A stretch of 64,000 nucleotides of DNA from Cytophagaceae bacterium. GTDB taxonomy: Bacteria > Bacteroidota > Bacteroidia > Cytophagales > Flexibacteraceae. The stretch's first letter is position 1. Each line of letters opens with the position of its first letter. A model generated the notes under the pieces. It was given only the letters and a program-made list of their open reading frames with translations, did not search any database and was not told the origin of the DNA. The DNA lies in contig CANGYH010000006.1 in assembly GCA_947458545.1 (NCBI GenBank), positions 1 to 64,000 of the forward strand, read 5' to 3'. The position numbers and the translations under genes were made by a program. Below are positions 1 to 64,000 of the stretch, piece after piece.

Positions 1-239
1 TGTCTATTTATCCTTGGCAGAGGGTAGGAGATGCTGTCTTGTACTGGCGCTAGAATCTGAAAAAAGCCGGGAGAATCTGACGGGTCCACAATTGCGCCAG
101 TGCCAATAGTCTCCCTCCGTACGGTATCCACAGACAGCGAGTCTTTGGGTGCTGTGGGCTTAGGCTCTTGGCCCTTTGGGCGGCATACGCTTAGGCCCAA
201 AGCAGCCGCTACAAGCAGGGGCAAGGTTAGCTTTCTCAT
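1..239 (-). CDS. Partial exported lipoprotein-like protein (N-terminal 79 aa)
   Basis: An open frame starts at the ATG at 239 and runs off the left edge without a stop. The start MRKLTLPLLVAAALGLSVC looks like a signal peptide: two basic residues, a hydrophobic core, then a cysteine at position 19 that could be a lipobox cysteine. The Val just before that Cys is atypical for a lipobox, so lipidation is uncertain. The rest is Pro, Lys, Thr and Ser rich, as in a periplasmic linker. A near-consensus TAccTTTa at about 275-282 on the minus strand could be its promoter. The family is unknown because the body of the protein lies outside the window. Confidence 0.55.
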   Translation of the reverse strand, partial: MRKLTLPLLVAAALGLSVCRPKGQEPKPTAPKDSLSVDTVRRETIGTGAIVDPSDSPGFFQILAPVQDSISYPLPRINR

Positions 240-388
240 TGGGCTAGGAGGCGGATAGGATATTGTGCCGGGTAAAGGTAAGTAGTTGGTATTCAAAGAC
301 AAAACTGCCCTTAGAGACTGGCCCAGGGGCAAAATGGGGTAACGGCCAAGGCGGCCGCTGATGCCGGACCTTTTATGGTAAACTATCT

Positions 389-420
389 CTTGCAAGGGGG
401 ATGGCTGTGCCGTATCTTTG
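389..420 (+). promoter_or_regulatory. Bacteroidota-type promoter of rpsP
   Basis: A TTG at 390-392 is followed after 20 nt by TATCTTTG at 413-420, which matches the Bacteroidota -33/-7 pattern (TTG, 19-21 nt, TAnnTTTG). Transcription would begin near 426-428, giving a leader of about 53 nt before the rpsP ATG at 480. Confidence 0.75.
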
Positions 421-479
421 CGGGCCCGATTCTGGGGTATAACCATTCCGGGCGGACGGGTTTCCGCCGAAGGAGTACA

Positions 480-1148
480 ATGTCTGTAAAGATCCGACTG
501 GCTCGCCGCGGCCGTAAAAAGCTGGCCATGTATGACATCGTTGTAGCCGACAGCCGCTCGCCCCGCGACGGCCGCTTTATCGAGCGCATTGGCCGCTACA
601 ACCCCAACACCAACCCCGCAGCCATAGACCTGGACCAAGACCGGGCCGTGTATTGGCTGATGGTGGGTGCCCAGCCTACCGATACGGCTAGCTCTATCCT
701 GCGCTACAAAGGTGCGCTGATGAAGAAGCACCTGCAGGTGGGCGTGGCCAAAGGTGCCATCACCCAAGAGGTTGCCGACGAGCGCTTTGCCCAGTGGGTA
801 GCCACCAAAGAGGCCAAAGTAGCCGGCAAGGTAGAGAGCCTGATGTCTGCCAAAGACAAGGCCAAAGCCGACCGCCTGGAGGCTGAAGCTAAAGTACGCG
901 CCGCCCGCCAAGAGGCCATAGACGCCCGCGAGGCTGCCAAGAAGGCTGAAGAAGACGCCGCCGAGGCTGCCCGCCTGGCTGCCGAGCAAGCTGCCGCTGC
1001 CGCCATCAACGCCAGCGCCGAGGCCGAAGCCCCCGCTGCCGAAGAGGTAGTAGCCGAGGCCGAAGCTCCCGCTGCCGAGGCTGTAGCCGAGCAGCCCGTG
1101 GCAGAAGCCGCAGCCCCTGCCGAAGGTGGCGAAGAGGCCGCTGCCTAA
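480..1148 (+). CDS. rpsP: 30S ribosomal protein S16 with long acidic/Ala-rich C-terminal tail
   Basis: Ribosomal protein S16, an early-assembling small-subunit protein. The N-terminus (MSVKIRLARRGRKKLAMYDI) and the following RSPRDGRFIERIGRYNPN stretch are the classic S16 signature in the first 45 residues. I start at ATG 480, preceded by AGGAG at 471-475; the 35 extra upstream codons overlap the promoter. The product is 222 aa, against about 80-90 aa for a minimal S16. Residues from about 120 onward are a charged, coiled-coil-like Lys/Glu/Ala region ending in a low-complexity Ala/Glu/Pro repeat. Extended S16 proteins are usual in Bacteroidota; this tail is a long one. A strong terminator follows directly, so the gene is probably monocistronic. 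Confidence 0.97.
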   Translation: MSVKIRLARRGRKKLAMYDIVVADSRSPRDGRFIERIGRYNPNTNPAAIDLDQDRAVYWLMVGAQPTDTASSILRYKGALMKKHLQVGVAKGAITQEVADERFAQWVATKEAKVAGKVESLMSAKDKAKADRLEAEAKVRAARQEAIDAREAAKKAEEDAAEAARLAAEQAAAAAINASAEAEAPAAEEVVAEAEAPAAEAVAEQPVAEAAAPAEGGEEAAA

Positions 1149-1169
1149 GCAACAGCCGCGTAATCTATT

Positions 1170-1210
1170 AAGCGGACGCTGCCCTTACCGGGCAGCGTCC
1201 GCTTTTTTTA
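1170..1210 (+). terminator. Rho-independent terminator after rpsP
   Basis: A perfect 14-bp GC-rich stem (arms 1171-1184 and 1190-1203, five-base loop) is followed by a run of seven T. Confidence 0.95.
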
Positions 1211-1235
1211 TGCCCCCAAGCGGCTGCCCTGCCGA

Positions 1236-1243
1236 TACCTTTG
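1236..1243 (+). promoter_or_regulatory. -7 promoter element of the YbbR-like gene
   Basis: TACCTTTG matches TAnnTTTG exactly. The last G lies only six bases before the ATG at 1250, so the predicted transcription start falls at or next to the start codon and the mRNA may be leaderless. No clear TTG is seen at the expected -33 distance. Confidence 0.6.
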
Positions 1244-1249
1244 CAACAG

Positions 1250-1906
1250 ATGCGTGCGTTTTTGCTGGCGCTGTGGCGGTTAATCCACTACAAGCTGACC
1301 CATGTTACCGAAGAGAAGTGGCGCATACTGGCAGCCTGCCTGCTGGTGTCGGGTATGCTGTGGTTTTTGCGGCAGATGAACAAGACCTACACCACCGGCA
1401 TGAAGGTGCGCCTCAGCTTCGAGTACGACCGCGGCCGGTTCGTACCGCTAGACCCGCTGCCCAACGCCTTATGGCTCAACGTGACGGCCGAGGGCTGGCC
1501 GCTGGCCATTGCCGCCTACAGCCCCACACGGCCCCGCCTTGTGGTGCAACCCGTGCTAGACAAAGGCTACTGGATGGCCGACGCCGACAAGGTGAAGCGC
1601 TACCTCCAACCCAAGCTGGCCCGCGTACAGATCAACTACCTGCAAGAGCTGCCCCAGGCCTACCGGTTCGACAGCATTGTGCAGCGCCAGGTGCCCATAG
1701 AGGCCACCTTGCCCGACGGACGGCGGGCCTTCGGGCGGCTGTGTTATAAGGGACTCAGCGGACAATTGCTGCGCCTGCCCCGCGCCCACGTGCTTACAGA
1801 GGCACCGTGGGATAGTACCCAATTCTCTGTCTCCACCAGCTCCCTCTACGACGAGAAGTGGCTGCCCAGCCTCTGCCAACCCCGGGTAGCCTTCAGCGTC
1901 CGGTAA
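1250..1906 (+). CDS. YbbR-like (CdaR-family) membrane-anchored protein
   Basis: A 218-aa protein with one N-terminal membrane segment at about residues 26-40 (ILAACLLVSGMLWFL), followed by an extracytoplasmic beta-rich region. The pattern 'membrane anchor, FLRQMNKTYTT, LSFEYDRGRFVPLDPLPNAL, VTAEGW' matches Bacteroidota YbbR-like proteins. In Firmicutes the family (CdaR) modulates diadenylate cyclase; whether that holds here is unknown. ATG 1250 is chosen over TTG 1241 because the TAnnTTTG element at 1236-1243 overlaps the latter. A bidirectional terminator separates it from the convergent gene downstream. Confidence 0.6.
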   Translation: MRAFLLALWRLIHYKLTHVTEEKWRILAACLLVSGMLWFLRQMNKTYTTGMKVRLSFEYDRGRFVPLDPLPNALWLNVTAEGWPLAIAAYSPTRPRLVVQPVLDKGYWMADADKVKRYLQPKLARVQINYLQELPQAYRFDSIVQRQVPIEATLPDGRRAFGRLCYKGLSGQLLRLPRAHVLTEAPWDSTQFSVSTSSLYDEKWLPSLCQPRVAFSVR

Positions 1907-1931
1907 GGGTAATCATCTCTACCAAAAAGCA

Positions 1932-1965
1932 AGGCACCCCCAGCGTTGGCCAGGGGTGCCTCTTT
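1932..1965. terminator. Bidirectional terminator between convergent genes
   Basis: AGGCACCCC at 1932-1940 pairs with GGGGTGCCT at 1953-1961. The plus strand continues CTTTG and the minus strand continues into TTGCTTTTTGG. It lies between the 3' ends of the YbbR-like gene and the DUF4397 gene. Confidence 0.75.
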
Positions 1966-1990
1966 GTATTAGACAGGTTTTGCTTCTGGA

Positions 1991-3664
1991 CTACTCTCGC
2001 ACCAGGCGGGCTTGGTACACCGTGCCGTCTGACACTTGGGCGCGGAGCTGGTACATACCCGGCGTAAGGCTAGATACATCTACGGTAGCACCGTTGTAGG
2101 GCAGATTACCGGCCAGCTTGCCGTTGGCGTCAAAGGCCGTTACAGCGGCGGTGGTGCCTTGGGGCAGCACCAGGCGCACCTGCCCTTGGGCCGGGTTGGG
2201 TGCCAGTTGCAACGGCAGCGCGCGGGGGGCACGCAAGCTCAATGGCAAGGCGACGGCGCGGCCGCTCTTGGTGATGACAACCAGGCCAAAGGCGGGGCCG
2301 TTGTTGTTGGCTGTCGGGGTCAGATAGCCAGAGGCCATCACCACAAGGGCAGAGTCTGCAAAGGCAGCAAGAGGCGCGCCAAAGGTGGCCACGGTGGCGC
2401 CGCTGGCAAAGGCATCCACATCTACGGCAAGGTTGGCGGCGGGGGCATCTAGCCAGCCGCTGGCTTGCTTAAAGGCTGCCTGGGGCACTAGGGTAGGGCC
2501 ATTCGGGTTAACCTTCACACGCACGGTAGGTGCGTCGGGCGCACCGTGTACCACACGGATTTGGGCACTGCCGGCCGTAGTGCTGCGCTGGCGGCCGTCG
2601 AGCAGCAGCACGTCGAAGGCGGTGCTCACATTGTCTGGGTTGGGCGCAAAGCCGGTGCCTAGGTTGCCTACCGCCATGGCGATGCTCTCGGTGCCGCCCG
2701 TCAGGCGGAGGGTAGCTGCCCAAACGGCACCCGTAGTATCTACCGTGGCGCGGGCCGGGGTAATGAGCACGCGCAGTGGGGTGAGGGCTGGCAGATTCAG
2801 ATACGGCGTAGCCTGGCGGAAGCGAAAGTCTGGCACGGCCTTGGCCCCGTTCACGTACACATCTACCGCGTTGGCCGCCGGGGCCGGGCAGTTGTGGATG
2901 ATCTGCAGGGCACCCGTGGTGCGGGCAGGCAGCAAGATGGCGCGGCCACCCTTGGTGACGGCCAGCAGGCCAAAGGCGGGGCCGTTGTTGTTGGCCGCCG
3001 GTGCTAGGTAGCCCGAGGCCATCACCAACAAGGCCGAGTCTCTGAAAGCAGACAGCGGTGCGCCGAAGGTGGCCACCGTAGCGCCGCCTGCGGCAGCGTC
3101 AACATCTACGTTCAGGTCTTGGGCGGGCGCATCCAGCCAGCCGCTGCTTTGGCGGAAGGCCGCCTGTGGCACCAGCACCGGGCCGTTGGGGCTCACTTTG
3201 ACGCGGACGGTCGGTGCATCGGGCGCGCCATGCAGAATGCGCAGTTGTGCGACGCCAGCTGTAGTGCTGGCCTGGCGGCCCTCCAGCAGCACGACGTCGA
3301 AGGCGGTGCTGATGTTGTCTGGGTTGGGGGCAAAACCTGCGCCTACGTTGCCCGTGGCCACGGCTATAGTGTTAGAGTTGGGGGCCAGCGTCAGCGAGCG
3401 GTACCAGAGCGGATTGTTGGTATCTGACACGGCAGACGCGGGTTTGATGCGGATCTGCAGCGGCAAGCCTGCAGGCAATGACAGGTAAGGCGTCGCCTCG
3501 CGGAAGCGGAAGCCCGCAAAGGCCTTGCTGTTGCCTACATAGATATCTACCGTCTGCGCCACCGGCGATGGGCAGTTGTGCACAATCTGCACGTTGGCGC
3601 TTTGCCCATAGGCAGCCGCAGCAACGCCAAGAGCAATGAGAGAGGTGGCAAAAAGGTGTTTCAT
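1991..3664 (-). CDS. DUF4397 tandem-repeat protein with type A T9SS sorting domain
   Basis: A 557-aa exported protein. ATG 3664 begins a clear signal peptide (MKHLFATSLIALGVAAAAYG, then QS); the 25 upstream in-frame codons do not look coding. The body is two near-copies of about 225 residues, each opening with the DUF4397 hallmark (QIVHNCPSP / QIIHNCPAP) and holding a second DUF4397-like half (LRILHGAPDAPTVRVKV / IRVVHGAPDAPTVRVKV). The last roughly 75 residues (LQLAPNPAQGQVRLVLP, then TPGMYQLRAQ) are a type A T9SS sorting domain, so the protein is predicted to cross the outer membrane by T9SS and be surface-attached or released. DUF4397 function is not established; an adhesin or surface-layer role is only a guess. 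Confidence 0.88.
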   Translation of the reverse strand: MKHLFATSLIALGVAAAAYGQSANVQIVHNCPSPVAQTVDIYVGNSKAFAGFRFREATPYLSLPAGLPLQIRIKPASAVSDTNNPLWYRSLTLAPNSNTIAVATGNVGAGFAPNPDNISTAFDVVLLEGRQASTTAGVAQLRILHGAPDAPTVRVKVSPNGPVLVPQAAFRQSSGWLDAPAQDLNVDVDAAAGGATVATFGAPLSAFRDSALLVMASGYLAPAANNNGPAFGLLAVTKGGRAILLPARTTGALQIIHNCPAPAANAVDVYVNGAKAVPDFRFRQATPYLNLPALTPLRVLITPARATVDTTGAVWAATLRLTGGTESIAMAVGNLGTGFAPNPDNVSTAFDVLLLDGRQRSTTAGSAQIRVVHGAPDAPTVRVKVNPNGPTLVPQAAFKQASGWLDAPAANLAVDVDAFASGATVATFGAPLAAFADSALVVMASGYLTPTANNNGPAFGLVVITKSGRAVALPLSLRAPRALPLQLAPNPAQGQVRLVLPQGTTAAVTAFDANGKLAGNLPYNGATVDVSSLTPGMYQLRAQVSDGTVYQARLVRE

Positions 3665-4100
3665 AATGGAATTGCTATGATTCAAGTACAAGACTTGTTT
3701 AATCTTTTGCGGGTTGGAGTTAAACATAAATAAAAACAACTATTTTTTATTCTATTTCATAATTGCATCTATCAGCTATTCTGTATTCTATATCTTGGAC
3801 TTCATTTAGCTTATGTTGGCACAGATATGCCTTGTGTGTCGTGCATTATGGCAAGAGCCCCCAGGCAGGGCTTTCTATGCTGGCCTGGGCAACCCACACG
3901 CCGAGACGTCCGTTTAGCCGCCTATTGCGGCGGCCTCTACTTGCACGTTGGCGGCCACACTTCATACACAGCCAGTATAGGCCCAAGCAAATAGCACTTA
4001 CTGCTGCCTTTGGTTAAACGGCATTAGGCTACTCGCGGGGATATTCTGTATTTTTACCATAATACTCAGACTGATGCACCTCTAGGCACTGTGCTGCTGC
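3665..4100. other. Intergenic region, no gene recognised
   Basis: This 436-bp stretch holds the upstream regions of two divergent genes, the DUF4397 protein (minus) and the PAS/SpoIIE phosphatase (plus). The first 130 bases are AT-rich. I see no convincing gene, RNA or exact TAnnTTTG element. Short open frames here lack any coding signature. Confidence 0.5.
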
Positions 4101-7100
4101 ATGATAAAAACCGATACCCTGATCACAACCCAAGACTGGATCGATGCCATCGGCAGGCTGGATGCGCTGCTGGCAGGGGCCGGTGTGGGGATGTACGTCT
4201 GGGATCGGGCAGAGGGCACCTACCATTGGAGCGAAGGCGTGCGCAAAATGCTCTCGGTAGGGCCAGAAGAAGCGCCAGGCTTTGACGTCTGGCAGGCCCG
4301 CCTCCACCCAGAGGATGCGCCCATGGTGCGCAAAGCCTTAGACGGGCTACTAGAAGAAGGCAAGGCCTACCACCAGCTCTTCCGCGTGGTGCAGCCGGGC
4401 GGGGGCGTCCGCTGGTTAGACGATACCGTGCAAGTGCTGGCAGAAGATGCCGACGGCAAACCCATACGCCTGGCCGGTCTGATACGAGACGTTACCGAAT
4501 GGCAAAGCCCCCTGGAGGCTGCCCTGGCCGACGACGACATATCGCTGCTGCTGCAAGACAAAGACCTGCGCTATGTGTGGTACCACAGCCAATTGGCCCG
4601 CTTTGCCGACTGGCCGGTAGGCTCCATCCTCGGGCTGACGGACCTGGAGGTAGGCTTCCTGCCAGAGGTTGCGGCAGAAATCACCGCCAAAAAGCGCCGC
4701 GTGCTGCAAACCCGCCAGCCCGAGACGTTTGAGCAATGGCTCGATCTGTACGACGGCCGGCGCGCCTACATACAGGCGCAGTATCTGCCCTACACCTTTG
4801 GCAATGGCGACATCGGTGTGCTTTGCAAAATCCGCGACCTGACGGATACCCAGCAGGCCCTTAGCCGCGAGGCCGAGCTGCGCCAGGAGCTTGAGCGGCA
4901 ATTGCGCGAGCTAGAGGCATCGCAAGCACGGTTTGACGCTGCCTTGCGGGGCAGTAACATCACCCTCTTCGTACAAGACGAGCACCTCAACTACATCTGG
5001 GAGCACAACGTGCTGCCCGATTATGGCCTCGATGGCCGGCTGGTGGGCACGTCAGACCACGACTTTCCCTACGCACCCGATACCATGGAGCCTTACCTGA
5101 AAAGTAAGCGCGAGGTCATCTTTGAAGGTAAGGAGTTGCGGCAGGCGGCCTGGTTCCCTTTCAAGTTGCAGGGGCCACGGTACATAGAGACGACGTTCTC
5201 TCCGTTTGTATTGCCCAATGGCAGGCCCGGCCTTATAGGCAAAGTTGTTGACCTGACCGAAACCAAACAGGCCCAAGACCGCGAGGCCGAGCTGCGCCAG
5301 CAGCTAGAGCGCAAGCTGGTAGAGCTAGACAGCTCGCACCGCCTGTTTGCGGCCGGGTTGGCCAAAAGCCCGCTAACGGTATTTTTCCAAGACGAAGAAC
5401 TTACTTACGGCTGGGCCTACAACGTACCCCCAACCTGGGGCATAAACGGGCAGGTAGCAGGCTACAACGAGCGCGACTTTCCGCTGGCGCCCAAGACGAT
5501 AGAAGCCTTGGTGGCCTTAAAGAAAAAGGTGCTGGAGACCGGCGAGCAGGCCGAGTTTAAAGACTGGGTCCGCTTTGACCATGGCGAGCTTGCCTATTGC
5601 CATGGCCGCTACGACCGCTACCAAGACGACAACGGCACCCGAGGCCTCATTGGCCGCGTCGTTAACCTGACAGAGACCAAACTGGCCGAAGAGCGCGCCC
5701 ACCGCCTGGCCCAAGACCTGGCCGAAACCCAGGCCCGCCTAGACGCAGGCCTGCGCGGCGAGCCCTTCACAATCTACATCCAGGACGAGGAGCTGCGCTA
5801 CCGCTGGCTCTACAACATACACCCCAACTGGGAGGAGGGCGATTTCTTGGGCAAAACAGACGAAGAGTCTGGCCTAGACGATGAAATCATCCTCAAAATG
5901 ACGCCAGCCAAGCGCCGTGTGCTGGCTACGGGCGCAGCCGAGCAGGTAGAGCTTTGGGCGTTGGGCCTCAACGGCGAGCCTACATTTTTGCGCTACCGCA
6001 TCAACCCCTACACCTTTGCCGACGGCAAGCCAGGCGTTATCGTGAAGGTGACAGACCTGACGGCCGACCGCCTGCGCGAGCAAAAAACCGAGCAACTGGC
6101 CCAAGCCCTCTCTGAGCAGGTACACGAGCTGCAAGCGGCAGACCTGCGCCTCACTACAGCCTTAGACGAAGAGCCGCTCAGCCTTTGGGTGCAAGATGCC
6201 AGCCTGCGCTTTTTGTGGGCGCGCAACTTCCCAACCAAAATCTGGCCGCACGACATCGTCGGCCTGCGCGATGCCGACGTCCAATTGCCGCCAGATCAAC
6301 TGGCCCAACTGGCCGAGATCAAGCGCCGGGTAATGGAAACGGGCCAGCCCTTCAACGGTGAGGGCTGGTTTACCCTACACGCCGGCAACCGCGAGTATTT
6401 CCGCCTCAGCTTTAAGCCCTACCCCTTGCCCGACGGCACCGTCGGCCTGGTGGGCAAGGCCTACGAGCTCACAGACCTGAAACAGGCCCAAGAGAAGGTA
6501 GAGAGCCTCAATCAAGAGCTGCAACGCCAATTGGGTGCCTTAAGCCAGGCCCACAATGCCAAGCTGGCCGAGCTACAGGATGCCCGCGCCATCCAGATAA
6601 GCCTGCTGCCTGCCGAGCCGCCGGCGGTGCCCGGCCTGCACATTGCCGCCGCCATGCAAACCTCCGAAGAGGTTGGCGGAGACTATTACGACTTCTTGAC
6701 CCTGCCCGACGGCAGGCTTGTGATGGCCCTGGGCGATGCCACCGGCCACGGCCTGCGGGCAGGTTTTTTGGTGGCCATCGTAAAGGCCTACTTCCAGCTG
6801 CTGGCCCAGCAGGTAAGCCCGGCAGAGCTGCTCTCTCTGATCTCAGACCAACTCTCGGCCCTAGAGCTTAAGCAGATGTACATGGCCCTCTCTGTGCTGC
6901 AATACGACCCTGCCACCGGCCAGGGCAGCTACGTGGCCGCCGGCATGCCGCCGTTGCGCATCTTCCGCGCGGGCACAGAGCAGGTAGAGGTGCTTACAGT
7001 GCGCAGCCTCTATTTGGGCACCAACCTGCGCAATACCCTAGAGCCTCAGCCCTTCAGCCTCGCCCCCGGCGACGTATTAGTGGCAGCCACAGACGGCCTG

Positions 7101-7283
7101 TTTGAAACGCGCAACCCACAAGGCATGGCCCTCCCTACGGCAGTTATAGACAAAGCCATAGCCCATTGCCACCAACACCACCCCGCCCAACTGGTACAAT
7201 GCCTGCTGCAAGAGCAGCTCCGGTGGCAGGGCCAGCCCCAACCGGCAGACGATACTACGTTAGTCGTATTGGCCCGGGCCTGA
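4101..7283 (+). CDS. Six-PAS sensor with C-terminal SpoIIE-type PP2C phosphatase
   Basis: A 1060-aa cytoplasmic signalling protein with no signal peptide or membrane segment. PAS 1 (about residues 18-135) is of the PAS_3 type and ends in LIRDVTEW. Five further PAS domains follow in tandem (about 145-255, 275-395, 415-540, 555-680, 690-815). Each opens with a variant of 'QDEELRYxW', ends in 'LTETKQA', and is linked to the next by a short Glu/Arg/Leu coiled coil (EAELRQELERQLREL). A longer coiled coil leads into the phosphatase domain (about 860-1058), where the PP2C metal-binding motifs are intact: GGDYYD, GDATGHG, ATDGLFE and DDTTLVVL. Such RsbU-type phosphatases normally dephosphorylate an anti-sigma antagonist in a partner-switching system; no such partner is encoded nearby. 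No haem or flavin ligand is obvious, so the sensed signal is unknown. Confidence 0.92.
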   Translation: MIKTDTLITTQDWIDAIGRLDALLAGAGVGMYVWDRAEGTYHWSEGVRKMLSVGPEEAPGFDVWQARLHPEDAPMVRKALDGLLEEGKAYHQLFRVVQPGGGVRWLDDTVQVLAEDADGKPIRLAGLIRDVTEWQSPLEAALADDDISLLLQDKDLRYVWYHSQLARFADWPVGSILGLTDLEVGFLPEVAAEITAKKRRVLQTRQPETFEQWLDLYDGRRAYIQAQYLPYTFGNGDIGVLCKIRDLTDTQQALSREAELRQELERQLRELEASQARFDAALRGSNITLFVQDEHLNYIWEHNVLPDYGLDGRLVGTSDHDFPYAPDTMEPYLKSKREVIFEGKELRQAAWFPFKLQGPRYIETTFSPFVLPNGRPGLIGKVVDLTETKQAQDREAELRQQLERKLVELDSSHRLFAAGLAKSPLTVFFQDEELTYGWAYNVPPTWGINGQVAGYNERDFPLAPKTIEALVALKKKVLETGEQAEFKDWVRFDHGELAYCHGRYDRYQDDNGTRGLIGRVVNLTETKLAEERAHRLAQDLAETQARLDAGLRGEPFTIYIQDEELRYRWLYNIHPNWEEGDFLGKTDEESGLDDEIILKMTPAKRRVLATGAAEQVELWALGLNGEPTFLRYRINPYTFADGKPGVIVKVTDLTADRLREQKTEQLAQALSEQVHELQAADLRLTTALDEEPLSLWVQDASLRFLWARNFPTKIWPHDIVGLRDADVQLPPDQLAQLAEIKRRVMETGQPFNGEGWFTLHAGNREYFRLSFKPYPLPDGTVGLVGKAYELTDLKQAQEKVESLNQELQRQLGALSQAHNAKLAELQDARAIQISLLPAEPPAVPGLHIAAAMQTSEEVGGDYYDFLTLPDGRLVMALGDATGHGLRAGFLVAIVKAYFQLLAQQVSPAELLSLISDQLSALELKQMYMALSVLQYDPATGQGSYVAAGMPPLRIFRAGTEQVEVLTVRSLYLGTNLRNTLEPQPFSLAPGDVLVAATDGLFETRNPQGMALPTAVIDKAIAHCHQHHPAQLVQCLLQEQLRWQGQPQPADDTTLVVLARA

Positions 7284-7297
7284 GGCTAGCCTGCGCC

Positions 7298-8662
7298 CTA
7301 GGCAGCCTGGCGCAATAGGGCACCGCCTATCTGGCATTGCAGACACTTTTGCGGCTGGCAATACAGCTTTTGCACGCCGAGCCAGCCTTGGCTCTGGGCG
7401 GCGTTTTGGTTGCTTAGGCCTGCATCTGTAAAGGGTTTGGTGAGGTGGTTGTGCTCTGGCGGCAACTGCTCTAGCAGGCTTAAGGCCTGGTGCACGTAGG
7501 CCGTTTGGTTGCGCTGCCGTCCGTAAGCGGCCAGCAGCGGAGCTACGGCATTGGCCACCAGGCTCAAGGCCTGGGCATGGCCTACGGTAGGGCTGCCACA
7601 TTTGCCCGCTGGCCCAAAGTTGTAGCGCAGTTGCCAGTAGCCCGAGGCCGTCACCCTGAAGTGGGCCACCAGCTCGGCCACCTGGGTATAGCTGCGCATC
7701 AAATCAAACAAGGGCGGCGTGTTTGCCAGCAACGCTGCCAGTTGTGCCAGGCGCAAGGCCGGCTGTTGGGCCGGGCGCATCCGGCCGGTGGCAAGCGTGC
7801 CGGGTGGCGGAGGCGGGGGCAGGCGCAATCGCCCGGCCTGGTAGGCATACTCGCGCAGCAGGGCATCTTGGTGCGCATCTGGCGGGGCTTGGGCGGCGGT
7901 GTGGTAGCGGGCCCGGGCCTCAAAGGCGGCGGTTAGAGCATCGGCGGGCTCGGGCTCAGGTTGGCCCAGCAGGCCCGCCTGCCCCAGCAGTAATGCCTCT
8001 ACCGACAATGGCTGGCCTGCCAGGCGGCGCAATTGGCGCATAGGCAGTGCCTCGGCCAGTTGCAAAAACGCATGGCCATTGGCGGGCAGGCCCCAAGCAT
8101 AGGCCAGGGCACGGTAGGCGGTTTCTTCCCAGTCTCGCCCGCTGGCCTGGTAGAGGGCCTCCAGGTGCTCGGCTTTGGCTTGCAGGCGCTCTAGCAGCGC
8201 GCGCTCTTGCATGGCGGTAGCCACCAGGGGCGGCACCAAGGCCAACTGTGGCAGGCAGGCGGGCCCGGGTGCCAGGCGCTCCATCAGTTGGCGGTAGCGG
8301 GCTAGCAGGTGGGGCGTAAGCAGCCCGCGCAATTCTAGCACGGGCAGGCAGGTGCCGTCGGGCAGGTACACATCCTGATCGTGCTGCCAGACCACATGCA
8401 GCACCACCCGGGCGTAGGCTGGGTCTGCACTGTGCCCGTGCCGAGCCCAGTCAGAGCTTAGTACATGGCACTCTACCGCGCCTGCCCAACGCAGGCCGCC
8501 TATCGTCAGCACGGCCTGGGCAAAGTCTGGCCCGGCGGCCCGGTTGTGCTGCCCAGGTTGCAAAACCTCTATCGGTTGGCCATCTGTGGTGGCCAGCCCG
8601 GCCCGGCCAAAGGCCTGAAACTGCCAGGCGTAATGCAGCAGATCCTCGCGCACCTCTACCAT
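7298..8662 (-). CDS. DUF2851 family protein
   Basis: A 454-aa cytoplasmic protein of the Bacteroidota-enriched DUF2851 family. I recognise it from the N-terminal block: LLHYAWQFQAF, 'LQPGQHNRAAGPDFAQAVLTI', 'GAVECHVLSSDWARHGHSADPAYARVVLHVVWQHD', and the C-terminal Cys-rich tail (YCQPQKCLQCQIGGALL). The spaced His/Asp/Cys residues suggest metal binding or a nuclease-like fold, but no activity is established. TTTG stands five bases before the ATG at 8662, the short-leader arrangement also seen at other genes here. It is convergent with the phosphatase gene, 14 bp from its stop. Confidence 0.85.
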   Translation of the reverse strand: MVEVREDLLHYAWQFQAFGRAGLATTDGQPIEVLQPGQHNRAAGPDFAQAVLTIGGLRWAGAVECHVLSSDWARHGHSADPAYARVVLHVVWQHDQDVYLPDGTCLPVLELRGLLTPHLLARYRQLMERLAPGPACLPQLALVPPLVATAMQERALLERLQAKAEHLEALYQASGRDWEETAYRALAYAWGLPANGHAFLQLAEALPMRQLRRLAGQPLSVEALLLGQAGLLGQPEPEPADALTAAFEARARYHTAAQAPPDAHQDALLREYAYQAGRLRLPPPPPPGTLATGRMRPAQQPALRLAQLAALLANTPPLFDLMRSYTQVAELVAHFRVTASGYWQLRYNFGPAGKCGSPTVGHAQALSLVANAVAPLLAAYGRQRNQTAYVHQALSLLEQLPPEHNHLTKPFTDAGLSNQNAAQSQGWLGVQKLYCQPQKCLQCQIGGALLRQAA

Positions 8663-8776
8663 ACCGGCAAAGCAACGGTGTGGGGTGCGGCAGGGGCAAT
8701 AGCCTACGGTTATCTGCGCAATGCTGGTGCGCGTATAGACCTCTATGCGCGCAATGGCTGTGCGCCCATCTGCGCC

Positions 8777-9562
8777 TTACATGGCTTTGCGGAGCTGGCT
8801 TACCAGCGCCTCGAAGTCTTTAGGGTAAGGTGCCTCTAGGTGCAGGCGCTCACCGTCCATTTTGGCAAAGTTGAGCTCGGCCGCATGCAGGGCCACCCGG
8901 CTGATGAGGGGCAGCTCTTCGACGTCCTTCTGCTGCTTGTGGCCCCGCTTAATGTCAGAGAGGTAAATCAGCGGCCCGCCGTAGCGAGGGTCTGACACAA
9001 TGCTGGCCTCCAGCGCCTTAAGGTGAATGCGTATCTGGTGCATCCGCCCGGTGATGGGGTAGCAGCGCACCAGCGTATGGCGGCGGAAAATCTCCTGCGT
9101 CTGGAAAACGGTCTCTGCCTCTTTGCCCTCCGCCTTGTCTATCACAACGTACCCGCCGTTCTTTTGCAAGATTGGCAGATAGACGCGGACCCCCTCCAGG
9201 TTGTGTACGCCATGGCAAACGGCGTGGTAAATCTTGGTAACCTGCCGGTGCTCAAACTGCATGGCCAGGCTGCGGTAAGCGGCCGGGTTTTTGGCAAAAG
9301 CAATGGCCCCGCTGGTCTCCTTGTCTAGGCGGTGGCAGGCCTGGGCATCCGGGTGGGTGCGCTTTACAAGGCGCAGCAGCCCCTCGCCAAAGCCTGCCGC
9401 CCGCTCGTCGAGCGTAGAGACGTAGGGCGGCTTGTTGAGGACCAGAAAGTCGTCATCCTCATACAGCACGACATCGGCCAGGCGCTTGATTTTTGGCAAG
9501 CGGATGGAGGCCTGCTTAGGCGCGTTGTCTTCTTCGTAGAAATAGAGGTCTTCGTCTATCAT
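8777..9562 (-). CDS. RluA-family pseudouridine synthase
   Basis: A 261-aa enzyme predicted to isomerise uridine to pseudouridine in rRNA or tRNA. The catalytic motif HRLDKETSG is present with the nucleophilic Asp at residue 80, followed by the RluA-type GRMHQIRIHLK motif and the PxYGG-like DPRYGG. There is no S4 RNA-binding domain, so it resembles short RluA/RluC-like members; the target base cannot be told from sequence. The ATG at 9562 is four bases from a TTTG (GACCTTTG), again a possible leaderless start. It is co-oriented with the DUF2851 gene, 114 bp upstream of it. Confidence 0.92.
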   Translation of the reverse strand: MIDEDLYFYEEDNAPKQASIRLPKIKRLADVVLYEDDDFLVLNKPPYVSTLDERAAGFGEGLLRLVKRTHPDAQACHRLDKETSGAIAFAKNPAAYRSLAMQFEHRQVTKIYHAVCHGVHNLEGVRVYLPILQKNGGYVVIDKAEGKEAETVFQTQEIFRRHTLVRCYPITGRMHQIRIHLKALEASIVSDPRYGGPLIYLSDIKRGHKQQKDVEELPLISRVALHAAELNFAKMDGERLHLEAPYPKDFEALVSQLRKAM

Positions 9563-9639
9563 GGTACAAAGGTCGGGGATTAGTGCCTTGTGATGCCATC
9601 TGTGCCAGAGACATTCACGGAAGTACGCTTGGCTATTCG

Positions 9640-9774
9640 TCTATCAAGAGCTAATGAAAGGATGATGCGGCTCACAAGTTATAATATTAATATTTTAATA
9701 AATGATATAACCTTATAATATTAATGATAACTTGCAAAACTTGCAATACCAAGCCGCTCTATCAAGAGCTTATG
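9640..9774 (+). repeat. Paired 17-bp direct repeat upstream of the exported-protein operon
   Basis: TCTATCAAGAGCTAATG at 9640-9656 recurs as TCTATCAAGAGCTTATG at 9758-9774 (16 of 17 identical). The second copy overlaps the -7 element of the operon, and part of it is an inverted repeat (GCTCT, ATCA, AGAGC). The 100 bp between the copies is very AT-rich. The pair could be operator sites or a duplication left by an insertion; nothing in the sequence decides. Confidence 0.55.
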
Positions 9775-9778
9775 TTTG
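9771..9778 (+). promoter_or_regulatory. -7 element of the five-gene exported-protein operon
   Basis: TATGTTTG matches TAnnTTTG exactly, placing the transcription start near 9784, about 13 nt before the first ATG at 9797. No TTG lies at the canonical 19-21 nt upstream (the nearest, at 9741-9743, is 27 nt away), so expression may need an activator. Confidence 0.6.
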
Positions 9779-9796
9779 AAACTACGTTCAATCAAA

Positions 9797-11146
9797 ATGA
9801 AAATAGCTATTCTAACCCTTTTGGGGGTCTGCATAGGGGTCATCATCCCTGCATTTGGCCAAGACCAGATTAAGTACAGAAGAAGCTCTCTGCACATGGT
9901 GCTGGTGGAGTCTGGATCATATCCTAACAAGGAATCTGTGGTGAAGGCATATAAGACATATCCATTTCCGGAGAAGTACAATAAGCACTTGGTTGGCTCA
10001 GAATTTTTGCAGAGAAACGTCAGTGAGGCTGAGTTTAAGATGCTAGGGTTTTTAAAGGATACGCTGAAGAATCCGATGCTGATTACCAAGGCGGTTGCTC
10101 AATTGAAGAACGTCAAAATGGTAGGGCCAGAGGGCAAGTTTGGGGTTGTTCTGCCCAATAGCATGGACTCGATGCGCGCCAAAGTGGATCTGTCCATAAA
10201 AAAAGACCACTTGGCCAATCAGCTGTTGGCCAAGTGGTTTAATGCAGATGCGAAAGGGAACTTTAATACAGAACTGATATTAGAGCGAGGTAAATACTCA
10301 GCATCTGAGCAGGATAAAGAACTGGCCGCCAAGATGGCAACCTCGGCAGACTATCTCTATGATGAGGAGCTAATTGGCAATACCTTCACAGTATTCTGTA
10401 AATTTAAGTTTTATCCCAACGAGCCCGTTGCCCGCATTATTAAAGAGGCAGCTATGGTAGAGGTAAATAAGAATGCACAGAAGGGCGTGCCAGATTTTGT
10501 TACGCAGAAGGCAATCAAGGGCATAGAAGAAGTGTACCAAAGAACAAAGGAGGGCTACACGCTGATTACCACTACCCTTTTGTATAAGTTGAATTGGGAT
10601 AAAGCGACAGCAGATATATTTAAGCAGAGGTATATTACCGAGGCTGACCCAGTAAAGCGCAAGGCTTTTCTTGATACGACAAATCTGATTGGCCTCACGT
10701 TTTTGGGTGATCAAACTTCGACTACATTGGTTACCTTCAAGATAGGGGAAAAGCGCACCGAAGACCAAGTTATTGACCTGTCTGTAAAGCGTAATATTGA
10801 CAAAGTATTTGCCCAATTGCAGAAGGAGTATCAAGTCTTCCGCCCGGTTAGCCCAATTAGCACCAACAATCCGCTTACTGCCCGTATAGGACTAAAAGAA
10901 GGTCTTGAGCCAGGCCAAAAATTCGAGGTATTGGAAAGCCGCAAAGACAAAAAAACAGGCTTTTACACTTGGGCTAGCATAGGCACCGTAAAGGTTGATG
11001 ATAAGTTACCCATTTGGGATAACCGCATTGGTGCAGAAGAGGAAGGGGTAAACAAGGATGCGCAGGGCAATCCGCTGCCTCAGTTCACAACTTTTAAGGG
11101 GTCCAGCGATGCGCAGCCTGGAATGCATGTTATCCGACTTAAATAA
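9797..11146 (+). CDS. Exported conserved Bacteroidota protein, operon gene 1
   Basis: A 449-aa protein with a signal peptide (MKIAILTLLGVCIGVIIPAFG, then Q). ATG 9797 fits the signal peptide; the seven codons upstream overlap the promoter. I recognise the general pattern of an uncharacterised Bacteroidota family: 'ANQLLAKWFN', 'ILERGKYSASEQD', 'DEELIGNTFTVFCKFKF' in the middle, a 'TTLLYKLNWD' segment, and 'ARIGLKEGLEPGQKFEVLE' with 'WDNRIGAEEEG' near the C-terminus. I know of no function and see no catalytic motif, lipobox or sorting domain, so a periplasmic location is likely. It is the first gene of a tight operon with a DUF6175-like gene six bases downstream. Codon use is clearly AT-richer than in the flanking genes. 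Confidence 0.75.
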   Translation: MKIAILTLLGVCIGVIIPAFGQDQIKYRRSSLHMVLVESGSYPNKESVVKAYKTYPFPEKYNKHLVGSEFLQRNVSEAEFKMLGFLKDTLKNPMLITKAVAQLKNVKMVGPEGKFGVVLPNSMDSMRAKVDLSIKKDHLANQLLAKWFNADAKGNFNTELILERGKYSASEQDKELAAKMATSADYLYDEELIGNTFTVFCKFKFYPNEPVARIIKEAAMVEVNKNAQKGVPDFVTQKAIKGIEEVYQRTKEGYTLITTTLLYKLNWDKATADIFKQRYITEADPVKRKAFLDTTNLIGLTFLGDQTSTTLVTFKIGEKRTEDQVIDLSVKRNIDKVFAQLQKEYQVFRPVSPISTNNPLTARIGLKEGLEPGQKFEVLESRKDKKTGFYTWASIGTVKVDDKLPIWDNRIGAEEEGVNKDAQGNPLPQFTTFKGSSDAQPGMHVIRLK

Positions 11147-11152
11147 ATAATT

Positions 11153-12547
11153 ATGAGAGGCTTTTTACTTACCCTGGGCATAATAGCATGGAGCTTATTA
11201 TCTGCCCTGGCACAACAACCACCTGCTTACAGAACAGCAGGCAATGTAGAGCCTTATCAACAAGGTGCAGATGGAACCATCTTGCTTAAGGTTATTGCCA
11301 CAGGTGCAGATAGGGGTGAACTTGATAACAATGCAAGGCAAATCGCGCTCTATAACGCAATTTTTGTCGGCTATCCGGAGGCCAATGGTATCCCAAAGGC
11401 TGAGCCTTTAGCGAGGCCTTCTCTATATGACGAGAAATTAGCTGAGTTTGATAAGTTGATTACTGACCCGGCAACGCCGGCTAAGTACAACATGGTGGTA
11501 ACCAACCACCCAAGTATACCAATCTCTAAGGTAAGCAAGAAGCTTATAGAAGGGCCTGTAATTGTCGCTGTAAATACAAAGGCGATACGCCGGGATTTAG
11601 AGGAAAAGGGCTACCTGCCTAGTCTCGCTGTGTTAGGTTATAAGCCATCGGTGTGCGTGTTTCCGGATGAGGCCTGGTTGATAAAAAAGCAGTATTATAC
11701 TACAGTTGCCAACCAAGGAACGGAAGTTAAGATTTGGAAATACAGGGAAGCTGTGGTGGACCCTGAATTCAAAATAATCTCTGATAATTTTAAATCGAAA
11801 TTTGATAAGTTTTTTGAGATAAAGTCTATTGCAGATGCTTTGGATGCGCGGGCCAATGAAGACTTCGTAAACAACCAGTCTGCTGATGGCACATATCAAT
11901 CTGTTGAATCAAAGTTATTCTCCACGCTGTCTCCAGATTTGGTCATTAGGATTGATATCCTTATGGCTAAAGTTTCTGGAGGCAACAGGGCTACCATTAC
12001 ATTAAAGTGTATAGACCCTTTTAGTAGCATGGAGGTGATTAATGGGCAACCCATGACGAGAGACTCCCGCGAAGATGAGTTGAATACCACCAAGGCCTCT
12101 TTTATGGGAGCCGTGGATGACATTTACCCCCGAATTGTAGATTATTTCATAACAAGGGAGAGTAATGGTGCTCAGGGAAATTTATCGGTAGAGATTGCTG
12201 GCAATCTAGCAGGTACTTTAGATTTTGAAACACCGATTCAAGACAAGGACAAAGAGACTAATCTGGCTCGTATAATTAAAACGGTTTTGGCAAAGAACGT
12301 ACAGAAGGGGAAGAATGACGTCGTACGACATGAACTGGATGGCCTTGCAGACAAGACTCGGCTTGCTTACAAAAAGGTATTCATTCCGATTTATTATCTT
12401 GATCCTGATACAGAGACAAAAGAGAAAAATACTTTTGTAAATCTGGGCAAGGCTATACAATCTAAGCTAAAATCAGTTGGTATTTCAAGCACAGTAATTA
12501 GTTTGGGAATGGGTACCGTAAAGGTTCGTATTACAGAAAAGATATGA
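11153..12547 (+). CDS. DUF6175-like exported protein, operon gene 2
   Basis: A 464-aa protein with a signal peptide (MRGFLLTLGIIAWSLLSALA, then QQ). An N-terminal domain (about 45-165) starts 'DGTILLKVIATG' and ends 'VAVNTKAIRRDLEEKGYLPSL'; a version of the same domain makes up operon gene 3. A middle region (about 165-330) fits my memory of DUF6175: 'KPSVCVFPDEAWLI', 'NQGTEVKIWKYREAV', 'DALDARANEDF'. A C-terminal domain (about 335-464) completes it. The family is Bacteroidota-specific and of unknown function. It has no T9SS domain or lipobox, so it is probably periplasmic. Its stop overlaps the next start (ATGA), indicating translational coupling. Confidence 0.7.
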   Translation: MRGFLLTLGIIAWSLLSALAQQPPAYRTAGNVEPYQQGADGTILLKVIATGADRGELDNNARQIALYNAIFVGYPEANGIPKAEPLARPSLYDEKLAEFDKLITDPATPAKYNMVVTNHPSIPISKVSKKLIEGPVIVAVNTKAIRRDLEEKGYLPSLAVLGYKPSVCVFPDEAWLIKKQYYTTVANQGTEVKIWKYREAVVDPEFKIISDNFKSKFDKFFEIKSIADALDARANEDFVNNQSADGTYQSVESKLFSTLSPDLVIRIDILMAKVSGGNRATITLKCIDPFSSMEVINGQPMTRDSREDELNTTKASFMGAVDDIYPRIVDYFITRESNGAQGNLSVEIAGNLAGTLDFETPIQDKDKETNLARIIKTVLAKNVQKGKNDVVRHELDGLADKTRLAYKKVFIPIYYLDPDTETKEKNTFVNLGKAIQSKLKSVGISSTVISLGMGTVKVRITEKI

Positions 12548-13002
12548 AGTATATACTTATTACCCTTTTTAATGTTATCACCTTTGCGGTGGGTGGGCCT
12601 AAGCACTTTCAGGTAGCTTATCCACAAGAAATTGCTTGCATCACCCAAGGTGTTGATGGGGTTCAAACTCTTGCTATTTGGTGTGGAGGGCGTGTTAATC
12701 AAACCGACTGCAGCGAGGCTCAGAAAAGAGTCGTTTCCGCAATTATTTGGGATGGTATCAAGCTGTCAGATGTTTGCAGCCCTGTTCCGTTGGTTATAGA
12801 TCCCAGTGTGAGGCATAATAATATGGCCTTCATATCTAAATTCTTTGCAGAAAAAGGTGATTACACGAAATTCTCTAAAATCGTCACTCGAAGCGGTTTA
12901 AGGCAAGCGTGTAACAGCCAGCCTCATAGGATTATGGTGTCGGTAGAGCGCCCTGCGCTACATACATATTTGATTTCTAGGAAAATACCATCTCGCTTGT
13001 AA
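12544..13002 (+). CDS. Small exported paralogue of the DUF6175 protein's N-terminal domain, operon gene 3
   Basis: A 152-aa protein beginning MKYILITLFNVITFAVGG, a weak signal peptide without an obvious cleavage site. The rest aligns by eye with the N-terminal domain of gene 2: 'GVQTLAIWCGGR' against 'DGTILLKVIATG', then 'AQKRVVSAIIWDGI' against 'ARQIALYNAIFVGY', and 'MVSVERPALHTYLISRKIPSRL' against 'IVAVNTKAIRRDLEEKGYLPSL'. Four scattered cysteines suggest possible disulphides in the periplasm. Start and stop overlap both neighbours (ATGA and TAATG), so it is a genuine coupled operon member. Function unknown. Confidence 0.72.
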   Translation: MKYILITLFNVITFAVGGPKHFQVAYPQEIACITQGVDGVQTLAIWCGGRVNQTDCSEAQKRVVSAIIWDGIKLSDVCSPVPLVIDPSVRHNNMAFISKFFAEKGDYTKFSKIVTRSGLRQACNSQPHRIMVSVERPALHTYLISRKIPSRL

Positions 13003-14099
13003 TGAATGGTCATATGCGTATTAGTTTGTTCTTTTTACTGCTGCTTTCCCAGCTAAGTGTAAAATTGGCTGCGCAGCCTAGTGACTTTGATCGAATACCT
13101 GTCAGCACAGTGCTTGTAGGAGACATTGATAAAAAGTCTGATGCTGTGCGGAACGCCCTATCTGTTAAACTAACATCCATAGCTAACGCTAACGGTTTGC
13201 TGGCCAGCAATATGATTGACAATAGGTTTGTCATTGCAGCTAATGTTATAGAAGAAGCAAAAGATATCTCTGCCACAACGCCTACCATGTTCGCTTATAC
13301 GTTGACCGTGAATATAAAAATGGGCGATGGCTTGACGGGGACTGTTTACAACTCAACTTCTATTTCTGTAAAAGGATTAGAAAGGTCAGAGGAAAAGGCA
13401 TATCTATCTGCCATTAGGAGCATTGCGGTAGACAAAAAAGAGATAAAGGAATTCGTTGCAGTTTCAAAGGCCAAGATTATAGACTATTACGTTTCAACGT
13501 GTGATGCTACTATTTCTAAGGCTAGGTTGTTTAGTACTCAAAATAAGTTTGATGAGGCATTGTTCGAGTTGTCAGTTATTCCTAATGTCAGTTCAGTTTG
13601 CTTTGAGCACGTGACCAAGGCCACAGAGCAAATTTTTAAGGATAAGGTAGAGTATGAATGTGCAGAAATTATTAATAAGACAGAATTTGACGTCAATAGT
13701 GGTAATTATGATTCAGCGTTTATAAGGCTTGCCTTAATACCAGTTGATGCTTCTTGTTTTGTGCGCGCCAAGGCCTTAACCGTTCAGGCCGCCAGCTTAG
13801 TTTGTCAGAACGCGATGAACAAGGCTCGCGCGGCATGGTCTGGCCATGATGTGGATGCTGCGGCGTCGGCTTTGGCTGAAGTTAAAGCTGGTTCTACTTG
13901 CGATGCTGATGCTCTGGCCTTGGTGGCCGAAATTAAGGCTTACAAACAAGCCCAAGAGCAAAGAGAGTGGAAATTCGAGCTTAAAAAGCAAGAGGATGCC
14001 GTAAAGCTTGAAGCTGCTCGAATTAAAGCTGCCAGGGACATCGGAGTAGCATATGCGAAGAGCAGACCTAAAGTAATTTATCGAATAGGTTGGTTTTGA
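13002..14099 (+). CDS. Exported protein with Cys-bearing helical repeats, operon gene 4
   Basis: A 365-aa protein with a signal peptide (MRISLFFLLLLSQLSVKLAA from an internal ATG at 13014; TAATG coupling supports 13002). The N-terminal part (about 25-140) includes 'NRFVIAANVIEEAKDI' and 'VNIKMGDGLTGTVYNS', resembling a conserved Bacteroidota family of unknown function. Residues about 165-320 form helical, TPR-like repeats, each with a Cys (STCDATISKAR, FDEALFELSVIP, YDSAFIRLALIP, AASALAEVKAGSTC). The C-terminus is a charged helix rich in Lys, Glu and Ala. It is probably a periplasmic scaffold-type partner of genes 1-3. Confidence 0.72.
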   Translation: MNGHMRISLFFLLLLSQLSVKLAAQPSDFDRIPVSTVLVGDIDKKSDAVRNALSVKLTSIANANGLLASNMIDNRFVIAANVIEEAKDISATTPTMFAYTLTVNIKMGDGLTGTVYNSTSISVKGLERSEEKAYLSAIRSIAVDKKEIKEFVAVSKAKIIDYYVSTCDATISKARLFSTQNKFDEALFELSVIPNVSSVCFEHVTKATEQIFKDKVEYECAEIINKTEFDVNSGNYDSAFIRLALIPVDASCFVRAKALTVQAASLVCQNAMNKARAAWSGHDVDAAASALAEVKAGSTCDADALALVAEIKAYKQAQEQREWKFELKKQEDAVKLEAARIKAARDIGVAYAKSRPKVIYRIGWF

Positions 14100-14111
14100 A
14101 CATTGCAACCG

Positions 14112-14564
14112 ATGGTTTTTGACGAGTTATTAATCTCTGCAATTAGAGAAGACATTGTAGCCAAATCTGGCTTGAGAATGCAATCCTTCGCTGACTGCAC
14201 ATCGTTCTGCATACTCTTGGAGAGAGAGAGATTATCACTATCGTCTTACACCATTGCTAGGATTTTCGGCATAATTAAAACCAATTCCAAACCATACAAT
14301 AGCTCTATTGCTATCTTGGTTAACTATTTGGGCCACTCCACAATATACGAGTATATAAATAATAAATTTAATAATCCACAGTTTAATATTGCGGGTCAAT
14401 TTCCTTTATATGTAAATAATAATCCGCCCTTTGGCGAGGGTGTACCTCTTCAAATTTACTCCATTTCCGCAAATTCAGTTAGGCCTATAGATATATCGAA
14501 ATATCCAATAAATGATCTCGCTTCTCTTTGTCCAGAAAAACTCTTAGTAATAGTATTAGAGTAA
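14112..14564 (+). CDS. Small cytoplasmic protein with Bacteroidota helical N-terminal module, operon gene 5
   Basis: A 150-aa protein without a signal peptide. ATG 14112 is preferred to TTG 14103. Residues 1-85 (CTSFCILLERERLSLSSYTIARIFGII, then AILVNYLGHSTIYEYI) recall an all-helical module found at the N-terminus of many Bacteroidota proteins, in which a 'SxxTLxRxFG' helix precedes a 'TLxxLAxYLGY' helix. That module has a helix-turn-helix look, so nucleic-acid or regulator binding is possible but unproven. The C-terminal half has no recognisable domain. It follows gene 4 by 12 bp and shares the operon's low GC. It is the only non-exported member and may be a regulator or an unrelated passenger. 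Confidence 0.55.
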   Translation: MVFDELLISAIREDIVAKSGLRMQSFADCTSFCILLERERLSLSSYTIARIFGIIKTNSKPYNSSIAILVNYLGHSTIYEYINNKFNNPQFNIAGQFPLYVNNNPPFGEGVPLQIYSISANSVRPIDISKYPINDLASLCPEKLLVIVLE

Positions 14565-14787
14565 GGCAGATGACGATGTTTATCGTTGGTAGGTAGTTTT
14601 AAAAATTTCTCATTGTAGTTATAGGTTCTCAAATGGTGCCTACTTTGTGGATAGGTGTGCGGCCTGCCTCTAGTACTTGATTGCATGTAGTGGTGATTGG
14701 TTGCAATTTGCTTTGAAGCGAAGAACTAGCCGGGTAGCACATGCGTGAACATCGGCCTTACCTTCTGCGTTACTTAAAGCTACGCCC

Positions 14788-16362
14788 ATGCAGGCCTTTG
14801 CCCAACTCTACGACGCGCTCGACCAAAGCAACAAGACCAACGACAAGGTCGCGGCCCTGGGCCAGTTCTTCCGCACGGCCGAGGCGCGTGAGCGCCTGTG
14901 GGCCCTGGCCCTGCTGAGCGGGCGGCGGCCCCGGCGCCACGTATCAGGCGCAGAGCTACGCGCCTGGGTGGCCGAGGAGGCCCAGATTCCCCTGTGGCTT
15001 GTAGAAGTGAGCTACCACGTGGTGGGTGACTTGGCCGAAGCCGTAAGCCTGCTGCTGCCCCCGCCCACCGACACGCAAACCCGCAGCCTGGCCCAGACCA
15101 TGGAAGAGCTGGCCGGCCTGGCCAAAGCCGCCGACCAAACGCGCCGCACCTGGGTGCTCGACGCCTGGCGTAGCCTGACCCGGCCTGAGCGGCTCGTCTT
15201 TACCAAGCTGATTACCGGCGGCTACCGCGTGGGCGTGTCAGAAAACCTGGTCATCCGGGCCCTGGCCGAGGTAACCGGCCAGACCACCGCCCAACTGGCC
15301 CACCGCGTGATGGGCAACTGGACCCCAGACACCACCACCTGGGAGGCCCTGCTGCTGGGCCAAGCCGAGGCCGACGACCTCTCCAAACCATACCCCTTCT
15401 TTCTGGCCTACCCCACAGAGCAGCCCGAAGGCCTGGGCCCGCCCCAAGAATGGCTGGCCGAGTGGAAGTGGGACGGCATCCGCAGCCAGACCATCTGCCG
15501 CCAGGGCCAGGCCTACATCTGGAGCCGCGGCGAGGATCTGGTGACTGACAAGTTTCCCGAGCTGGCAGAGCTGGCCGCCCGCCTGCCTCACGGCACGGTG
15601 ATAGATGGCGAGATCCTGCCCTTTGTGGAGGGCCGCATCGCCCCCTTTGCCGTGCTGCAAACGCGCATCGGGCGCAAGAATCTCACGGCCAAGATTCTGA
15701 AAGAAGCTCCCGTCGGCATCGTAGCCTATGATCTGCTGGAAGACGGCGGGCAAGACATCCGGCCCCTACCCCTGGCCGAGCGCCGCGCGCGGCTGGAGCG
15801 TCTCTGCCAGCAAATGGCTGACCCGCGCCTGAGCTTTTCGGCCGGGGTGCCCTTTGCCACCTGGGCCGAGCTGGCTGAAAGCCGCCGCCAGGCCCGCACC
15901 CACATGGCAGAAGGCTTCATGCTCAAGCGGCTGGCGGCACCCTACCAGGTAGGCCGCCGCCGCGGCGACTGGTGGAAGTGGAAGGTGGAGCCCCTCTCGG
16001 TAGATGCCGTGCTCATCTACGCCCAGCGTGGCACCGGCCGCCGGGCCGACCTATTTACCGACTACACCTTCGCCGTGTGGGACGGTGACCGGCTGGTGCC
16101 CTTCGCCAAGGCCTACTCCGGCCTCACTGACCAGGAGATCGCCCAGGTCGATAGATTCATCAAGGCCAACACCGTCGATAAGTTCGGCCCGGTGCGGACG
16201 GTAACCCCCAAGCTCGTATTCGAGATCGGCTTTGAGGGCATCCAGGCCAGCACCCGCCACAAGAGCGGGGTGGCTGTGCGCTTCCCCCGGATCCTCCGCT
16301 GGCGGCAAGACAAGCCCCTGCAAGAGGCCGATACCCTTCAGACGCTCAAAGCCCTGCTGTAA
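14788..16362 (+). CDS. ATP-dependent DNA ligase
   Basis: A 524-aa ATP-dependent DNA ligase that would seal nicks through an enzyme-AMP intermediate. The N-terminal half (1-200) is the helical DNA-binding domain. Motif I, EWKWDGIR, carries the adenylated lysine at residue 227; 'VIDGEI' (motif III), 'EGFMLKR' (motif IV) and 'WWKWKVEP' (motif V) follow, then an OB-fold with a KSGVAVRFPRILRWR C-terminus. In many bacteria this type is linked to a Lhr-type helicase and a beta-lactamase-fold exonuclease; neither is nearby. It is additional to the usual NAD-dependent LigA. TAccTTcT at about 14759-14766 is a weak promoter candidate. GC content jumps up at this gene, marking the end of the AT-rich island. 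Confidence 0.93.
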   Translation: MQAFAQLYDALDQSNKTNDKVAALGQFFRTAEARERLWALALLSGRRPRRHVSGAELRAWVAEEAQIPLWLVEVSYHVVGDLAEAVSLLLPPPTDTQTRSLAQTMEELAGLAKAADQTRRTWVLDAWRSLTRPERLVFTKLITGGYRVGVSENLVIRALAEVTGQTTAQLAHRVMGNWTPDTTTWEALLLGQAEADDLSKPYPFFLAYPTEQPEGLGPPQEWLAEWKWDGIRSQTICRQGQAYIWSRGEDLVTDKFPELAELAARLPHGTVIDGEILPFVEGRIAPFAVLQTRIGRKNLTAKILKEAPVGIVAYDLLEDGGQDIRPLPLAERRARLERLCQQMADPRLSFSAGVPFATWAELAESRRQARTHMAEGFMLKRLAAPYQVGRRRGDWWKWKVEPLSVDAVLIYAQRGTGRRADLFTDYTFAVWDGDRLVPFAKAYSGLTDQEIAQVDRFIKANTVDKFGPVRTVTPKLVFEIGFEGIQASTRHKSGVAVRFPRILRWRQDKPLQEADTLQTLKALL

Positions 16363-16383
16363 GCCCGGCCTGCGGGCAGGCAG

Positions 16384-16608
16384 CTAACAACCCTCGCCGG
16401 CCGGGGCCGGGGCCCGGGGCAGCACCTTCCAAACGCGTAGAGAGTCTAGCCCGTCGTATAGCATATAGTGGCCACGCGCCGTGCGCGCAGGCTTGGCCGC
16501 TGGGGCCTTGGCCTTTTTGCCCGCTTTGCCCTTAGGCGGCACCGTGGCTGCCGTAGCCGCCCAAGCAGCTACCCAAACCAAACCGAGAAGGAGAACTGCT
16601 TTTTGCAT
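16384..16608 (-). CDS. Small exported Lys/Ala/Pro-rich protein
   Basis: A 74-aa open frame beginning with a good signal peptide (MQKAVLLLGLVWVAAWAATA). A basic Lys/Ala/Pro/Gly linker follows (PPKGKAGKKAKAPAAKPAR), then a short hydrophilic end. No family is recognised. It sits 21 bp from the convergent ligase gene. The signal peptide, GC-rich codon use and start-proximal TTACCTTCC support a real gene, but a frame this short in GC-rich DNA could be chance. Confidence 0.5.
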   Translation of the reverse strand: MQKAVLLLGLVWVAAWAATAATVPPKGKAGKKAKAPAAKPARTARGHYMLYDGLDSLRVWKVLPRAPAPAGEGC

Positions 16609-16735
16609 AATCAGGGGAAGGTAAGGGTTGAGAATTAAAAATTAAGAATTAATGATTAAAAATTAGGCCAATACGCACGCATTTCGGAAGCTTTCATGAG
16701 ATTTGAATTCCTCACCCCCTCATCTACCCACCTCC

Positions 16736-17386
16736 TCAACTGAAAAGGGCTGATCCAACCCGCACCATCGTGCTACCAGCCTCCAGGGCCAGCTCCCAGT
16801 CGTTGCTCATGCCCATGGAGAGGGTATGCATGGGGTAGCCCGCCTGCTGCAGCTCGTCGAAGAGGACCCGCAGGCCTGTAAACTCGGCAGTAATCTGGGC
16901 CGCATCCTCGGTCTGGGTGGCCATACCCATCAGGCCGCGCAGCTCCACGTGTTGCAGAGTAGGCAGCAGTGGGTCTTGCAGAAGGGTCTCCAGGCCGGTG
17001 CGGTCTAGGCCTTGCTTGGTCTCTTCTTGGGCTATGTGCATTTGCAGCAGGTAGGGTATGCGCCTGCCTGCCTTGGCAGCCTGCTTGTCCAGCTCTTGCA
17101 GCAGGGCAATACTCTCTACAGAGTGCACCAGGTGTACAAAGGGAGCAATGTACTTGGCCTTGTTGCGTTGTAGAGTCCCGATCTGGTGCCAACAGACGGT
17201 GGAGGGCAAGGCTGCCTGCTTCTCTACCATCTCTTGCACACGATTTTCGCCCAGGTGCAGTTGGCCTGCGTCTATGGCCTCTTGCAGTTGGGCCAGGGGC
17301 CGAAACTTGGACACAGCCACCAACTGCGCTGCGTAAGGCTCCAGCCGGTTTTTGATGCGCATTAGCTTTTCTTTGAGCTCTGACAT
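16736..17386 (-). CDS. YggS-family PLP homeostasis protein
   Basis: A 216-aa single-domain PLP-binding protein of the YggS/PLPBP family, involved in pyridoxal phosphate homeostasis rather than catalysis. The PLP lysine lies in LVAVSKFRP (Lys27), and family motifs 'LGENRVQE', 'WHQIGTLQRNK', 'VHSVES' and the C-terminal 'SMGMSNDWELALEAGSTMVRVG' (phosphate-binding SMGMS) are all present. The length is typical. The start codon (17384-17386) shares two bases with the start of the divergent MORN-repeat gene (17385-17387), so its promoter must lie within that gene's coding region unless translation starts further in. Confidence 0.93.
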   Translation of the reverse strand: MSELKEKLMRIKNRLEPYAAQLVAVSKFRPLAQLQEAIDAGQLHLGENRVQEMVEKQAALPSTVCWHQIGTLQRNKAKYIAPFVHLVHSVESIALLQELDKQAAKAGRRIPYLLQMHIAQEETKQGLDRTGLETLLQDPLLPTLQHVELRGLMGMATQTEDAAQITAEFTGLRVLFDELQQAGYPMHTLSMGMSNDWELALEAGSTMVRVGSALFS

Positions 17387-18728
17387 GAGAGGTATATTGT
17401 TGCTGCTGGCCCTGTGTGCCGCCGGCCTGGCCCAAGGGCAGGTCCGCGTGCGGACGTACTACGACTCTACCCGGGCCACAAAGCTAAAGGAGGAGTTTAC
17501 CATCGTATCGGCCACAGACAGTACCAAAGAGGGCCCCTACGTACGATACCACCAGCAGACGGGCAAGGTGGCCGCCAGCGGCAGCTTTAAGGCAGGCCGC
17601 AAAGAGGGCCAGTTTACCGAATATTACCCAGACGGCACCAAGCGGCTGGAGTCGTTCTTTGTCGACGGCCGCAAAAACGGCCCCATGATTGGCTACGGCC
17701 CCCAGGGGCAACCCGTGCAGCGTGCCCGCTTTGCCAACGACAAGCTGGCCGACAGCCTGCTGACGTATTACCCCGAGGGGCAGATCAAGTCTGCCGGGCG
17801 CTTTGTGAACGACAGCCTAGAGGGCCTGGCCCTGGAGTATTACCCCAACGGCCTAGTGGCCCAAGAGCTGCGCTATAGCCACGGCAAGCCCAACGGGCTG
17901 AGCCGCAAGTATTACGACACCGGCCTACCCCAAGAAGAAGCTGAGTATGTGAACGGTTTGCTCCAGGGCACTTTTAAGACCTACTACCGCGAGGGCGGGC
18001 TGGATACCGAGCAGCGCATGGAAGCCGGCCAGCGCAGCGGCGCCTTCAGCAGCTACTACAAGTCTGGCAAAAAGAAGTTGGAAGGCCGATACAAAGACGG
18101 AAAGCCCGACGGCACCCTCCGCGGCTACTTCGAGGACGGGCGCACCAGCCAGGAGGTACCCTACGAGGCTGGCTTCCGCAAGGGCAAAGCCAGGTTCTGG
18201 GCTCGCGAGGGCCACCTGCTGCGCACCGTTCGCTACGACCTCAACGAGACCTTGCAAGAGGTGACCGAATACTACCCCAACGGCAACATGCGCCGCACCC
18301 GTACCGAGCTTAAGGGCAAACCCGTAGGCGAGGCTATTACCTACCACCACAACGGAAAGACCTTCCGCCAAGAGCAGTTTGATGACCAGCACCGCCTATC
18401 AGGCAGCGCCACCGAGTACGACAGCCTGGGCAAGCGTACCCTGCAAGAGCAATACCTGGCAGGCCTGCGCACCGGCACCCTGACGCGCTACGCAGCCGGC
18501 AAACCCACCGAGACCGTCACCTACCAAGGTGGCCGGCGCGAGGGGCCCTACGCCGCCCTGTACCCCAACGGCAAGCCTGCCACCACCGGGCAATACCGGG
18601 CAGACCGCAAAAACGGCCTCTGGTACCACTACGACGAGCAAGGCAACAAAACGCGCGAGCAAGCCTACAAGATGGACCAACTGCTGCGCGAGCGCGAAAT
18701 ACCGCCGCCCAAAACAAAGGCCAAATAG
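17385..18728 (+). CDS. Exported MORN-repeat (YwqK-like) protein
   Basis: A 447-aa protein starting MRGILLLLALCAAGLAQGQ, a clear signal peptide, which fixes the start at 17385 (an earlier in-frame ATG would lie inside yggS). The mature part is a chain of about sixteen MORN_2-type repeats of 23-24 residues with consensus 'GxYTEYYPDGTKRLExxFVDGRKNG' (for example FTEYYPDGTKRLESFF, LALEYYPNGLVAQELRY, TEYYPNGNMRRTRTEL). Such repeats build an extended beta-meander; annotation as YwqK antitoxin is by domain only. With its signal peptide it is more likely a periplasmic or surface binding protein. A near-consensus TTTCTTTG (17368-17375) stands nine bases before the ATG. Confidence 0.85.
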   Translation: MRGILLLLALCAAGLAQGQVRVRTYYDSTRATKLKEEFTIVSATDSTKEGPYVRYHQQTGKVAASGSFKAGRKEGQFTEYYPDGTKRLESFFVDGRKNGPMIGYGPQGQPVQRARFANDKLADSLLTYYPEGQIKSAGRFVNDSLEGLALEYYPNGLVAQELRYSHGKPNGLSRKYYDTGLPQEEAEYVNGLLQGTFKTYYREGGLDTEQRMEAGQRSGAFSSYYKSGKKKLEGRYKDGKPDGTLRGYFEDGRTSQEVPYEAGFRKGKARFWAREGHLLRTVRYDLNETLQEVTEYYPNGNMRRTRTELKGKPVGEAITYHHNGKTFRQEQFDDQHRLSGSATEYDSLGKRTLQEQYLAGLRTGTLTRYAAGKPTETVTYQGGRREGPYAALYPNGKPATTGQYRADRKNGLWYHYDEQGNKTREQAYKMDQLLREREIPPPKTKAK

Positions 18729-18793
18729 CCTGTCGTGCGCTCTACTGAGCACCTCCCTTTTTGAAAAAATACAGGGGATTGGCCCTTAAATTC

Positions 18794-18801
18794 TATCTTT
18801 G
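18794..18801 (+). promoter_or_regulatory. -7 promoter element upstream of the broken protease gene
   Basis: TATCTTTG matches TAnnTTTG exactly and lies 18 nt before the ATG at 18820. The promoter is intact although the gene it would serve is damaged. Confidence 0.6.
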
Positions 18802-18819
18802 GGCTGCATTTATAACCTT

Positions 18820-20506
18820 ATGAGATAATTTTACAAGCTCCCTTTGGCTGGGCTGGTTGCCGTATCCTTGCTGTTTTCTGGTTGTGGCAGTATGGTTTCT
18901 GGCAATGGCCAGAAGGTCACCATCAGCGCTGGCACCCCAAATGCCGAGATATACCACAACGGCAAAAAAGTGGGCACCGGCACAGCCCGCATCAAAGTAA
19001 AGCGCACCGAGAAGGTGCAAGAGTTCGTCTTCAAGTCAGACTCGCTCAAGCCACGCCGGGGCACGCTCGGCCTGGAGTATCGCCGGGGCACGCAGCATCT
19101 TAACCTGATCTTGCTGCCAACGCTATACGGAGCCATTTATGGCTACTACATAGACAAAGCCAACAATCGTACCTACCGCTATCCCTCTACGCTGGTGGTG
19201 CCGCCGCTGGTGCAGGTGCCGCGCCGCAAGGCCAACGAGAAGTACATCCTCGTAAACCAAACCTCGGCCTTGCTCAAGTCAAAAGACACCTCTACGCTTA
19301 TTTACCTGGGCGTGCGCAACTACAAAAAGCGCAAGGTGTATCAGGCAGAGCGTTTCGATGAGTCTATCGACTACTCCAACACCATCTACGAAGACCAGCT
19401 CAACGACCTACTCAAAAAGTCTGGCTATGTAGATACCGTCCGCAAGCTCTTCCCCACCGTCGGCTCTACGCTGTACATAGACTCAAAGCTGACGCGCTTC
19501 CGCGAGGAGGTCATCTTCCCGAATGCCATCAATGGCAGCAAAAACGGCATGCGCGCCTCGGTAGCCACCCGCGCCACGGTAGAGTGGAAGGTGCTCGACG
19601 CCTACAAGCGTCCGCTCTTCAGCCATACGTCTAATACCGTTTCAGATTTCTTTTTGATTAAAGACCTGGGCGATAAGGACATCCTCAAAGAGACCATCCT
19701 GGCTTCTGCAGCCGATGCCATCGAGTATGCTTTGCTAGACCTGCAGGCCCAGCCTGCCTTCCAGAAGGTGAAAATGATGGAGTCTGGCGCTGACGCCGCC
19801 AAAGCCTACGACTCTATGGAGCGCATTGTGCTGGCCAAGCCCACCCCTCGGCCCGACGCCAAAATGAGCGACATGCTCAACAGCAGCGTTACCATACAAG
19901 GTAGGCGAGGGCCACGGCAGCGGTTTCATCGTCTCTAAAGACGGTTACATTATCACCAACCTGCACGTCGTAGCCGGAGAAGACGGCGGTGTACCCGAGG
20001 TCATCCTGCACGACGGCGAGAAACACAAGGCCGAGGTAGTACGCTCTAGCGAGGCCATGGACCTGGCCCTGCTCAAGATCAAGGCAGACAACCTGCAACC
20101 CTTCTTGCTAGAGAAAGAACTGGCCGACATCGGCACCGAGGTGTGGGCCGTCGGTACACCCAGGAGCATCGAGCTTGGGCAGTCCGTCTCTAAGGGCGTA
20201 ATCTCAGGGATGCGCAAGGCAGAAGATAAAGAAATGAACTACATCCAAACGGATGCGGCCGTCAACCCTGGCAACTCGGGCGGTGCCCTCATCACCAAAG
20301 ACGGGCGTGTGCAAGGTGTAGTTTCTATGCGCCTCACCCGTGCAGAAGGTGTCGGCTTTGCTTTGCCTGCCCCGCAGGTCTTCAAAGGGCTAAAGCTGGC
20401 CTATGCAGACGAGGCCAAGGCTGAGGCACCCGCACCAGCTGCGGCCCCCGTGGCGGCCCCGGCTGCGCCTGCCAAGGCCAAAGCCCCTGCCAAAAAGGGC
20501 AAGTAA
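18820..20506 (+). pseudogene. Trypsin-like (S1C) serine protease lipoprotein, broken by a nonsense codon and a frameshift
   Basis: Joining the pieces gives a lipoprotein of about 560 residues. The start is ATG AGA TAA: after a stop at codon 3 the frame continues FYKLPLAGLVAVSLLFSGC, a lipobox signal peptide, so codon 3 was probably AAA. The N-terminal domain (to about residue 360) is PEGA-like at first (GTPNAEIYHNGKKVGTG) and otherwise unknown. At about 19901-19905 an extra base shifts the frame. Without it, VTIQG continues GEGHGSGFIVSKDG into a trypsin-fold protease with all three catalytic residues: His in TNLHVVAG, Asp in MDLALLK and Ser in NPGNSGGAL. The C-terminus is a Pro/Ala/Lys-rich tail. 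Initiation at TTG 18844 could bypass the stop but would lose the charged n-region. Sequencing error is possible at either site; neither is in a homopolymer prone to miscalling. Confidence 0.75.
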
Positions 20507-20522
20507 CCCCGCGCCCCTTCTT

Positions 20523-20575
20523 CCAAAAGACAAAGGCGACCGCCCCAACCCGGGGCGGTCGCCTTTGTCTTTTGG
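20523..20575. terminator. Perfect 24-bp bidirectional terminator hairpin
   Basis: Arms 20523-20546 and 20552-20575 are perfectly complementary around a five-base loop. The stem is GC-rich near the loop and ends in AAAAG/CTTTT, so it can work in both directions between the convergent protease and enoyl-CoA hydratase genes. Confidence 0.9.
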
Positions 20576-20588
20576 CACCCTTAGCGGG

Positions 20589-21377
20589 CTATCGGCCTTC
20601 GAATTTGGGGGCGCGCTTCTCCAGAAAAGCCTGCACACCTTCGGCATGGTCAAACGTTTTGCCGGCGGCCTCCTGGTAGAGGGCCTCTTTCTCAAGCATC
20701 TGCTCCAGATTGTGCGAGAAGCTCTCTTGCAGCAGCTTTTTGAGCAAGCCCAGCCCTGCCGTAGGGCGGGAGGCCATGTCCGTAGCTAGCTTATCAACAA
20801 AGGCATCCAGCTCAGCGGCGGGCACACAGTGGGCAATCATACCGATTTGCTGGGCCTCGGAGGCCGATACCTTGCGGCCCGTAGAGCATATCTCAAAGGC
20901 CCGGGCCGCCCCTACCAACCGGGGCAGAAAGTAGCTGCTGCCGGTATCGGGCACCAGGCCAATGTTGATGAAGAGCTCGGCAAAGTAGGCTGTATCTGCC
21001 GCCACCACCAAGTCGGCGGCCAGCGCCAGCGAGCAGCCTGCTCCGGCCGCGACGCCCTGCACGCGGGCGATGATGGGCTTGGGCAGATTGCGCATCAGCC
21101 GTACGGTGGGGTTGTATTTGCGCTCGATGCTCTCGTAGAGGCTGCGGCCCTTCTGGGTAGCGCCTTCTTTGAGGTCTTGCCCCGAGCAAAAGGCCTTGCC
21201 CGCGCCGCCCGACAGCACCACGGCACGAATGGCCTTGTCTTTACCGCAGGTTTTGAGGGCATCTTGCAGCTCCTGGGCAATCTGCTCGTTGATGGCATTG
21301 TACACCTCGGGCCGGTTGAGCGTGATGGTAGCCACACCCTGGGCCGATACGTCAAATAGTATGTGCTCGTAGCTCAT
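20589..21377 (-). CDS. Enoyl-CoA hydratase/isomerase family protein, PaaG-like
   Basis: A 262-aa crotonase-fold enzyme. The oxyanion-hole motifs AFCSGQDLKEG and VQGVAAGAGCSLALAADLVVAA are present, followed by FINIGLVPDTGSSYFLPRLVG. The GLVPDTG motif, with an Asp where hydratases have Glu, is characteristic of PaaG (ring 1,2-epoxyphenylacetyl-CoA isomerase) and related isomerases. No other phenylacetate genes are in the window, so the substrate is unproven; fatty-acid oxidation is an alternative. The ATG at 21377 lies five bases after CACCTTTG, one of several short-leader starts in the window. It appears monocistronic. Confidence 0.88.
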   Translation of the reverse strand: MSYEHILFDVSAQGVATITLNRPEVYNAINEQIAQELQDALKTCGKDKAIRAVVLSGGAGKAFCSGQDLKEGATQKGRSLYESIERKYNPTVRLMRNLPKPIIARVQGVAAGAGCSLALAADLVVAADTAYFAELFINIGLVPDTGSSYFLPRLVGAARAFEICSTGRKVSASEAQQIGMIAHCVPAAELDAFVDKLATDMASRPTAGLGLLKKLLQESFSHNLEQMLEKEALYQEAAGKTFDHAEGVQAFLEKRAPKFEGR

Positions 21378-21503
21378 AGGTGCAAAGGTGCGGCTGCAAT
21401 GGGTATTCTGTTGTAGAGAGGGGTGCCTGCATTAGCGATTGTTAGGCACTATGATACAAACTATGTGGTTTCATAGGTTGAGTTCGGCAGAGATCGAAGA
21501 TCA

Positions 21504-21947
21504 TCAATGCCTATTTTGAAGATAATTTTGGGCAACGTGTAGCCTAAAAGAATCTTTGAACTTAGGAAAGTTTTCAGGATTTTCGAACCAATATCTATGA
21601 AGGCAACTCTCAGTCTCTATTACTACAGACCATGTCTTCAGTAACTGATTATCACCTTTATCAATAATTGTCTCGCAAAAGTTCCAGACTATGTATGCGT
21701 AAGTTTCATACCGCACTCGATCGAGGCCGGTAAGCCTATTACAATAATCACTTGTCAATTCCCGATCTCTAAAAGAGGGATGCTCAATTCCAATCTTTAA
21801 AATCTCAAGATAAGTTAGATCGATAGTATCATAAGTATTGGCGTGCTTATCCTTATACCACAAAATTATGTAGAGTAAGATGGCAATAGCAGATAAGATT
21901 GTCGCAAAAGAACTTGCGATTAAATTCCAGGTCTCAGCATTTGTCAT
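21504..21947 (-). CDS. Single-pass membrane protein of unknown function
   Basis: A 147-aa protein with one N-terminal membrane helix (about residues 8-30, NLIASSFATILSAIAILLYIILWY) followed by a soluble helical domain rich in aromatic residues (YETYAYIVWNFCETII, YWFENPENFPKFKDSF). No family is recognised with confidence. Its start overlaps the stop of the GNAT gene by ATGA, so the two form one operon. The pair is much AT-richer than the enoyl-CoA hydratase gene beside it, suggesting acquired DNA. Confidence 0.72.
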   Translation of the reverse strand: MTNAETWNLIASSFATILSAIAILLYIILWYKDKHANTYDTIDLTYLEILKIGIEHPSFRDRELTSDYCNRLTGLDRVRYETYAYIVWNFCETIIDKGDNQLLKTWSVVIETESCLHRYWFENPENFPKFKDSFRLHVAQNYLQNRH

Positions 21948-22609
21948 ATAATCTCGGTGTTATCTTGTAATATGGCCAATGGGATACCATCTATTATTGA
22001 CAACCAGTTCTGAGCATTAGCATCTATCTCATAGTGGTTTAGGTATAAATCTGTAACCAGGTTTTTGACTTTTAAGCCAAAACCACTATCATTTTCATGT
22101 CTAGGATAAATCATTAATAACATTTCAGTCGGTAATGTACCATCTAGGGCTGGCAACTTATAAGGAACATCCAGAAGAAGATAGCAACCGTTTCTTATGT
22201 AGAAATTGACGCGCTTCTTCTTTTGCAAATTGTTGTCACCAAATAGATAGTTTTCTACCTCAATAATAATATAGCGATTATCCTTGTTTGCCAGTACCGC
22301 CAAGTATTGGAACATCCTTGCTCCTACATTTAAATTTCTGAGTTCGCTTTTAACGGCCAAATAGTCTAGCAACAAAAATTCCGAGTCGCTAAATCTCCAC
22401 AAAAGAGCCATTGACACAACTTCATTATCAATTATCCCTACATGTAAATTGGCTTTATTCTCAGCCAATTGCAAAGCGATGTTAGCTACAGGTCGTCGCT
22501 CGTTGCTAGGGAATGAAGCCAGGTATATTGCCATAGCCTCATCAAACAATGCGTTGCTATCGCCTGCTACGTGATGAAAAGTTAAATCACCTATCACACT
22601 ATTGCTCAA
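21944..22609 (-). CDS. GNAT-like N-acetyltransferase
   Basis: A 221-aa protein with the layout of a GNAT acetyltransferase. An N-terminal strand-helix with 'IYLASFPSNERRP' is a common opening of this subgroup. A core strand 'LLLDYLAVKSELRNLNVGARMFQYLAVLA' follows, where the acetyl-CoA pyrophosphate loop (usually Q/RxxGxG/A) appears as LRNLNVGARM. After it comes 'IIIEVENYLF', then 'RVNFYIRNGCYLL', the usual 'FYxxxGF' region. The substrate is unknown. It is the upstream gene of the AT-rich pair with the membrane protein. Confidence 0.68.
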   Translation of the reverse strand: MSNSVIGDLTFHHVAGDSNALFDEAMAIYLASFPSNERRPVANIALQLAENKANLHVGIIDNEVVSMALLWRFSDSEFLLLDYLAVKSELRNLNVGARMFQYLAVLANKDNRYIIIEVENYLFGDNNLQKKKRVNFYIRNGCYLLLDVPYKLPALDGTLPTEMLLMIYPRHENDSGFGLKVKNLVTDLYLNHYEIDANAQNWLSIIDGIPLAILQDNTEII

Positions 22610-23090
22610 CCTTAGTGCCCTTATTGCTAAATAATACTCATCTCCGCCTAAATGTAAAGCTGCAATGGCTAATGGTAAAAGTTCAAGTTAGGTCAAGTTT
22701 GGGCTCGCGGCCTGAGAAGGTACGTTCCGCCTAGTGGTACGGGGGCGCTGCACATGGCGTGTACTTTTGCGATTAGACTTGGCCTACTGCATTTGTCGAA
22801 GTATTAATAGCAATCTACCTAATGGCCAAAGCCTTCGGGCAAATTGCTCCTCGGGCTGCTAGGCCTAAGGCCATAAAGCATGGCATTGGCAACCTGACGC
22901 AGATCTAGGCTTCGGCAACGTATCCTTGGCTCAACGATTGGGTGTATAAGCACTTAGGGGGTCAGTCAGGGGGTTGTAGCCCGTGTGCTTGGCCTCGTGG
23001 TAGTAAGAGACTTGTCGTTAAGCTCCTCCTACTGACCCACTCCCCTTTTTTTTGCCGATAGGCCTAGGGTAGATTTACTGAGAGGCTCTA
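22610..23090. other. Degenerate intergenic DNA with a dispersed repeat
   Basis: About 480 bp with no intact gene. On the minus strand, fragments such as VSYYHEAKHTGYNPLTDPL and DLRQVANAMLYGLRPSSPR look like decayed coding sequence in different frames, but I cannot name a parent. At 22727-22743 lies a 17-mer (CCGCCTAGTGGTACGGG) found again at 43629-43645, with further similarity on one side. An old mobile-element scar is the simplest reading. Confidence 0.4.
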
Positions 23091-23130
23091 TTACGAAAAA
23101 AGCCTTCTAATCAGAAGGCTTTTTTCGTAA
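23091..23130. terminator. Bidirectional terminator hairpin
   Basis: Perfect 18-bp arms (23091-23108 and 23113-23130) around AATC. The AT-rich outer part gives A6/T6 tracts on both strands. It terminates the CBM/T9SS gene, which ends at 23194 on the minus strand. Confidence 0.88.
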
Positions 23131-23193
23131 ATAAATAAAGTTCAATTGTCTTACACCATTGAAAATTCTCAAGCAATTTTGAGGTAAATCCAG

Positions 23194-26100
23194 TTATTGG
23201 ATTACTACTCGTTGTTGCAAGGTAGCCCCTTGCCCAATGGCCTTTATCAAATAGATACCGCTTGAAAGGCTTTGAGTTTCTATGCAAGTATTGACGGATG
23301 ACTCTACTTTGCGACGAACAAGAATGCGACCTTTAGCATCTACGAGTTGTATTTCGGCTGCCCCTGTAAAGTGGCTTAAACTCACCTGGATAGACTGGCC
23401 CCCCACGGTTGGATTGGGCCAAATATCAAGGCTAGGTTGGGCTGTAAAGGTTTCCGTTTTTGTAATGGTGGCCGGGGAAAACACAAGCGTGAAGCGACCA
23501 TTTTGCGCAGCGGGGTTTTGGCCCATGCTGAAAATGACGGTATTGTTTGTAGCTGTTACCTCAGTGAACGTGCCCGCAAAGGCATCCCGAACGTATATAC
23601 GAGTACCTGGATCGAAGCTCTCCAGATTTGCAAACCGCATTGTTACCTGGTTACCATTTGGTACCCTGACAATGACGGGCACTTCATACCGGGCTGATAG
23701 CTCGGGCATTACGTTTGTGGCCAAGACCATACCAGCCGCCGATGTTGAAATGTCCAGACCAGAGCCCGCTAGGTTGTCGGCATCATAAGCATCACGGCCG
23801 GCCAATCCAGCCTCATAGAACAGCACTACGGCTTCGTCTGCATAGCTGCCTTGCTCTACTGAAATACGCAGCAAGTTGGCAAGGGCAGACTGACGCAAGA
23901 AGCTTGATCCGTTGGCAGAAGACTTATGGCTTTCTTTAAAGGTGATTGGCGTAGCGCTCGCGGCAGTGGCCTTGATGAAAAAGCCCTGAGAAGAGGCAAT
24001 GTATTGCGAGGCACCGTTGGTGCCCGTATTAATACCTGCCGTAAATGTGGCGTAGTTACCTATCGCCGGATTATAGACATAATACGTATTGCTGATAGGT
24101 AGGCTGGTGTTTGCGGCATCTTGACGAACGGCCGTCCAATCAATCTCTGACATGTACGGGTTTCCGATAAGATTGTAACCACCACCGCCAAACATGCCCG
24201 GTGAGAAGGTGTAGGCTGCTTGCTTGTCACCAATAAATGGTGTGCCAGAGGTAATAAATCCTGATGTAGCAGGAGATAAATAAAGTCTGTAGCCTGTTGG
24301 GTTGCCGCCAGGGTTCAATTGTTGGGATAGAGAGGCAGGTACCTTCCAACCGTGTTGTTCAACTAAGGCGCCATTGTAGCGGCCGACCGTTGTGTCTGAC
24401 TCCGTATAGGCAAAGATGTTGGCGTTGTTCTTGGGTAGAACCCGCACGAGGGCCTCATCATAATCTGCGAGTGTTGTCGTAGCGAACGGCGCCGTCACAA
24501 AGTGCCAGCCGTTTACGTTTTTGTAGCGTTGCATTCGCATAGACCCTGTGATGGTAGCACCTGGTGGCACAGGAGCTAACCTTGCTGTGCCAGTTGGGCC
24601 AGAGAGCAATGTCAGGCTGCCAGCAGGGGCAATGGTAAGGCTGGATGTCGCATTTGCGAGTGTGAGTGTTCCGCTTACATTGGCAGCACTGGTCACCGTA
24701 ACCGACCCTGTTGTTTTGTTTAGCGTAAGGTTACCCACGGTAACGTTGCCACCCATGGTTTGGGCTCCAGCGCCGTTGAGCGTTACGCTGCCAGCAACCG
24801 TACCCTCGCCCGATAGATTGCCACAGAGATTGAGGTTGGCACTATTGCCAATAGTGAGCGTGCTGTTGCCTTGCATAGTAATACTGCCAGCGTTGATGGT
24901 GCTACCTACAGCAATGACAGGTTGGTTGGCGGCACGGGCGATGACGATATCCTCAAGGCAGCCACTTGGGGTTACCCCGGCATTCCAATTATCTCGCTCT
25001 ATGTAATTGGTACCGGTCAGGCCAGTCCATACATTGGGCACGCCACAATCTGTGCAGCGGTTGTAGCACACAATTGGTAAAACCGTAGCCCGGCTAATGG
25101 TCGTAACTACACGGTTGCTACCATTGCCGCAAGCAACGCCGAAGTTGGTCTCGTAACCACCATTGGGGCCGCCTGGGTTATATATTTTGTATTGATGCAT
25201 GCCTGCAGCCAGGTTTACAGTAGCCTCGTATACGTTGGTGGTACCGATGCGGACAAAAGGCTTGGCCGTGATGCTGTAGGTGTTAAAGCTCCCAACAAGC
25301 GTAGGGGTGCCAGTAACTGTTTGCCCAGACATATTGACCCTGAACGTGATAGGATAGGTAGGAGGGCACTTCGTACACGAGTTGAAGCAAACCGTATCTA
25401 AGGTGGCGTTACCAGTAGGGACGGTGTATATTCTGTTGTTACCGTTGCCGCACGGGGCTGAGATGTTGCCTTCATAACCACCGGATCCTATACCGTTTAC
25501 AAACTTGTATTGAATACTACTACCCTCAGGTACGTTTATGGTGGCCGTATAAATGGAAGTGTTGCCTACACGGCCCATTTGGGTAGCGCTCGTGCTCCAT
25601 CCATTAAACGTACCTGCAAGTGCTACGCCATTTGTTACAGTGGTATTCTTCATATCCACTAAAACGGTAACGGCAGATAAGGCTGCGCATGGGCCGCAAA
25701 GGTTAAAGCAGTTTACAGGCAGCGTCTGCGAAGGTGCCGACGTTACGGTATACGTACGGTTGCCACCACCTGCCGAGCATGGGCCATTGGGAAGGTTGTT
25801 TTCGTAGTTGCCTGAGTTAATTACAAACTTGTATGAGTACTGACGGCCTTCTTCAAGGTTTAGCGTAGTGGCATATGTTGTACCTGAGACTAGGATCATG
25901 GGGAGAGAAGTTGGGCTCCAACCGTTGAACTCTCCAGCCAGATAGACACCACTTACGGTAGCCTCGTTTTGTACATCTACTCTGAAGGTGACGGGGCGCC
26001 TAGGCGGGCAAACGCCACACCTGCTAAAACAAGAAACAGGAATAGTGGCGTCTGTAGTGCCAACCGTGTAGAAGCGATCTGTACCGCCATTGCTGCATGG

Positions 26101-27243
26101 TGCAGAGATGTTATCCTCCCAGCTTGATCCATTGATAAACTTGTACTGAATGGATGCGCTCTGCGGAAGCGGGACTGTTACAGCATAAACTGAAGTTGCA
26201 CCTACCCGACTTAGCGCAATGGCCGTCATGTTATAGCCGTTGAAAGTGCCAGCCAGATATACACCCGACCCTGAAACCGTCTCGTTTTGCATATCCACCT
26301 GGAAGGTTATGTCGACAGGAGGCACAGAGGCAGAGGTATAGGAGTAGGCAGGGCCGCCGTTTGTGCCGCCTGCCGTCCGATATGTGATGGCATAAGCGTC
26401 TACATCAGCATTAGGGGCTGAAGACAAAGTGGAAGTAGAGACCGTGGAAGTAAAGGCATAGTACTGCACCGTGGTGCCATTGCCCTGAGCTGGTATAGTG
26501 GCCGTGTAGGTGGTACCGCTACCAGATGCCAGCACGTAACTACTACTAGACCAGTTGTTGGTTGAGTATCGCACGTAAACCAACTCTTCTGCAGACTTGG
26601 CTGCAGAAAGATTAACTGTTACGTTTACCGAGTTGGAAGGCGTAATGCTACCCGCAGCCGGGCTTTGGCTAACCGATGATATGGCAACGGGCGCAGCCGA
26701 GGTTGCCATAAAAATGGCCTTGGTAGAGCCGTAGCCAATGTCTAGCCAGTTGAAAGTATACCAGTTGTCATTGATCAGAGTAATACGGTTGTCTGGCCCT
26801 GAATTGTAGGAGTAGGTCTGCAATGTGTTCATGGCCACGTTGACGTTCACCCACTTGTTGTCCCAAACGCCTCCGTTTGAGGCATTGCCTGAAGAGATCA
26901 CGAATAGATAGGTGCCGCCTGCAAAGTCTCCGCCAGATGCTGCTGCGCGTATGGTAGTTTTCCACACGGCTGTGCCCCCAGTGGCGGAGTTCCATTTATT
27001 GACACCGGCAGTGGTACAGTAGTTGGTGCCTCCTCCGCAGTTGTTGGAATTTGTGCCTCTGATGGCGCGATTATTGATTGGGTCTGGCAGGTTTACGTAA
27101 CCGTTCCATGTACCTGGCAGGTGTAAGCCCTCCGGAGAATAGATCTGCCCAAAAGCAGATGGGGCTCCTAAGAAACCAAAAATTACTGCCAGAAGCACCG
27201 CCATAGGCGAGATAGCTTGGGCAGTCAAGCTTTTGAAGGTCAT
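23194..27243 (-). CDS. Secreted T9SS protein with four starch-binding-like repeats (PUL-associated)
   Basis: A 1349-aa exported protein with a signal peptide (MAVLLAVIFGFLGAPSAFG). After a unique N-terminal region (about 34-200) comes an Ig-like domain (about 205-305). Four repeats of about 105 residues follow (about 310-735), each opening 'ITFQVDMQNETVSGxVYLAGTFNGW' and resembling CBM20/48-type alpha-glucan-binding folds. Each ends in a C-[FY]-x2-C-x2-C signature (CFSRCGVC, CFNLCGPC, CFNSCTKC, CYNRCTDC). A repetitive beta-rich region follows, and the final 80 residues (LDIWPNPTVGG, then SSGIYLIKAIG) are a type A T9SS sorting domain. Next to the GH66, SusD and SusC genes it probably plays the glycan-capturing role that SusE/F play elsewhere, but delivered by T9SS. 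No catalytic motif is seen. Confidence 0.85.
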   Translation of the reverse strand: MTFKSLTAQAISPMAVLLAVIFGFLGAPSAFGQIYSPEGLHLPGTWNGYVNLPDPINNRAIRGTNSNNCGGGTNYCTTAGVNKWNSATGGTAVWKTTIRAAASGGDFAGGTYLFVISSGNASNGGVWDNKWVNVNVAMNTLQTYSYNSGPDNRITLINDNWYTFNWLDIGYGSTKAIFMATSAAPVAISSVSQSPAAGSITPSNSVNVTVNLSAAKSAEELVYVRYSTNNWSSSSYVLASGSGTTYTATIPAQGNGTTVQYYAFTSTVSTSTLSSAPNADVDAYAITYRTAGGTNGGPAYSYTSASVPPVDITFQVDMQNETVSGSGVYLAGTFNGYNMTAIALSRVGATSVYAVTVPLPQSASIQYKFINGSSWEDNISAPCSNGGTDRFYTVGTTDATIPVSCFSRCGVCPPRRPVTFRVDVQNEATVSGVYLAGEFNGWSPTSLPMILVSGTTYATTLNLEEGRQYSYKFVINSGNYENNLPNGPCSAGGGNRTYTVTSAPSQTLPVNCFNLCGPCAALSAVTVLVDMKNTTVTNGVALAGTFNGWSTSATQMGRVGNTSIYTATINVPEGSSIQYKFVNGIGSGGYEGNISAPCGNGNNRIYTVPTGNATLDTVCFNSCTKCPPTYPITFRVNMSGQTVTGTPTLVGSFNTYSITAKPFVRIGTTNVYEATVNLAAGMHQYKIYNPGGPNGGYETNFGVACGNGSNRVVTTISRATVLPIVCYNRCTDCGVPNVWTGLTGTNYIERDNWNAGVTPSGCLEDIVIARAANQPVIAVGSTINAGSITMQGNSTLTIGNSANLNLCGNLSGEGTVAGSVTLNGAGAQTMGGNVTVGNLTLNKTTGSVTVTSAANVSGTLTLANATSSLTIAPAGSLTLLSGPTGTARLAPVPPGATITGSMRMQRYKNVNGWHFVTAPFATTTLADYDEALVRVLPKNNANIFAYTESDTTVGRYNGALVEQHGWKVPASLSQQLNPGGNPTGYRLYLSPATSGFITSGTPFIGDKQAAYTFSPGMFGGGGYNLIGNPYMSEIDWTAVRQDAANTSLPISNTYYVYNPAIGNYATFTAGINTGTNGASQYIASSQGFFIKATAASATPITFKESHKSSANGSSFLRQSALANLLRISVEQGSYADEAVVLFYEAGLAGRDAYDADNLAGSGLDISTSAAGMVLATNVMPELSARYEVPVIVRVPNGNQVTMRFANLESFDPGTRIYVRDAFAGTFTEVTATNNTVIFSMGQNPAAQNGRFTLVFSPATITKTETFTAQPSLDIWPNPTVGGQSIQVSLSHFTGAAEIQLVDAKGRILVRRKVESSVNTCIETQSLSSGIYLIKAIGQGATLQQRVVIQ

Positions 27244-27543
27244 AAAAAAGGGTTATTATTTGGCGTATGAAGAAGGAATTGGACTAGCAAAGGATACTTG
27301 GCTCTTGCCAGAGCACCCCATTGCCAATCTGTCCTTATTACAATAGTAACTCTGGCTTCTACTCACAATTACACAACAATCTTTTGTGATGTGGTTGCCA
27401 ACAGGGCAATGCGATGCCGCCCATTTTGATAGGGGGATATTCTTTTACCGCTGATTATGCTTTGCAGCCAAAAAAGCTCTGTTTATAAAGCCCGCATGCA
27501 ATACAAGAACTGCCCAAAGAAACCTCGGTGGTGTAATGCCACC
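27244..27543. other. Intergenic region within the PUL, no gene seen
   Basis: 300 bp between the dextranase-like gene and the downstream CBM/T9SS gene on the same strand. I see no hairpin terminator, RNA gene or exact promoter match. The gap suggests the CBM gene has its own promoter or an untranslated leader. Confidence 0.4.
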
Positions 27544-29307
27544 TTAGTATTCTACTACAACCATGGTCCAATACTTTAGGTATGGCACCACTAGATTAAT
27601 GTTGTTGCCTGTTTGAGTGAATGAGAGCTCTTGAGCAGCCCCTTTAGAAACATCGGGGCTAGCCATCCAGATGCGGCGCACTGGGCCGGTTACAGCAACG
27701 GTGAGGGGTAGGTTGGTTACCAGTTCTGGCGCTGCTTGATTGCCACCATCATCTCGCCAATCCATGTGGCGGGCACCTTTGTAGTTCAGCAGGTGCAAAG
27801 CCATACGGTTACCAACCGACCTGCCAACAGTAGATACCTGCCCTTGGATGGCTGGCCACGAGCCTACTTGTACCGTGCTAGAGGACGTAGAAACCGTAGG
27901 AAATACCAAACTGCCCCCATCTCTCAACAGGTTTTGATATCCGGTTAAAAAATCGTAGTAGACCGGCATAGCCGATTGTAGGTCGGCATCCATAGTTAAG
28001 TTAGAATTAGGGAAGTACTCGCTACAAAGCATATGCTCTCCCATCTCTAAGTGGCTGCCACCAAAGGCGAAGATGACCGCGTTCGTCATCAAGACGCCAG
28101 GCGTATTAAACGTACCTCGGCCTGCTACTGCCTTGTTGTAGTTCATGTAAGCAGCAAGCACAGAGTTTTTTGTATTGCTACTAAAGTTGTTATTGTCTCT
28201 GATGACACGGCTAAGGTCTGTATAGGAGGAGGCAAAGTCGTTCCATACTTCTGTATAAAGGAAATCTGGTATGGGAGAAGCAATTGATCTCTGGCCAAAG
28301 TTGTTTACAGCATTCATCACGATTCGCTTATCAGGCCTGGCTGCATGCATCGACTGGATAAAGCTGCCATATGAATTGTCTAATGCCAAAGGGCGGCCAT
28401 TATAGGTATAAACGGTGCCACGTGGGCCTAGCTGATCCATATGAAAGCCATCAAAGGGGAGCCCTGCGTATACCTTGTTGTTTTGGCCTACCATATAAGC
28501 TTGCCATTGGGGATTAGATGGATCTAACAGGTAAATGGAGCTACGGAACGGCGGAGTTGGCAGCCTATGGAGATCCTTATTGGTGCGTTGTGCATCTGTA
28601 TAGATGTACCAGGCCTCTTGTACTCCATCTGCGGCGGCATCGTTCCAGGCACCGAAAACCAGATTGTAGAACATCGATTTCATCCCTGCAGCCCGAGCAG
28701 TCTCGATGTAACGCTTTACGGTGTTGTAGTAGACGTCGTTCCCTCCAATTTCCTGATATATCAGCGTCGGGTTGACAGGATCACCAGCAAAAGGCTGATG
28801 ATGCTTGTACTGCCAGTCGTAAAATTGAATACCATTGATGTGGTATCGGTTCAGTTTCTTGATTACAGCCGCAATCTCATCCTGAGAAATATTGCCGAAT
28901 TTGGTTAGAAATCCATATCTAGGGAACTTGGCCCAATCAGAAGACACATCTACAGCAATAGTGGCATCAACTTGCTCTTGGCCATTGGGTGCATTTTTAT
29001 AAAGCTCTACTAAGTAGCCGGTAAAGTCTGTCGTGGGGGGTACCCACGTCCAACTAGGAGCTGTAATGACTTCTTCCTTTATCACGGCACCCAAGTGCTT
29101 GTAGCGTACTTTGATAGCCGCCGTAGGCGTTGGGCTAATAGTAAATGTGACCGTTTGGCCGGGGCTATAGAGCGCCTTTTCGGTAGAAATGGTGGTGGCA
29201 GCAGGGATCGGGCTTACAGGCCCGAGCGAATTATTTTCTGCCTTTTTACAACCCGCCCATGCATGAGACAAAAGCAAGGTTAAGGCGAGGGATTTAAGGA
29301 CCTTCAT
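27544..29307 (-). CDS. GH66 family endo-dextranase-like lipoprotein
   Basis: A 587-aa surface lipoprotein predicted to hydrolyse alpha-1,6-glucan (dextran). The start at 29307 gives a lipoprotein signal peptide (MKVLKSLALTLLLSHAWAGC, lipid Cys20). An N-terminal Ig-like domain (about 40-120) leads to a (beta/alpha)8 domain with GH66 hallmarks: 'FPRYGFLTKF', 'LNRYHINGIQFYDWQYKHH' and 'LPFDGFHMDQLGPRG'. By family comparison Asp291 in the last motif is the nucleophile and Glu353 in LYTEVWND the acid/base; their spacing agrees with streptococcal dextranase. A C-terminal beta domain completes it. The start lies 18 bp past the SusD stop, so it is part of the susCD operon. A cycloisomaltooligosaccharide-forming activity is possible but less likely. 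Confidence 0.88.
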   Translation of the reverse strand: MKVLKSLALTLLLSHAWAGCKKAENNSLGPVSPIPAATTISTEKALYSPGQTVTFTISPTPTAAIKVRYKHLGAVIKEEVITAPSWTWVPPTTDFTGYLVELYKNAPNGQEQVDATIAVDVSSDWAKFPRYGFLTKFGNISQDEIAAVIKKLNRYHINGIQFYDWQYKHHQPFAGDPVNPTLIYQEIGGNDVYYNTVKRYIETARAAGMKSMFYNLVFGAWNDAAADGVQEAWYIYTDAQRTNKDLHRLPTPPFRSSIYLLDPSNPQWQAYMVGQNNKVYAGLPFDGFHMDQLGPRGTVYTYNGRPLALDNSYGSFIQSMHAARPDKRIVMNAVNNFGQRSIASPIPDFLYTEVWNDFASSYTDLSRVIRDNNNFSSNTKNSVLAAYMNYNKAVAGRGTFNTPGVLMTNAVIFAFGGSHLEMGEHMLCSEYFPNSNLTMDADLQSAMPVYYDFLTGYQNLLRDGGSLVFPTVSTSSSTVQVGSWPAIQGQVSTVGRSVGNRMALHLLNYKGARHMDWRDDGGNQAAPELVTNLPLTVAVTGPVRRIWMASPDVSKGAAQELSFTQTGNNINLVVPYLKYWTMVVVEY

Positions 29308-29324
29308 ATGAGTAGCGGCAAACA

Positions 29325-30803
29325 TTAATAGCCAGGGTTTTGTGTCAGGTTAGGATTCGCGTCAATTTCCTTTTGCGGAATGGGCAAGAGCAGCTGCGCC
29401 GGGCTCGTGACGTTGGTCTTACCAATTGATCGTAAGAAGTCCACACCGTATTGGCCGCCATCCAGGCGTTGTAGGTCAAACCAGCGATCGCCCTCAAAGG
29501 CTAGCTCAATGCGGCGTTCACGGATGATTTTTTCTCGCATTTCATTGCCAGATAACCCCCGGACATCAGGCAGGCCGGCTCGCCTACGCACTTGGTTGAG
29601 AGGCTCCTCGGCTGCAGCAGAGTTGCCAAGAGCGTTCAGGGCCTCTGCCTTCATGAGCAATACATCCGCCCATCTCAGAATGGCAAAGTTGTTAGAATTA
29701 GTGTTATAGTCTGGAGATACAGCTTTAGTTACTAAGAACTTCCGCACATTATAGCCGGTTGCAGAATAAGAGCTACGATAAATCAGCCTGTCGAAGGGAG
29801 GGCAGCCCTGATACAAAATTGTTTTATCCTTGCGGAGGTCTCCGGGCTCGTAACTGTTTACAAATTCTGGCGTTGGTTGTACCCAACCATATCCACCCCC
29901 GACAAAATTTGCGTTCCTAGGGCCCATAAAAGTGCTCATCCAATTGGCCTGGTTATCATTGCCAAAAAAGTCGGCATTAGTTCTTCCATAATACTCGACA
30001 TTGCAGACTACTTCTGGGTTAATCTCCTTGCTATGATTGAAATTATCCGAATAATCTGGGCATAATGAGTAACCGCTCATTTGGTTTATGGCAGTTAGGA
30101 CTTCCGGGTACTCGGCAAGGGTGAGGTGCACTTTGGCAAGCAAGCCTAGCGCAGCGCCTTTAGTGGCACGGCCATGCTCAGCATTAGGATAGGTGAGAGG
30201 CAATGCCTCTGCTGCCAGATTCAAATCTTGTTTAATCTGGGCATAAACCAAAGCCTTCGGGGCGCGGCGAGGCCGCAGATCATCGCCGTAGTACAGGGGT
30301 GAGGTAATCAGGGGCACATCTCCGAATACACGGACCCAGTTGAAGTAGTATAAAGCCCTCAAGAACCTTGCCTCGCCCAAAATCCTGCTTTTTAGACCTT
30401 CGTCCATATTAATAGAGGGCACCTTCTCCAAAACCAGGTTGCAGCGCAGAATGCCAGGGCCAGGGCCACGCCACACGTCTAATGCAGCAGCATTATCAGG
30501 GAAAATTGTAAAGTTTGATATCTGCACGGTTTCGATACCATCATCTCCGCCGCCGCCGCCGGTGAGGGCATTGCCAGCCCATATATCTGATGTCCAAAGC
30601 CTAAAGCCATAAAGCTTGGGCCATTGCAACACCTGATAGCAGCCATTGATGCCTGCAATAGCGTCCTTATCAGTTTTCCAGAAGTTGGCAGAGTTTACAG
30701 AGTCTCGCGGAGCCTTGTCCAGAAATGTTTTATTACAAGCGCAAACCAAAGCGATTGTTGATAGCAACCAAATCCGGAGGGCAGACGTCTTAAGAGTTTG
30801 CAT
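29325..30803 (-). CDS. susD: RagB/SusD family outer-membrane glycan-binding lipoprotein
   Basis: A 492-aa SusD homologue, the lid and binding lipoprotein of a SusCD importer. It has a lipoprotein signal peptide (lipobox VCAC, Cys23). 'FLDKAPRDSVNSANFWKTDKDAIAGINGCYQVL' is the classic N-terminal SusD pattern. TPR-like helices follow ('GEARFLRALYYFNWVRVFGDVPL', 'ATKGAALGLLAKVHLTLAEY'), then the C-terminal 'ILRWADVLLMKAEALNALG' and 'IIRERRIELAFEGDRWFDLQRL' motifs. It lies 24 bp downstream of susC, as is usual for a pair. By context the ligand is an alpha-glucan, probably dextran. Confidence 0.95.
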   Translation of the reverse strand: MQTLKTSALRIWLLSTIALVCACNKTFLDKAPRDSVNSANFWKTDKDAIAGINGCYQVLQWPKLYGFRLWTSDIWAGNALTGGGGGDDGIETVQISNFTIFPDNAAALDVWRGPGPGILRCNLVLEKVPSINMDEGLKSRILGEARFLRALYYFNWVRVFGDVPLITSPLYYGDDLRPRRAPKALVYAQIKQDLNLAAEALPLTYPNAEHGRATKGAALGLLAKVHLTLAEYPEVLTAINQMSGYSLCPDYSDNFNHSKEINPEVVCNVEYYGRTNADFFGNDNQANWMSTFMGPRNANFVGGGYGWVQPTPEFVNSYEPGDLRKDKTILYQGCPPFDRLIYRSSYSATGYNVRKFLVTKAVSPDYNTNSNNFAILRWADVLLMKAEALNALGNSAAAEEPLNQVRRRAGLPDVRGLSGNEMREKIIRERRIELAFEGDRWFDLQRLDGGQYGVDFLRSIGKTNVTSPAQLLLPIPQKEIDANPNLTQNPGY

Positions 30804-30827
30804 AAATTTTAGTTAGAGGCAAGAAGT

Positions 30828-33800
30828 TTAGATGCTGATGTTAAGGCCAAACACATAGGTTCTTGTAACAGGGTAGGTGCCCAGATCTATGCCGGTATAG
30901 CCAGAGATTTCTGGGTCAAAACCGGTGTACCGCGTGAAGGTGAGCAGATTTTGCGCCGACGCATAAAATCTAGTTGTGCCAATGTGTACCTTTTTCAGTA
31001 AATTGGCCGGGAGGCTGTAACCCAGGGTTACGTTTTTAATCCGCAGGTAGGAGCCATCTTCAATAAATCTGTCAGACGGGCGGGTATTGTTGTTAGGATC
31101 GCCATAAATGGCCCTGGGCATGCTGTTGCTTGTTCCCGGCCCTACCCACCGATTAAGCGTGGCTATAGTTTGGTTGTAGATAACCTTCATGCCTTCGGTA
31201 GAGATTCTATTGGCATTAAATATTTGATTACCTTGCACACCCTGTACGAACAGAGAAAGGTCGAAGCCTTTGTAGGTAAAGGCGTTATTTAATGCGTAAA
31301 TAAATCTCGGATTTGGATTGCCGATAAAAGTTCGGTCTTTATCGTTGATTATGTTGTCGCCGTTAAGATCTCTGAATTTTACATCGCCAGGAGCCGTACC
31401 ATTGGCAGGGCCTGTGCCCACAACTTGCCTGGCATGATTATTTACTTCATCTTGCGATTGAAAAATACCGTCTGTTACAAAGCCATATAAGCTATTTACA
31501 GGTTGCCCAACTACAGTCCGGGTAAGGCTATAATTAAGACCAATGTTCCCACTGATAACAGGGGCCGTATCAGCCAAGCTGGTGACGTTATTCTGGTTAG
31601 CGCTGAAATTGAAGCTGGTCTTCCAGCTAAGGGCCCCAGTTAGGTTGTGGGTAGAGATTGAGAGCTCTACGCCCTTGTTTTCCATACCGCCAGTATTAAC
31701 CAAGGTGCCGCTTTCGTTATAGCCGGTTGAGATTGGTGTGGCCTTGGGCATAATCATACCATTTGTAACTCGTAGGTAGGCATCCGCCGTAATCGCAATG
31801 CGGTTTTTAAGTAGGCTAACATCAGCACCGATGTTGGTTTGTGATGTACTCTCCCACCTAATGAATGGGTTTGGCATTGAGAAGGGCACCACAGAGCTCA
31901 CCAGCGTGTTATTAAAGTTGTAAGAGCTTGTGGGTAACACGTTGGCAAAGGGGTAATTTCCAATTTCTTGGTTTCCTGTCATACCCCAACCAGCACGTAG
32001 CTTCACCTCTGAGAATATATCGCTATTTTTCAGGAATGCCTCTTCTGTCAACCGCCAAGCCACAGAGCCAGACGGGAAAATGCCATACCGTTGTCTGGGC
32101 CCAAAGCGAGACGAGCCGTCTCTTCTGATAGTGCCTGTGAAGAGATATCGGCCTTTGTAATCGTAATTGGCCCTGGCGAAGATGGAGAATATGGCCCAAT
32201 CTGAAAAGCTACTGCCGGCGGTCCAGTATTTCGGATTGGCATTGCTAAGTAGCTGCGCTTGGTCGCTGACAAAATCTTGCCCAGAGGCAAACAGATTTTT
32301 AAATGTGTTTGACTGTGCACTTGTACCTGCCACCATCATTATGTGATGGTCTGCTGATGGCCTTAGGTCGTAAGTGAGAATATTATCCCAAAGCGTAGTC
32401 AGGCTACGGTTGCCGCCCTCAGAAAGAGAAGACATAGGCTGCGCAATGGGTTTGTAGTCGTAGGCTGGAGCCCATGTGCGCGTAAACCAAAAATTGTCTT
32501 GTAATCCTATTGTTGAGCGAAGGCGGAGATTTGGCAACAGAGCAGCTTCTGCATACAGATTGCCAATGATATTGTAGCCATCCACGGTGTTGCGGATTAG
32601 GTTTGCCGTTGCTATTGGATTGCGGATATCTCCTTCCCAAAGTCCATTTCTAGGTCCATTGTAGTTGCCGGCAGAGTCAAGAACAGACAATGTTGGGAGT
32701 GAGCGCATGGCATCTAGCAAGGAGTATGCGCCGCTTGGTTTCTCGTCGTGGTTCAGCGTAACGTTATTCCCAAATTTGAGCCAGTTTGTGACCTGATTGT
32801 CAGCGTTAAACTGCAGCGTGTAACGGCGGTATGCGGTATTGAGAACGATACCCTGCTGGTTGAGCACACTGCCTGAGACGTAATAGTTTGACTTATCTGT
32901 AGAGACAGAATAGGCAGCGGTAATACTCTGCATGGGGGCGGGGCGCAGCATTTCGGTTAGCCAGTTAGTGCCTCGGCCCAAAGAGGCAGGATTTGCAAAG
33001 GCCGGGTTCAAATTGCCATTACCGGCGTTGGTAAGCATCTCATTATGCAGATTGGCAAATTGCCCGGCATTTAGCATAGGAATGATGCTTGTGGCTTGTT
33101 GCAAACCAGTGTAGCCTGAAATAGAAAAGCCAGTTTTCTGACCCTTGCCACGCTTGGTTGTGATAATGATAACCCCATTTGCCCCCCTGGCTCCGTAAAT
33201 AGCTGATGCCGAGGCATCTTTTAAGACCTGTATCGATTCAATGTCCTCCGGGTTCAAATTCTGCAAGCCGCTCATTACGGGGACGCCATCTATCACAAAC
33301 AGTGGTGTGGTGCTGTTTAGGGTACCTACACCACGCACCAAAAAGATAGGGTCGTTGCCTGGTGCTCCTTGGCTAATAACCTGCAAGCCTGCTGCACGTC
33401 CTTGCATGGCATCTCCAATAGAGGCGACGGGCAAGTCTTTGATTTCTTTGACGTTGATGGGAGCAACAGAACCTGTTAAATCTTCCTTTCTGACTTGTCC
33501 GTATCCCACAACCACTACCTCATCGGCCAGCATTACGTCTTCAGCCAAGACGGCATTAACCACAGTCTGCCCCTCGGCGATGGCAATCTCTTGAGAGACG
33601 TATCCCATCATAGAAAATACTAGCACCGGGGCTTGTAAATCGTTAGGCAAAGTAAGGCTAAATATCCCATCAACATTGGTTGAAACACCAATGGCCGGGC
33701 TGGTCTTTATATAAATATTGACCCCAGGCAAGCCGTTGCCTTGTGCATCTTTAACCCGGCCTGTAATTACCCACTTGGCATCTGGTGGCCTTGGTACCGC

Positions 33801-34217
33801 TGCACTCAAAGTCTCTGGGCCTTGTGTGCTGCCCATGGTTGCACCAACAGAACCTGGAGAGCCAGAATAGATGGGCCAGTTAGCTGGCACAACGATAAAT
33901 TCTGTCTTGCTGATTTGATCTATCCGCAGGTGGTTGTCGCGCAAGACCTGCTCTAGCTTGCGGTTGCTGTAGACATCCCCTTTAGGTGATACCCGAATTT
34001 TGATGCCTTTTACAACTGAGGCCTCATAAGCAATATTGACTTGGTTGCGCTCTCCGTAGGTATGGAGGTACTCTGAGAGGAGCATTTGCTCTGCCTGATT
34101 GCTTGGCTCGGCTTGTACGGATGGTACAGCAGCCCACACTTGTTGGCCGTAGGCGCCAAAACCGCTTGCCCATAGCATTAGCAGCAATCCTGCCAACGCA
34201 GGTTTGGATTTAAACAT
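30828..34217 (-). CDS. susC: SusC/RagA TonB-dependent transporter with STN signalling domain
   Basis: A 1129-aa outer-membrane transporter for oligosaccharides. After the signal peptide comes a secretin/TonB N-terminal (STN) domain (about 45-115, with 'IAYEASVVKGIKIRVSP' and 'LEQVLRDNHLRIDQISKTEFIVVP'), which contacts a FecR anti-sigma factor. Then a carboxypeptidase-regulatory-like domain ('ITGRVKDAQGNGLPGVNIYI'), a SusC-type plug ('VVVGYGQVRKEDLTGSV', 'IFLVRGVGTLNSTTPLFVIDGVP', 'ATSIIP' region) and a 22-strand-type barrel. The STN domain together with the flanking FecR and sigma genes shows that this transporter also senses its substrate. It is transcribed with susD and the GH66 gene. Confidence 0.95.
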   Translation of the reverse strand: MFKSKPALAGLLLMLWASGFGAYGQQVWAAVPSVQAEPSNQAEQMLLSEYLHTYGERNQVNIAYEASVVKGIKIRVSPKGDVYSNRKLEQVLRDNHLRIDQISKTEFIVVPANWPIYSGSPGSVGATMGSTQGPETLSAAVPRPPDAKWVITGRVKDAQGNGLPGVNIYIKTSPAIGVSTNVDGIFSLTLPNDLQAPVLVFSMMGYVSQEIAIAEGQTVVNAVLAEDVMLADEVVVVGYGQVRKEDLTGSVAPINVKEIKDLPVASIGDAMQGRAAGLQVISQGAPGNDPIFLVRGVGTLNSTTPLFVIDGVPVMSGLQNLNPEDIESIQVLKDASASAIYGARGANGVIIITTKRGKGQKTGFSISGYTGLQQATSIIPMLNAGQFANLHNEMLTNAGNGNLNPAFANPASLGRGTNWLTEMLRPAPMQSITAAYSVSTDKSNYYVSGSVLNQQGIVLNTAYRRYTLQFNADNQVTNWLKFGNNVTLNHDEKPSGAYSLLDAMRSLPTLSVLDSAGNYNGPRNGLWEGDIRNPIATANLIRNTVDGYNIIGNLYAEAALLPNLRLRSTIGLQDNFWFTRTWAPAYDYKPIAQPMSSLSEGGNRSLTTLWDNILTYDLRPSADHHIMMVAGTSAQSNTFKNLFASGQDFVSDQAQLLSNANPKYWTAGSSFSDWAIFSIFARANYDYKGRYLFTGTIRRDGSSRFGPRQRYGIFPSGSVAWRLTEEAFLKNSDIFSEVKLRAGWGMTGNQEIGNYPFANVLPTSSYNFNNTLVSSVVPFSMPNPFIRWESTSQTNIGADVSLLKNRIAITADAYLRVTNGMIMPKATPISTGYNESGTLVNTGGMENKGVELSISTHNLTGALSWKTSFNFSANQNNVTSLADTAPVISGNIGLNYSLTRTVVGQPVNSLYGFVTDGIFQSQDEVNNHARQVVGTGPANGTAPGDVKFRDLNGDNIINDKDRTFIGNPNPRFIYALNNAFTYKGFDLSLFVQGVQGNQIFNANRISTEGMKVIYNQTIATLNRWVGPGTSNSMPRAIYGDPNNNTRPSDRFIEDGSYLRIKNVTLGYSLPANLLKKVHIGTTRFYASAQNLLTFTRYTGFDPEISGYTGIDLGTYPVTRTYVFGLNISI

Positions 34218-34278
34218 AACTGGTAAAAAATTGGTGCTTGGTAAAACTTATCAGAGCCAGATAATAGGCCGACGCAAA

Positions 34279-35361
34279 TCAGAGATTGGTAAATAAGATC
34301 GTGTCTCCTCGCTCGGTTACACGTGTCGAGGTGATCTTGCTGATGGCGCTGAGCATGGTTTTCAGGTCTCCGGTTGATAGCGACCCGCCAAAGCGCTTTG
34401 ACGGTAGGCTTGGGTCTGCAAAAAGCACTCTTTTGCCATAGCCTCTTTCAATCATCTCGCTCAGCTGCGCCAAGCTGGTATTGTCGAGCTCGACACGGGG
34501 CTCTAGCCAAGATGTATAAATGGGAGCCCAAACGATTTGCCGGGTTACCTTTTCACTACCCTTTTCTTTGATGGCTACCTCGTTTGGTCTTAGTGTGAAT
34601 AAGGTTTTTCCGCTGGGCATCGCTACGTCTACCTTGCCCTCCTTGAGCATTATTTCTGTACGAGACTTATCGGTATGCACCATAAATCTTGTGCCTTTAA
34701 CCACAGCCTCTAGATCTCCGGTATGGACGATAAACTTGACCACACCGCTGCTTGATGTTTGTTTGGCAACCTCAAAATAGGCCTCACCTTCTAACCAAAC
34801 TTCTCTGGGCTGGCCACTTGCCCAGTTGTTGCCATAGCGTAAAATAGACTGCTTGTTGAGTATAACGCGGCTGCCATCAGGCAACACTACCTTGTTGCGT
34901 TCGCTTACTTGGGTTGCTACTACCTTCAGGCGGTCGTCTGTGCCTTGGTCTAAGGCCAAATAAATCCAAGAGGCAGCTAATACAACTACGGCAGCGGCAG
35001 CAACTGCCCACCGTGCTACGTTAAAGTTGTACCAAACACCTGTGGGCCGGGCAGATGCAGAAGGTGTAACCTTGCTGCGGCGATGCTTTCGCAAGGCTTG
35101 CAGATTTAGGGTGGCCTCTATCTCTGCATGGATGGCGCGGATATCAGCCTCTTCTCTGTCCGTTAAGGGAGCGGCAACCGTGGCTACCAATTGCCTGGCT
35201 AGCATAATCTCATCTGCTAGATCAGGCAGTGCTTGCCTCACAGCCTCCCAGTGGGCATCCAACGCTGGCGTTGGGCGCTTAACCCATGCCAAGAAAAGAC
35301 CGTCCTCGGCAAAGTCGAGAGCTGTCCAATTTTTGTAGTAAGATGCGCTAGGTGTTTGCAT
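34279..35361 (-). CDS. FecR-family transmembrane anti-sigma factor
   Basis: A 360-aa inner-membrane anti-sigma factor. Residues 1-115 are cytoplasmic and would bind the sigma factor; one membrane helix (about 117-139, WAVAAAAVVVLAASWIYLAL) follows. The periplasmic FecR domain ('NKVVLPDGSRVILNKQSILRYG', 'REVWLEGEAYFEVAK', 'TRFMVHTDKSRTEIMLKEGKVDV') leads to a C-terminal DUF4974/STN-like domain ('ELDNTSLAQLSEMIERGYGKRVLFADP'). Its neighbours are the STN-bearing SusC and a divergent ECF sigma factor. It should hold that sigma factor inactive until SusC binds its glycan. Confidence 0.94.
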   Translation of the reverse strand: MQTPSASYYKNWTALDFAEDGLFLAWVKRPTPALDAHWEAVRQALPDLADEIMLARQLVATVAAPLTDREEADIRAIHAEIEATLNLQALRKHRRSKVTPSASARPTGVWYNFNVARWAVAAAAVVVLAASWIYLALDQGTDDRLKVVATQVSERNKVVLPDGSRVILNKQSILRYGNNWASGQPREVWLEGEAYFEVAKQTSSSGVVKFIVHTGDLEAVVKGTRFMVHTDKSRTEIMLKEGKVDVAMPSGKTLFTLRPNEVAIKEKGSEKVTRQIVWAPIYTSWLEPRVELDNTSLAQLSEMIERGYGKRVLFADPSLPSKRFGGSLSTGDLKTMLSAISKITSTRVTERGDTILFTNL

Positions 35362-35520
35362 GAGGGTTTAGGTAGTATGAGGTATGAAGTGGCTTTCAAG
35401 TTTATAAACAGCCTTCCAATAATTTCTACTCAACCATCTTTCATTTTTGTTGGTTACTAATTTGTTCCTACCTTGCGTTGATCTCGAACTTCAGCCTAGC
35501 CGAGCTGCACCCTCGTTATC

Positions 35521-36147
35521 ATGTCATTCAGTACCCTGTCAGATTCTCAGTTATGGGACCTTTTTCGGGACGGAGACGTGGAGGCGTATCTATACCTTAA
35601 AGAAAAATTTGTTAAGCCTCTTTATCGGTATGGCTCCAAAATTTGCTCGAATCCGGCCTTAGCCAAAGAGGTTGTTGCAGATCTTTTTGTAAATATCTGG
35701 ATTAAACGGGCCACGCTTGGCCCCGCTCCTTCTGTTTCTAACTACCTGTATCTGAGCCTTCGTCGCAATTTACTAGCTCGCATAGAAAAGGATAGGCGGT
35801 ATTCCTCTTTAGAAGACACAGGGCTCGATAGTCTTTTGGACCATGGCTCAACAGCTGAGGAGCGCCTTATAGGAGACGAGCAAGCCACTGCGATGCAACA
35901 AAGGTTGCAGAGCGCCCTGGCCCAACTAAGCAGCCGGCAGCGAGAGGCTATTCATCTCCGTTTCTTTGAAGAGCGAGACTACGAAGACATAGCCACAATG
36001 ATGGATATGAACACGCAATCTGCCTACAACCTGATACATCGCTCGCTCAAGGCGCTACGATCGGTAATGGGCAACCCATCAGAGCCGCTGTCATTGGCCA
36101 TCCTTTTAGGGATCTTGATAGATGGCTTGCTGGGGCTTTACCATTAA
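35521..36147 (+). CDS. ECF RNA polymerase sigma factor (Bacteroidota FecI-like)
   Basis: A 208-aa ECF sigma factor. Region 2 is at about residues 8-75 ('LWDLFRDGDVEAYLYLKEKFVKPLYRYGSKIC', 'EVVADLFVNIWIKR'). Region 4 is at about 125-180, with the helix-turn-helix 'LSSRQREAIHLRFFEERDYEDIATMMDMNTQSAYNLIHRSLKAL'. A short hydrophobic C-terminal tail (SLAILLGILIDGLLGLYH) is common in Bacteroidota members. It is divergent from fecR, whereas in most Bacteroidota loci the two are co-directional. It should drive the susCD/GH66 operon when released. Confidence 0.94.
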   Translation: MSFSTLSDSQLWDLFRDGDVEAYLYLKEKFVKPLYRYGSKICSNPALAKEVVADLFVNIWIKRATLGPAPSVSNYLYLSLRRNLLARIEKDRRYSSLEDTGLDSLLDHGSTAEERLIGDEQATAMQQRLQSALAQLSSRQREAIHLRFFEERDYEDIATMMDMNTQSAYNLIHRSLKALRSVMGNPSEPLSLAILLGILIDGLLGLYH

Positions 36148-36201
36148 ATGACCAGAGCTATTTATAAGACTCAGGCCAGGCTTGCTATCTGCTAAAGAAA
36201 C

Positions 36202-36999
36202 TTACCTCACCAATAAACGAACAGCTTCTGAGCCATACTCGGTCTCTACCGTACAAACATAAAGGCCAGGGGTAATGGTGGCATCCCATGTGGTTTTGTG
36301 AACGCCAGATGGCATAAAGCCCTCGTGCAAAACCGCCACCGTGGCTCCGAGGACGTCTTTTATGCTTATTTTGACATTGCCGGCTACACGTAGGCTATAC
36401 CGAATCTGCGCTTTACCTGAAACAGGATTGGGGATAACGGCGGCACCCAAAGAGGCCCTTTGGGGATCTTTGACCGAGACCAAGCTTGCCGGCACCGGAA
36501 AGTACACCACCAAATCTGTGGTGCATGCTGTACCGCTCGACGAGCGCGCATGAGCCTGCCTATCCCAAGGGCTGGGGGTAGAGTTTCCACTGTTGAACAC
36601 GCATTTAAAGCCCTTTATTTGCCCAACGGGCACTGTAGCATCAAACGGGAAATACGTTCTTGGCGTGATGGTTATGCTGTAAGAGCCATCTCCATTAGAG
36701 GTTAGTTGGGTAGCATCAGTATTGCCACTGGCATCCCAGTCGTGCGGGAAACGCCAGTTGTACTGGTCGTCCATGCCGCCTGCGTGCAGGTGTATTGCTG
36801 CGGCGCCTACTAAAGACGCGCCAGTACCAGCCTCGCAAGACAGTGCCGGCACAAATGTTATGGTAATAGGATCCTCACCGTTGGCATTGGCGGGCGAGAT
36901 GTAAATGATGCCTGCCTGGTCTGGCAGGGGGGGCTGTGTTTGGCCCAAGGCCGTAAACGCTGCTGCTATCAGCACAGCAGAAAGTAGCTTTGCCTTCAT
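36202..36999 (-). CDS. Secreted T9SS protein with Ig/CBM-like domain
   Basis: A 265-aa exported protein with a signal peptide (MKAKLLSAVLIAAAFTALG). Residues about 28-165 form a beta-rich domain ('ITITFVPALSCEAGTGASLVGAAAIHLHAGGM', 'GQIKGFKCVFNSGN') resembling domains attached to alpha-glucan-active Bacteroidota proteins. The C-terminus ('AAVIPNPVSGKAQIRYSLRVAGNVKISIKDVLGATVAVL', 'LYVCTVETEYG') is a type A T9SS sorting domain. Next to the dextran PUL a glycan-binding role is plausible but unproven. It converges with the sigma factor gene. Confidence 0.78.
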   Translation of the reverse strand: MKAKLLSAVLIAAAFTALGQTQPPLPDQAGIIYISPANANGEDPITITFVPALSCEAGTGASLVGAAAIHLHAGGMDDQYNWRFPHDWDASGNTDATQLTSNGDGSYSITITPRTYFPFDATVPVGQIKGFKCVFNSGNSTPSPWDRQAHARSSSGTACTTDLVVYFPVPASLVSVKDPQRASLGAAVIPNPVSGKAQIRYSLRVAGNVKISIKDVLGATVAVLHEGFMPSGVHKTTWDATITPGLYVCTVETEYGSEAVRLLVR

Positions 37000-37215
37000 T
37001 CTATTATTTGGTAAGCTTGGAGCACTAATCCAGATTTAATAGAGGCCAGACCCACCTATCTACTCAATTAGGTGGTCTGAAAGGTTAAAAAGGCGAACGG
37101 TACCGGTCTACAACTAATGGAAGTTGGCCAAGCCTACTCTTTCCTTACAGGTTAGACGTAAAGCGAGCTTGCACATGTTTGCAGTTGGCTAGTACTAACC
37201 GGGCAGATGTTTCTG

Positions 37216-37625
37216 CTATGAGTGGCCCTTTCTGCATCCATTCGGAAGATGCCGCTGGTCTACCAAGAACGTGTACGGGTCATACGTCCAATCTGCCGTG
37301 GGCGCCTTTTGCAGTTCCTGCTCTAGGCTATCTACCCAGGCTTGTTTGTATGGCTGGGTTACATCAACTTCAACCTCTAGCTGATAACTCTCTGGCAGTA
37401 GGCCTTTGCCGCTTTGGCGCTTGCGGCGGCGCTCCAGCTCGGCCAGGGGCACCATTTCTAGGTGCTTGCCCTCCTGTACAGCTTTGCCTCGCTTTCGTCA
37501 AAGCCACCTACCCCTAGGTGACCGATTCGGCCAACTCCTTCCGGCTCAATCAGATCTTCACCTTCAGCAACAACAAGCAAGCCCTCAGCGCCTAATTGCA
37601 GAGTCGGCGGAAGTAAAGCCCGCAT
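37216..37625 (-). pseudogene. Frameshifted gene remnant of unknown family
   Basis: Two minus-strand frames appear to be halves of one protein. The first reads MRALLPPTLQLGAEGLLVVA, then 'EGVGRIGHLGVGGFDESEA'. Near 37470 the reading shifts by one base to 'KAVQEGKHLEMVPLAELERRRKRQ', then 'VDVTQPYKQAWVDSLEQELQ' and a stop at 37216. The joined product, about 135 residues, has good compositional continuity. I do not recognise the family. It lies 11 bp beyond a terminator that serves sequence upstream, so it would need its own promoter; none is evident. Coincidental open frames are the alternative. Confidence 0.4.
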
Positions 37626-37633
37626 ATCGCCAC

Positions 37634-37670
37634 CCAAAAAAAGGGCCTCAACAAAATCGTTGAGGCCCCT
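37634..37670 (-). terminator. Rho-independent terminator downstream of a tRNA fragment
   Basis: Read on the minus strand, GGGCCTCAAC and GTTGAGGCCC form a 10-bp stem with a six-base loop, followed by seven T. It has the form of a natural terminator about 30 bp after a tRNA 3' end. Confidence 0.85.
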
Positions 37671-37697
37671 ATACATTCCCAGGAGGCGCGCTCACTG

Positions 37698-37717
37698 TGG
37701 AGTTGGAGGGATTTGAA
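37698..37717 (-). other. tRNA 3'-end fragment, candidate integration (att) scar
   Basis: On the minus strand TTCAAATCCCTCCAACTCCA is the T-loop, T-stem 3' side, acceptor 3' strand and discriminator of a tRNA. The bases upstream do not pair with it, so the rest of the tRNA is missing. The fragment starts at the T-loop, as the core sites used by tRNA-targeting tyrosine integrases often do, and is followed by a proper terminator. An element that integrated here would lie to the right of 37717. Confidence 0.5.
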
Positions 37718-37861
37718 CCATGTCCTTAAGTTCCTGATTTTATAACACTTACAATTTTTCGCAATGGTGAGCTCACCGCTCTGCACACCTGATTTTTTGG
37801 TACTTTTTATGGATATTCTCAAGTTGAAAAAATTCTAAAGAAGTTTGGAGGGGGCATGGGT

Positions 37862-37900
37862 CAACGTGTCACAAATCTGATTCAGATTTGTGACACGTTG
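37862..37900. repeat. 39-bp near-perfect palindrome (19-bp arms, 1-base centre)
   Basis: Arms 37862-37880 and 37882-37900 are perfectly complementary around a single T. It covers the last codons and stop of the small gene ending at 37869. Neither side has a T-run, so it is not a standard intrinsic terminator. A dimeric repressor site, recombination site or cruciform is possible. Confidence 0.9.
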
Positions 37901-38132
37901 GCTCACCCGTTTCAAGAAACCGAATGATGGTAAGGGCATCCTTGCGCGTGAGCATCTTGCGCTGGGAGCGAATGCCGGGCTTCAGGTGCGGGGTATCCCA
38001 CTGGATGGCCTTGGCTTCGATCAAAGGGGCTAGTTCCTTTTTTAGGGTGCGGACGGTACGCAGACCGACGGCCTCGGCGATTTCCCATTTGTAGTAGAAG
38101 AGTCTGTCTTCAGGCAGAGCTATGGCAGCCAT
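37869..38132 (-). CDS. Small winged-helix-like protein of unknown function
   Basis: An 87-aa frame. ATG 38132 (MAAIALPEDRLFYYKWEIAE) is preferred over an upstream ATG that adds a less protein-like leader. The core 'WEIAEAVGLRTVRTLKKELAPLIE' looks like a helix-turn-helix, and 'RSQRKMLTRKDALTIIRFLETGEP' resembles a MerR- or excisionase-like basic helix. The last eight codons lie inside the 39-bp palindrome. Beside a tRNA-derived att-like scar, a small DNA-binding protein could be an excisionase or regulator; that is inference. Confidence 0.5.
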   Translation of the reverse strand: MAAIALPEDRLFYYKWEIAEAVGLRTVRTLKKELAPLIEAKAIQWDTPHLKPGIRSQRKMLTRKDALTIIRFLETGEPTCHKSESDL

Positions 38133-38453
38133 GGATAATCCGTTGTAATGGGCCAATAATATACTACCTGTCAATATGGCCTACTAATAAATTCAGATTT
38201 TAAGGGAAAAATGGGCACAAATAGGGAGCGATAAGTGCTTCTCCCTACACGCCTTGCCCGTAATGAGAAGGCTGGTTGCACTCGCCACTACTTAAAGCCC
38301 ATTGAAAAGTAAGTAAATAGACAACAGACTTGGCCCCTTGGGATCTGCCTCTCGCTATTTGTTAAAAGGATTCCAGAGTAAGTAAGTAAAAAAATAAATA
38401 ACGGCATGGCCATTCTATTGATAAAAAGACTAATTCTGACCCTTAGCAGTGCC
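38133..38453. other. Intergenic region, no gene seen
   Basis: About 320 bp of AT-rich DNA between the small DNA-binding-like gene and the terminator of the large T9SS gene. I found no coding signature, RNA gene or promoter match. Confidence 0.4.
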
Positions 38454-38456
38454 TGC

Positions 38457-38500
38457 AAAAAAACGGGGTGCCCTTACACAAGTGTAAAGGCACCCCGTTT
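38457..38500 (-). terminator. Terminator of the large T9SS gene
   Basis: A 19-bp stem with one mismatch (arms 38461-38479 and 38482-38500, two-base gap) is followed on the minus strand by seven T. It lies 22 bp past the stop of the gene. Confidence 0.9.
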
Positions 38501-38521
38501 GTACTAGCGGCTGCAGCCGAT

Positions 38522-41500
38522 CTACTGCTTCACCACCTGCCGTTGCAGCACACCCCCTGGATAGCGCACCTTGAGGATGTAGGTGCTGGCGGGTAAGCCT
38601 TGCAGGTTGATGGTGTTGCGAGCAGGCCTTGGCAACGATAGCAGCGAACGGCCAAGTTGGTCTATCACCTCCACGTGCTCAATCTCACCGTGGGTGAGTT
38701 TTAGGTGCACGCTGTTGCTGGTTGGGTTGGGCGATAGCTCCAGGCTGGGTGGCTGGGCGTGCCTGGCTAGGCTGGAGACAGTTGCTACTTCTGGGCCAAT
38801 AAAGAACAGGTTGAATCCTTTAGGACTTCCTCTGAAATTATTGACCGCAAGGATAAAAAAGTCGCCAGTATTCACAGTTATAGGAATTCTAAACTTATTA
38901 TTTGGAATACCGAAACTGGAGAATGCCCCAAGTGAGTCATACATACCAGTAACACCAGAGATCCCGGAATAATCACACCCCACATCGTAGGGGTTGGGAG
39001 CGGTAAAACTTCCTGCCACATTAATAAGCGAGCATGTAGAAACGCTTGCTGAACTTGAACCTGTTGGAAGCCTATATAGTACCCAATCATAATCAGTGAT
39101 TGAGCTGCAAGCAGTAGCCAGATCTGAGCAATTACGCCAAGCACTCGGTCCGCCATCCAGATCATTCGGCACAATTACAAATCGCAATTCCCCAGGCCTT
39201 TGAATACCAAATTGGAAAAAAGCTGTTGTGCTTTCTGAAACACCACAACCGCCACCATAATTATCTTGTACGTTACCTCGCCCACAAAGCGAACGATCTG
39301 GTATGACGGTTTGTGAGTTTAGAATTCTTATGGCACCTATACAATCTTGTTCAGGCCTGCTACTTGACGGATATTGAGTGATAGTAATGGGAGATGATAC
39401 AGCTGATGTACAAGCACTTGCTATGGCTCGAACCGTATAGATACCAGCAGACGCCGCATTAATGGTGTTGTTAGTTTCACCAGTATTCCAAATGTAAGCG
39501 GAGCCACCATTAGCTCTAAGTAAAGTTGAACCAACCTCACATATAGTCGTAGAGCTAAGCGCGGTAATTGTTGGGGCAGCAGGCGCGGGAGTAACTCCTA
39601 CCACTGTAACAGCAGAAACCGCAGATGTACAGACGTTGGAAATAGTCCTAACAGTGTAGCTGCCTGCAGTACTTACAGTGATACGGCTTGATGTGGCACC
39701 AGTACTCCATATGAAACCAAAACCTGTAGAAGAGGCTGTAAGTATTACAGAATCGCCTTGGCAGAAAGTCGTCGGGCCGCTTGCTGCAATCGTTGGGGTT
39801 GAAGGAGGGGCTGTTACCGAAACAACCGTTGGCGTTGAGACTGCCGAGGTACAAGCATTGGCGATGGTCCGAACGGAGTAACTGCCTGGGGTACTTACAG
39901 TAATGCTGCGCGTTGTAGCACCAGTATTCCAGATGTATCCCAGCCCTGTAGACGTGGCGGTAAGGGTTACAGAGCCTCCCTGGCAGAACGTCGTCGGGCC
40001 GCCTGCAGCTATTGTCGGGGTAGCAGGTGGTGCTGTTACAGATACAACCGTTGGCGTTGAGACCGCTGAGGTACAGGCATTGGCGATGGTCCGTACGGTG
40101 TAGTTACCTGGCGAGTTGACGGTGATGTTGCGGGTAGTTGCACCGTTGCTCCAGAGATAACCAAACCCAGCAGGGGCGGTGAGCGTTACGGATCCGCCTT
40201 GACAGAACGTCGTAGGGCCAGCTGCCGCGATGGTAGGAGCGGCGGGGGAACCGATCGATACTTTAACAGTATCAGTACATGACTGCCCGTTGGTAGTAGC
40301 AGTACACCAATAGCTGGTGGTTTGAGTAGGATTAACCTGAATGTTTGGTGTGGTAGCACCCGTTGACCAGAGGTAGGTGGTGCCTGAATACAACTGCAAA
40401 ACTTCAGATGCGGTAAGAGCTCGGCTCCAAATGCCTACGTCATCGATTTTACCATTTACATGAGCATCACCATTCGTATTATAAAAGCTATTACCTCTGC
40501 CAATTGAAGTTGGTGTTGAAAAGTTTGTGTAACAAAATGAGTTTCTGGTAGCTACTAGCTGGCCGTTAAGGAAGATCTTTGAAGTATTTGCAAGTAGGTC
40601 ATTAACTAGAACTACGTGATTCCAAACCGATGGTAATGGACTGGTATTTGAAGAAAAACAAGCGCAAGGACCAGCACAATTAGCATTCTCACCTCCTGCA
40701 GAAACAACAGTGTTGCCTTGAGGATCTACATTAATAGTAATTCCGATCTTCTTTGTATTGCCTGGGCCGCTCCTGTCTAAAATTAAATGTGCATCATTAT
40801 CTGAGGTGAGAAACCAGACGCTAACAGTTGAAGATGAAGATGTTACAGGCAAAATACTGTTGTTAATACCAATGTAATTACTAATACCATCAAAACTATA
40901 CGCACTATTAGGCACCCCATTCCTATCTGTGGTAAGGGTAGCGCCATATACAGTTCCATTATTGCCGTTGCCACTAGCGTCGTTGGCATTGCCGTTAAAA
41001 GGCCAATAGCCGACTAAGCCAGTTTGTAGGTTGGCAGGTAAAATACTGCCAGTGCCTCCGCTAAGACCTAGAACTTTTGCGGCCAAGGTTACAGGTGCGC
41101 CGGCACAAACACTGGTATCCCGCCCTAAATCTACTTTGATAACAGATACCGTTACAGCCTGGCTTACTGCGCTTGTACAGGTACTTGATATTGTTCGCAC
41201 GCTGTAACTGCCTGGGGTACTTACAGTGATGTTGCGGGTAGTTGCACCGTTGCTCCAGATATAGCCTTCGCTTGCAGAAGAGGTGAGGGTTACAGAGCCG
41301 CCCTGGCAGAAGGTGGTAGGACCGCCTGCTGCTATTGTCGGGGTAGCAGGCTTTCGCCTTACAACTACAGTCTTAATAACACTGTCCTTGCAATTAGCTC
41401 GGCTAGTAACAATTAGTTGCGCTTGATATGTACCGTAGGCACCATAAATATGCGTCGCTTGTGTATTTATTGAAGAAGTTTGCCCATCTCCAAAGCGAAT

Positions 41501-43003
41501 TGTATATTGAAAGGAAGTATCATTTGGTGAAAGATTCCTAAAAACTGTAGCACTACCCTCACAGGCTGTATCGGCAATAAAATCAGGTATGATGTTACAA
41601 GACTGTGGACTTACTGTATTGTTTCCAAACTTAAAGATGTAAGGGTAATTTAAAGATGTCGCAGGTATAGTAGCTGAACCCAAACTAAATCCGCCTGGGG
41701 TAATAAGTGTCATCAGCAAGTTACCAGCCATATCAGAATTAATATTTGGATAATATTCATTTCCACTCCCACCAATAGTTTTAAAATCTAAAATATTGCC
41801 TTCCAAATCGCAGCGACCAATGAAAACATCAGACAACCCGTTGGATGTAATAGGAGTAGGTAAGTTGTTTGAGCTTCCAGAAAAAACGCCAGAACACAAT
41901 ACTCTTCCCCTTTTATCAATACAAAGCGACAAGAGCATATCATTATTATCTGTCGCAGCTATGGAGCGCAACCAAATTATGTTCCCGCTAGGGTTTAGTT
42001 TAAACAAGCAGCAGTCTCCCCCTCCTGCACTATTCAAAATGAAGCCATCAGAGTCAATTTGTCCTTGAAATCTCATCGAAGCAATGCAGTTATTTAGAGA
42101 ATCAATAGCCAGCGGGCCACCAAAGCTCCAACCAGTAGTGTAATAAACTTTAGCCCAAAGAGGTGTGCCACTGTTGTTAAATTTGGCAATATAATTGGAC
42201 CACCCATTGCTGGTAATTGTTGAGCTTCCGAAATAGTTAATACCCCAGATTTGGCCTGATACATACACATTATCTGAGTTATCTATAGCTAACCAACTGG
42301 CACTGCAATCTATGGGCCCGCCTGCACTTGTTGCCCAAATTGCGTTTCCGTTTGTGTCGTACTTTGCTAGCCACATATCATCGTGCCCAAGGCTGTTTAG
42401 AGTAAATGGCCCGAAGTCAGAGGATCCAAAAAATATTCCCGTTGCCACGAGGTTTCCTCGGCTGTCAAAACCTATATCTCCACAACCATCTCCAACATTG
42501 GGTCCAGTACTTGAACCGCCAGCCCTCCTGGCCCAAACTATGGAACCGTTGGGCCTCATTTTAGCAAAGAATATATCAGTGGAGCCTCTTGATGATAATA
42601 CATCCGTGCCCATCTGTAGTGATTGCTCGAAATTTCCAGACAGATAAATATTTCCTGTCTTGCTAATGGCTATATCTGTCACTAGAGAATTGCCCGGGCT
42701 ACTGAAGTTTTGGACCCAAATTCGATTGCCGCTTTTGTCAAACTTTGCTAAACAAAAGTCTACATCTACACCTCCTGATATGATAGTATCACTAAGTGTA
42801 ATACTATTTCTGTAGGTGTATGCAACATAAGCATTTCCTACATCATCGACCGCTGAAGGTACCTCTTCAGTGTATCCAACTGGGCTTCCGTTGGGTATTG
42901 TAGCACCTCGAACCCAGTTGATTGGCGGTATTTGCACCTGTGCTGATGCCATAAGACAATGCAGCAAGGTCAGAAAGCATGCTAAGTTTGTAATTTTCTT
43001 CAT
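38522..43003 (-). CDS. Large secreted T9SS protein with propeller-like, PKD, LamG and Ig-like repeats
   Basis: A 1493-aa surface protein. ATG 43003 starts a signal peptide (MKKITNLACFLTLLHCLMASAQ). Residues about 25-500 hold SBBP-type beta-propeller repeats ('GNAYVAYTYRNSI', 'GNIYLSGNFEQSL', 'FAKMRPNGSIVWARRAGG'). A PKD-like domain follows (about 520-580, 'FGDGQTSSINTQATHIYGAYG'), then an Ig-like repeat, a LamG/concanavalin-like domain ('TGLVGYWPFNGNANDASGNG', 'GKIDDVGIWSRALTASEVLQLY') and four more Ig-like repeats with motif 'PTIAAGGPTTFCQGGSVTLT'. The last 80 residues (LELSPNPTSNSVHLKLTHG, then LPASTYILKVRYPGG) are a type A T9SS sorting domain. It is probably an adhesin or matrix protein; no catalytic site is seen. 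Confidence 0.86.
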   Translation of the reverse strand: MKKITNLACFLTLLHCLMASAQVQIPPINWVRGATIPNGSPVGYTEEVPSAVDDVGNAYVAYTYRNSITLSDTIISGGVDVDFCLAKFDKSGNRIWVQNFSSPGNSLVTDIAISKTGNIYLSGNFEQSLQMGTDVLSSRGSTDIFFAKMRPNGSIVWARRAGGSSTGPNVGDGCGDIGFDSRGNLVATGIFFGSSDFGPFTLNSLGHDDMWLAKYDTNGNAIWATSAGGPIDCSASWLAIDNSDNVYVSGQIWGINYFGSSTITSNGWSNYIAKFNNSGTPLWAKVYYTTGWSFGGPLAIDSLNNCIASMRFQGQIDSDGFILNSAGGGDCCLFKLNPSGNIIWLRSIAATDNNDMLLSLCIDKRGRVLCSGVFSGSSNNLPTPITSNGLSDVFIGRCDLEGNILDFKTIGGSGNEYYPNINSDMAGNLLMTLITPGGFSLGSATIPATSLNYPYIFKFGNNTVSPQSCNIIPDFIADTACEGSATVFRNLSPNDTSFQYTIRFGDGQTSSINTQATHIYGAYGTYQAQLIVTSRANCKDSVIKTVVVRRKPATPTIAAGGPTTFCQGGSVTLTSSASEGYIWSNGATTRNITVSTPGSYSVRTISSTCTSAVSQAVTVSVIKVDLGRDTSVCAGAPVTLAAKVLGLSGGTGSILPANLQTGLVGYWPFNGNANDASGNGNNGTVYGATLTTDRNGVPNSAYSFDGISNYIGINNSILPVTSSSSTVSVWFLTSDNDAHLILDRSGPGNTKKIGITINVDPQGNTVVSAGGENANCAGPCACFSSNTSPLPSVWNHVVLVNDLLANTSKIFLNGQLVATRNSFCYTNFSTPTSIGRGNSFYNTNGDAHVNGKIDDVGIWSRALTASEVLQLYSGTTYLWSTGATTPNIQVNPTQTTSYWCTATTNGQSCTDTVKVSIGSPAAPTIAAAGPTTFCQGGSVTLTAPAGFGYLWSNGATTRNITVNSPGNYTVRTIANACTSAVSTPTVVSVTAPPATPTIAAGGPTTFCQGGSVTLTATSTGLGYIWNTGATTRSITVSTPGSYSVRTIANACTSAVSTPTVVSVTAPPSTPTIAASGPTTFCQGDSVILTASSTGFGFIWSTGATSSRITVSTAGSYTVRTISNVCTSAVSAVTVVGVTPAPAAPTITALSSTTICEVGSTLLRANGGSAYIWNTGETNNTINAASAGIYTVRAIASACTSAVSSPITITQYPSSSRPEQDCIGAIRILNSQTVIPDRSLCGRGNVQDNYGGGCGVSESTTAFFQFGIQRPGELRFVIVPNDLDGGPSAWRNCSDLATACSSITDYDWVLYRLPTGSSSASVSTCSLINVAGSFTAPNPYDVGCDYSGISGVTGMYDSLGAFSSFGIPNNKFRIPITVNTGDFFILAVNNFRGSPKGFNLFFIGPEVATVSSLARHAQPPSLELSPNPTSNSVHLKLTHGEIEHVEVIDQLGRSLLSLPRPARNTINLQGLPASTYILKVRYPGGVLQRQVVKQ

Positions 43004-43193
43004 AGTGCCATAATGGCTGTTAATTGAAATGCTCATTTCATTTTCAGGTAGCATCTTTGTAGAGCTCGTAGATGCACAACCAGATCTTGGCTAAACAAAA
43101 TTTGCTGCATCTTGAAAGACACAAGTGTTGTTATAGCGTTTGCAATGCAAAAGTTGCCAGCCTAAGTATAAAAATGTATCCTTGAGCGTACTC

Positions 43194-43227
43194 TTTTGCC
43201 ACTGCTGGGGCTTTGATACTACTTTTG
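43194..43227 (+). promoter_or_regulatory. Bacteroidota-type promoter of the Xre-family gene
   Basis: TTTTG (43194-43198) is followed after 21 nt by TACTTTTG (43220-43227), matching the -33/-7 pattern closely. The start codon at 43247 lies 19 nt beyond the -7 element. Confidence 0.75.
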
Positions 43228-43246
43228 AGGACAAACAAAGAGATCT

Positions 43247-43597
43247 ATGGACATTGGGAGCAAAATCAAAAAGTTCAGAGAGCTTAAAAACATTACCCGA
43301 GAGGCCATGGCTTCTGAGATGCAAATGAGCCTGAGTGGTTACAGTAAGATTGAGCGCAACGAGGTTGATCTTACCCTCTCTCGCATTCAGCAAATAGCTC
43401 AGATCCTTGGTGTAGATATTTCCCAAATACTCAATTTTGATGCCTCTCAGATATTCAATTTAACAGAAAATCATATGGTGCAAGGCACAGGCGCAAAGGC
43501 CAAGCAAATCAACTTCTATGGCGATGAGTATAAAGACAAATATATTAAAATGCTGGAAGAAGAAAATGCTCGATTAAAAAAAGAATTAGGTCTGTGA
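43247..43597 (+). CDS. Xre/HipB-like helix-turn-helix regulator with C-terminal coiled coil
   Basis: A 116-aa DNA-binding protein. Residues 1-62 are an HTH_3 domain ('MDIGSKIKKFRELKNITREA', 'MSLSGYSKIERNEVDLTLSRIQQIAQILGVD'). A linker follows, then a short leucine-zipper-like helix at the C-terminus (YIKMLEEENARLKKELG), so it probably dimerises. Such proteins are free-standing regulators in Bacteroidota or antitoxins. The sequence just downstream, on the opposite strand, may hold a decayed HipA-like toxin C-terminus, but the orientation is wrong for a hipBA operon. Confidence 0.88.
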   Translation: MDIGSKIKKFRELKNITREAMASEMQMSLSGYSKIERNEVDLTLSRIQQIAQILGVDISQILNFDASQIFNLTENHMVQGTGAKAKQINFYGDEYKDKYIKMLEEENARLKKELGL

Positions 43598-43628
43598 CCC
43601 CGTCTTTACGTCGATCACCTCCCTGGTA

Positions 43629-43645
43629 CCGCCTAGTGGTACGGG
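43629..43645. repeat. Second copy of a dispersed 17-mer
   Basis: CCGCCTAGTGGTACGGG is identical to 22727-22743, with further similarity after it (a GC..TGC.CATGG pattern). Here it is embedded in a small inverted repeat (GGTACC...GTGGTAC). Both copies sit in gene-free degenerate DNA. Confidence 0.6.
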
Positions 43646-43759
43646 TGCTATGCGCATGGGTATAATGAGTAAGGGCTAAGGGTTGTGGCAGAAAGGCGGC
43701 GCCTCCAAACATAATGTTAAACATCAAGCCCGTTGCCGTGTGGTAGTCTTGCAACCCAG

Positions 43760-43995
43760 CTCAGACTGTACTTGTACTTGGTTGGGTAAGGTTTTCCAGT
43801 GTCCTACCGTTTCGTTTATCTGATCGATTGTTTCTTTGGCCCTTTCGTGACTAAAAGATTTGGCCACCGCCGTTAGATCCGCTCCTATGATGCCATCTAT
43901 TGCCGTTGATGCTCAGCGCATGCTGGCCCATCCATCGATGTGCATGGGCTTGCTTCCCACTTCTAGCCTATGCTCAATGCCATTGGCTACTACAG
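43760..43995 (-). pseudogene. Possible HipA-like toxin C-terminal remnant
   Basis: On the minus strand, pieces resemble the C-terminus of HipA kinases: 'NGIEHRLEVGSKPMHID', then in another frame ALSINGN, then 'GADLTAVAKSFSHERAKETI' and 'QINETVGHW'. HipA proteins typically show an 'ALSxNGK' motif followed by 'DLLxLAxxxGxxxAxxIIxxVxxxVxxW'. Stops and frame changes interrupt it and no kinase domain remains, so if real it is dead. The rest of 43598-44257 shows no gene. This is a by-eye match to a family consensus and could be mistaken. Confidence 0.3.
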
Positions 43996-44257
43996 ACAGA
44001 GGCTAACAAAACTAAACGCGAACCACTTCGGCGGGGAGGCAGGTCTGCATAAGCCAGTCCTACGGCTGGCCATGCTAGACCTGGTCTGAAAGGGGCGGAT
44101 CACCCAAGGGCAGGCTCGGGTTGAGCTGGAGGATTTGGACCATACCCTCAGACTCTCAGCCTTTGCAGGGAAGGAGCTGATGCTTCCGAAGGAGCGGTGG
44201 TGGTAAACAAACTTTAAATAGGCGAAATTCAATTAATGGTTTGTGAAGCCCAGATAT

Positions 44258-44974
44258 TTAATAAATCCACTTATCATGCTTTACAGGGAGCTTGTTAAGC
44301 GTTGCCTTAACTTCTTTCCAATTTGGCATATACGTATCCATTATGTTTACAAAGCGCTCATTATGTGAAGGCTCTAAAAGGTGAACTAGCTCGTGGACAA
44401 TAATGTACTCGAGGCACTCCCTAGGCTTCTTTGCCAGCTCAGTATTTAATCGGATGGTTCGTGTCGATGGATTGCAACTACCCCATTTCGTCTTCATATG
44501 TTGTACATAGAAGCGCTCCAGAGATACCCCTAAGGCCTTTGACCATTTTTCAATTATTGGATGTGCGGCAGTCCGGACATGAGCACGGTAATATTCTGCC
44601 ACTGCTTCTTTCAGATTTTCAAGCTCAGAAGAGGGCCTGATGAAAACCTGGAGGTACTTACCAGAAATCTGGACCTTTGCAGCGCCTTGGTGCTCTAATC
44701 TTTGGAGTAAATACCGTCTTCCCCATAAATAATGGGACTCTCTATTAAGAAATTCACGAGGGGCCTCTCTTGGCTGTTCCTTGAACTTGCGGCGCTGACG
44801 TCGAATCCAGTCTAAACGTGTGATAGCGAACACTCGGATGGTATCCAGCTTCATCCTATGAGGGGCTGAAATTCTAACAGCACCTTCAGGAGGATAAACA
44901 CTAAGGTGTATGTGCTTGATGTCTTTGTAGCTCACCTCTGCGGTGAACTCACCCAAGTCAATTACCTCTGCCAT
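44258..44974 (-). CDS. YgjP-like zinc metallopeptidase-domain protein, last gene of the defence operon
   Basis: A 238-aa protein of the YgjP/DUF45 (WLM/SprT-like) family. The zinc site is intact: 'EYIIVHELVHLLEPSHNERF' has the HExxH motif and a downstream His. Upstream are the family motifs 'QHMKTKWGSCNPSTRTIRLN' and 'RLDWIRRQRRKF'. The start at 44974 shares one base with the hsdR stop (TAATG), so it is translationally coupled to hsdR; the 26 extra codons upstream lie within hsdR. YgjP genes are frequently found at the end of type I restriction operons; their role there is not established. Confidence 0.88.
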   Translation of the reverse strand: MAEVIDLGEFTAEVSYKDIKHIHLSVYPPEGAVRISAPHRMKLDTIRVFAITRLDWIRRQRRKFKEQPREAPREFLNRESHYLWGRRYLLQRLEHQGAAKVQISGKYLQVFIRPSSELENLKEAVAEYYRAHVRTAAHPIIEKWSKALGVSLERFYVQHMKTKWGSCNPSTRTIRLNTELAKKPRECLEYIIVHELVHLLEPSHNERFVNIMDTYMPNWKEVKATLNKLPVKHDKWIY

Positions 44975-47900
44975 TAGTATTCGGACTGCGCCTTGATTAC
45001 AAGGAAGATACGCTCTACCTGGTCCTTGTTGCCAAGCACTTCGAACAAGCACCTTTTGATAACAGACTCTTTAGGAAGCACATTGCGCCAGCCATCTGGC
45101 CGGGCAGCCTTTAAGGCCTTATCTACTTCTAGGGCTAAGCTCTCATCCTGCCCAAGGTTGTTAAAGAGGGCAAGCTTCCCAGGAGTATCGAGTGATCGAG
45201 GTGTTTCATCCCCCTTGCCTTGCTGAACCCGTTTGGCAAGCTCGGCGATTTTCTTCAGGTATTCAGCGTACTCAATAGCTTTAGCCCTGCGTGCGGCGAT
45301 AATCTCATCCAGCAGGGCAGACATCGACTCGTAAAAAGCGGGATCTGTCAGCTTGTCTTTGATGATCTTGCTACGAACGTTGTTCTCAATCGTTTCCGCA
45401 ATGGAGTCTTGATTGCCACTCAAGTCAGATAGCTTACCTTCGATGGCTGCTGCAATGCCAGAATTGACGATCAAATCAAGCAGGCCAATGTCATCGAATG
45501 GCGAGATCTTTCTAGGCTCATCTGCTTGAATATAGGTATCAATCAAGTGCCGCATGTCTGCCTCAAACGGCTTTAGGTCTAGCTCTTCTCCGCTAGCTCG
45601 CCTGATTACCTCTCGTACCCTTAAGTAGTGCTCAACCTGGCGGTCGATTCGTGCGCAATCAGCTAAAGAATAACCAGCTACCTCCATTTCGTCCTTGATG
45701 TTAGCATAGGCTCGTATCAACGAAACGGTGGCCTTGTAGAGTGCTACCCGTTGAGGAGCATGCTCCTCTAGGTCCGTTGGGATTTCGGTATTACCACAGA
45801 AGTAGTGAATGAACTCCAGGTCAGACCGGGGCAGCTCAACGGGCTCGCAAAGCTGGCTAAGCTTCTCAAGCGCATCGTCCAGACGCTCCTTGCCCATTGT
45901 GAGGCGATCCTTGAGAAGTATTTCGGATGTTACTTCTCCATCCAGGTTGTCAAGCTCGGAGGTATAGACGGCAATCGCGTTCTCAACCTTTTTAAAGAGG
46001 TCTTTGTAGTCCACGATATAGCCAAACTCCTTGTCGTCCCCATCCAGGCGGTTAACGCGGCAAATAGCCTGGAAGAGGCCATGATCCTGCATCGACTTAT
46101 CGATGTATAGGTAAGTGCAGGGCGGCGCATCAAAACCGGTAAGCAGCTTGCTTACCACAACCAACAGCTTCATGTTGGCCGGCTCTTTAATGAAGAGGCG
46201 CTTAGCCTCCTCTTCATAAGCCTCCGTTTTGGACATGTTGCCTGTGGCAGCAACGTCCCTTAAGAGGGCCGTGTAGGTGTTGTAGATATACTGCTTGTCG
46301 GTTTCAGTATTAGCACCGATCTCCTCAAGTGTTACGTCTTTGCTCTGCGGATTGTAGCTGGTTACGATGGCGCACTTGCCTTTAAACTCCGTCCGTTGCA
46401 GGATCTCATAGTATTTGCAAGCTTCGTAGATGCTCGAAGCGACCAGGATGGCGTTGCCTCGCTCGTCAGAGAGGCGCGGCTTGGTACTAAAATCGAAGAT
46501 GATGTCAGCTACCACGCGGTCCATCCGGCTTTTGGAGCTGAGCACTTTCTGCATGGTTCCCCACGTTTTCCGAAGCTCATCCTTTTGCCAATCGTTGAGT
46601 GCCCGGGTTTTGGCCTCGAACCAGGCGTCGATCTTTTCTTGGGAGGATAAGCGCTGATCAATGTCACGAGCTTCGTAGATCAAATCCAGCACAACCTGAT
46701 CCTCTACGGCTTCATTGAACTTGTAGGTATGGATGTAGCTACCAAAGACCTCCATGCTGGTCTTCTTGTCTTTCTTGAGCAAGGGCGTGCCCGTAAAGCC
46801 AATGAAGACCGCGTTGGGCATGATCTGCTTCATTTGCTCGTGGAGCTTGCCGCTTTGAGTGCGGTGGCACTCATCCACAAAGACAAATACCTCTCCTACA
46901 GCATGGGAGTGGCCTGCAGCCAGATCAGCCGAAAGCTCTGCATAGCCGTCTTTGCCACGCAGGCCAAACTTGTGGATAAGGGTACACAGCAAGCGGGGCG
47001 TTGGCCGGCTTAACATGTCCAGTAACTCCCGCCCGCTGGTGGCGCGAATGCTATCTGACTTAGGAACGGCTCCCGCGTCCTTGAGCACCCGCTCGATCTG
47101 CTTATCAAGTTCGTCGCGGTCAGTTAGAACCACGATGCGGGCCTTGGGGTTATTCTCCAGAATCCACTTAGCAAGCAGGACCATAGTGATACTCTTGCCG
47201 CTGCCTTGGGTATGCCAGATGATACCACCTTGGCGGCGACGGACACGCTCTTGGGCGGCTTTGATACCAAAGTATTGGTGTACCCTCGGGAGCTTCTTTA
47301 CCCCTCCATCAAAGAGAACAAAGCTGTAGATAAGCTCCAGCAACCGCTCTTTGGAGCACATCTTGGTTAGGTACTTATCTAGCTTGAAGGTTGAATTATC
47401 TGCTTCATCCTCTTTCCAGGTCAGGAAGTACTTCTCGCCAGTGCCGATGGTGCCATACCGCATCCCCTCAGAGTCGTTGCCGGCAAAAACGAACTGGATG
47501 GTGCTGAAAAACCAGGGGTTGAACTCTGGCATCTGATTGGAGAGGCTCTGGCGGATGCCATCTCCTATGCTGACGGTGCTCCGCTTGAGCTCTAGCACTC
47601 CTACAGCAATGCCATTGATGTAAAGGACTAAGTCTGGCCTGCGCTCTGCATTCCCTTTCAGGGTTACCTCTTCGGCGATTGCGAAGTCGTTGTTCTCAGG
47701 GTTTTTCCAGTCGATAAGCTGGATGGTTTCGGTAGGCTTGCCTGCCTCAAGCTTGATGTCTACCCCGTACCGGAGCAGCTTGTAAACCTCTTGGTTGTTG
47801 TCGATCAGGCGGCGGGTGGCATTGTTGGCTTCCGTCTTAAGCAGATAAAGTGCCCGGGAAATCTGAGCAGAGGTATACCCTCGCCGCTGTAACGCAGCGG

Positions 47901-48042
47901 AGGCCAGCTCTTCCTCGATGTTACTGTTACCTACCCGGTCGGTATAGTTGCCCAAGTATTGGTAGCCCAGCTTTTGGTTAAACAGCTGGATGATACGTTG
48001 CTGGGTTTTGCGCTCAGGTTGGCCTGCGTTGCCTAGTTCCAT
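44974..48042 (-). CDS. hsdR: Type I restriction endonuclease subunit HsdR
   Basis: A 1022-aa restriction and translocation subunit. The N-terminal nuclease domain has the PD-(D/E)xK motif: Asp137 in RRPDLVLYINGIAVG, then Glu151 and Lys153 in LELKRS. The SF2 translocase follows with Walker A TQGSGKS (residues about 278-284), 'VVLTDRDELDKQ', the DEAD-type box DECHRTQSG, 'GFTGTPLL' and 'LLTGFDAP'. The C-terminal helical part docks to the methylase. It would cleave DNA lacking the HsdMS methylation mark after ATP-driven translocation. It starts 2 bp past the DUF262 gene stop, fifth in a six-gene unit. Confidence 0.96.
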   Translation of the reverse strand: MELGNAGQPERKTQQRIIQLFNQKLGYQYLGNYTDRVGNSNIEEELASAALQRRGYTSAQISRALYLLKTEANNATRRLIDNNQEVYKLLRYGVDIKLEAGKPTETIQLIDWKNPENNDFAIAEEVTLKGNAERRPDLVLYINGIAVGVLELKRSTVSIGDGIRQSLSNQMPEFNPWFFSTIQFVFAGNDSEGMRYGTIGTGEKYFLTWKEDEADNSTFKLDKYLTKMCSKERLLELIYSFVLFDGGVKKLPRVHQYFGIKAAQERVRRRQGGIIWHTQGSGKSITMVLLAKWILENNPKARIVVLTDRDELDKQIERVLKDAGAVPKSDSIRATSGRELLDMLSRPTPRLLCTLIHKFGLRGKDGYAELSADLAAGHSHAVGEVFVFVDECHRTQSGKLHEQMKQIMPNAVFIGFTGTPLLKKDKKTSMEVFGSYIHTYKFNEAVEDQVVLDLIYEARDIDQRLSSQEKIDAWFEAKTRALNDWQKDELRKTWGTMQKVLSSKSRMDRVVADIIFDFSTKPRLSDERGNAILVASSIYEACKYYEILQRTEFKGKCAIVTSYNPQSKDVTLEEIGANTETDKQYIYNTYTALLRDVAATGNMSKTEAYEEEAKRLFIKEPANMKLLVVVSKLLTGFDAPPCTYLYIDKSMQDHGLFQAICRVNRLDGDDKEFGYIVDYKDLFKKVENAIAVYTSELDNLDGEVTSEILLKDRLTMGKERLDDALEKLSQLCEPVELPRSDLEFIHYFCGNTEIPTDLEEHAPQRVALYKATVSLIRAYANIKDEMEVAGYSLADCARIDRQVEHYLRVREVIRRASGEELDLKPFEADMRHLIDTYIQADEPRKISPFDDIGLLDLIVNSGIAAAIEGKLSDLSGNQDSIAETIENNVRSKIIKDKLTDPAFYESMSALLDEIIAARRAKAIEYAEYLKKIAELAKRVQQGKGDETPRSLDTPGKLALFNNLGQDESLALEVDKALKAARPDGWRNVLPKESVIKRCLFEVLGNKDQVERIFLVIKAQSEY

Positions 48043-48044
48043 GG

Positions 48045-50000
48045 TTATTGAGCCAGTTCTGATACCAACACCTCGGTCTTTACATACCGCTCAAAGTCTG
48101 CCCGGCTGGTGAAGCACCGGAAGCCAGCCTGGTTGGCCAGGCTGAGTGTCTCAGCAGTCTCCTCTAACAAGAGCGCCACGGGTTGGCTCAGGTTCTCTTG
48201 GATGCCGTTTGGCCAGGCCAGGTCGAAGAGGGCCTTTTGCTCACCCGTAACGGGGTCGGCAAAGTCGTATGAGAGCTGGCCAGCAGGCAAGCCTTGCGCA
48301 GCTACCCACGCGTTGATCTGCTCTAGCTGGATTTCTTCCTCCTCGCTGGTGATACCGCCTACAATGTTGGCAGCGGCTTCTACTCTCGCGGCCGGGCCTT
48401 CTAGCCAGCGGAGGTCGCCGTGCAGGAGCTCTGCCATACGGCTGTTAACCTCTGTGGCCAACAGCGCCTTCCGGGCTTCTAAAAAGTCGGGGAAATTCTC
48501 GATCTTCCACAGGTTCTCGTCCATGGGGATCCATTGTGAGGCCAGGGCACCCGGATGAAGTTGCTCAACTTGCCGGAAGTACTCCTCTGGCAGACGGTCG
48601 CTGATGGCCAGGTTGGTGGTTTGAGTAAGAAAGCAGAAATTGGCCAGGGCGTTTACCTCTGCACGGCCGTAGTTGTGCCTGTATAGCTGGGACTTGGGGA
48701 AGATGTGATGCACCTGCAGGCGGTTGTTACGGCCCAGCAGGTTGGCCTTTAGCGGAATGCCCGTACCCCAGTCTTTAGCAGCGCCCATGCGGGTGAGCAT
48801 ATAGAGGACGGGATAGAAGCGGGCACCCAAGCTCCAGCCCTGGAAGTGGCCTGGCTCGACGCGGAGGCTGCCGTGCCACAGCCGGAGCTGATCGAGGAGC
48901 TTATCCAGGCCTCCGTCTGGCCCCTCGAGGGCGGCAAGGTCTTTGTCTATGAAAGACTCCGTGGAGCCTGAGAACCGGCCCCACATGGCAGCCTGCATAT
49001 ACCAAAAGAGTAGCTTATCGCGCTCTTGCTCGCCCATGGCACCTTGCCGCTGGTCTAGATAGCGGACCATGACCGGGATGCCGAAACGGCCGAAGAGGAC
49101 TTGGTCGTGGTCGAGCCCGAGGCGGCCACTGATGAGGTTGAGGCTGGTATTGATGTGACGCACGGCCCGGCTGAGGCCTTGCATGACCTCCTCGGCAGAC
49201 TTGTCGTGCAGGTACTGGAACTTGGCCTCTCCTGTCAGGGCTGTGTTTACGCTTCGTAGCAGCCAGTCTAGGTTGAAGTTGAACCCGTCTTGGCTCCAAC
49301 GCTTGAGCTCGGTCTTCATTTGGTCTCGGCCCTGGGGCCACTCGGCGCAGATCTTGGCCAGGGCCAGATCGCCCTTGGAGAGCTTAGTGCCCCCGCTGTT
49401 GACGCGGTTGAAGATGTCTACCACTACGTCGAGGGTTTTGTCTGGGCCGGTAACTTCTTCTACGTGGAACTCTATATCCAGAATGCCAAGCAAACGGGTG
49501 AGGCGGCCAGCAAACTCCCCTATCCGGGCGGCGTAAGGTGGTTGGGCGCTTAAGTGGGCAATCATGTCGCCCAAGCCTATGGTGCCGCGTTGGAAAAGCA
49601 AGGTAACGTCAATCCAGAGCGGGTCTCCCTCCATCTTCAGGGGCTGGTAAAACCCAAACGTTTCTGACTCTAAATTGAAGCGCAGACCCGTGAAGGCCTG
49701 CGCGTTGCCCTCGAAAAACTTAGGGGCCCGGCCCCGGGCTACCCCATAGAGGGAGGTGATGCGCTGCTGCCCATCTAGCAAGAGCTTGACGATGCCGGCG
49801 GCCAAGGTTTGGCTACCCCGGTGGGTGGCCGTGAGCGACTCGGTGGCCCAGACAAGCAGGCCGCCTACGGGGTGGCGGCGGTAAAGCGAGTCGAAAAGGC
49901 CACGCACCTGGTCTCGGTTCCAGACATAGCCGCGCTGGAACTCGGGCAGGGCCATGTGGCCGTTATCGATGTGTGTCAGGATATCGGTGATTTTCATCAT
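48045..50000 (-). CDS. GmrSD-like DUF262/DUF1524 (HNH) nuclease within a type I RM operon
   Basis: A 651-aa protein with two domains. The N-terminal DUF262 (GmrS, ParB-like) has 'LPEFQRGYVWNRDQVRGLFDSLYR' and the nucleotide-hydrolysis motif LLLDGQQRITS (Asp76-Arg80), then 'DIFNRVNSGGTKLSKGDLALAKI'. The C-terminal part has an HNH-type motif 'LQVHHIFPKSQLYRH' (about residue 440), as in GmrD/DUF1524. Fused GmrSD proteins are type IV nucleases that cut DNA with modified, for example glucosylated, cytosine. I start at ATG 50000, which overlaps the upstream stop (ATGATGA); an earlier start would overlap by 40 bp. Target specificity is not visible. Confidence 0.9.
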   Translation of the reverse strand: MMKITDILTHIDNGHMALPEFQRGYVWNRDQVRGLFDSLYRRHPVGGLLVWATESLTATHRGSQTLAAGIVKLLLDGQQRITSLYGVARGRAPKFFEGNAQAFTGLRFNLESETFGFYQPLKMEGDPLWIDVTLLFQRGTIGLGDMIAHLSAQPPYAARIGEFAGRLTRLLGILDIEFHVEEVTGPDKTLDVVVDIFNRVNSGGTKLSKGDLALAKICAEWPQGRDQMKTELKRWSQDGFNFNLDWLLRSVNTALTGEAKFQYLHDKSAEEVMQGLSRAVRHINTSLNLISGRLGLDHDQVLFGRFGIPVMVRYLDQRQGAMGEQERDKLLFWYMQAAMWGRFSGSTESFIDKDLAALEGPDGGLDKLLDQLRLWHGSLRVEPGHFQGWSLGARFYPVLYMLTRMGAAKDWGTGIPLKANLLGRNNRLQVHHIFPKSQLYRHNYGRAEVNALANFCFLTQTTNLAISDRLPEEYFRQVEQLHPGALASQWIPMDENLWKIENFPDFLEARKALLATEVNSRMAELLHGDLRWLEGPAARVEAAANIVGGITSEEEEIQLEQINAWVAAQGLPAGQLSYDFADPVTGEQKALFDLAWPNGIQENLSQPVALLLEETAETLSLANQAGFRCFTSRADFERYVKTEVLVSELAQ

Positions 50001-51355
50001 GAGTGCTGTTGGTTTTTTCCTTTTATTACCTGCCACTGCCCGCCGCGGCTTGGTCCTTTGCGTTGCAGGTAGCCTTGCGCCTTCAACTGATCTATGTGAT
50101 ACTTAACTCCCTCGATCTTTAGGCCTGTCAGGGTGGCTAGTGTGGCCATGGTCACCGTTGGCTCTGCCTCCATACGGGCCAAGATTTTTTGCTGTGGCCC
50201 CTCTAGGGTGATTGGGGGGGTAATTGAGGGGGTGATTGAGGGGGTGAAGTAAAACGTTACGCATAGGCCCACCTCATCTGTCTCAAAACTAGGTGGCGGC
50301 AAGCCCGCTGTCAGGCACGAGCTTACGATCCGGTCTATTCCCCTGCCCCATGTCTCAATCAGACCTGCGCGGAAAAATGTATTGGCCAAATCAGGATTAA
50401 AGGGCAAGGAAGGATGCGCCTTAAGCAACCGCTCAATAGTCCAGCTTGAGGGTAAACGACCAGGATTCCAAATGGAAAGCTGGTCTGGAAGTACTTTAAT
50501 TTGAACAGCTACACCTGAGGCGTAGTCTTTATGCACAATAGCATTAAGCAAAGCCTCGCGAAGAGCCTCATCAGGAATAGGCCAGGTTTCAACTCTTTGC
50601 AGGCTATGAGAACCCGCATAAGAGACCTGGTTTTTTAAATACTTCGCTTTAAGTACATCCAGAACGGCCTGGGGCTGAAGGAAAACAGGACCAGCCACCT
50701 CATCTTGACTACGCAAATCCGTATCATCATTAAAAGCGCCAATCTTTACGATAGGTGCCGTAACAAACCGATCAGGCTGAGTATGAAAGAGCAGAACCGC
50801 TGCTCTTTTTAAGAGCCCGGAATCGTCTGTAAGCCTAAGTCGCTCTAATAACTCATCGGTAGAGGCAGACAAATCAACATCTTCAAATCGATTGCTTCGT
50901 TTAGCACGGACTCGGAAATCATCTAAAGCCTTGCTGTTTAGATCTGAAACAGCCACATTAGGAAACGGTACACCATCCCAGTGGCGGCCGAGCTTGCTAA
51001 GCAGAAACTGGTGAAGCCCAGCCCCATTCAGTTCTTGCTTAGTGCTACCGGACCGATAATGATATTGGCCTTTATAACTAACCGGGAACTCATAGGGATC
51101 GACCCGGATCTCGACTAAATCATGGCCCCCGTCTTGGATTAAACACACATCGGCCATAATACCCAATACATCGCGGATTTTGTTTGGTAGCTCTTCAAGC
51201 AGCCTTCTTGCATGCGGAGCCCCAACGGGTGTGCCTGCATCATTGCGCCCTATGGTCAGGATGCCGCCCTCAGCATTGGCGAAGCCCGCAATCCACTTGA
51301 GGTACTCGTCGCGCCAAGACTCCTTCCACTCGGCAACTTGATTTTCTGTACTCAT
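49997..51355 (-). CDS. Schlafen/AlbA_2-type putative DNA-binding, ATPase-like regulator
   Basis: A 452-aa protein. The N-terminal AlbA_2/Schlafen-like domain (residues 5-120) has 'EWKESWRDEYLKWIAGFANAEGGILTIG' and 'YHYRSGSTKQELNG'. A GHKL-like ATPase half follows with 'PIPDEALREALLNAIVHKDYASG' and 'FFRAGLIETWGRGIDRI'. A repetitive Ser-Ile-Thr-Pro linker leads to a winged helix ('TMATLATLTGLKIEGVKYHIDQLKAQGYLQRKG'). Such proteins recur between hsdS and hsdR in type I RM operons; a regulatory or accessory defence role is inferred. It overlaps both neighbours by ATGA-type junctions. The linker DNA holds a G7 tract and tandem 12-mers that could change length by slippage. Confidence 0.86.
   Translation of the reverse strand: MSTENQVAEWKESWRDEYLKWIAGFANAEGGILTIGRNDAGTPVGAPHARRLLEELPNKIRDVLGIMADVCLIQDGGHDLVEIRVDPYEFPVSYKGQYHYRSGSTKQELNGAGLHQFLLSKLGRHWDGVPFPNVAVSDLNSKALDDFRVRAKRSNRFEDVDLSASTDELLERLRLTDDSGLLKRAAVLLFHTQPDRFVTAPIVKIGAFNDDTDLRSQDEVAGPVFLQPQAVLDVLKAKYLKNQVSYAGSHSLQRVETWPIPDEALREALLNAIVHKDYASGVAVQIKVLPDQLSIWNPGRLPSSWTIERLLKAHPSLPFNPDLANTFFRAGLIETWGRGIDRIVSSCLTAGLPPPSFETDEVGLCVTFYFTPSITPSITPPITLEGPQQKILARMEAEPTVTMATLATLTGLKIEGVKYHIDQLKAQGYLQRKGPSRGGQWQVIKGKNQQHS
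50211..50246. repeat. G7 tract and tandem 12-bp repeats inside the AlbA_2 gene
   Basis: ATTGAGGGGGTG occurs twice in tandem (50223-50246), preceded by an imperfect unit with seven consecutive G (50214-50220). It encodes the Ser/Ile/Thr/Pro linker before the winged helix. Gain or loss of a 12-mer keeps frame; gain or loss of one G would truncate the winged-helix end. Confidence 0.85.
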
Positions 51356-52626
51356 ACCAGTCGGATTTTGCCGGTAAGCAGCTGCTGCATCATCCCCTGC
51401 TTGATTTGACGGGCTTTGGCCAATTTAGCTTCCAGGGCGGAGATTTCGGCGTCCATGTCGGAGAGGACGGTGGCAACTCGGGTTTGCTCTTCGTGGGAAG
51501 GTGGAAGCTTAATTTCCAGTTTTCGCAAAACGATCATCCCAACAGATGAGCGAGTTGAGCCACTCATAATCTTAGCAAACTGGTCTGACACATTTCTAGA
51601 AAGTAGATAATGGTAGATATAGTCAGGATCAGTAAACCTTGCTTTGATGATTCCAAGAGTTGGTGAAATTAAATAAGACTCGGATTGCGGCTTAATCCGA
51701 ACAACCTTGCCTATGGAGGCAACTCTACCTAACCCAATTAGATTGTCATTTGTGTTGTAACGCGCTGCATGTTCATCGAGCACAGAAGGGTGCACCCTTC
51801 TAAGCTTCGTTCCAATAATTTCGCCACTTTCAGAGAGATCACCAATACCTAAAAAGGGAACACCATTTGCGTATTCAGCTGGTGCCCTGTGACTTGGATG
51901 CGGATCAATCACATCTGCCACCTCGTCGAGGGCCCGAGCAACCCAAGAAAACTTCGGTGAAAGCAGCTCCTGCATCGCCCCCTGCTTGATAAGGCGCTTT
52001 TTGGCAATCAGGCGCTCCAGGGCCTCCACCAGCGCATCCGCATCAGAGAGGGCTTGGGCGATGGCGCGTTGCTCGTCAAGGGTTGGAGGAATAGGAAAGA
52101 GAGCTTCTTTAAGTATTCCGGCGCTTAGAACGCCCATTGTTCCTCCTTGAGCGCTCTTCTTTAAGCTTCTCTGAAATACCTCTGACTCAAGTTGATATTT
52201 TACATAACCAACTGAAATATAGTCAGGGTGAACGCTAATTCTTAATAGTCGAGGATTTATTACACCAGGCAATGCATTCTCAGGAATTACCAACACCCTC
52301 CCAACAGTCCCAACAAGACTAACAAGAACGTCGTTGGGTTCAACGCTACAACTTTTTAACTGATTAAATTTTCGTTTATCAATAAAATAATCACCAAAGA
52401 AGGGATCGCCAGATATGACTTGCTCTTGACCGTAAATTTTATACCCTTCTTTGACGTACTGATCCTTAGTCAAAATCGATCCGAAAGGACCAGCTTTAAC
52501 CAGAGGTCGGCTTGCTGATTTAAGCTCGCAAAAGGGCGAAACAGACCAATCTTGAGGAAAAGAACCTATCTCGGTCTTTTGAGTGAGCAAAGCTTCTGAG
52601 TCTGGAAGTGCAACGTCGGTTACCAT
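51352..52626 (-). CDS. hsdS: Type I RM specificity subunit HsdS
   Basis: A 424-aa DNA-recognition subunit with two target recognition domains (TRDs; about residues 20-165 and 225-380). They are separated and followed by the duplicated conserved helices 'LDEQRAIAQALSDADALVEALERLIAKKRLIKQGAMQELL' and 'HEEQTRVATVLSDMDAEISALEAKLAKARQIKQGMMQQLL'. The two TRDs set the two halves of a bipartite target site. DNA for the TRDs is clearly AT-richer than for the conserved helices, as expected if TRDs are exchanged between strains. The gene overlaps hsdM by 7 bp and the AlbA_2 gene by 4 bp. Confidence 0.95.
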   Translation of the reverse strand: MVTDVALPDSEALLTQKTEIGSFPQDWSVSPFCELKSASRPLVKAGPFGSILTKDQYVKEGYKIYGQEQVISGDPFFGDYFIDKRKFNQLKSCSVEPNDVLVSLVGTVGRVLVIPENALPGVINPRLLRISVHPDYISVGYVKYQLESEVFQRSLKKSAQGGTMGVLSAGILKEALFPIPPTLDEQRAIAQALSDADALVEALERLIAKKRLIKQGAMQELLSPKFSWVARALDEVADVIDPHPSHRAPAEYANGVPFLGIGDLSESGEIIGTKLRRVHPSVLDEHAARYNTNDNLIGLGRVASIGKVVRIKPQSESYLISPTLGIIKARFTDPDYIYHYLLSRNVSDQFAKIMSGSTRSSVGMIVLRKLEIKLPPSHEEQTRVATVLSDMDAEISALEAKLAKARQIKQGMMQQLLTGKIRLV

Positions 52627-55031
52627 ACGAAACCCATTACTTCTAAATGTTTATTGACTTTATTTTCAAGGGCCTCAACTTCGGTAAGCAGGGCAGGCAA
52701 GGGGGCGTCGTAGCGTTCGGCCAATTCTTTCACGCGGCGGGTAAGGGCCTGGCTTACGCGGTCTAGCTCTCCGTGCAGAGCGGTGGCCAGGGTGGCCAGC
52801 CATTTGTCATCTACCACCAGGGTTTTTACCTCGGCCTCCGTAAGGGTGGGGTATTTGCGGTAGGCCATCTCATCCAGGGCAAGCTCACCCGCTTTGGTGC
52901 GCTTTTTCAGGTCTGCCTCGCGGTTGCAAAGGGCCAGGTATTGGTTTAAGATTTTTAGCTCGTCTGCGGCGGCTTTGTTGCCCTTCAGTTCCTTAATCCG
53001 GGCTGTAACAGCGGCTTTGTTTATCTTCTCAAAATCTTCGAAGAATCCGCCTTCGCCGCCGTGCTCTTCTTCTAGCTCAGCCATGTCAGCGGTCACGGTT
53101 TCCAGCTCAGCGGCCAGGCGGTCTAGCTCGGCTTGCTCTTGGGCAAAAAAATGAGCCACCAGCACGGGCTTGGGTACCAGGTCGCAGGCCCAGCCACGGT
53201 CCTTTTGGCTAACCACCTTGCCCTCCTTGTTCTTTTTGGTTTCGTACACCCGGTAGGTCTCTGCCTTCCAGCCATCGGCGGCAATCAGGTAGGCATCGTC
53301 CTGCATCGTCTCCGCCCAGTAGCTGAGCAGGTGCTGGTAGATGTCGTAGGCGTCTATCAGGGGCTTGCCCGTGTAGTGGGCCAATAGGTCCTCGCCCAGG
53401 TCGGCAATCAGGTCTTTGGGGTGGCAGCCCGGTTGCAGGTTTTTCAGCTTTTGGGCCGTATGCTGCCGCCAGGCCTCAAAATGGGCGGCCATGCCTTCTG
53501 TAAAGGCGGCAAACTGCGGGTGGTGGTAGATGGCGGCCTTCAGGTTGGCCTTGTCTACAGCCAGATCTACATAGCCGGGCCGGTTGGCTGCAAAGAGGGT
53601 GGCCTTCAGGTCTGGGCAAACGGCCCAGTAGGGCTGCAGGGCTGCCACGTCGGCCTCGGGTATGCCGCCGATCAGGTGGCCGGCAATGTCCTGGATGTCC
53701 TCGGCCTGCTGGCTGTCTATGTATCGGGGCAGGTTGAGGTTGTACTCGTTGCGCTCAATCTCCTCGAAGCTGACCATGCGGCTGTAGCGGGGCAACTCTA
53801 GTTGCTTGGTAAAGACGTCCACGATCTTGTGGATGTCTTGGTCTCGCAAGCGGTTTTTAGGGCCATCTTTCTTGAACCCTGTGCTGGCATCGATCATGAA
53901 GATGCCCTTGCGGAACTCAGCCTCCTGCTTGTCTAGCACGATGATGCAGGCCGGGATGCCGGTGCCATAAAAGAGGTTGGCCGGCAGGCCTATGATGCCT
54001 TTGATGTAGCCGCGCCGGATGAGGTTTTTGCGGATGTCAGCCTCGGCGTTGCCACGGAACAAGACACCGTGCGGCAAGATGCAGGCGGCTTTGCCCGTGC
54101 TTTTGAGCGAGCGTATGATGTGGAGCAGATAGGCATAGTCGCCCTGCTTGGCCGGCGGCACGCCAAAGCCCATAAAGCGCTTATGGGGGTCTTGCAGGGC
54201 ATCAAGGCCGGTGCTCCAGCGCTTGTCCGAGAAGGGCGGGTTGGCCACCACATAGTCGAACGTTTTAAGCACACCGTTCTCAGTAAACTGGGGGTCTGTT
54301 AGGGTGTTGCCCTGCTGCACCGTAGCCGTTGGGTGGTTGTGCAGGATCATATTCATCCGGGCCAGGCCGCTGGTAGCCGCGTCTTTCTCCTGGCCATAGA
54401 GGGTGATGCCCTCCCGCGCCTCGTCGGTCACCTTTAGCAGCAGCGATCCAGACCCGCAGGTAGGGTCGTAGCAGGTGGTGGCGGCCGAGGTTTTGGCCTG
54501 CCGAATGCCCAGGATCTGAGCCATGACCCGGCTCACTTCTGCCGGGGTATAGAACTGCCCTTTGCTCTTGCCGCTTTCTGTGGCAAAGTGGCGCATCAGG
54601 TACTCATAGGCGTCGCCCAGGATGTCGTCGCCGTCGCCCCGGTTCTTGCTGAAATCCAGCTCTTTGTCCTCAAATATGGCAATCAGGTTGGTAAGGCGCT
54701 CCACCTTCTCGCCGCCGTTGCCCAGCTTCGTGCTGTCGTTGAAGTCGGGCAAGTCCGAGAGCTTGTTGGCCTCGGCCAAAGGGGCAATGATCTTCTTGTT
54801 GATCAGGTCGCCGATCTCGGGGTTGCCCTTCAGGGCCACCATGTCGGCAAAGCTGGCACCTTCAGGTATCTCAATGGGCGCGTAAGGCTGGCCTGCGAAC
54901 TTGTCGCTTATGTACTTGATAAACAGCAACACCAGCACATAGTCTTTGTACTGGCTGGCATCCATGCCTCCGCGCAGCTCATCGCAGCTTGCCCAAAGGC
55001 GTGAGTAAAGTTCTGATTTTTTGATGGCCAT
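52620..55031 (-). CDS. hsdM: Type I RM methyltransferase subunit HsdM, long form
   Basis: An 803-aa N6-adenine methyltransferase subunit. The N-terminal HsdM domain ('LYSRLWASCDELRGGMDASQYKDYVLVLLFIKYISDKF') is followed by the SAM motif YDPTCGSGSLLLK (about residues 188-200) and the catalytic VVANPPF (NPPF at 264-267). Usual HsdM proteins are about 500 aa; this one carries some 300 extra residues, partly coiled coil ('AELDRLAAELETVTADMAELEEEH', 'LTEVEALENKVNKHLEVMGF'), as in the long-form subfamily. It is first in the operon. A TTTG lies four bases before the ATG at 55031, suggesting a very short leader. Confidence 0.96.
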   Translation of the reverse strand: MAIKKSELYSRLWASCDELRGGMDASQYKDYVLVLLFIKYISDKFAGQPYAPIEIPEGASFADMVALKGNPEIGDLINKKIIAPLAEANKLSDLPDFNDSTKLGNGGEKVERLTNLIAIFEDKELDFSKNRGDGDDILGDAYEYLMRHFATESGKSKGQFYTPAEVSRVMAQILGIRQAKTSAATTCYDPTCGSGSLLLKVTDEAREGITLYGQEKDAATSGLARMNMILHNHPTATVQQGNTLTDPQFTENGVLKTFDYVVANPPFSDKRWSTGLDALQDPHKRFMGFGVPPAKQGDYAYLLHIIRSLKSTGKAACILPHGVLFRGNAEADIRKNLIRRGYIKGIIGLPANLFYGTGIPACIIVLDKQEAEFRKGIFMIDASTGFKKDGPKNRLRDQDIHKIVDVFTKQLELPRYSRMVSFEEIERNEYNLNLPRYIDSQQAEDIQDIAGHLIGGIPEADVAALQPYWAVCPDLKATLFAANRPGYVDLAVDKANLKAAIYHHPQFAAFTEGMAAHFEAWRQHTAQKLKNLQPGCHPKDLIADLGEDLLAHYTGKPLIDAYDIYQHLLSYWAETMQDDAYLIAADGWKAETYRVYETKKNKEGKVVSQKDRGWACDLVPKPVLVAHFFAQEQAELDRLAAELETVTADMAELEEEHGGEGGFFEDFEKINKAAVTARIKELKGNKAAADELKILNQYLALCNREADLKKRTKAGELALDEMAYRKYPTLTEAEVKTLVVDDKWLATLATALHGELDRVSQALTRRVKELAERYDAPLPALLTEVEALENKVNKHLEVMGFVW

Positions 55032-55243
55032 AGAACAAAGGGGGGCAACTTGCTTAGGTAGTGGGGTTAGTGCTCAACAAGCAAAGATGATGCAGGCAGG
55101 GCAGGCTTACGATCTGCTATTGCAAAAAGGAGAGAAGACTGCTCGGTGTGCAATCCGGCTAGTTATAGAAGCCCAACCTGGCCGCTGGTGTTATCTACGG
55201 CCATGGTTAGCTTGTAATCTAGAATGTATAATCTATCCTATGC

Positions 55244-56377
55244 CTAATTTTTAAAGAAGGCGTGGGTAGTATTTAGGTTGGGGCATTCTTCGCTTGGCCT
55301 GCGTGGCTTGCGAGGCTTAATGTGATAGCTTACTGATAGCTCGTGTGTGGGGCCAAATCCTCTTGCCAGAGCACCAAGGCCTGCATCGTAGCTGTAGAAA
55401 ATGCGCATGTAAGCGTCTTCTGGCGTTTTGTCTTTGGGCTTCAGCAACAGGGGCATGGTTTTAAGCTCAAAGCCTGCGATAAAGCAAAGCGCACTGGTAT
55501 TGTCTAGCCCGCGGTATGCAGCGCCAATTCTAAATTCTTGATAATTAAATAGAAGGCCGGCATCTAATTGCCTGAATTGGGTCTGCCCTAGCTTGCCCTG
55601 ATATCTCATAATCAGATAGGGCTCAACCGCTGCGTCAAACTTCCCGATAGACTTAGAAACTAAGCCATGGTTTCTTGCTCGTCCTCGGGCCAGATTCGGT
55701 CTTAATTTCCTTTTATGCCTGACCTCTAAGATCATCCTGGGCATAAACAGCACATCGGCCACGCTTGCATTGGTGATAAAGTTTTGCCGACTACCGACGT
55801 AATGCTGGTAAGATGCTCCTAAGAATGTGTTGCCACCAATCGTAAGCTTGAGCCCTGTAGCAATGGTACCCATAGAAGCAAAGTCCATGCCTGCCAGATT
55901 CTCTGCAGAGGTTGCGCTCCTGCCCAGTAGGTTCAGTTGATCTCCAAAAACCAGGTCGTCGTAATTGACGCTTCGCTGGCTGTAACCCATAGCCAGGCCA
56001 TAGCGCAACACATTTTGGTTTCTCCGCAAGCCCCCAAAATCCACATAATGGCTCGCCATGGCCTGAAAAGTATTGGCTGTCATTTTGCTTGCACCAGCCC
56101 TATCGGTCAGAAAATAGGCACCGAGGGCCACCCTTGTTTTTTGGTTGGTATAACCATCCAGGCTGGCCAGCGAGGTTCTGTAAGCCTGGCTAGCCCCTAG
56201 CCCCAGGTATTGGATCCTCCCCACCAGGTTTGCGTTTAGGCCATCGTAATGCCCGGCATTGGCTGGGTTCAAGTAGATGCCGGTGGCCTGGGTTTGGGTA
56301 AACATCGGATCCTGAGCGCGCGCATTCAGGCTTATCATACTGAGAGCTACTCCGAGGGCAGTTAAAATTCTCTTCAT
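55244..56377 (-). CDS. PorP/SprF family T9SS-associated outer-membrane protein
   Basis: A 377-aa outer-membrane beta-barrel protein with a signal peptide (MKRILTALGVALSMISLNARA) and the family opening 'QDPMFTQTQATGIYLNPANAG'. 'VALGAYFLTDRAG', 'VLRYGLAMGYSQRSVNYDDLVFGDQL' and 'GLLFNYQEFRIGAAYRG' are PorP/SprF barrel strands. In gliding Bacteroidota, SprF-like proteins are needed to export or anchor an adjacent protein with a type-B C-terminal sorting domain. Here the gene starts 2 bp after such a giant gene, so it is almost certainly its dedicated partner. Confidence 0.92.
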   Translation of the reverse strand: MKRILTALGVALSMISLNARAQDPMFTQTQATGIYLNPANAGHYDGLNANLVGRIQYLGLGASQAYRTSLASLDGYTNQKTRVALGAYFLTDRAGASKMTANTFQAMASHYVDFGGLRRNQNVLRYGLAMGYSQRSVNYDDLVFGDQLNLLGRSATSAENLAGMDFASMGTIATGLKLTIGGNTFLGASYQHYVGSRQNFITNASVADVLFMPRMILEVRHKRKLRPNLARGRARNHGLVSKSIGKFDAAVEPYLIMRYQGKLGQTQFRQLDAGLLFNYQEFRIGAAYRGLDNTSALCFIAGFELKTMPLLLKPKDKTPEDAYMRIFYSYDAGLGALARGFGPTHELSVSYHIKPRKPRRPSEECPNLNTTHAFFKN

Positions 56378-56379
56378 AG

Positions 56380-59300
56380 CTATCGCAGTAGATTAATGTC
56401 GCCCGTGCGCGTTTGCTCGTATCCATTCTCGGTTTTTATGCTGATTTTGTAGGCATAAACCCCGGCTGGGCTAGGTTGCCCGTTGAGTGTACCATCCCAG
56501 TGGCGGTTCACATCTTGTGACTCAAACACTCGCCTGCCCCATCTGTCAAAAATCTCAATCCTGTATTCCTTTACGGCCAACAAAAGTGGCTTAAATGTGT
56601 CATTCAGGGGGTCGGCTTCAGGCCTAGCATCGTTGCGGGGCGTGAATGCATTGGGTACGTCTACAATACCCGCGCGAATAACATTTAACTCTCGGCGGGC
56701 TACAGCCGTATCGCGGCAGCCTTTGCGAGAGATTGCTATCATAGAAATTGCAAATTGCCCCTCGCGTCTATACCTGTAGAAGGGCTCAAAGCCTACAATG
56801 GTATCTCTTGTGTCTCCGAAGTTCCACAGATACGAAGTAGCTCCCCGAGATAGGTTTACTAAGCGAAGACTCTGCTCAAATAGCGGATAAATACTATCTG
56901 GCTGCACCGTAAAATCGGCAATTGGCTTCGGGAAAGCACGAATTACCAGCCGTTTCTCCAGTGTATCTCGTCCGATAGCATTTACAGAAATTAATCGAAC
57001 GGTATAATCGCCGGCAGAGTCGTAGGTGATGACACCAGGCTGGACCACAGTACTGGTGTGCCCTGAGCCTCCAAAGTCCCAAAAGAATCGTCTACCGAAT
57101 CGGGTAAGGTTGCGTACCCGCACTCGCAACGGAACACAGCCAACAACGGAATCCATAGGCCTCCGAAGCAGGGAATCCTCGTAGGTGTAAATCTGAAATC
57201 TAGTATCAGGCTCTACAGGTAACACCGTTATTTGCCGCGAAATCGGTACCCCGCAACTGTCTGCACTAGCTGGGTCAAATGGAGTTAGCGTTACTGTGAA
57301 CGTACCAGTAGTATCATATTGGTGCGTTATGCGGCTAGTATCTCCCATTATGATGCGAGTACGTCCGTCTCCAAAATTCCACCGGTAGCCAAATCGTTGG
57401 TTCAACGGTCTGGTTTGATTTACTAGCGTGACAAAAGCACTGTCTTGAGCAATCGTGTCGCCAGGTATAATTGTAAAAGCACCTTGTGGCACCGGGAAAA
57501 CCCTGACCACTTTCGTAATACTATCTCTGCACCCTTGAGCTAGAGCCCGCACTGTAATTCGATGCGTTAGCGTTTGGCCGGTCTGATTTTGATACCTCTG
57601 GTCAGGTATAGGCCCAAACCCTTGATAAGTCTGACCATTGCCAAAATCCCAAGACAGCGTCCCTTGAGAGGCATCGCCTGGTGTAGACGTTAAGCCGTAG
57701 CGTATCTGAACGTTAAGCGGTGCACAGCCGGTGCTGTCGGAAAGGGTGAACTGAGGCCTTGGCTTCGGAAGAACAACGATGATACGCTGGGTGGAGTCTG
57801 CACAGCTCTGTCTGCTATCTGAATTATAGACCACAAGGCGTACCCGGTGTGGCCCTGGTTCTGCGAACGCATATTGAAGACTGTTCCCAGCTGTGACAAT
57901 GGAGGTATCTCGGCCGTTATCCTGCAACACCCACTTATAGGAAACAGCATTTCTGGATGTACTGCTGAAGGTGATCGGGCTGCCAGGGCAAAGCGTCTGG
58001 GTGGACTGAGTGAATGAAGCTACTGGCAAGGGTTTTACCCATACTACTTTCCGAGTGACAGAGGTACAGAAGGGTGCTGATTCAGAGCGTGCACGCAGAA
58101 GAACCTGATAGTAACCAATACGAGGATAGCGGTGAGCAGGAGGGTTAAATAGCAGCGACCCGGTGCTATCGCCAAATGTCCAGGTGTAGGTAACGGCAGG
58201 CTGGTTAGGGCTTTGGTTTATAAAGCGAACAGTATCGTCAAGACATATCACGACAGTATCTGCCGAGGTAGTTGGCAATAAATGCGTAGAAGCAACAAAA
58301 TCTGTGGTAGGCGGAGCTGTAACACTGACGATTAACTCATCAGTGGTATCGTGATTACATAGGCCACGGGCTGCGAGCTTTATCCGGTATAGACCAGGTG
58401 CCCTGTAGAGATACGAGCCTGTATCAGTACCTGGACGAAGGTCAGTAAATAGCCCATTACCAAAAAAGACACGAGCTCCTTGACCATTACGCGAAGTGTT
58501 TCGAAAGCGAACCCGAAACGGGGCACACCCCTCAAGCGGGGCAGCCTCCATGCCTGCAAATGTTGCTAGGTGAGGCGATACGGTAAACCAGGTCGTATCT
58601 GCATTATTACATCCAGTTGAGGCAATGGCTGCATCAAGAACGAGTGAATGGCGCCCTGCAACGTTAAAGACGAGAGAGGGGCTTCGATCGGATGAGACCA
58701 GAACTCCATTAAGCAACCATCGATAGGCTAAGGCTGTATCTGAGGTATTCCTCATGGTAAGCGTAATGCCTCTGCAGATTGCAGTATCTGAAGGCGAAAA
58801 CTCCACCCGTGGGCGTGGATTTACTGTAATCAATTGACTTACCGTATCCATCTCGCATCCATTCTGGACCGTCAACAGTGCCCTGTAGACACCAGGGCGT
58901 CTATACACATGGTCTTGAATGGTACCCCCTGAGGCCGTAAAGCCATCGCCAAAATCCCAAGTTATCTGGTTACCATTTCCCTGTACCTGATTACTTGTGA
59001 AGCGCAGGGCTAAAGGTGCACAGCCACGATTTAACGCGAGATTATAGCGGGCGAATACCGACTTAGCCCGAACCCTTACTTGCTGCTCTTGTATGCTTGT
59101 ATCACAAGCATTGATGGCAGTTAATCGAACAATAAATACCGTATCACGTGGCGAGTTATTGACAAATCCGTGCCTGACGTTTCCCATCTGTACTCCTGAT
59201 AAAGGGAAGGTCGTAGTATCGGGGGTGCCATCTCCAAAACTCCAGATGAAGCGATCTGGTTGCCCAATGGAGTAGTTATAAAGAGTCTCCTTATGGGGAG

Positions 59301-62300
59301 CTGAACATATGAGCGACAGGGGTGCAATGAATATGGCCGTTGGGCTTGGCTTAACCCGGATGGTATCTACAAATTCTGTGGTGTCGCATAGGTTTTCAAC
59401 CTTTAATCGGACAACGAAAACAGAATCTCGGAAGCGGCTGGAAGGGTAGGTGTGGATAAAGAAAGAATCTGTAGCAGATACCGGCTGAAGCTGATACCCG
59501 ATGCCATTAAGCCCAAAGTCCCAATAGTAGGCATTACTGAGGCCAACTGAGGTATTGTTAAATAGGACCTGAACAGGCCCGCAGTATCTGGGATTTGATG
59601 GCCGCTTACTAAAAGAAGGAACAACTGGCTGCACTACGTGGATAAGCTGAGAAACACTATCTCGGCAACCTTTGGTTGAGATAGCCCAGAGCGTAATCCG
59701 TTTATAGCCTGTGTCAGAGAACGTAATGGCTCCATCAATTCCACTGGTAGGTGCAACTAGATTACCATTGCCATAGTCCCAAAAGTATTGAAGGGTAGGT
59801 GAGCCTGCGAGGCTGGGTGTCCGGTTTATGAATGTGTACGGCCTCCCTACACAATAAAGAGCCGGTGACTCTACTGTAAAGGCTGGTCTAGGCATAGGAT
59901 TTACAACTACCGTTTTGTAGTGAACGCTATCGCAACCAGCACGATCCCTGAAAGAGTGACCAACTTGAATTGTTGAAGGTGCAGAAATACCGATACCTCC
60001 TGTTACTTGAGCAGGATTAAAAATGCCGGAGGCAGACACTAGGGATGTGGGGCCACCAGACGATACAAACCAAATTCCTTGGTTAACAGGCTCCACACCA
60101 GGAAGTTGATTAAGGTCAAATGGTGCGTCCTTGACGCAGATGGTATCTTGGGAAGGCCCCGCGTTAACGGAAGGGAGCGGGTTAACCGTTAAAAGAACTG
60201 TGTCACGGCGCAAGCAAAGCCCCTCCCCCACGGTGTACGCAAGGGTATGCTGGCCAGCCCCGGCTTGCCGTGGGTTAAAGGTAGAATCCTGACTACCAGC
60301 AAGGCCAGGACCAGACCATACCCCAGCCTTTGGGGTAAATCCAGACAAGGCAAATCCAAGGCTATCAATACAGAGCACATAATCCGGGCCTGCCAGCACC
60401 GTTTCTGGCTCTGTTACGCGGACCGTGATAATGGTGTCGCGCTCGCAAGTGTTTTGGTCCTTCCAAGTAAACCGGGCTCGGTAGATCCCTATCGTATTGG
60501 GCGTCACGTGGCCTTGAGGGCTAACAGCAAATGTTGGGGAGAGGGAAGTCCAATAACCTGCACCTGTGCCACTGCCCCCTGCATTTGATAAACGAACTAC
60601 ATCACCAGCTAATGACCGACAGAAAGAGGTATCACGTGCCCAGACTTGAGGCAGGTCATTCACTCGTATTCTCTTGGTTGCGGCGCTGTCGCACCCAAAG
60701 GGATCTTTATAGATATATGTAATTGTATGAGAACCAACCCCAGCAGCCATTGGAGAGAAGGTGCCCGAAACTTCGTTTGTAATTCCAGGTCCAGACCAGC
60801 GCCCTCCAGTTGAGGGAACAACATTTCCTAAAGCTGAAAGTAAAATAGGCGGATCTTGGATGCAGACAGTATCCTGATCTGCTCCAGCAGAAACATCAGG
60901 TAAAGGGCGAACTAGGACTGTTGTGGTATCCCTGCGTAAGCAAAGGCCGCTGCCAAAGGTATATACAATCTGATGCGTCCCAAGACCCGCTAGTCTTGGA
61001 AAGAAGGCAGAATCAGTACCTCCAACAAGGCCTGGGCCCTGCCAGACTCCACCTCTTGGGCTGAATCCTTGCAATACAAAGCCTGTGCTATCGATACAAA
61101 CCTGTCCACCTGAGCCAGCTCGTACGGGCGCTGGCTCGGTTACAACGACCCGTATTAATGTATCCCTTCCGCATGTGTTTTCATCATGCCAGCTGAATCG
61201 TACTTGGTAGGTGCCCACAATAGTAGGTACGAACTCGCCTTGAGGTGTAATACTAATGCCGGCTGAAACAGCCGACCAGGAACCTCTTCCATTCCCAGTG
61301 CCCCCAGCACCTACCAAGCGTACTATTTCTCCAGACGTAGATCTGCAAAAAGCTGTATCGCGTGCCCAGACTCTTGGTAAAGGGTTTACAACAATGCGCT
61401 TGGTATCAGAACTATCGCAACCTCTTGCATCCCTATAACTATAGGTAACCGTGTGAGTACCAATACCGGCAACAGATGGATTGAATGTGCCAGAATTAGC
61501 ATTTGAAATCCCAGGGCCGCTCCATCTGCCACCAGTTGGTATTACTCCATTGACTGTAGCCAGCTGAATGGGTGCATCATTGATGCAGACGGTATCTTGG
61601 TCTGGCCCGGCCGATACATTAGGTAAAGGCAAAACCGTTAACAGAAGGGTATCCTTCCGCTCGCAAAGGCCCGAGCCAAGTGTATAGATTAAGGGATGTA
61701 AACCCACTCCTGCTCTACGTGGCAAGAAAGCAGAGTCCATCCCACCAATCATCCCAGGACCGCTCCATAGGCCTCCTCTTGGTGAAAAACCCGTTAAGGC
61801 AAAGCCAGTTGAATCGATACAAAGGGACAGGTCTGCCCCTGTACGGACCTGCTCGGGCTCTGTAACCCTGATACGGATAATTGTGTCCTTCCAGCAGGTG
61901 TTTCGGTCTCGCCAAGTAAAGCGTGCTTGGAAAGTCCCTATTTGGTCTGGAACAAAAGTTCCATCCGCGTTGATTCTAAATCCTGATGTATTGGATGTCC
62001 ATTGGCCAGTACCGCTTCCACTGCCTCCAGCGCCTGCCAGTGAAACACTTGTGCCATTCGTTGTCCGGCAAAATGATGTATCCCTAGCCCAAACGGCAGG
62101 AAGAGCATTAACTGTAATACGTTTGGTGTCAGAGCTGTCGCACCCCCTAGTATCCCTGAAAGTGTAGGTTATAGTATGAACACCTACACCCGCAGACACA
62201 GGTGAGAAGGCTCCGGTAGACGCATCCGTTATTCCTGTACCTGACCAAAAGCCGCCAAGCGGGCTGACACCTGGAACAGTACTCAAGATTAGATTGGGGT

Positions 62301-64000
62301 CTTGAATACAAATCGTATCCTGGTCAGGACCGGCGTTCACGTTGGGCAGCGGGTTTACTGTAATTAGCAGTGTATCTATCCTACGGCAAAGCCCAGACCC
62401 TAAAGCATAGATTAATGCATGTGTTCCTACACCTGCTTGACGAGGGTTAAAGGTTGAATCCATACCCCCTAGCATACCGGGGCCACTCCAGATACCTCCT
62501 CCAGGAGTGAAGCCCGCAAGTGTGAAGCTTATTGAATCGAGACACACGTTTCTATCTGCCCCTGCACGTACTTGTGTCGGCTCATTGACAGAAATGCGAA
62601 CAATGGTGTCTTTCTCACACGTGTTCTGGTCGTACCAAGTAAATCTTACCTGAAAGGTTCCAACTACAGAGGGAGAAAATTCACCTAGGCGCGTAATGGA
62701 AAAACCGGCGCTTACCGGACTCCAAAAACCTTGACCTGGCCCAGTGCCCCCAGCACCTACCAAGCGTACTATTTCTCCAGACGTAGATCTGCAAAAAGCT
62801 GTATCGCGTGCCCAGACTCTTGGTAAAGGGTTTACAACAATGCGCTTGGTAGCTATGCTGTCACAGCCTGATGGATCCCTGTAGTAATAAGATATCTGGT
62901 GAATACCAACACCAGCTACCTCTGGATTAAAAAGACCGGATAAGGCATTTGTTATCCCTGGTCCGCTCCAAACCCCTCCAAAGCTAGGAACCACCCCCGA
63001 AATTGTTCCTAGCAAAAACGGCGCATCCTTCAGACAAACAGTATCTTGACTAGGGCCAGCATTGACCCTTGGCAATGGCCTTATGGTTATATCAAGAGAA
63101 TCAGCACGCCGGCAGAAACCTGAGCCAATGGAATAAATAAGCGTATGTGTACCTACACCGGCCTGTCGGGGATAAAAGGTTGAATCTATGCCGCCTCTCA
63201 TGCCTCTCCCTGTCCATTGCCCGCCCCTAGGCGTGAAGCCAGTCAAAATAATGGAAGTTGAGTCTATACAGGCCTGACGATCTGCGCCTGCATTGACAGC
63301 CTGAGGTTCTGTAACCTGAATATTGATGATGGTATCACGCCCACATGTATTTTGGTCTTGCCAGTTAAACCGTACTTGAAACAACCCTGCCACTGAGGGG
63401 ATAAAGACACCCTGGGGAGAAATCGAAAAACCAGAAGATACAGCGGTCCAAGTACCTTGGCCACCACCCGAGCCCCCTGCCCCAAGTAGTTGAGCCGAAG
63501 AATTGTTTGTAGTTCGGCAAACGGAGGTATCTCGCGCCCAAACCCTCGGCAGTGGGTGGACGGTAATTCGTTTAACATCGGAGGAGTCACAACCGAAAGC
63601 GTCCTTGTAATAGTAGATTACTGTATGTGTACCTATGCCCGCTTGAATGGGATCAAAAATCCCGGATATTTGATTGGTAATGCCAGGCCCTGACCAGCGA
63701 CCTCCAGCAGGAGTAACACCAATTTGACTATTTAATGCGATTGGACCATCCCGAACACATACCGTGTCAAGATCCGGTCCCGCAGAAATGGATGGCAAGG
63801 CCAATACTCTGACTTGAAGCGTATCAGCGCGTCGGCAAAGGCCCGAGCCAATAGCGTATTCGATTGTATGTGTTCCGAAGCCAGCCCTTCTTGGGAAGTA
63901 AGATGAGTCAAGGCCCCCTGAAGCTCCGCGTCCTAGCCATATACCCCCTTTGGGTGAAAAGCCAGAGAAAAGGAGTCCAAGGCTATCTATACAAATCTGT
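56380..64000 (-). CDS. Giant Ig-like/PKD repeat adhesin with gliding-motility-associated (type B T9SS) C-terminus, 5' end outside window
   Basis: At least 2540 residues; the frame stays open through the right edge, so the start is not seen. The visible part begins with tandem super-repeats of about 240 residues, each built of three Ig-like modules: 'AGPDQDTVCIQD...GGRWSGPGITN', 'VWARDTAFCRSTSG...WSAVSAGFSI' and 'CIDSTGFxLxGFSPRGG...GSGLCxRxDT'. Five full copies and part of a sixth are visible. About ten PKD-type domains follow ('FIWSFGDGTPDTTTF', 'ITWDFGDGFTASGG', 'YTWTFGDSTGS'). The last 90 residues ('VPNAFTPRND', 'EYRIEIFDRWGRRVFES', 'WDGTLNGQPSPAGVYAYKI') are the gliding-motility-associated C-terminal domain, a type-B T9SS signal. 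It is likely a SprB-like surface adhesin paired with the SprF-like gene 2 bp downstream. Confidence 0.9.
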   Translation of the reverse strand, partial: QICIDSLGLLFSGFSPKGGIWLGRGASGGLDSSYFPRRAGFGTHTIEYAIGSGLCRRADTLQVRVLALPSISAGPDLDTVCVRDGPIALNSQIGVTPAGGRWSGPGITNQISGIFDPIQAGIGTHTVIYYYKDAFGCDSSDVKRITVHPLPRVWARDTSVCRTTNNSSAQLLGAGGSGGGQGTWTAVSSGFSISPQGVFIPSVAGLFQVRFNWQDQNTCGRDTIINIQVTEPQAVNAGADRQACIDSTSIILTGFTPRGGQWTGRGMRGGIDSTFYPRQAGVGTHTLIYSIGSGFCRRADSLDITIRPLPRVNAGPSQDTVCLKDAPFLLGTISGVVPSFGGVWSGPGITNALSGLFNPEVAGVGIHQISYYYRDPSGCDSIATKRIVVNPLPRVWARDTAFCRSTSGEIVRLVGAGGTGPGQGFWSPVSAGFSITRLGEFSPSVVGTFQVRFTWYDQNTCEKDTIVRISVNEPTQVRAGADRNVCLDSISFTLAGFTPGGGIWSGPGMLGGMDSTFNPRQAGVGTHALIYALGSGLCRRIDTLLITVNPLPNVNAGPDQDTICIQDPNLILSTVPGVSPLGGFWSGTGITDASTGAFSPVSAGVGVHTITYTFRDTRGCDSSDTKRITVNALPAVWARDTSFCRTTNGTSVSLAGAGGSGSGTGQWTSNTSGFRINADGTFVPDQIGTFQARFTWRDRNTCWKDTIIRIRVTEPEQVRTGADLSLCIDSTGFALTGFSPRGGLWSGPGMIGGMDSAFLPRRAGVGLHPLIYTLGSGLCERKDTLLLTVLPLPNVSAGPDQDTVCINDAPIQLATVNGVIPTGGRWSGPGISNANSGTFNPSVAGIGTHTVTYSYRDARGCDSSDTKRIVVNPLPRVWARDTAFCRSTSGEIVRLVGAGGTGNGRGSWSAVSAGISITPQGEFVPTIVGTYQVRFSWHDENTCGRDTLIRVVVTEPAPVRAGSGGQVCIDSTGFVLQGFSPRGGVWQGPGLVGGTDSAFFPRLAGLGTHQIVYTFGSGLCLRRDTTTVLVRPLPDVSAGADQDTVCIQDPPILLSALGNVVPSTGGRWSGPGITNEVSGTFSPMAAGVGSHTITYIYKDPFGCDSAATKRIRVNDLPQVWARDTSFCRSLAGDVVRLSNAGGSGTGAGYWTSLSPTFAVSPQGHVTPNTIGIYRARFTWKDQNTCERDTIITVRVTEPETVLAGPDYVLCIDSLGFALSGFTPKAGVWSGPGLAGSQDSTFNPRQAGAGQHTLAYTVGEGLCLRRDTVLLTVNPLPSVNAGPSQDTICVKDAPFDLNQLPGVEPVNQGIWFVSSGGPTSLVSASGIFNPAQVTGGIGISAPSTIQVGHSFRDRAGCDSVHYKTVVVNPMPRPAFTVESPALYCVGRPYTFINRTPSLAGSPTLQYFWDYGNGNLVAPTSGIDGAITFSDTGYKRITLWAISTKGCRDSVSQLIHVVQPVVPSFSKRPSNPRYCGPVQVLFNNTSVGLSNAYYWDFGLNGIGYQLQPVSATDSFFIHTYPSSRFRDSVFVVRLKVENLCDTTEFVDTIRVKPSPTAIFIAPLSLICSAPHKETLYNYSIGQPDRFIWSFGDGTPDTTTFPLSGVQMGNVRHGFVNNSPRDTVFIVRLTAINACDTSIQEQQVRVRAKSVFARYNLALNRGCAPLALRFTSNQVQGNGNQITWDFGDGFTASGGTIQDHVYRRPGVYRALLTVQNGCEMDTVSQLITVNPRPRVEFSPSDTAICRGITLTMRNTSDTALAYRWLLNGVLVSSDRSPSLVFNVAGRHSLVLDAAIASTGCNNADTTWFTVSPHLATFAGMEAAPLEGCAPFRVRFRNTSRNGQGARVFFGNGLFTDLRPGTDTGSYLYRAPGLYRIKLAARGLCNHDTTDELIVSVTAPPTTDFVASTHLLPTTSADTVVICLDDTVRFINQSPNQPAVTYTWTFGDSTGSLLFNPPAHRYPRIGYYQVLLRARSESAPFCTSVTRKVVWVKPLPVASFTQSTQTLCPGSPITFSSTSRNAVSYKWVLQDNGRDTSIVTAGNSLQYAFAEPGPHRVRLVVYNSDSRQSCADSTQRIIVVLPKPRPQFTLSDSTGCAPLNVQIRYGLTSTPGDASQGTLSWDFGNGQTYQGFGPIPDQRYQNQTGQTLTHRITVRALAQGCRDSITKVVRVFPVPQGAFTIIPGDTIAQDSAFVTLVNQTRPLNQRFGYRWNFGDGRTRIIMGDTSRITHQYDTTGTFTVTLTPFDPASADSCGVPISRQITVLPVEPDTRFQIYTYEDSLLRRPMDSVVGCVPLRVRVRNLTRFGRRFFWDFGGSGHTSTVVQPGVITYDSAGDYTVRLISVNAIGRDTLEKRLVIRAFPKPIADFTVQPDSIYPLFEQSLRLVNLSRGATSYLWNFGDTRDTIVGFEPFYRYRREGQFAISMIAISRKGCRDTAVARRELNVIRAGIVDVPNAFTPRNDARPEADPLNDTFKPLLLAVKEYRIEIFDRWGRRVFESQDVNRHWDGTLNGQPSPAGVYAYKISIKTENGYEQTRTGDINLLR
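61294..61405. repeat. 112-bp exact repeat, copy 1, inside the giant adhesin gene
   Basis: This stretch is identical to 62740-62851, two super-repeats (1446 bp) away. It encodes the junction from one Ig-like module to the 'VWARDTAFCRSTSGE' module. Confidence 0.93.
62740..62851. repeat. 112-bp exact repeat, copy 2, inside the giant adhesin gene
   Basis: Identical to 61294-61405, while the equivalent blocks of the other super-repeats differ at many positions. This points to recent recombination or gene conversion between the two units. Confidence 0.93.

Follow-up and report, generated by a model that had tools for sequence, protein, structure and literature searches.

A conserved four-gene operon of exported proteins in Bacteroidota, with FlgT- and CsgG/PelC-like predicted folds: a candidate outer-membrane ring or collar outside the flagellum

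Introduction

What do five closely spaced genes of one strand, four of them predicted to encode exported proteins, make together? The question is raised by positions 9771 to 14564 of a 64,000-nucleotide stretch of Cytophagaceae DNA (the window, by which we mean that whole stretch). A preliminary description, made from the sequence alone, had proposed one periplasmic complex or a stress/defence system, acquired as a block. Here we report that genes 1-4 are a conserved operon of Bacteroidota, and we propose that this four-gene set is probably an undescribed envelope machine. We found no literature on such a four-to-five-gene operon: a family model exists for DUF6175 alone, and our search found no paper naming DUF6175.

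Five co-directional genes in the window

All five genes lie on the forward strand. Gene 1 (family G1; 9797..11146, +) encodes an exported protein of 449 aa with an FlgT-like predicted fold, in a short form, and gene 2 (11153..12547, +) an exported protein of 464 aa in which a small domain, SM-A (residues about 1-160), is fused to DUF6175 (residues 164-464). Gene 3 (SM-B; 12544..13002, +) encodes 152 aa. Gene 4 (family G4; 13002..14099, +) encodes an exported 365-aa protein with an alpha/beta N-terminal part, TPR-like helical repeats and a conserved C-terminal Trp, and gene 5 (14103..14564, +) a cytoplasmic protein of 153 aa. The start of gene 1 is the ATG at 9797, with a further in-frame TTG at 9776, and that of gene 5 is the TTG at 14103, with an ATG alternative at 14112. 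The successive junctions are 6 bp, an ATGA overlap, TAATG and 12 bp, the last shrinking to 3 bp with the TTG start of gene 5; the co-directional arrangement and these junctions are as first described.

Inspection of the N-termini likewise bore out the claim that genes 1-4 are exported, gene 3 weakly: signal peptides are clear in genes 1, 2 and 4, weak and without a lipobox in gene 3, and absent from gene 5. An NCBIfam search of genes 1-5 for T9SS sorting domains was empty, again as had been stated, and genes 1, 3, 4 and 5 match no curated family in Pfam, NCBIfam or PADLOC. Upstream, a TAnnTTTG box (TATGTTTG; 9771..9778, +) fits the Bacteroidota -7 promoter consensus and had been taken for the promoter of the five genes. 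The putative box is present, but the motif occurs 31 times in the window against 35.9 expected, which is chance level; because it is not enriched, the box alone is no promoter evidence.

Genes 1 to 4 are a conserved operon of Bacteroidota

A genome scan with the gene 2 sequence alone found no relatives. With an alignment of a DUF6175 subset the scan returned 238 relatives in named genomes, from which 80 loci were kept. In 73 of these 80 Bacteroidota loci the genes G1-SM(1-2)-DUF6175-G4 are contiguous, in this order and on one strand, a proportion that applies to one DUF6175 group and not to all DUF6175, since the scan was seeded with one motif type. Of the other seven loci, four are truncated at a contig end, two have no G1 in place and one has neither G1 nor SM there. 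Intergenic gaps are mostly below 30 bp. The operon is found in Flavobacteriales, Sphingobacteriales, Bacteroidales and Chitinophagales. Some genomes have remote relatives of genes 1, 2 and 4 next to one another, arranged as gene 1, a small protein, DUF6175 and gene 4. Profile comparison (hhalign) detected no homology between the four families.

The preliminary description had named neighbourhood analysis as the test that could refute a system; families 1, 2, 3 and 4 were found to recur as one operon, and this favours a system. The proposed five-gene unit stands for families 1-4, which recur together across Bacteroidota, and not for gene 5, which has no relative in the related loci and none in plasmids. 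On this distribution gene 5 looks like a passenger outside the conserved operon.

The system is patchy in the phylum, since the profiles match few genomes of a phylum-wide sample of 296 (DUF6175, PF19672, in 13; G1 in 4; G4 in 4; SM in 9). Several distant DUF6175 genomes contain no recognisable G1 or G4. Apart from local order among close relatives, no further family has a fixed place beside the operon in the loci examined, and their neighbourhoods contain no conserved partner, cargo, synthase or modification gene.

Individual loci vary around this plan. Four (L078, L079, L081 and L084) carry two G1-family genes beside one operon, the first three with one longer and one shorter copy and L084 with two long copies flanking the operon. 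Some Bacteroidales-type loci (L067:10999-13003, L115:10710-12664, L134:2865-4130) are extended after G4 by one or two exported genes; one product has about 430 aa and begins like LPP20 (E=0.014 in L067), the other is small, at about 190-215 aa.

The TPR-like character of G4 is suggested by internal repeats detected with hhalign and by weak TPR-type matches of its relatives. In one genome (L038:4637-5968, -; genome G015) a G4 homologue ends not in the TPR-like part but in a C-terminal stretch whose translation shows, by eye, two caspase-like motifs, YAGHG and DACFSG; the product would be caspase-like and exported, with DUF6175 as its neighbour.

Gene 2 as a fusion and gene 3 as a paralogue of its N-terminal domain

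The earlier suggestion of a DUF6175-like gene proved right for gene 2, which matches PF19672 over residues 164-457 (E=1e-23; 84.3 bits against a curated cut-off of 23). The operon's conserved small protein (SM) shares homology with gene 3 and also with gene 2, in its first 160 residues. In bit scores, the N-terminus of gene 2 is closer to SM-A (41.8) than to SM-B (13.7), and gene 3 is closer to SM-B (66.1) than to SM-A (50.2); blastp also matched gene 3 to the SM family. Judged by these comparisons, gene 3 is a paralogue of the gene 2 N-terminal domain, whose usual place is upstream of DUF6175. Because of these scores we read the window as a complete set rearranged, with SM-A fused to DUF6175 and SM-B behind it, an order seen in 0 of the 80 loci. 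Among loci with two SM genes, a lipobox is present in 3 of 39 first copies (SM-A) and in 20 of 39 second copies (SM-B).

In a separate lineage (f47), SM and DUF6175 are likewise fused (SM::DUF6175, about 410-475 aa), and an LPP20-domain protein comes next. Such a reduced form, in which the LPP20 protein is about 450 aa long, occurs in another class (L164-L171; e.g. L165:5518-8222, L169:6454-10975), where some of the LPP20 proteins have a weak G4-like C-terminus. In L169, whose genome (G427) encodes FlgI, a G1-like gene lies upstream of the fusion. We also considered SM itself as an LPP20-type protein and rejected this: hhalign to LPP20-type domains was not significant, and LPP20 (PF02169) gave no match for gene 3 and none listed for its relatives.

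The predicted DUF6175 fold resembles the GNA1162/PelC/CsgG/TolB superfamily

Structures of genes 1 and 2 were predicted with AlphaFold and compared with the PDB using Foldseek. The gene 2 model was built from 46 DUF6175 relatives with DUF6175 rows only, since the joint SM and DUF6175 alignment misaligned; it is mostly at pLDDT 85-96 from about residue 161, and the SM-A part is of low confidence. The first 11 PDB matches of DUF6175 are GNA1162, PelC, the PelBC complex, CsgG and TolB, with probabilities of 0.89-1.00, so that the model places DUF6175 with this superfamily at the fold level, domain-wise and partially. Foldseek TM-scores are 0.16-0.21 by query length, and by target 0.31-0.57 for the CsgG/PelC group and about 0.2 for FlgT; because the alignments cover part of the chains and the scores are low, our claim is limited to kinship of domain folds and does not extend to equivalence. 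Sequence-profile matches to the PDB were chance-like throughout and were set aside.

Independently of the model, hhalign aligned DUF6175 with CsgG-type proteins of variant loci over 168 columns (P=2.8e-4). In these variant loci the neighbours of DUF6175 and G4 are CsgG/LpoB proteins (PF03783, E=2.8e-12), and in others they are LPP20 proteins (PF02169, E=1.3e-7 to 5.9e-10). Gene 2 itself has no PF03783 profile match in Pfam.

The CsgG-type proteins of the variant loci also match LpoB (PF13036; E=5.5e-12 and 3.5e-9), a result that could point to a regulator of peptidoglycan synthesis in which DUF6175 and CsgG/LpoB-like partners would activate a cell-wall synthase from the outer membrane, as LpoB does. 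Among the structural matches of DUF6175, however, LpoB is a weak one, at rank 43 (E=0.43, probability 0.38), and four to five conserved partners exceed the need of an activator. We consider such a role improbable.

A partial match of the predicted gene 1 fold to the H-ring protein FlgT

The gene 1 model (AF2; pLDDT 85.3, pTM 0.84) has only two Foldseek matches with E<0.001, and both are FlgT: 3w1e (E=4.9e-4) and 8z5n (chain 0 of the LPHT-ring entry; E=6.1e-4), with probabilities of 0.98-0.99 and partial alignments at TM-scores of 0.16-0.20. The next match has E=0.19. Without recourse to the model, hhalign related the gene 1 C-terminal domain to the CsgG-type C-terminal domain (P=5.7e-4). FlgT families are not among the Pfam matches of gene 1 or of 45 relatives, and genes 1-4 have no Pfam match to FlgT, FlgO or LPP20. 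A ribosomal eL14 match in the stretch of gene 1 next to the signal peptide (E=1e-4) was discarded as unfit for an exported protein and absent by fold.

A search for FlgI, the P-ring protein, gave no match in the genome that contains the window and was positive in three control genomes. As far as FlgI tells, its absence from the genome excludes a flagellar role for the operon.

A collar might instead belong to the T9SS/gliding machinery and do for that rotary machine what the H-ring does for the flagellum. Of 48 operon-bearing genomes, 47 encode GldL, among them the genome of the window, but GldL is also present in every same-class and same-order genome listed in the background sample, which makes the association uninformative. 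We therefore draw no T9SS link from a protein near universal in the class. The presence of PF19672 in only 13 of the 296 sampled genomes implies that the T9SS generally does without the operon, and we regard an accessory T9SS collar as unlikely to be its role.

Long-form relatives of G1 carry a C-terminal outer-membrane barrel (PF13505, E=2.2e-4), which the common form and gene 1 of the window lack. This barrel bears on the main rival of a collar, a dedicated PelBC/CsgG-like outer-membrane exporter of a polymer or protein. There, a DUF6175 ring would funnel the cargo, G4 would give TPR contacts, and the pore would be the long-form G1 barrel or an unlinked one. Such an exporter would account for the folds shared with PelC and CsgG, for the TPR-like G4 and for the barrel of the long forms, and in the PelBC exporter twelve PelC lipoproteins form the periplasmic ring (PMC12141448). 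Yet the operon has no conserved cargo, synthase or modification gene as a neighbour, the common G1 form has no barrel to offer, and DUF6175 falls outside PF03783. We judge an exporter rather unlikely, while ranking it first among the alternatives.

Composition and likely lateral acquisition

The five genes are AT-rich, as first noted: their GC content is 36-45% (GC3 0.36-0.51) in a genome of about 60% GC, of which sampled regions are mostly at 53-62%. Against 124 reference ORFs, the codon usage of genes 2-5 is more extreme than that of every one, and the codon usage of gene 1 more extreme than that of 98%; the composition of the adjacent DNA ligase gene is ordinary for the genome. Low GC also occurs elsewhere on the contig, near 49% over about 21-69 kb, so the block is not unique in this respect.

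That second segment comprises window positions 21000-64000 and about 5 kb beyond (L055:1-5000). By inspection, a SusC/SusD-type locus there includes a FecR-like regulator and a glycoside-hydrolase-like protein (27544-35361), and a type I restriction system is accompanied by a DUF262-like gene (44974-55031). Further along, again by inspection, a PorP/SprF-like protein (55244-56377) adjoins a repeat protein of 2474 aa whose C-terminus is of the gliding type (56380-63804). Outside this segment, a putative lipoprotein of 364 aa (18844-19938, +), with LLFSGCGS near its N-terminus, matched nothing here.

The gene 1 tree puts the window protein in a 6-row clade (support 100/99) with sequences of Chryseobacterium, Flavobacteriales, Prevotellaceae and Bacteroidales, while same-family copies fall in the other deep clade, together with the long forms; its nearest relative is 43% identical. 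In the gene 4 tree the window protein sits on a long branch of unresolved position, with same-family copies outside its 30-row group. At the insertion site the ligase is present in relatives, with no RluA-type flank within 1.5 kb beside it. Because gene 1 clusters with other orders and the composition is foreign, the operon was likely acquired laterally, and the earlier proposal of acquisition as a block is to that extent a likely one.

The same foreign composition and the mixing of orders in the gene 1 tree, along with the type I restriction system further along the window, might be taken to favour a mobile stress or anti-phage defence system. Genes 1-5 nevertheless have no PADLOC match and no recognisable enzymatic or nucleic-acid domain, every conserved part is exported, the loci have no conserved defence neighbours, and neither a scan of viral contigs nor searches of plasmids found a relative. 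We consider defence very improbable. Of the two proposals first made, the complex retains its basis in a recurring exported four-gene system and the stress/defence role is unsupported.

Discussion

We infer that genes 1-4 encode an exported multi-protein ring or collar complex of the outer membrane outside the flagellum, a reading to which we give a probability of roughly 0.45 and which we favour over an export gate. The four products would form one complex at the periplasmic face of the outer membrane, in which the FlgT-like gene 1 protein and the DUF6175 half of gene 2 may oligomerise into a ring or collar. The small proteins SM-A and SM-B would serve as adaptors, the latter being often lipid-anchored in other species, and the TPR-like gene 4 protein as a scaffold linking the ring to a partner. 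Most likely the complex would act like the H-ring or the PelC ring and stabilise the outer membrane around another envelope machine.

A membrane-associated ring is supported by the SM-B lipobox in 20 of 39 loci and by the long-form G1 barrel. In the window a membrane anchor is not evident, since genes 1-4 have no clear lipobox and gene 1 has no barrel, and anchoring in this strain is presumed. The ring reading is weakened because the fold match is partial and domain-level and the fold is shared by TolB and LpoB, which form no ring, and because the operon lacks a conserved neighbour that could be its partner or cargo. More speculatively, and with some doubt, non-flagellated Bacteroidota may possess a laterally exchanged ring machine of FlgT-, CsgG/PelC- and TPR-type parts that is a relative, or even a source, of the H-ring and serves a different envelope apparatus.

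With the operon, DUF6175 gains a testable fold and a fixed partner set. If the complex forms a ring comparable to the H-ring or PelC, it would be a collar of the outer membrane that belongs neither to flagella nor to known exporters, with a bearing on the origin of H-ring parts.

Among known systems, the best single fold match of DUF6175 is GNA1162, a lipoprotein of N. meningitidis (4hrv; E=1.2e-4, probability 1.00). The two are 10% identical and differ in build: GNA1162 is small and a lipoprotein, while DUF6175 lacks a lipobox and contains a second domain. The PelBC exopolysaccharide exporter shares with the operon the PelC fold (probability 1.00), a TPR-like partner and, on long-form G1, an outer-membrane barrel. 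PelC is, however, a lipoprotein of about 140-160 residues in the matched structures, DUF6175 has about 300 residues with its second domain and without a lipobox, and the operon is not accompanied by conserved Pel-type synthesis genes. To the CsgG curli pore and the CsgG/LpoB family (PF03783, PF13036) DUF6175 is linked by fold (probability 0.99) and by the profile alignment given above, and true family members adjoin DUF6175 and G4 in variant loci; DUF6175 differs in having no PF03783 match, and a curli subunit gene was not seen.

The H-ring of Vibrio and relatives is made by FlgO, FlgP and FlgT (PMC6375700). In Aeromonas, loss of FlgT destabilises the polar flagellum (PMC4960245), and in H. 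pylori the FapH ring shields the outer membrane while the flagellum rotates (PMC11756786). The operon differs from the H-ring in its extra SM and TPR-like parts and in belonging to a genome without a FlgI match. It resembles the H-ring in encoding exported periplasmic proteins together, in the LPP20-type partners of its variant loci, and in FlgT as the only significant structural match of gene 1.
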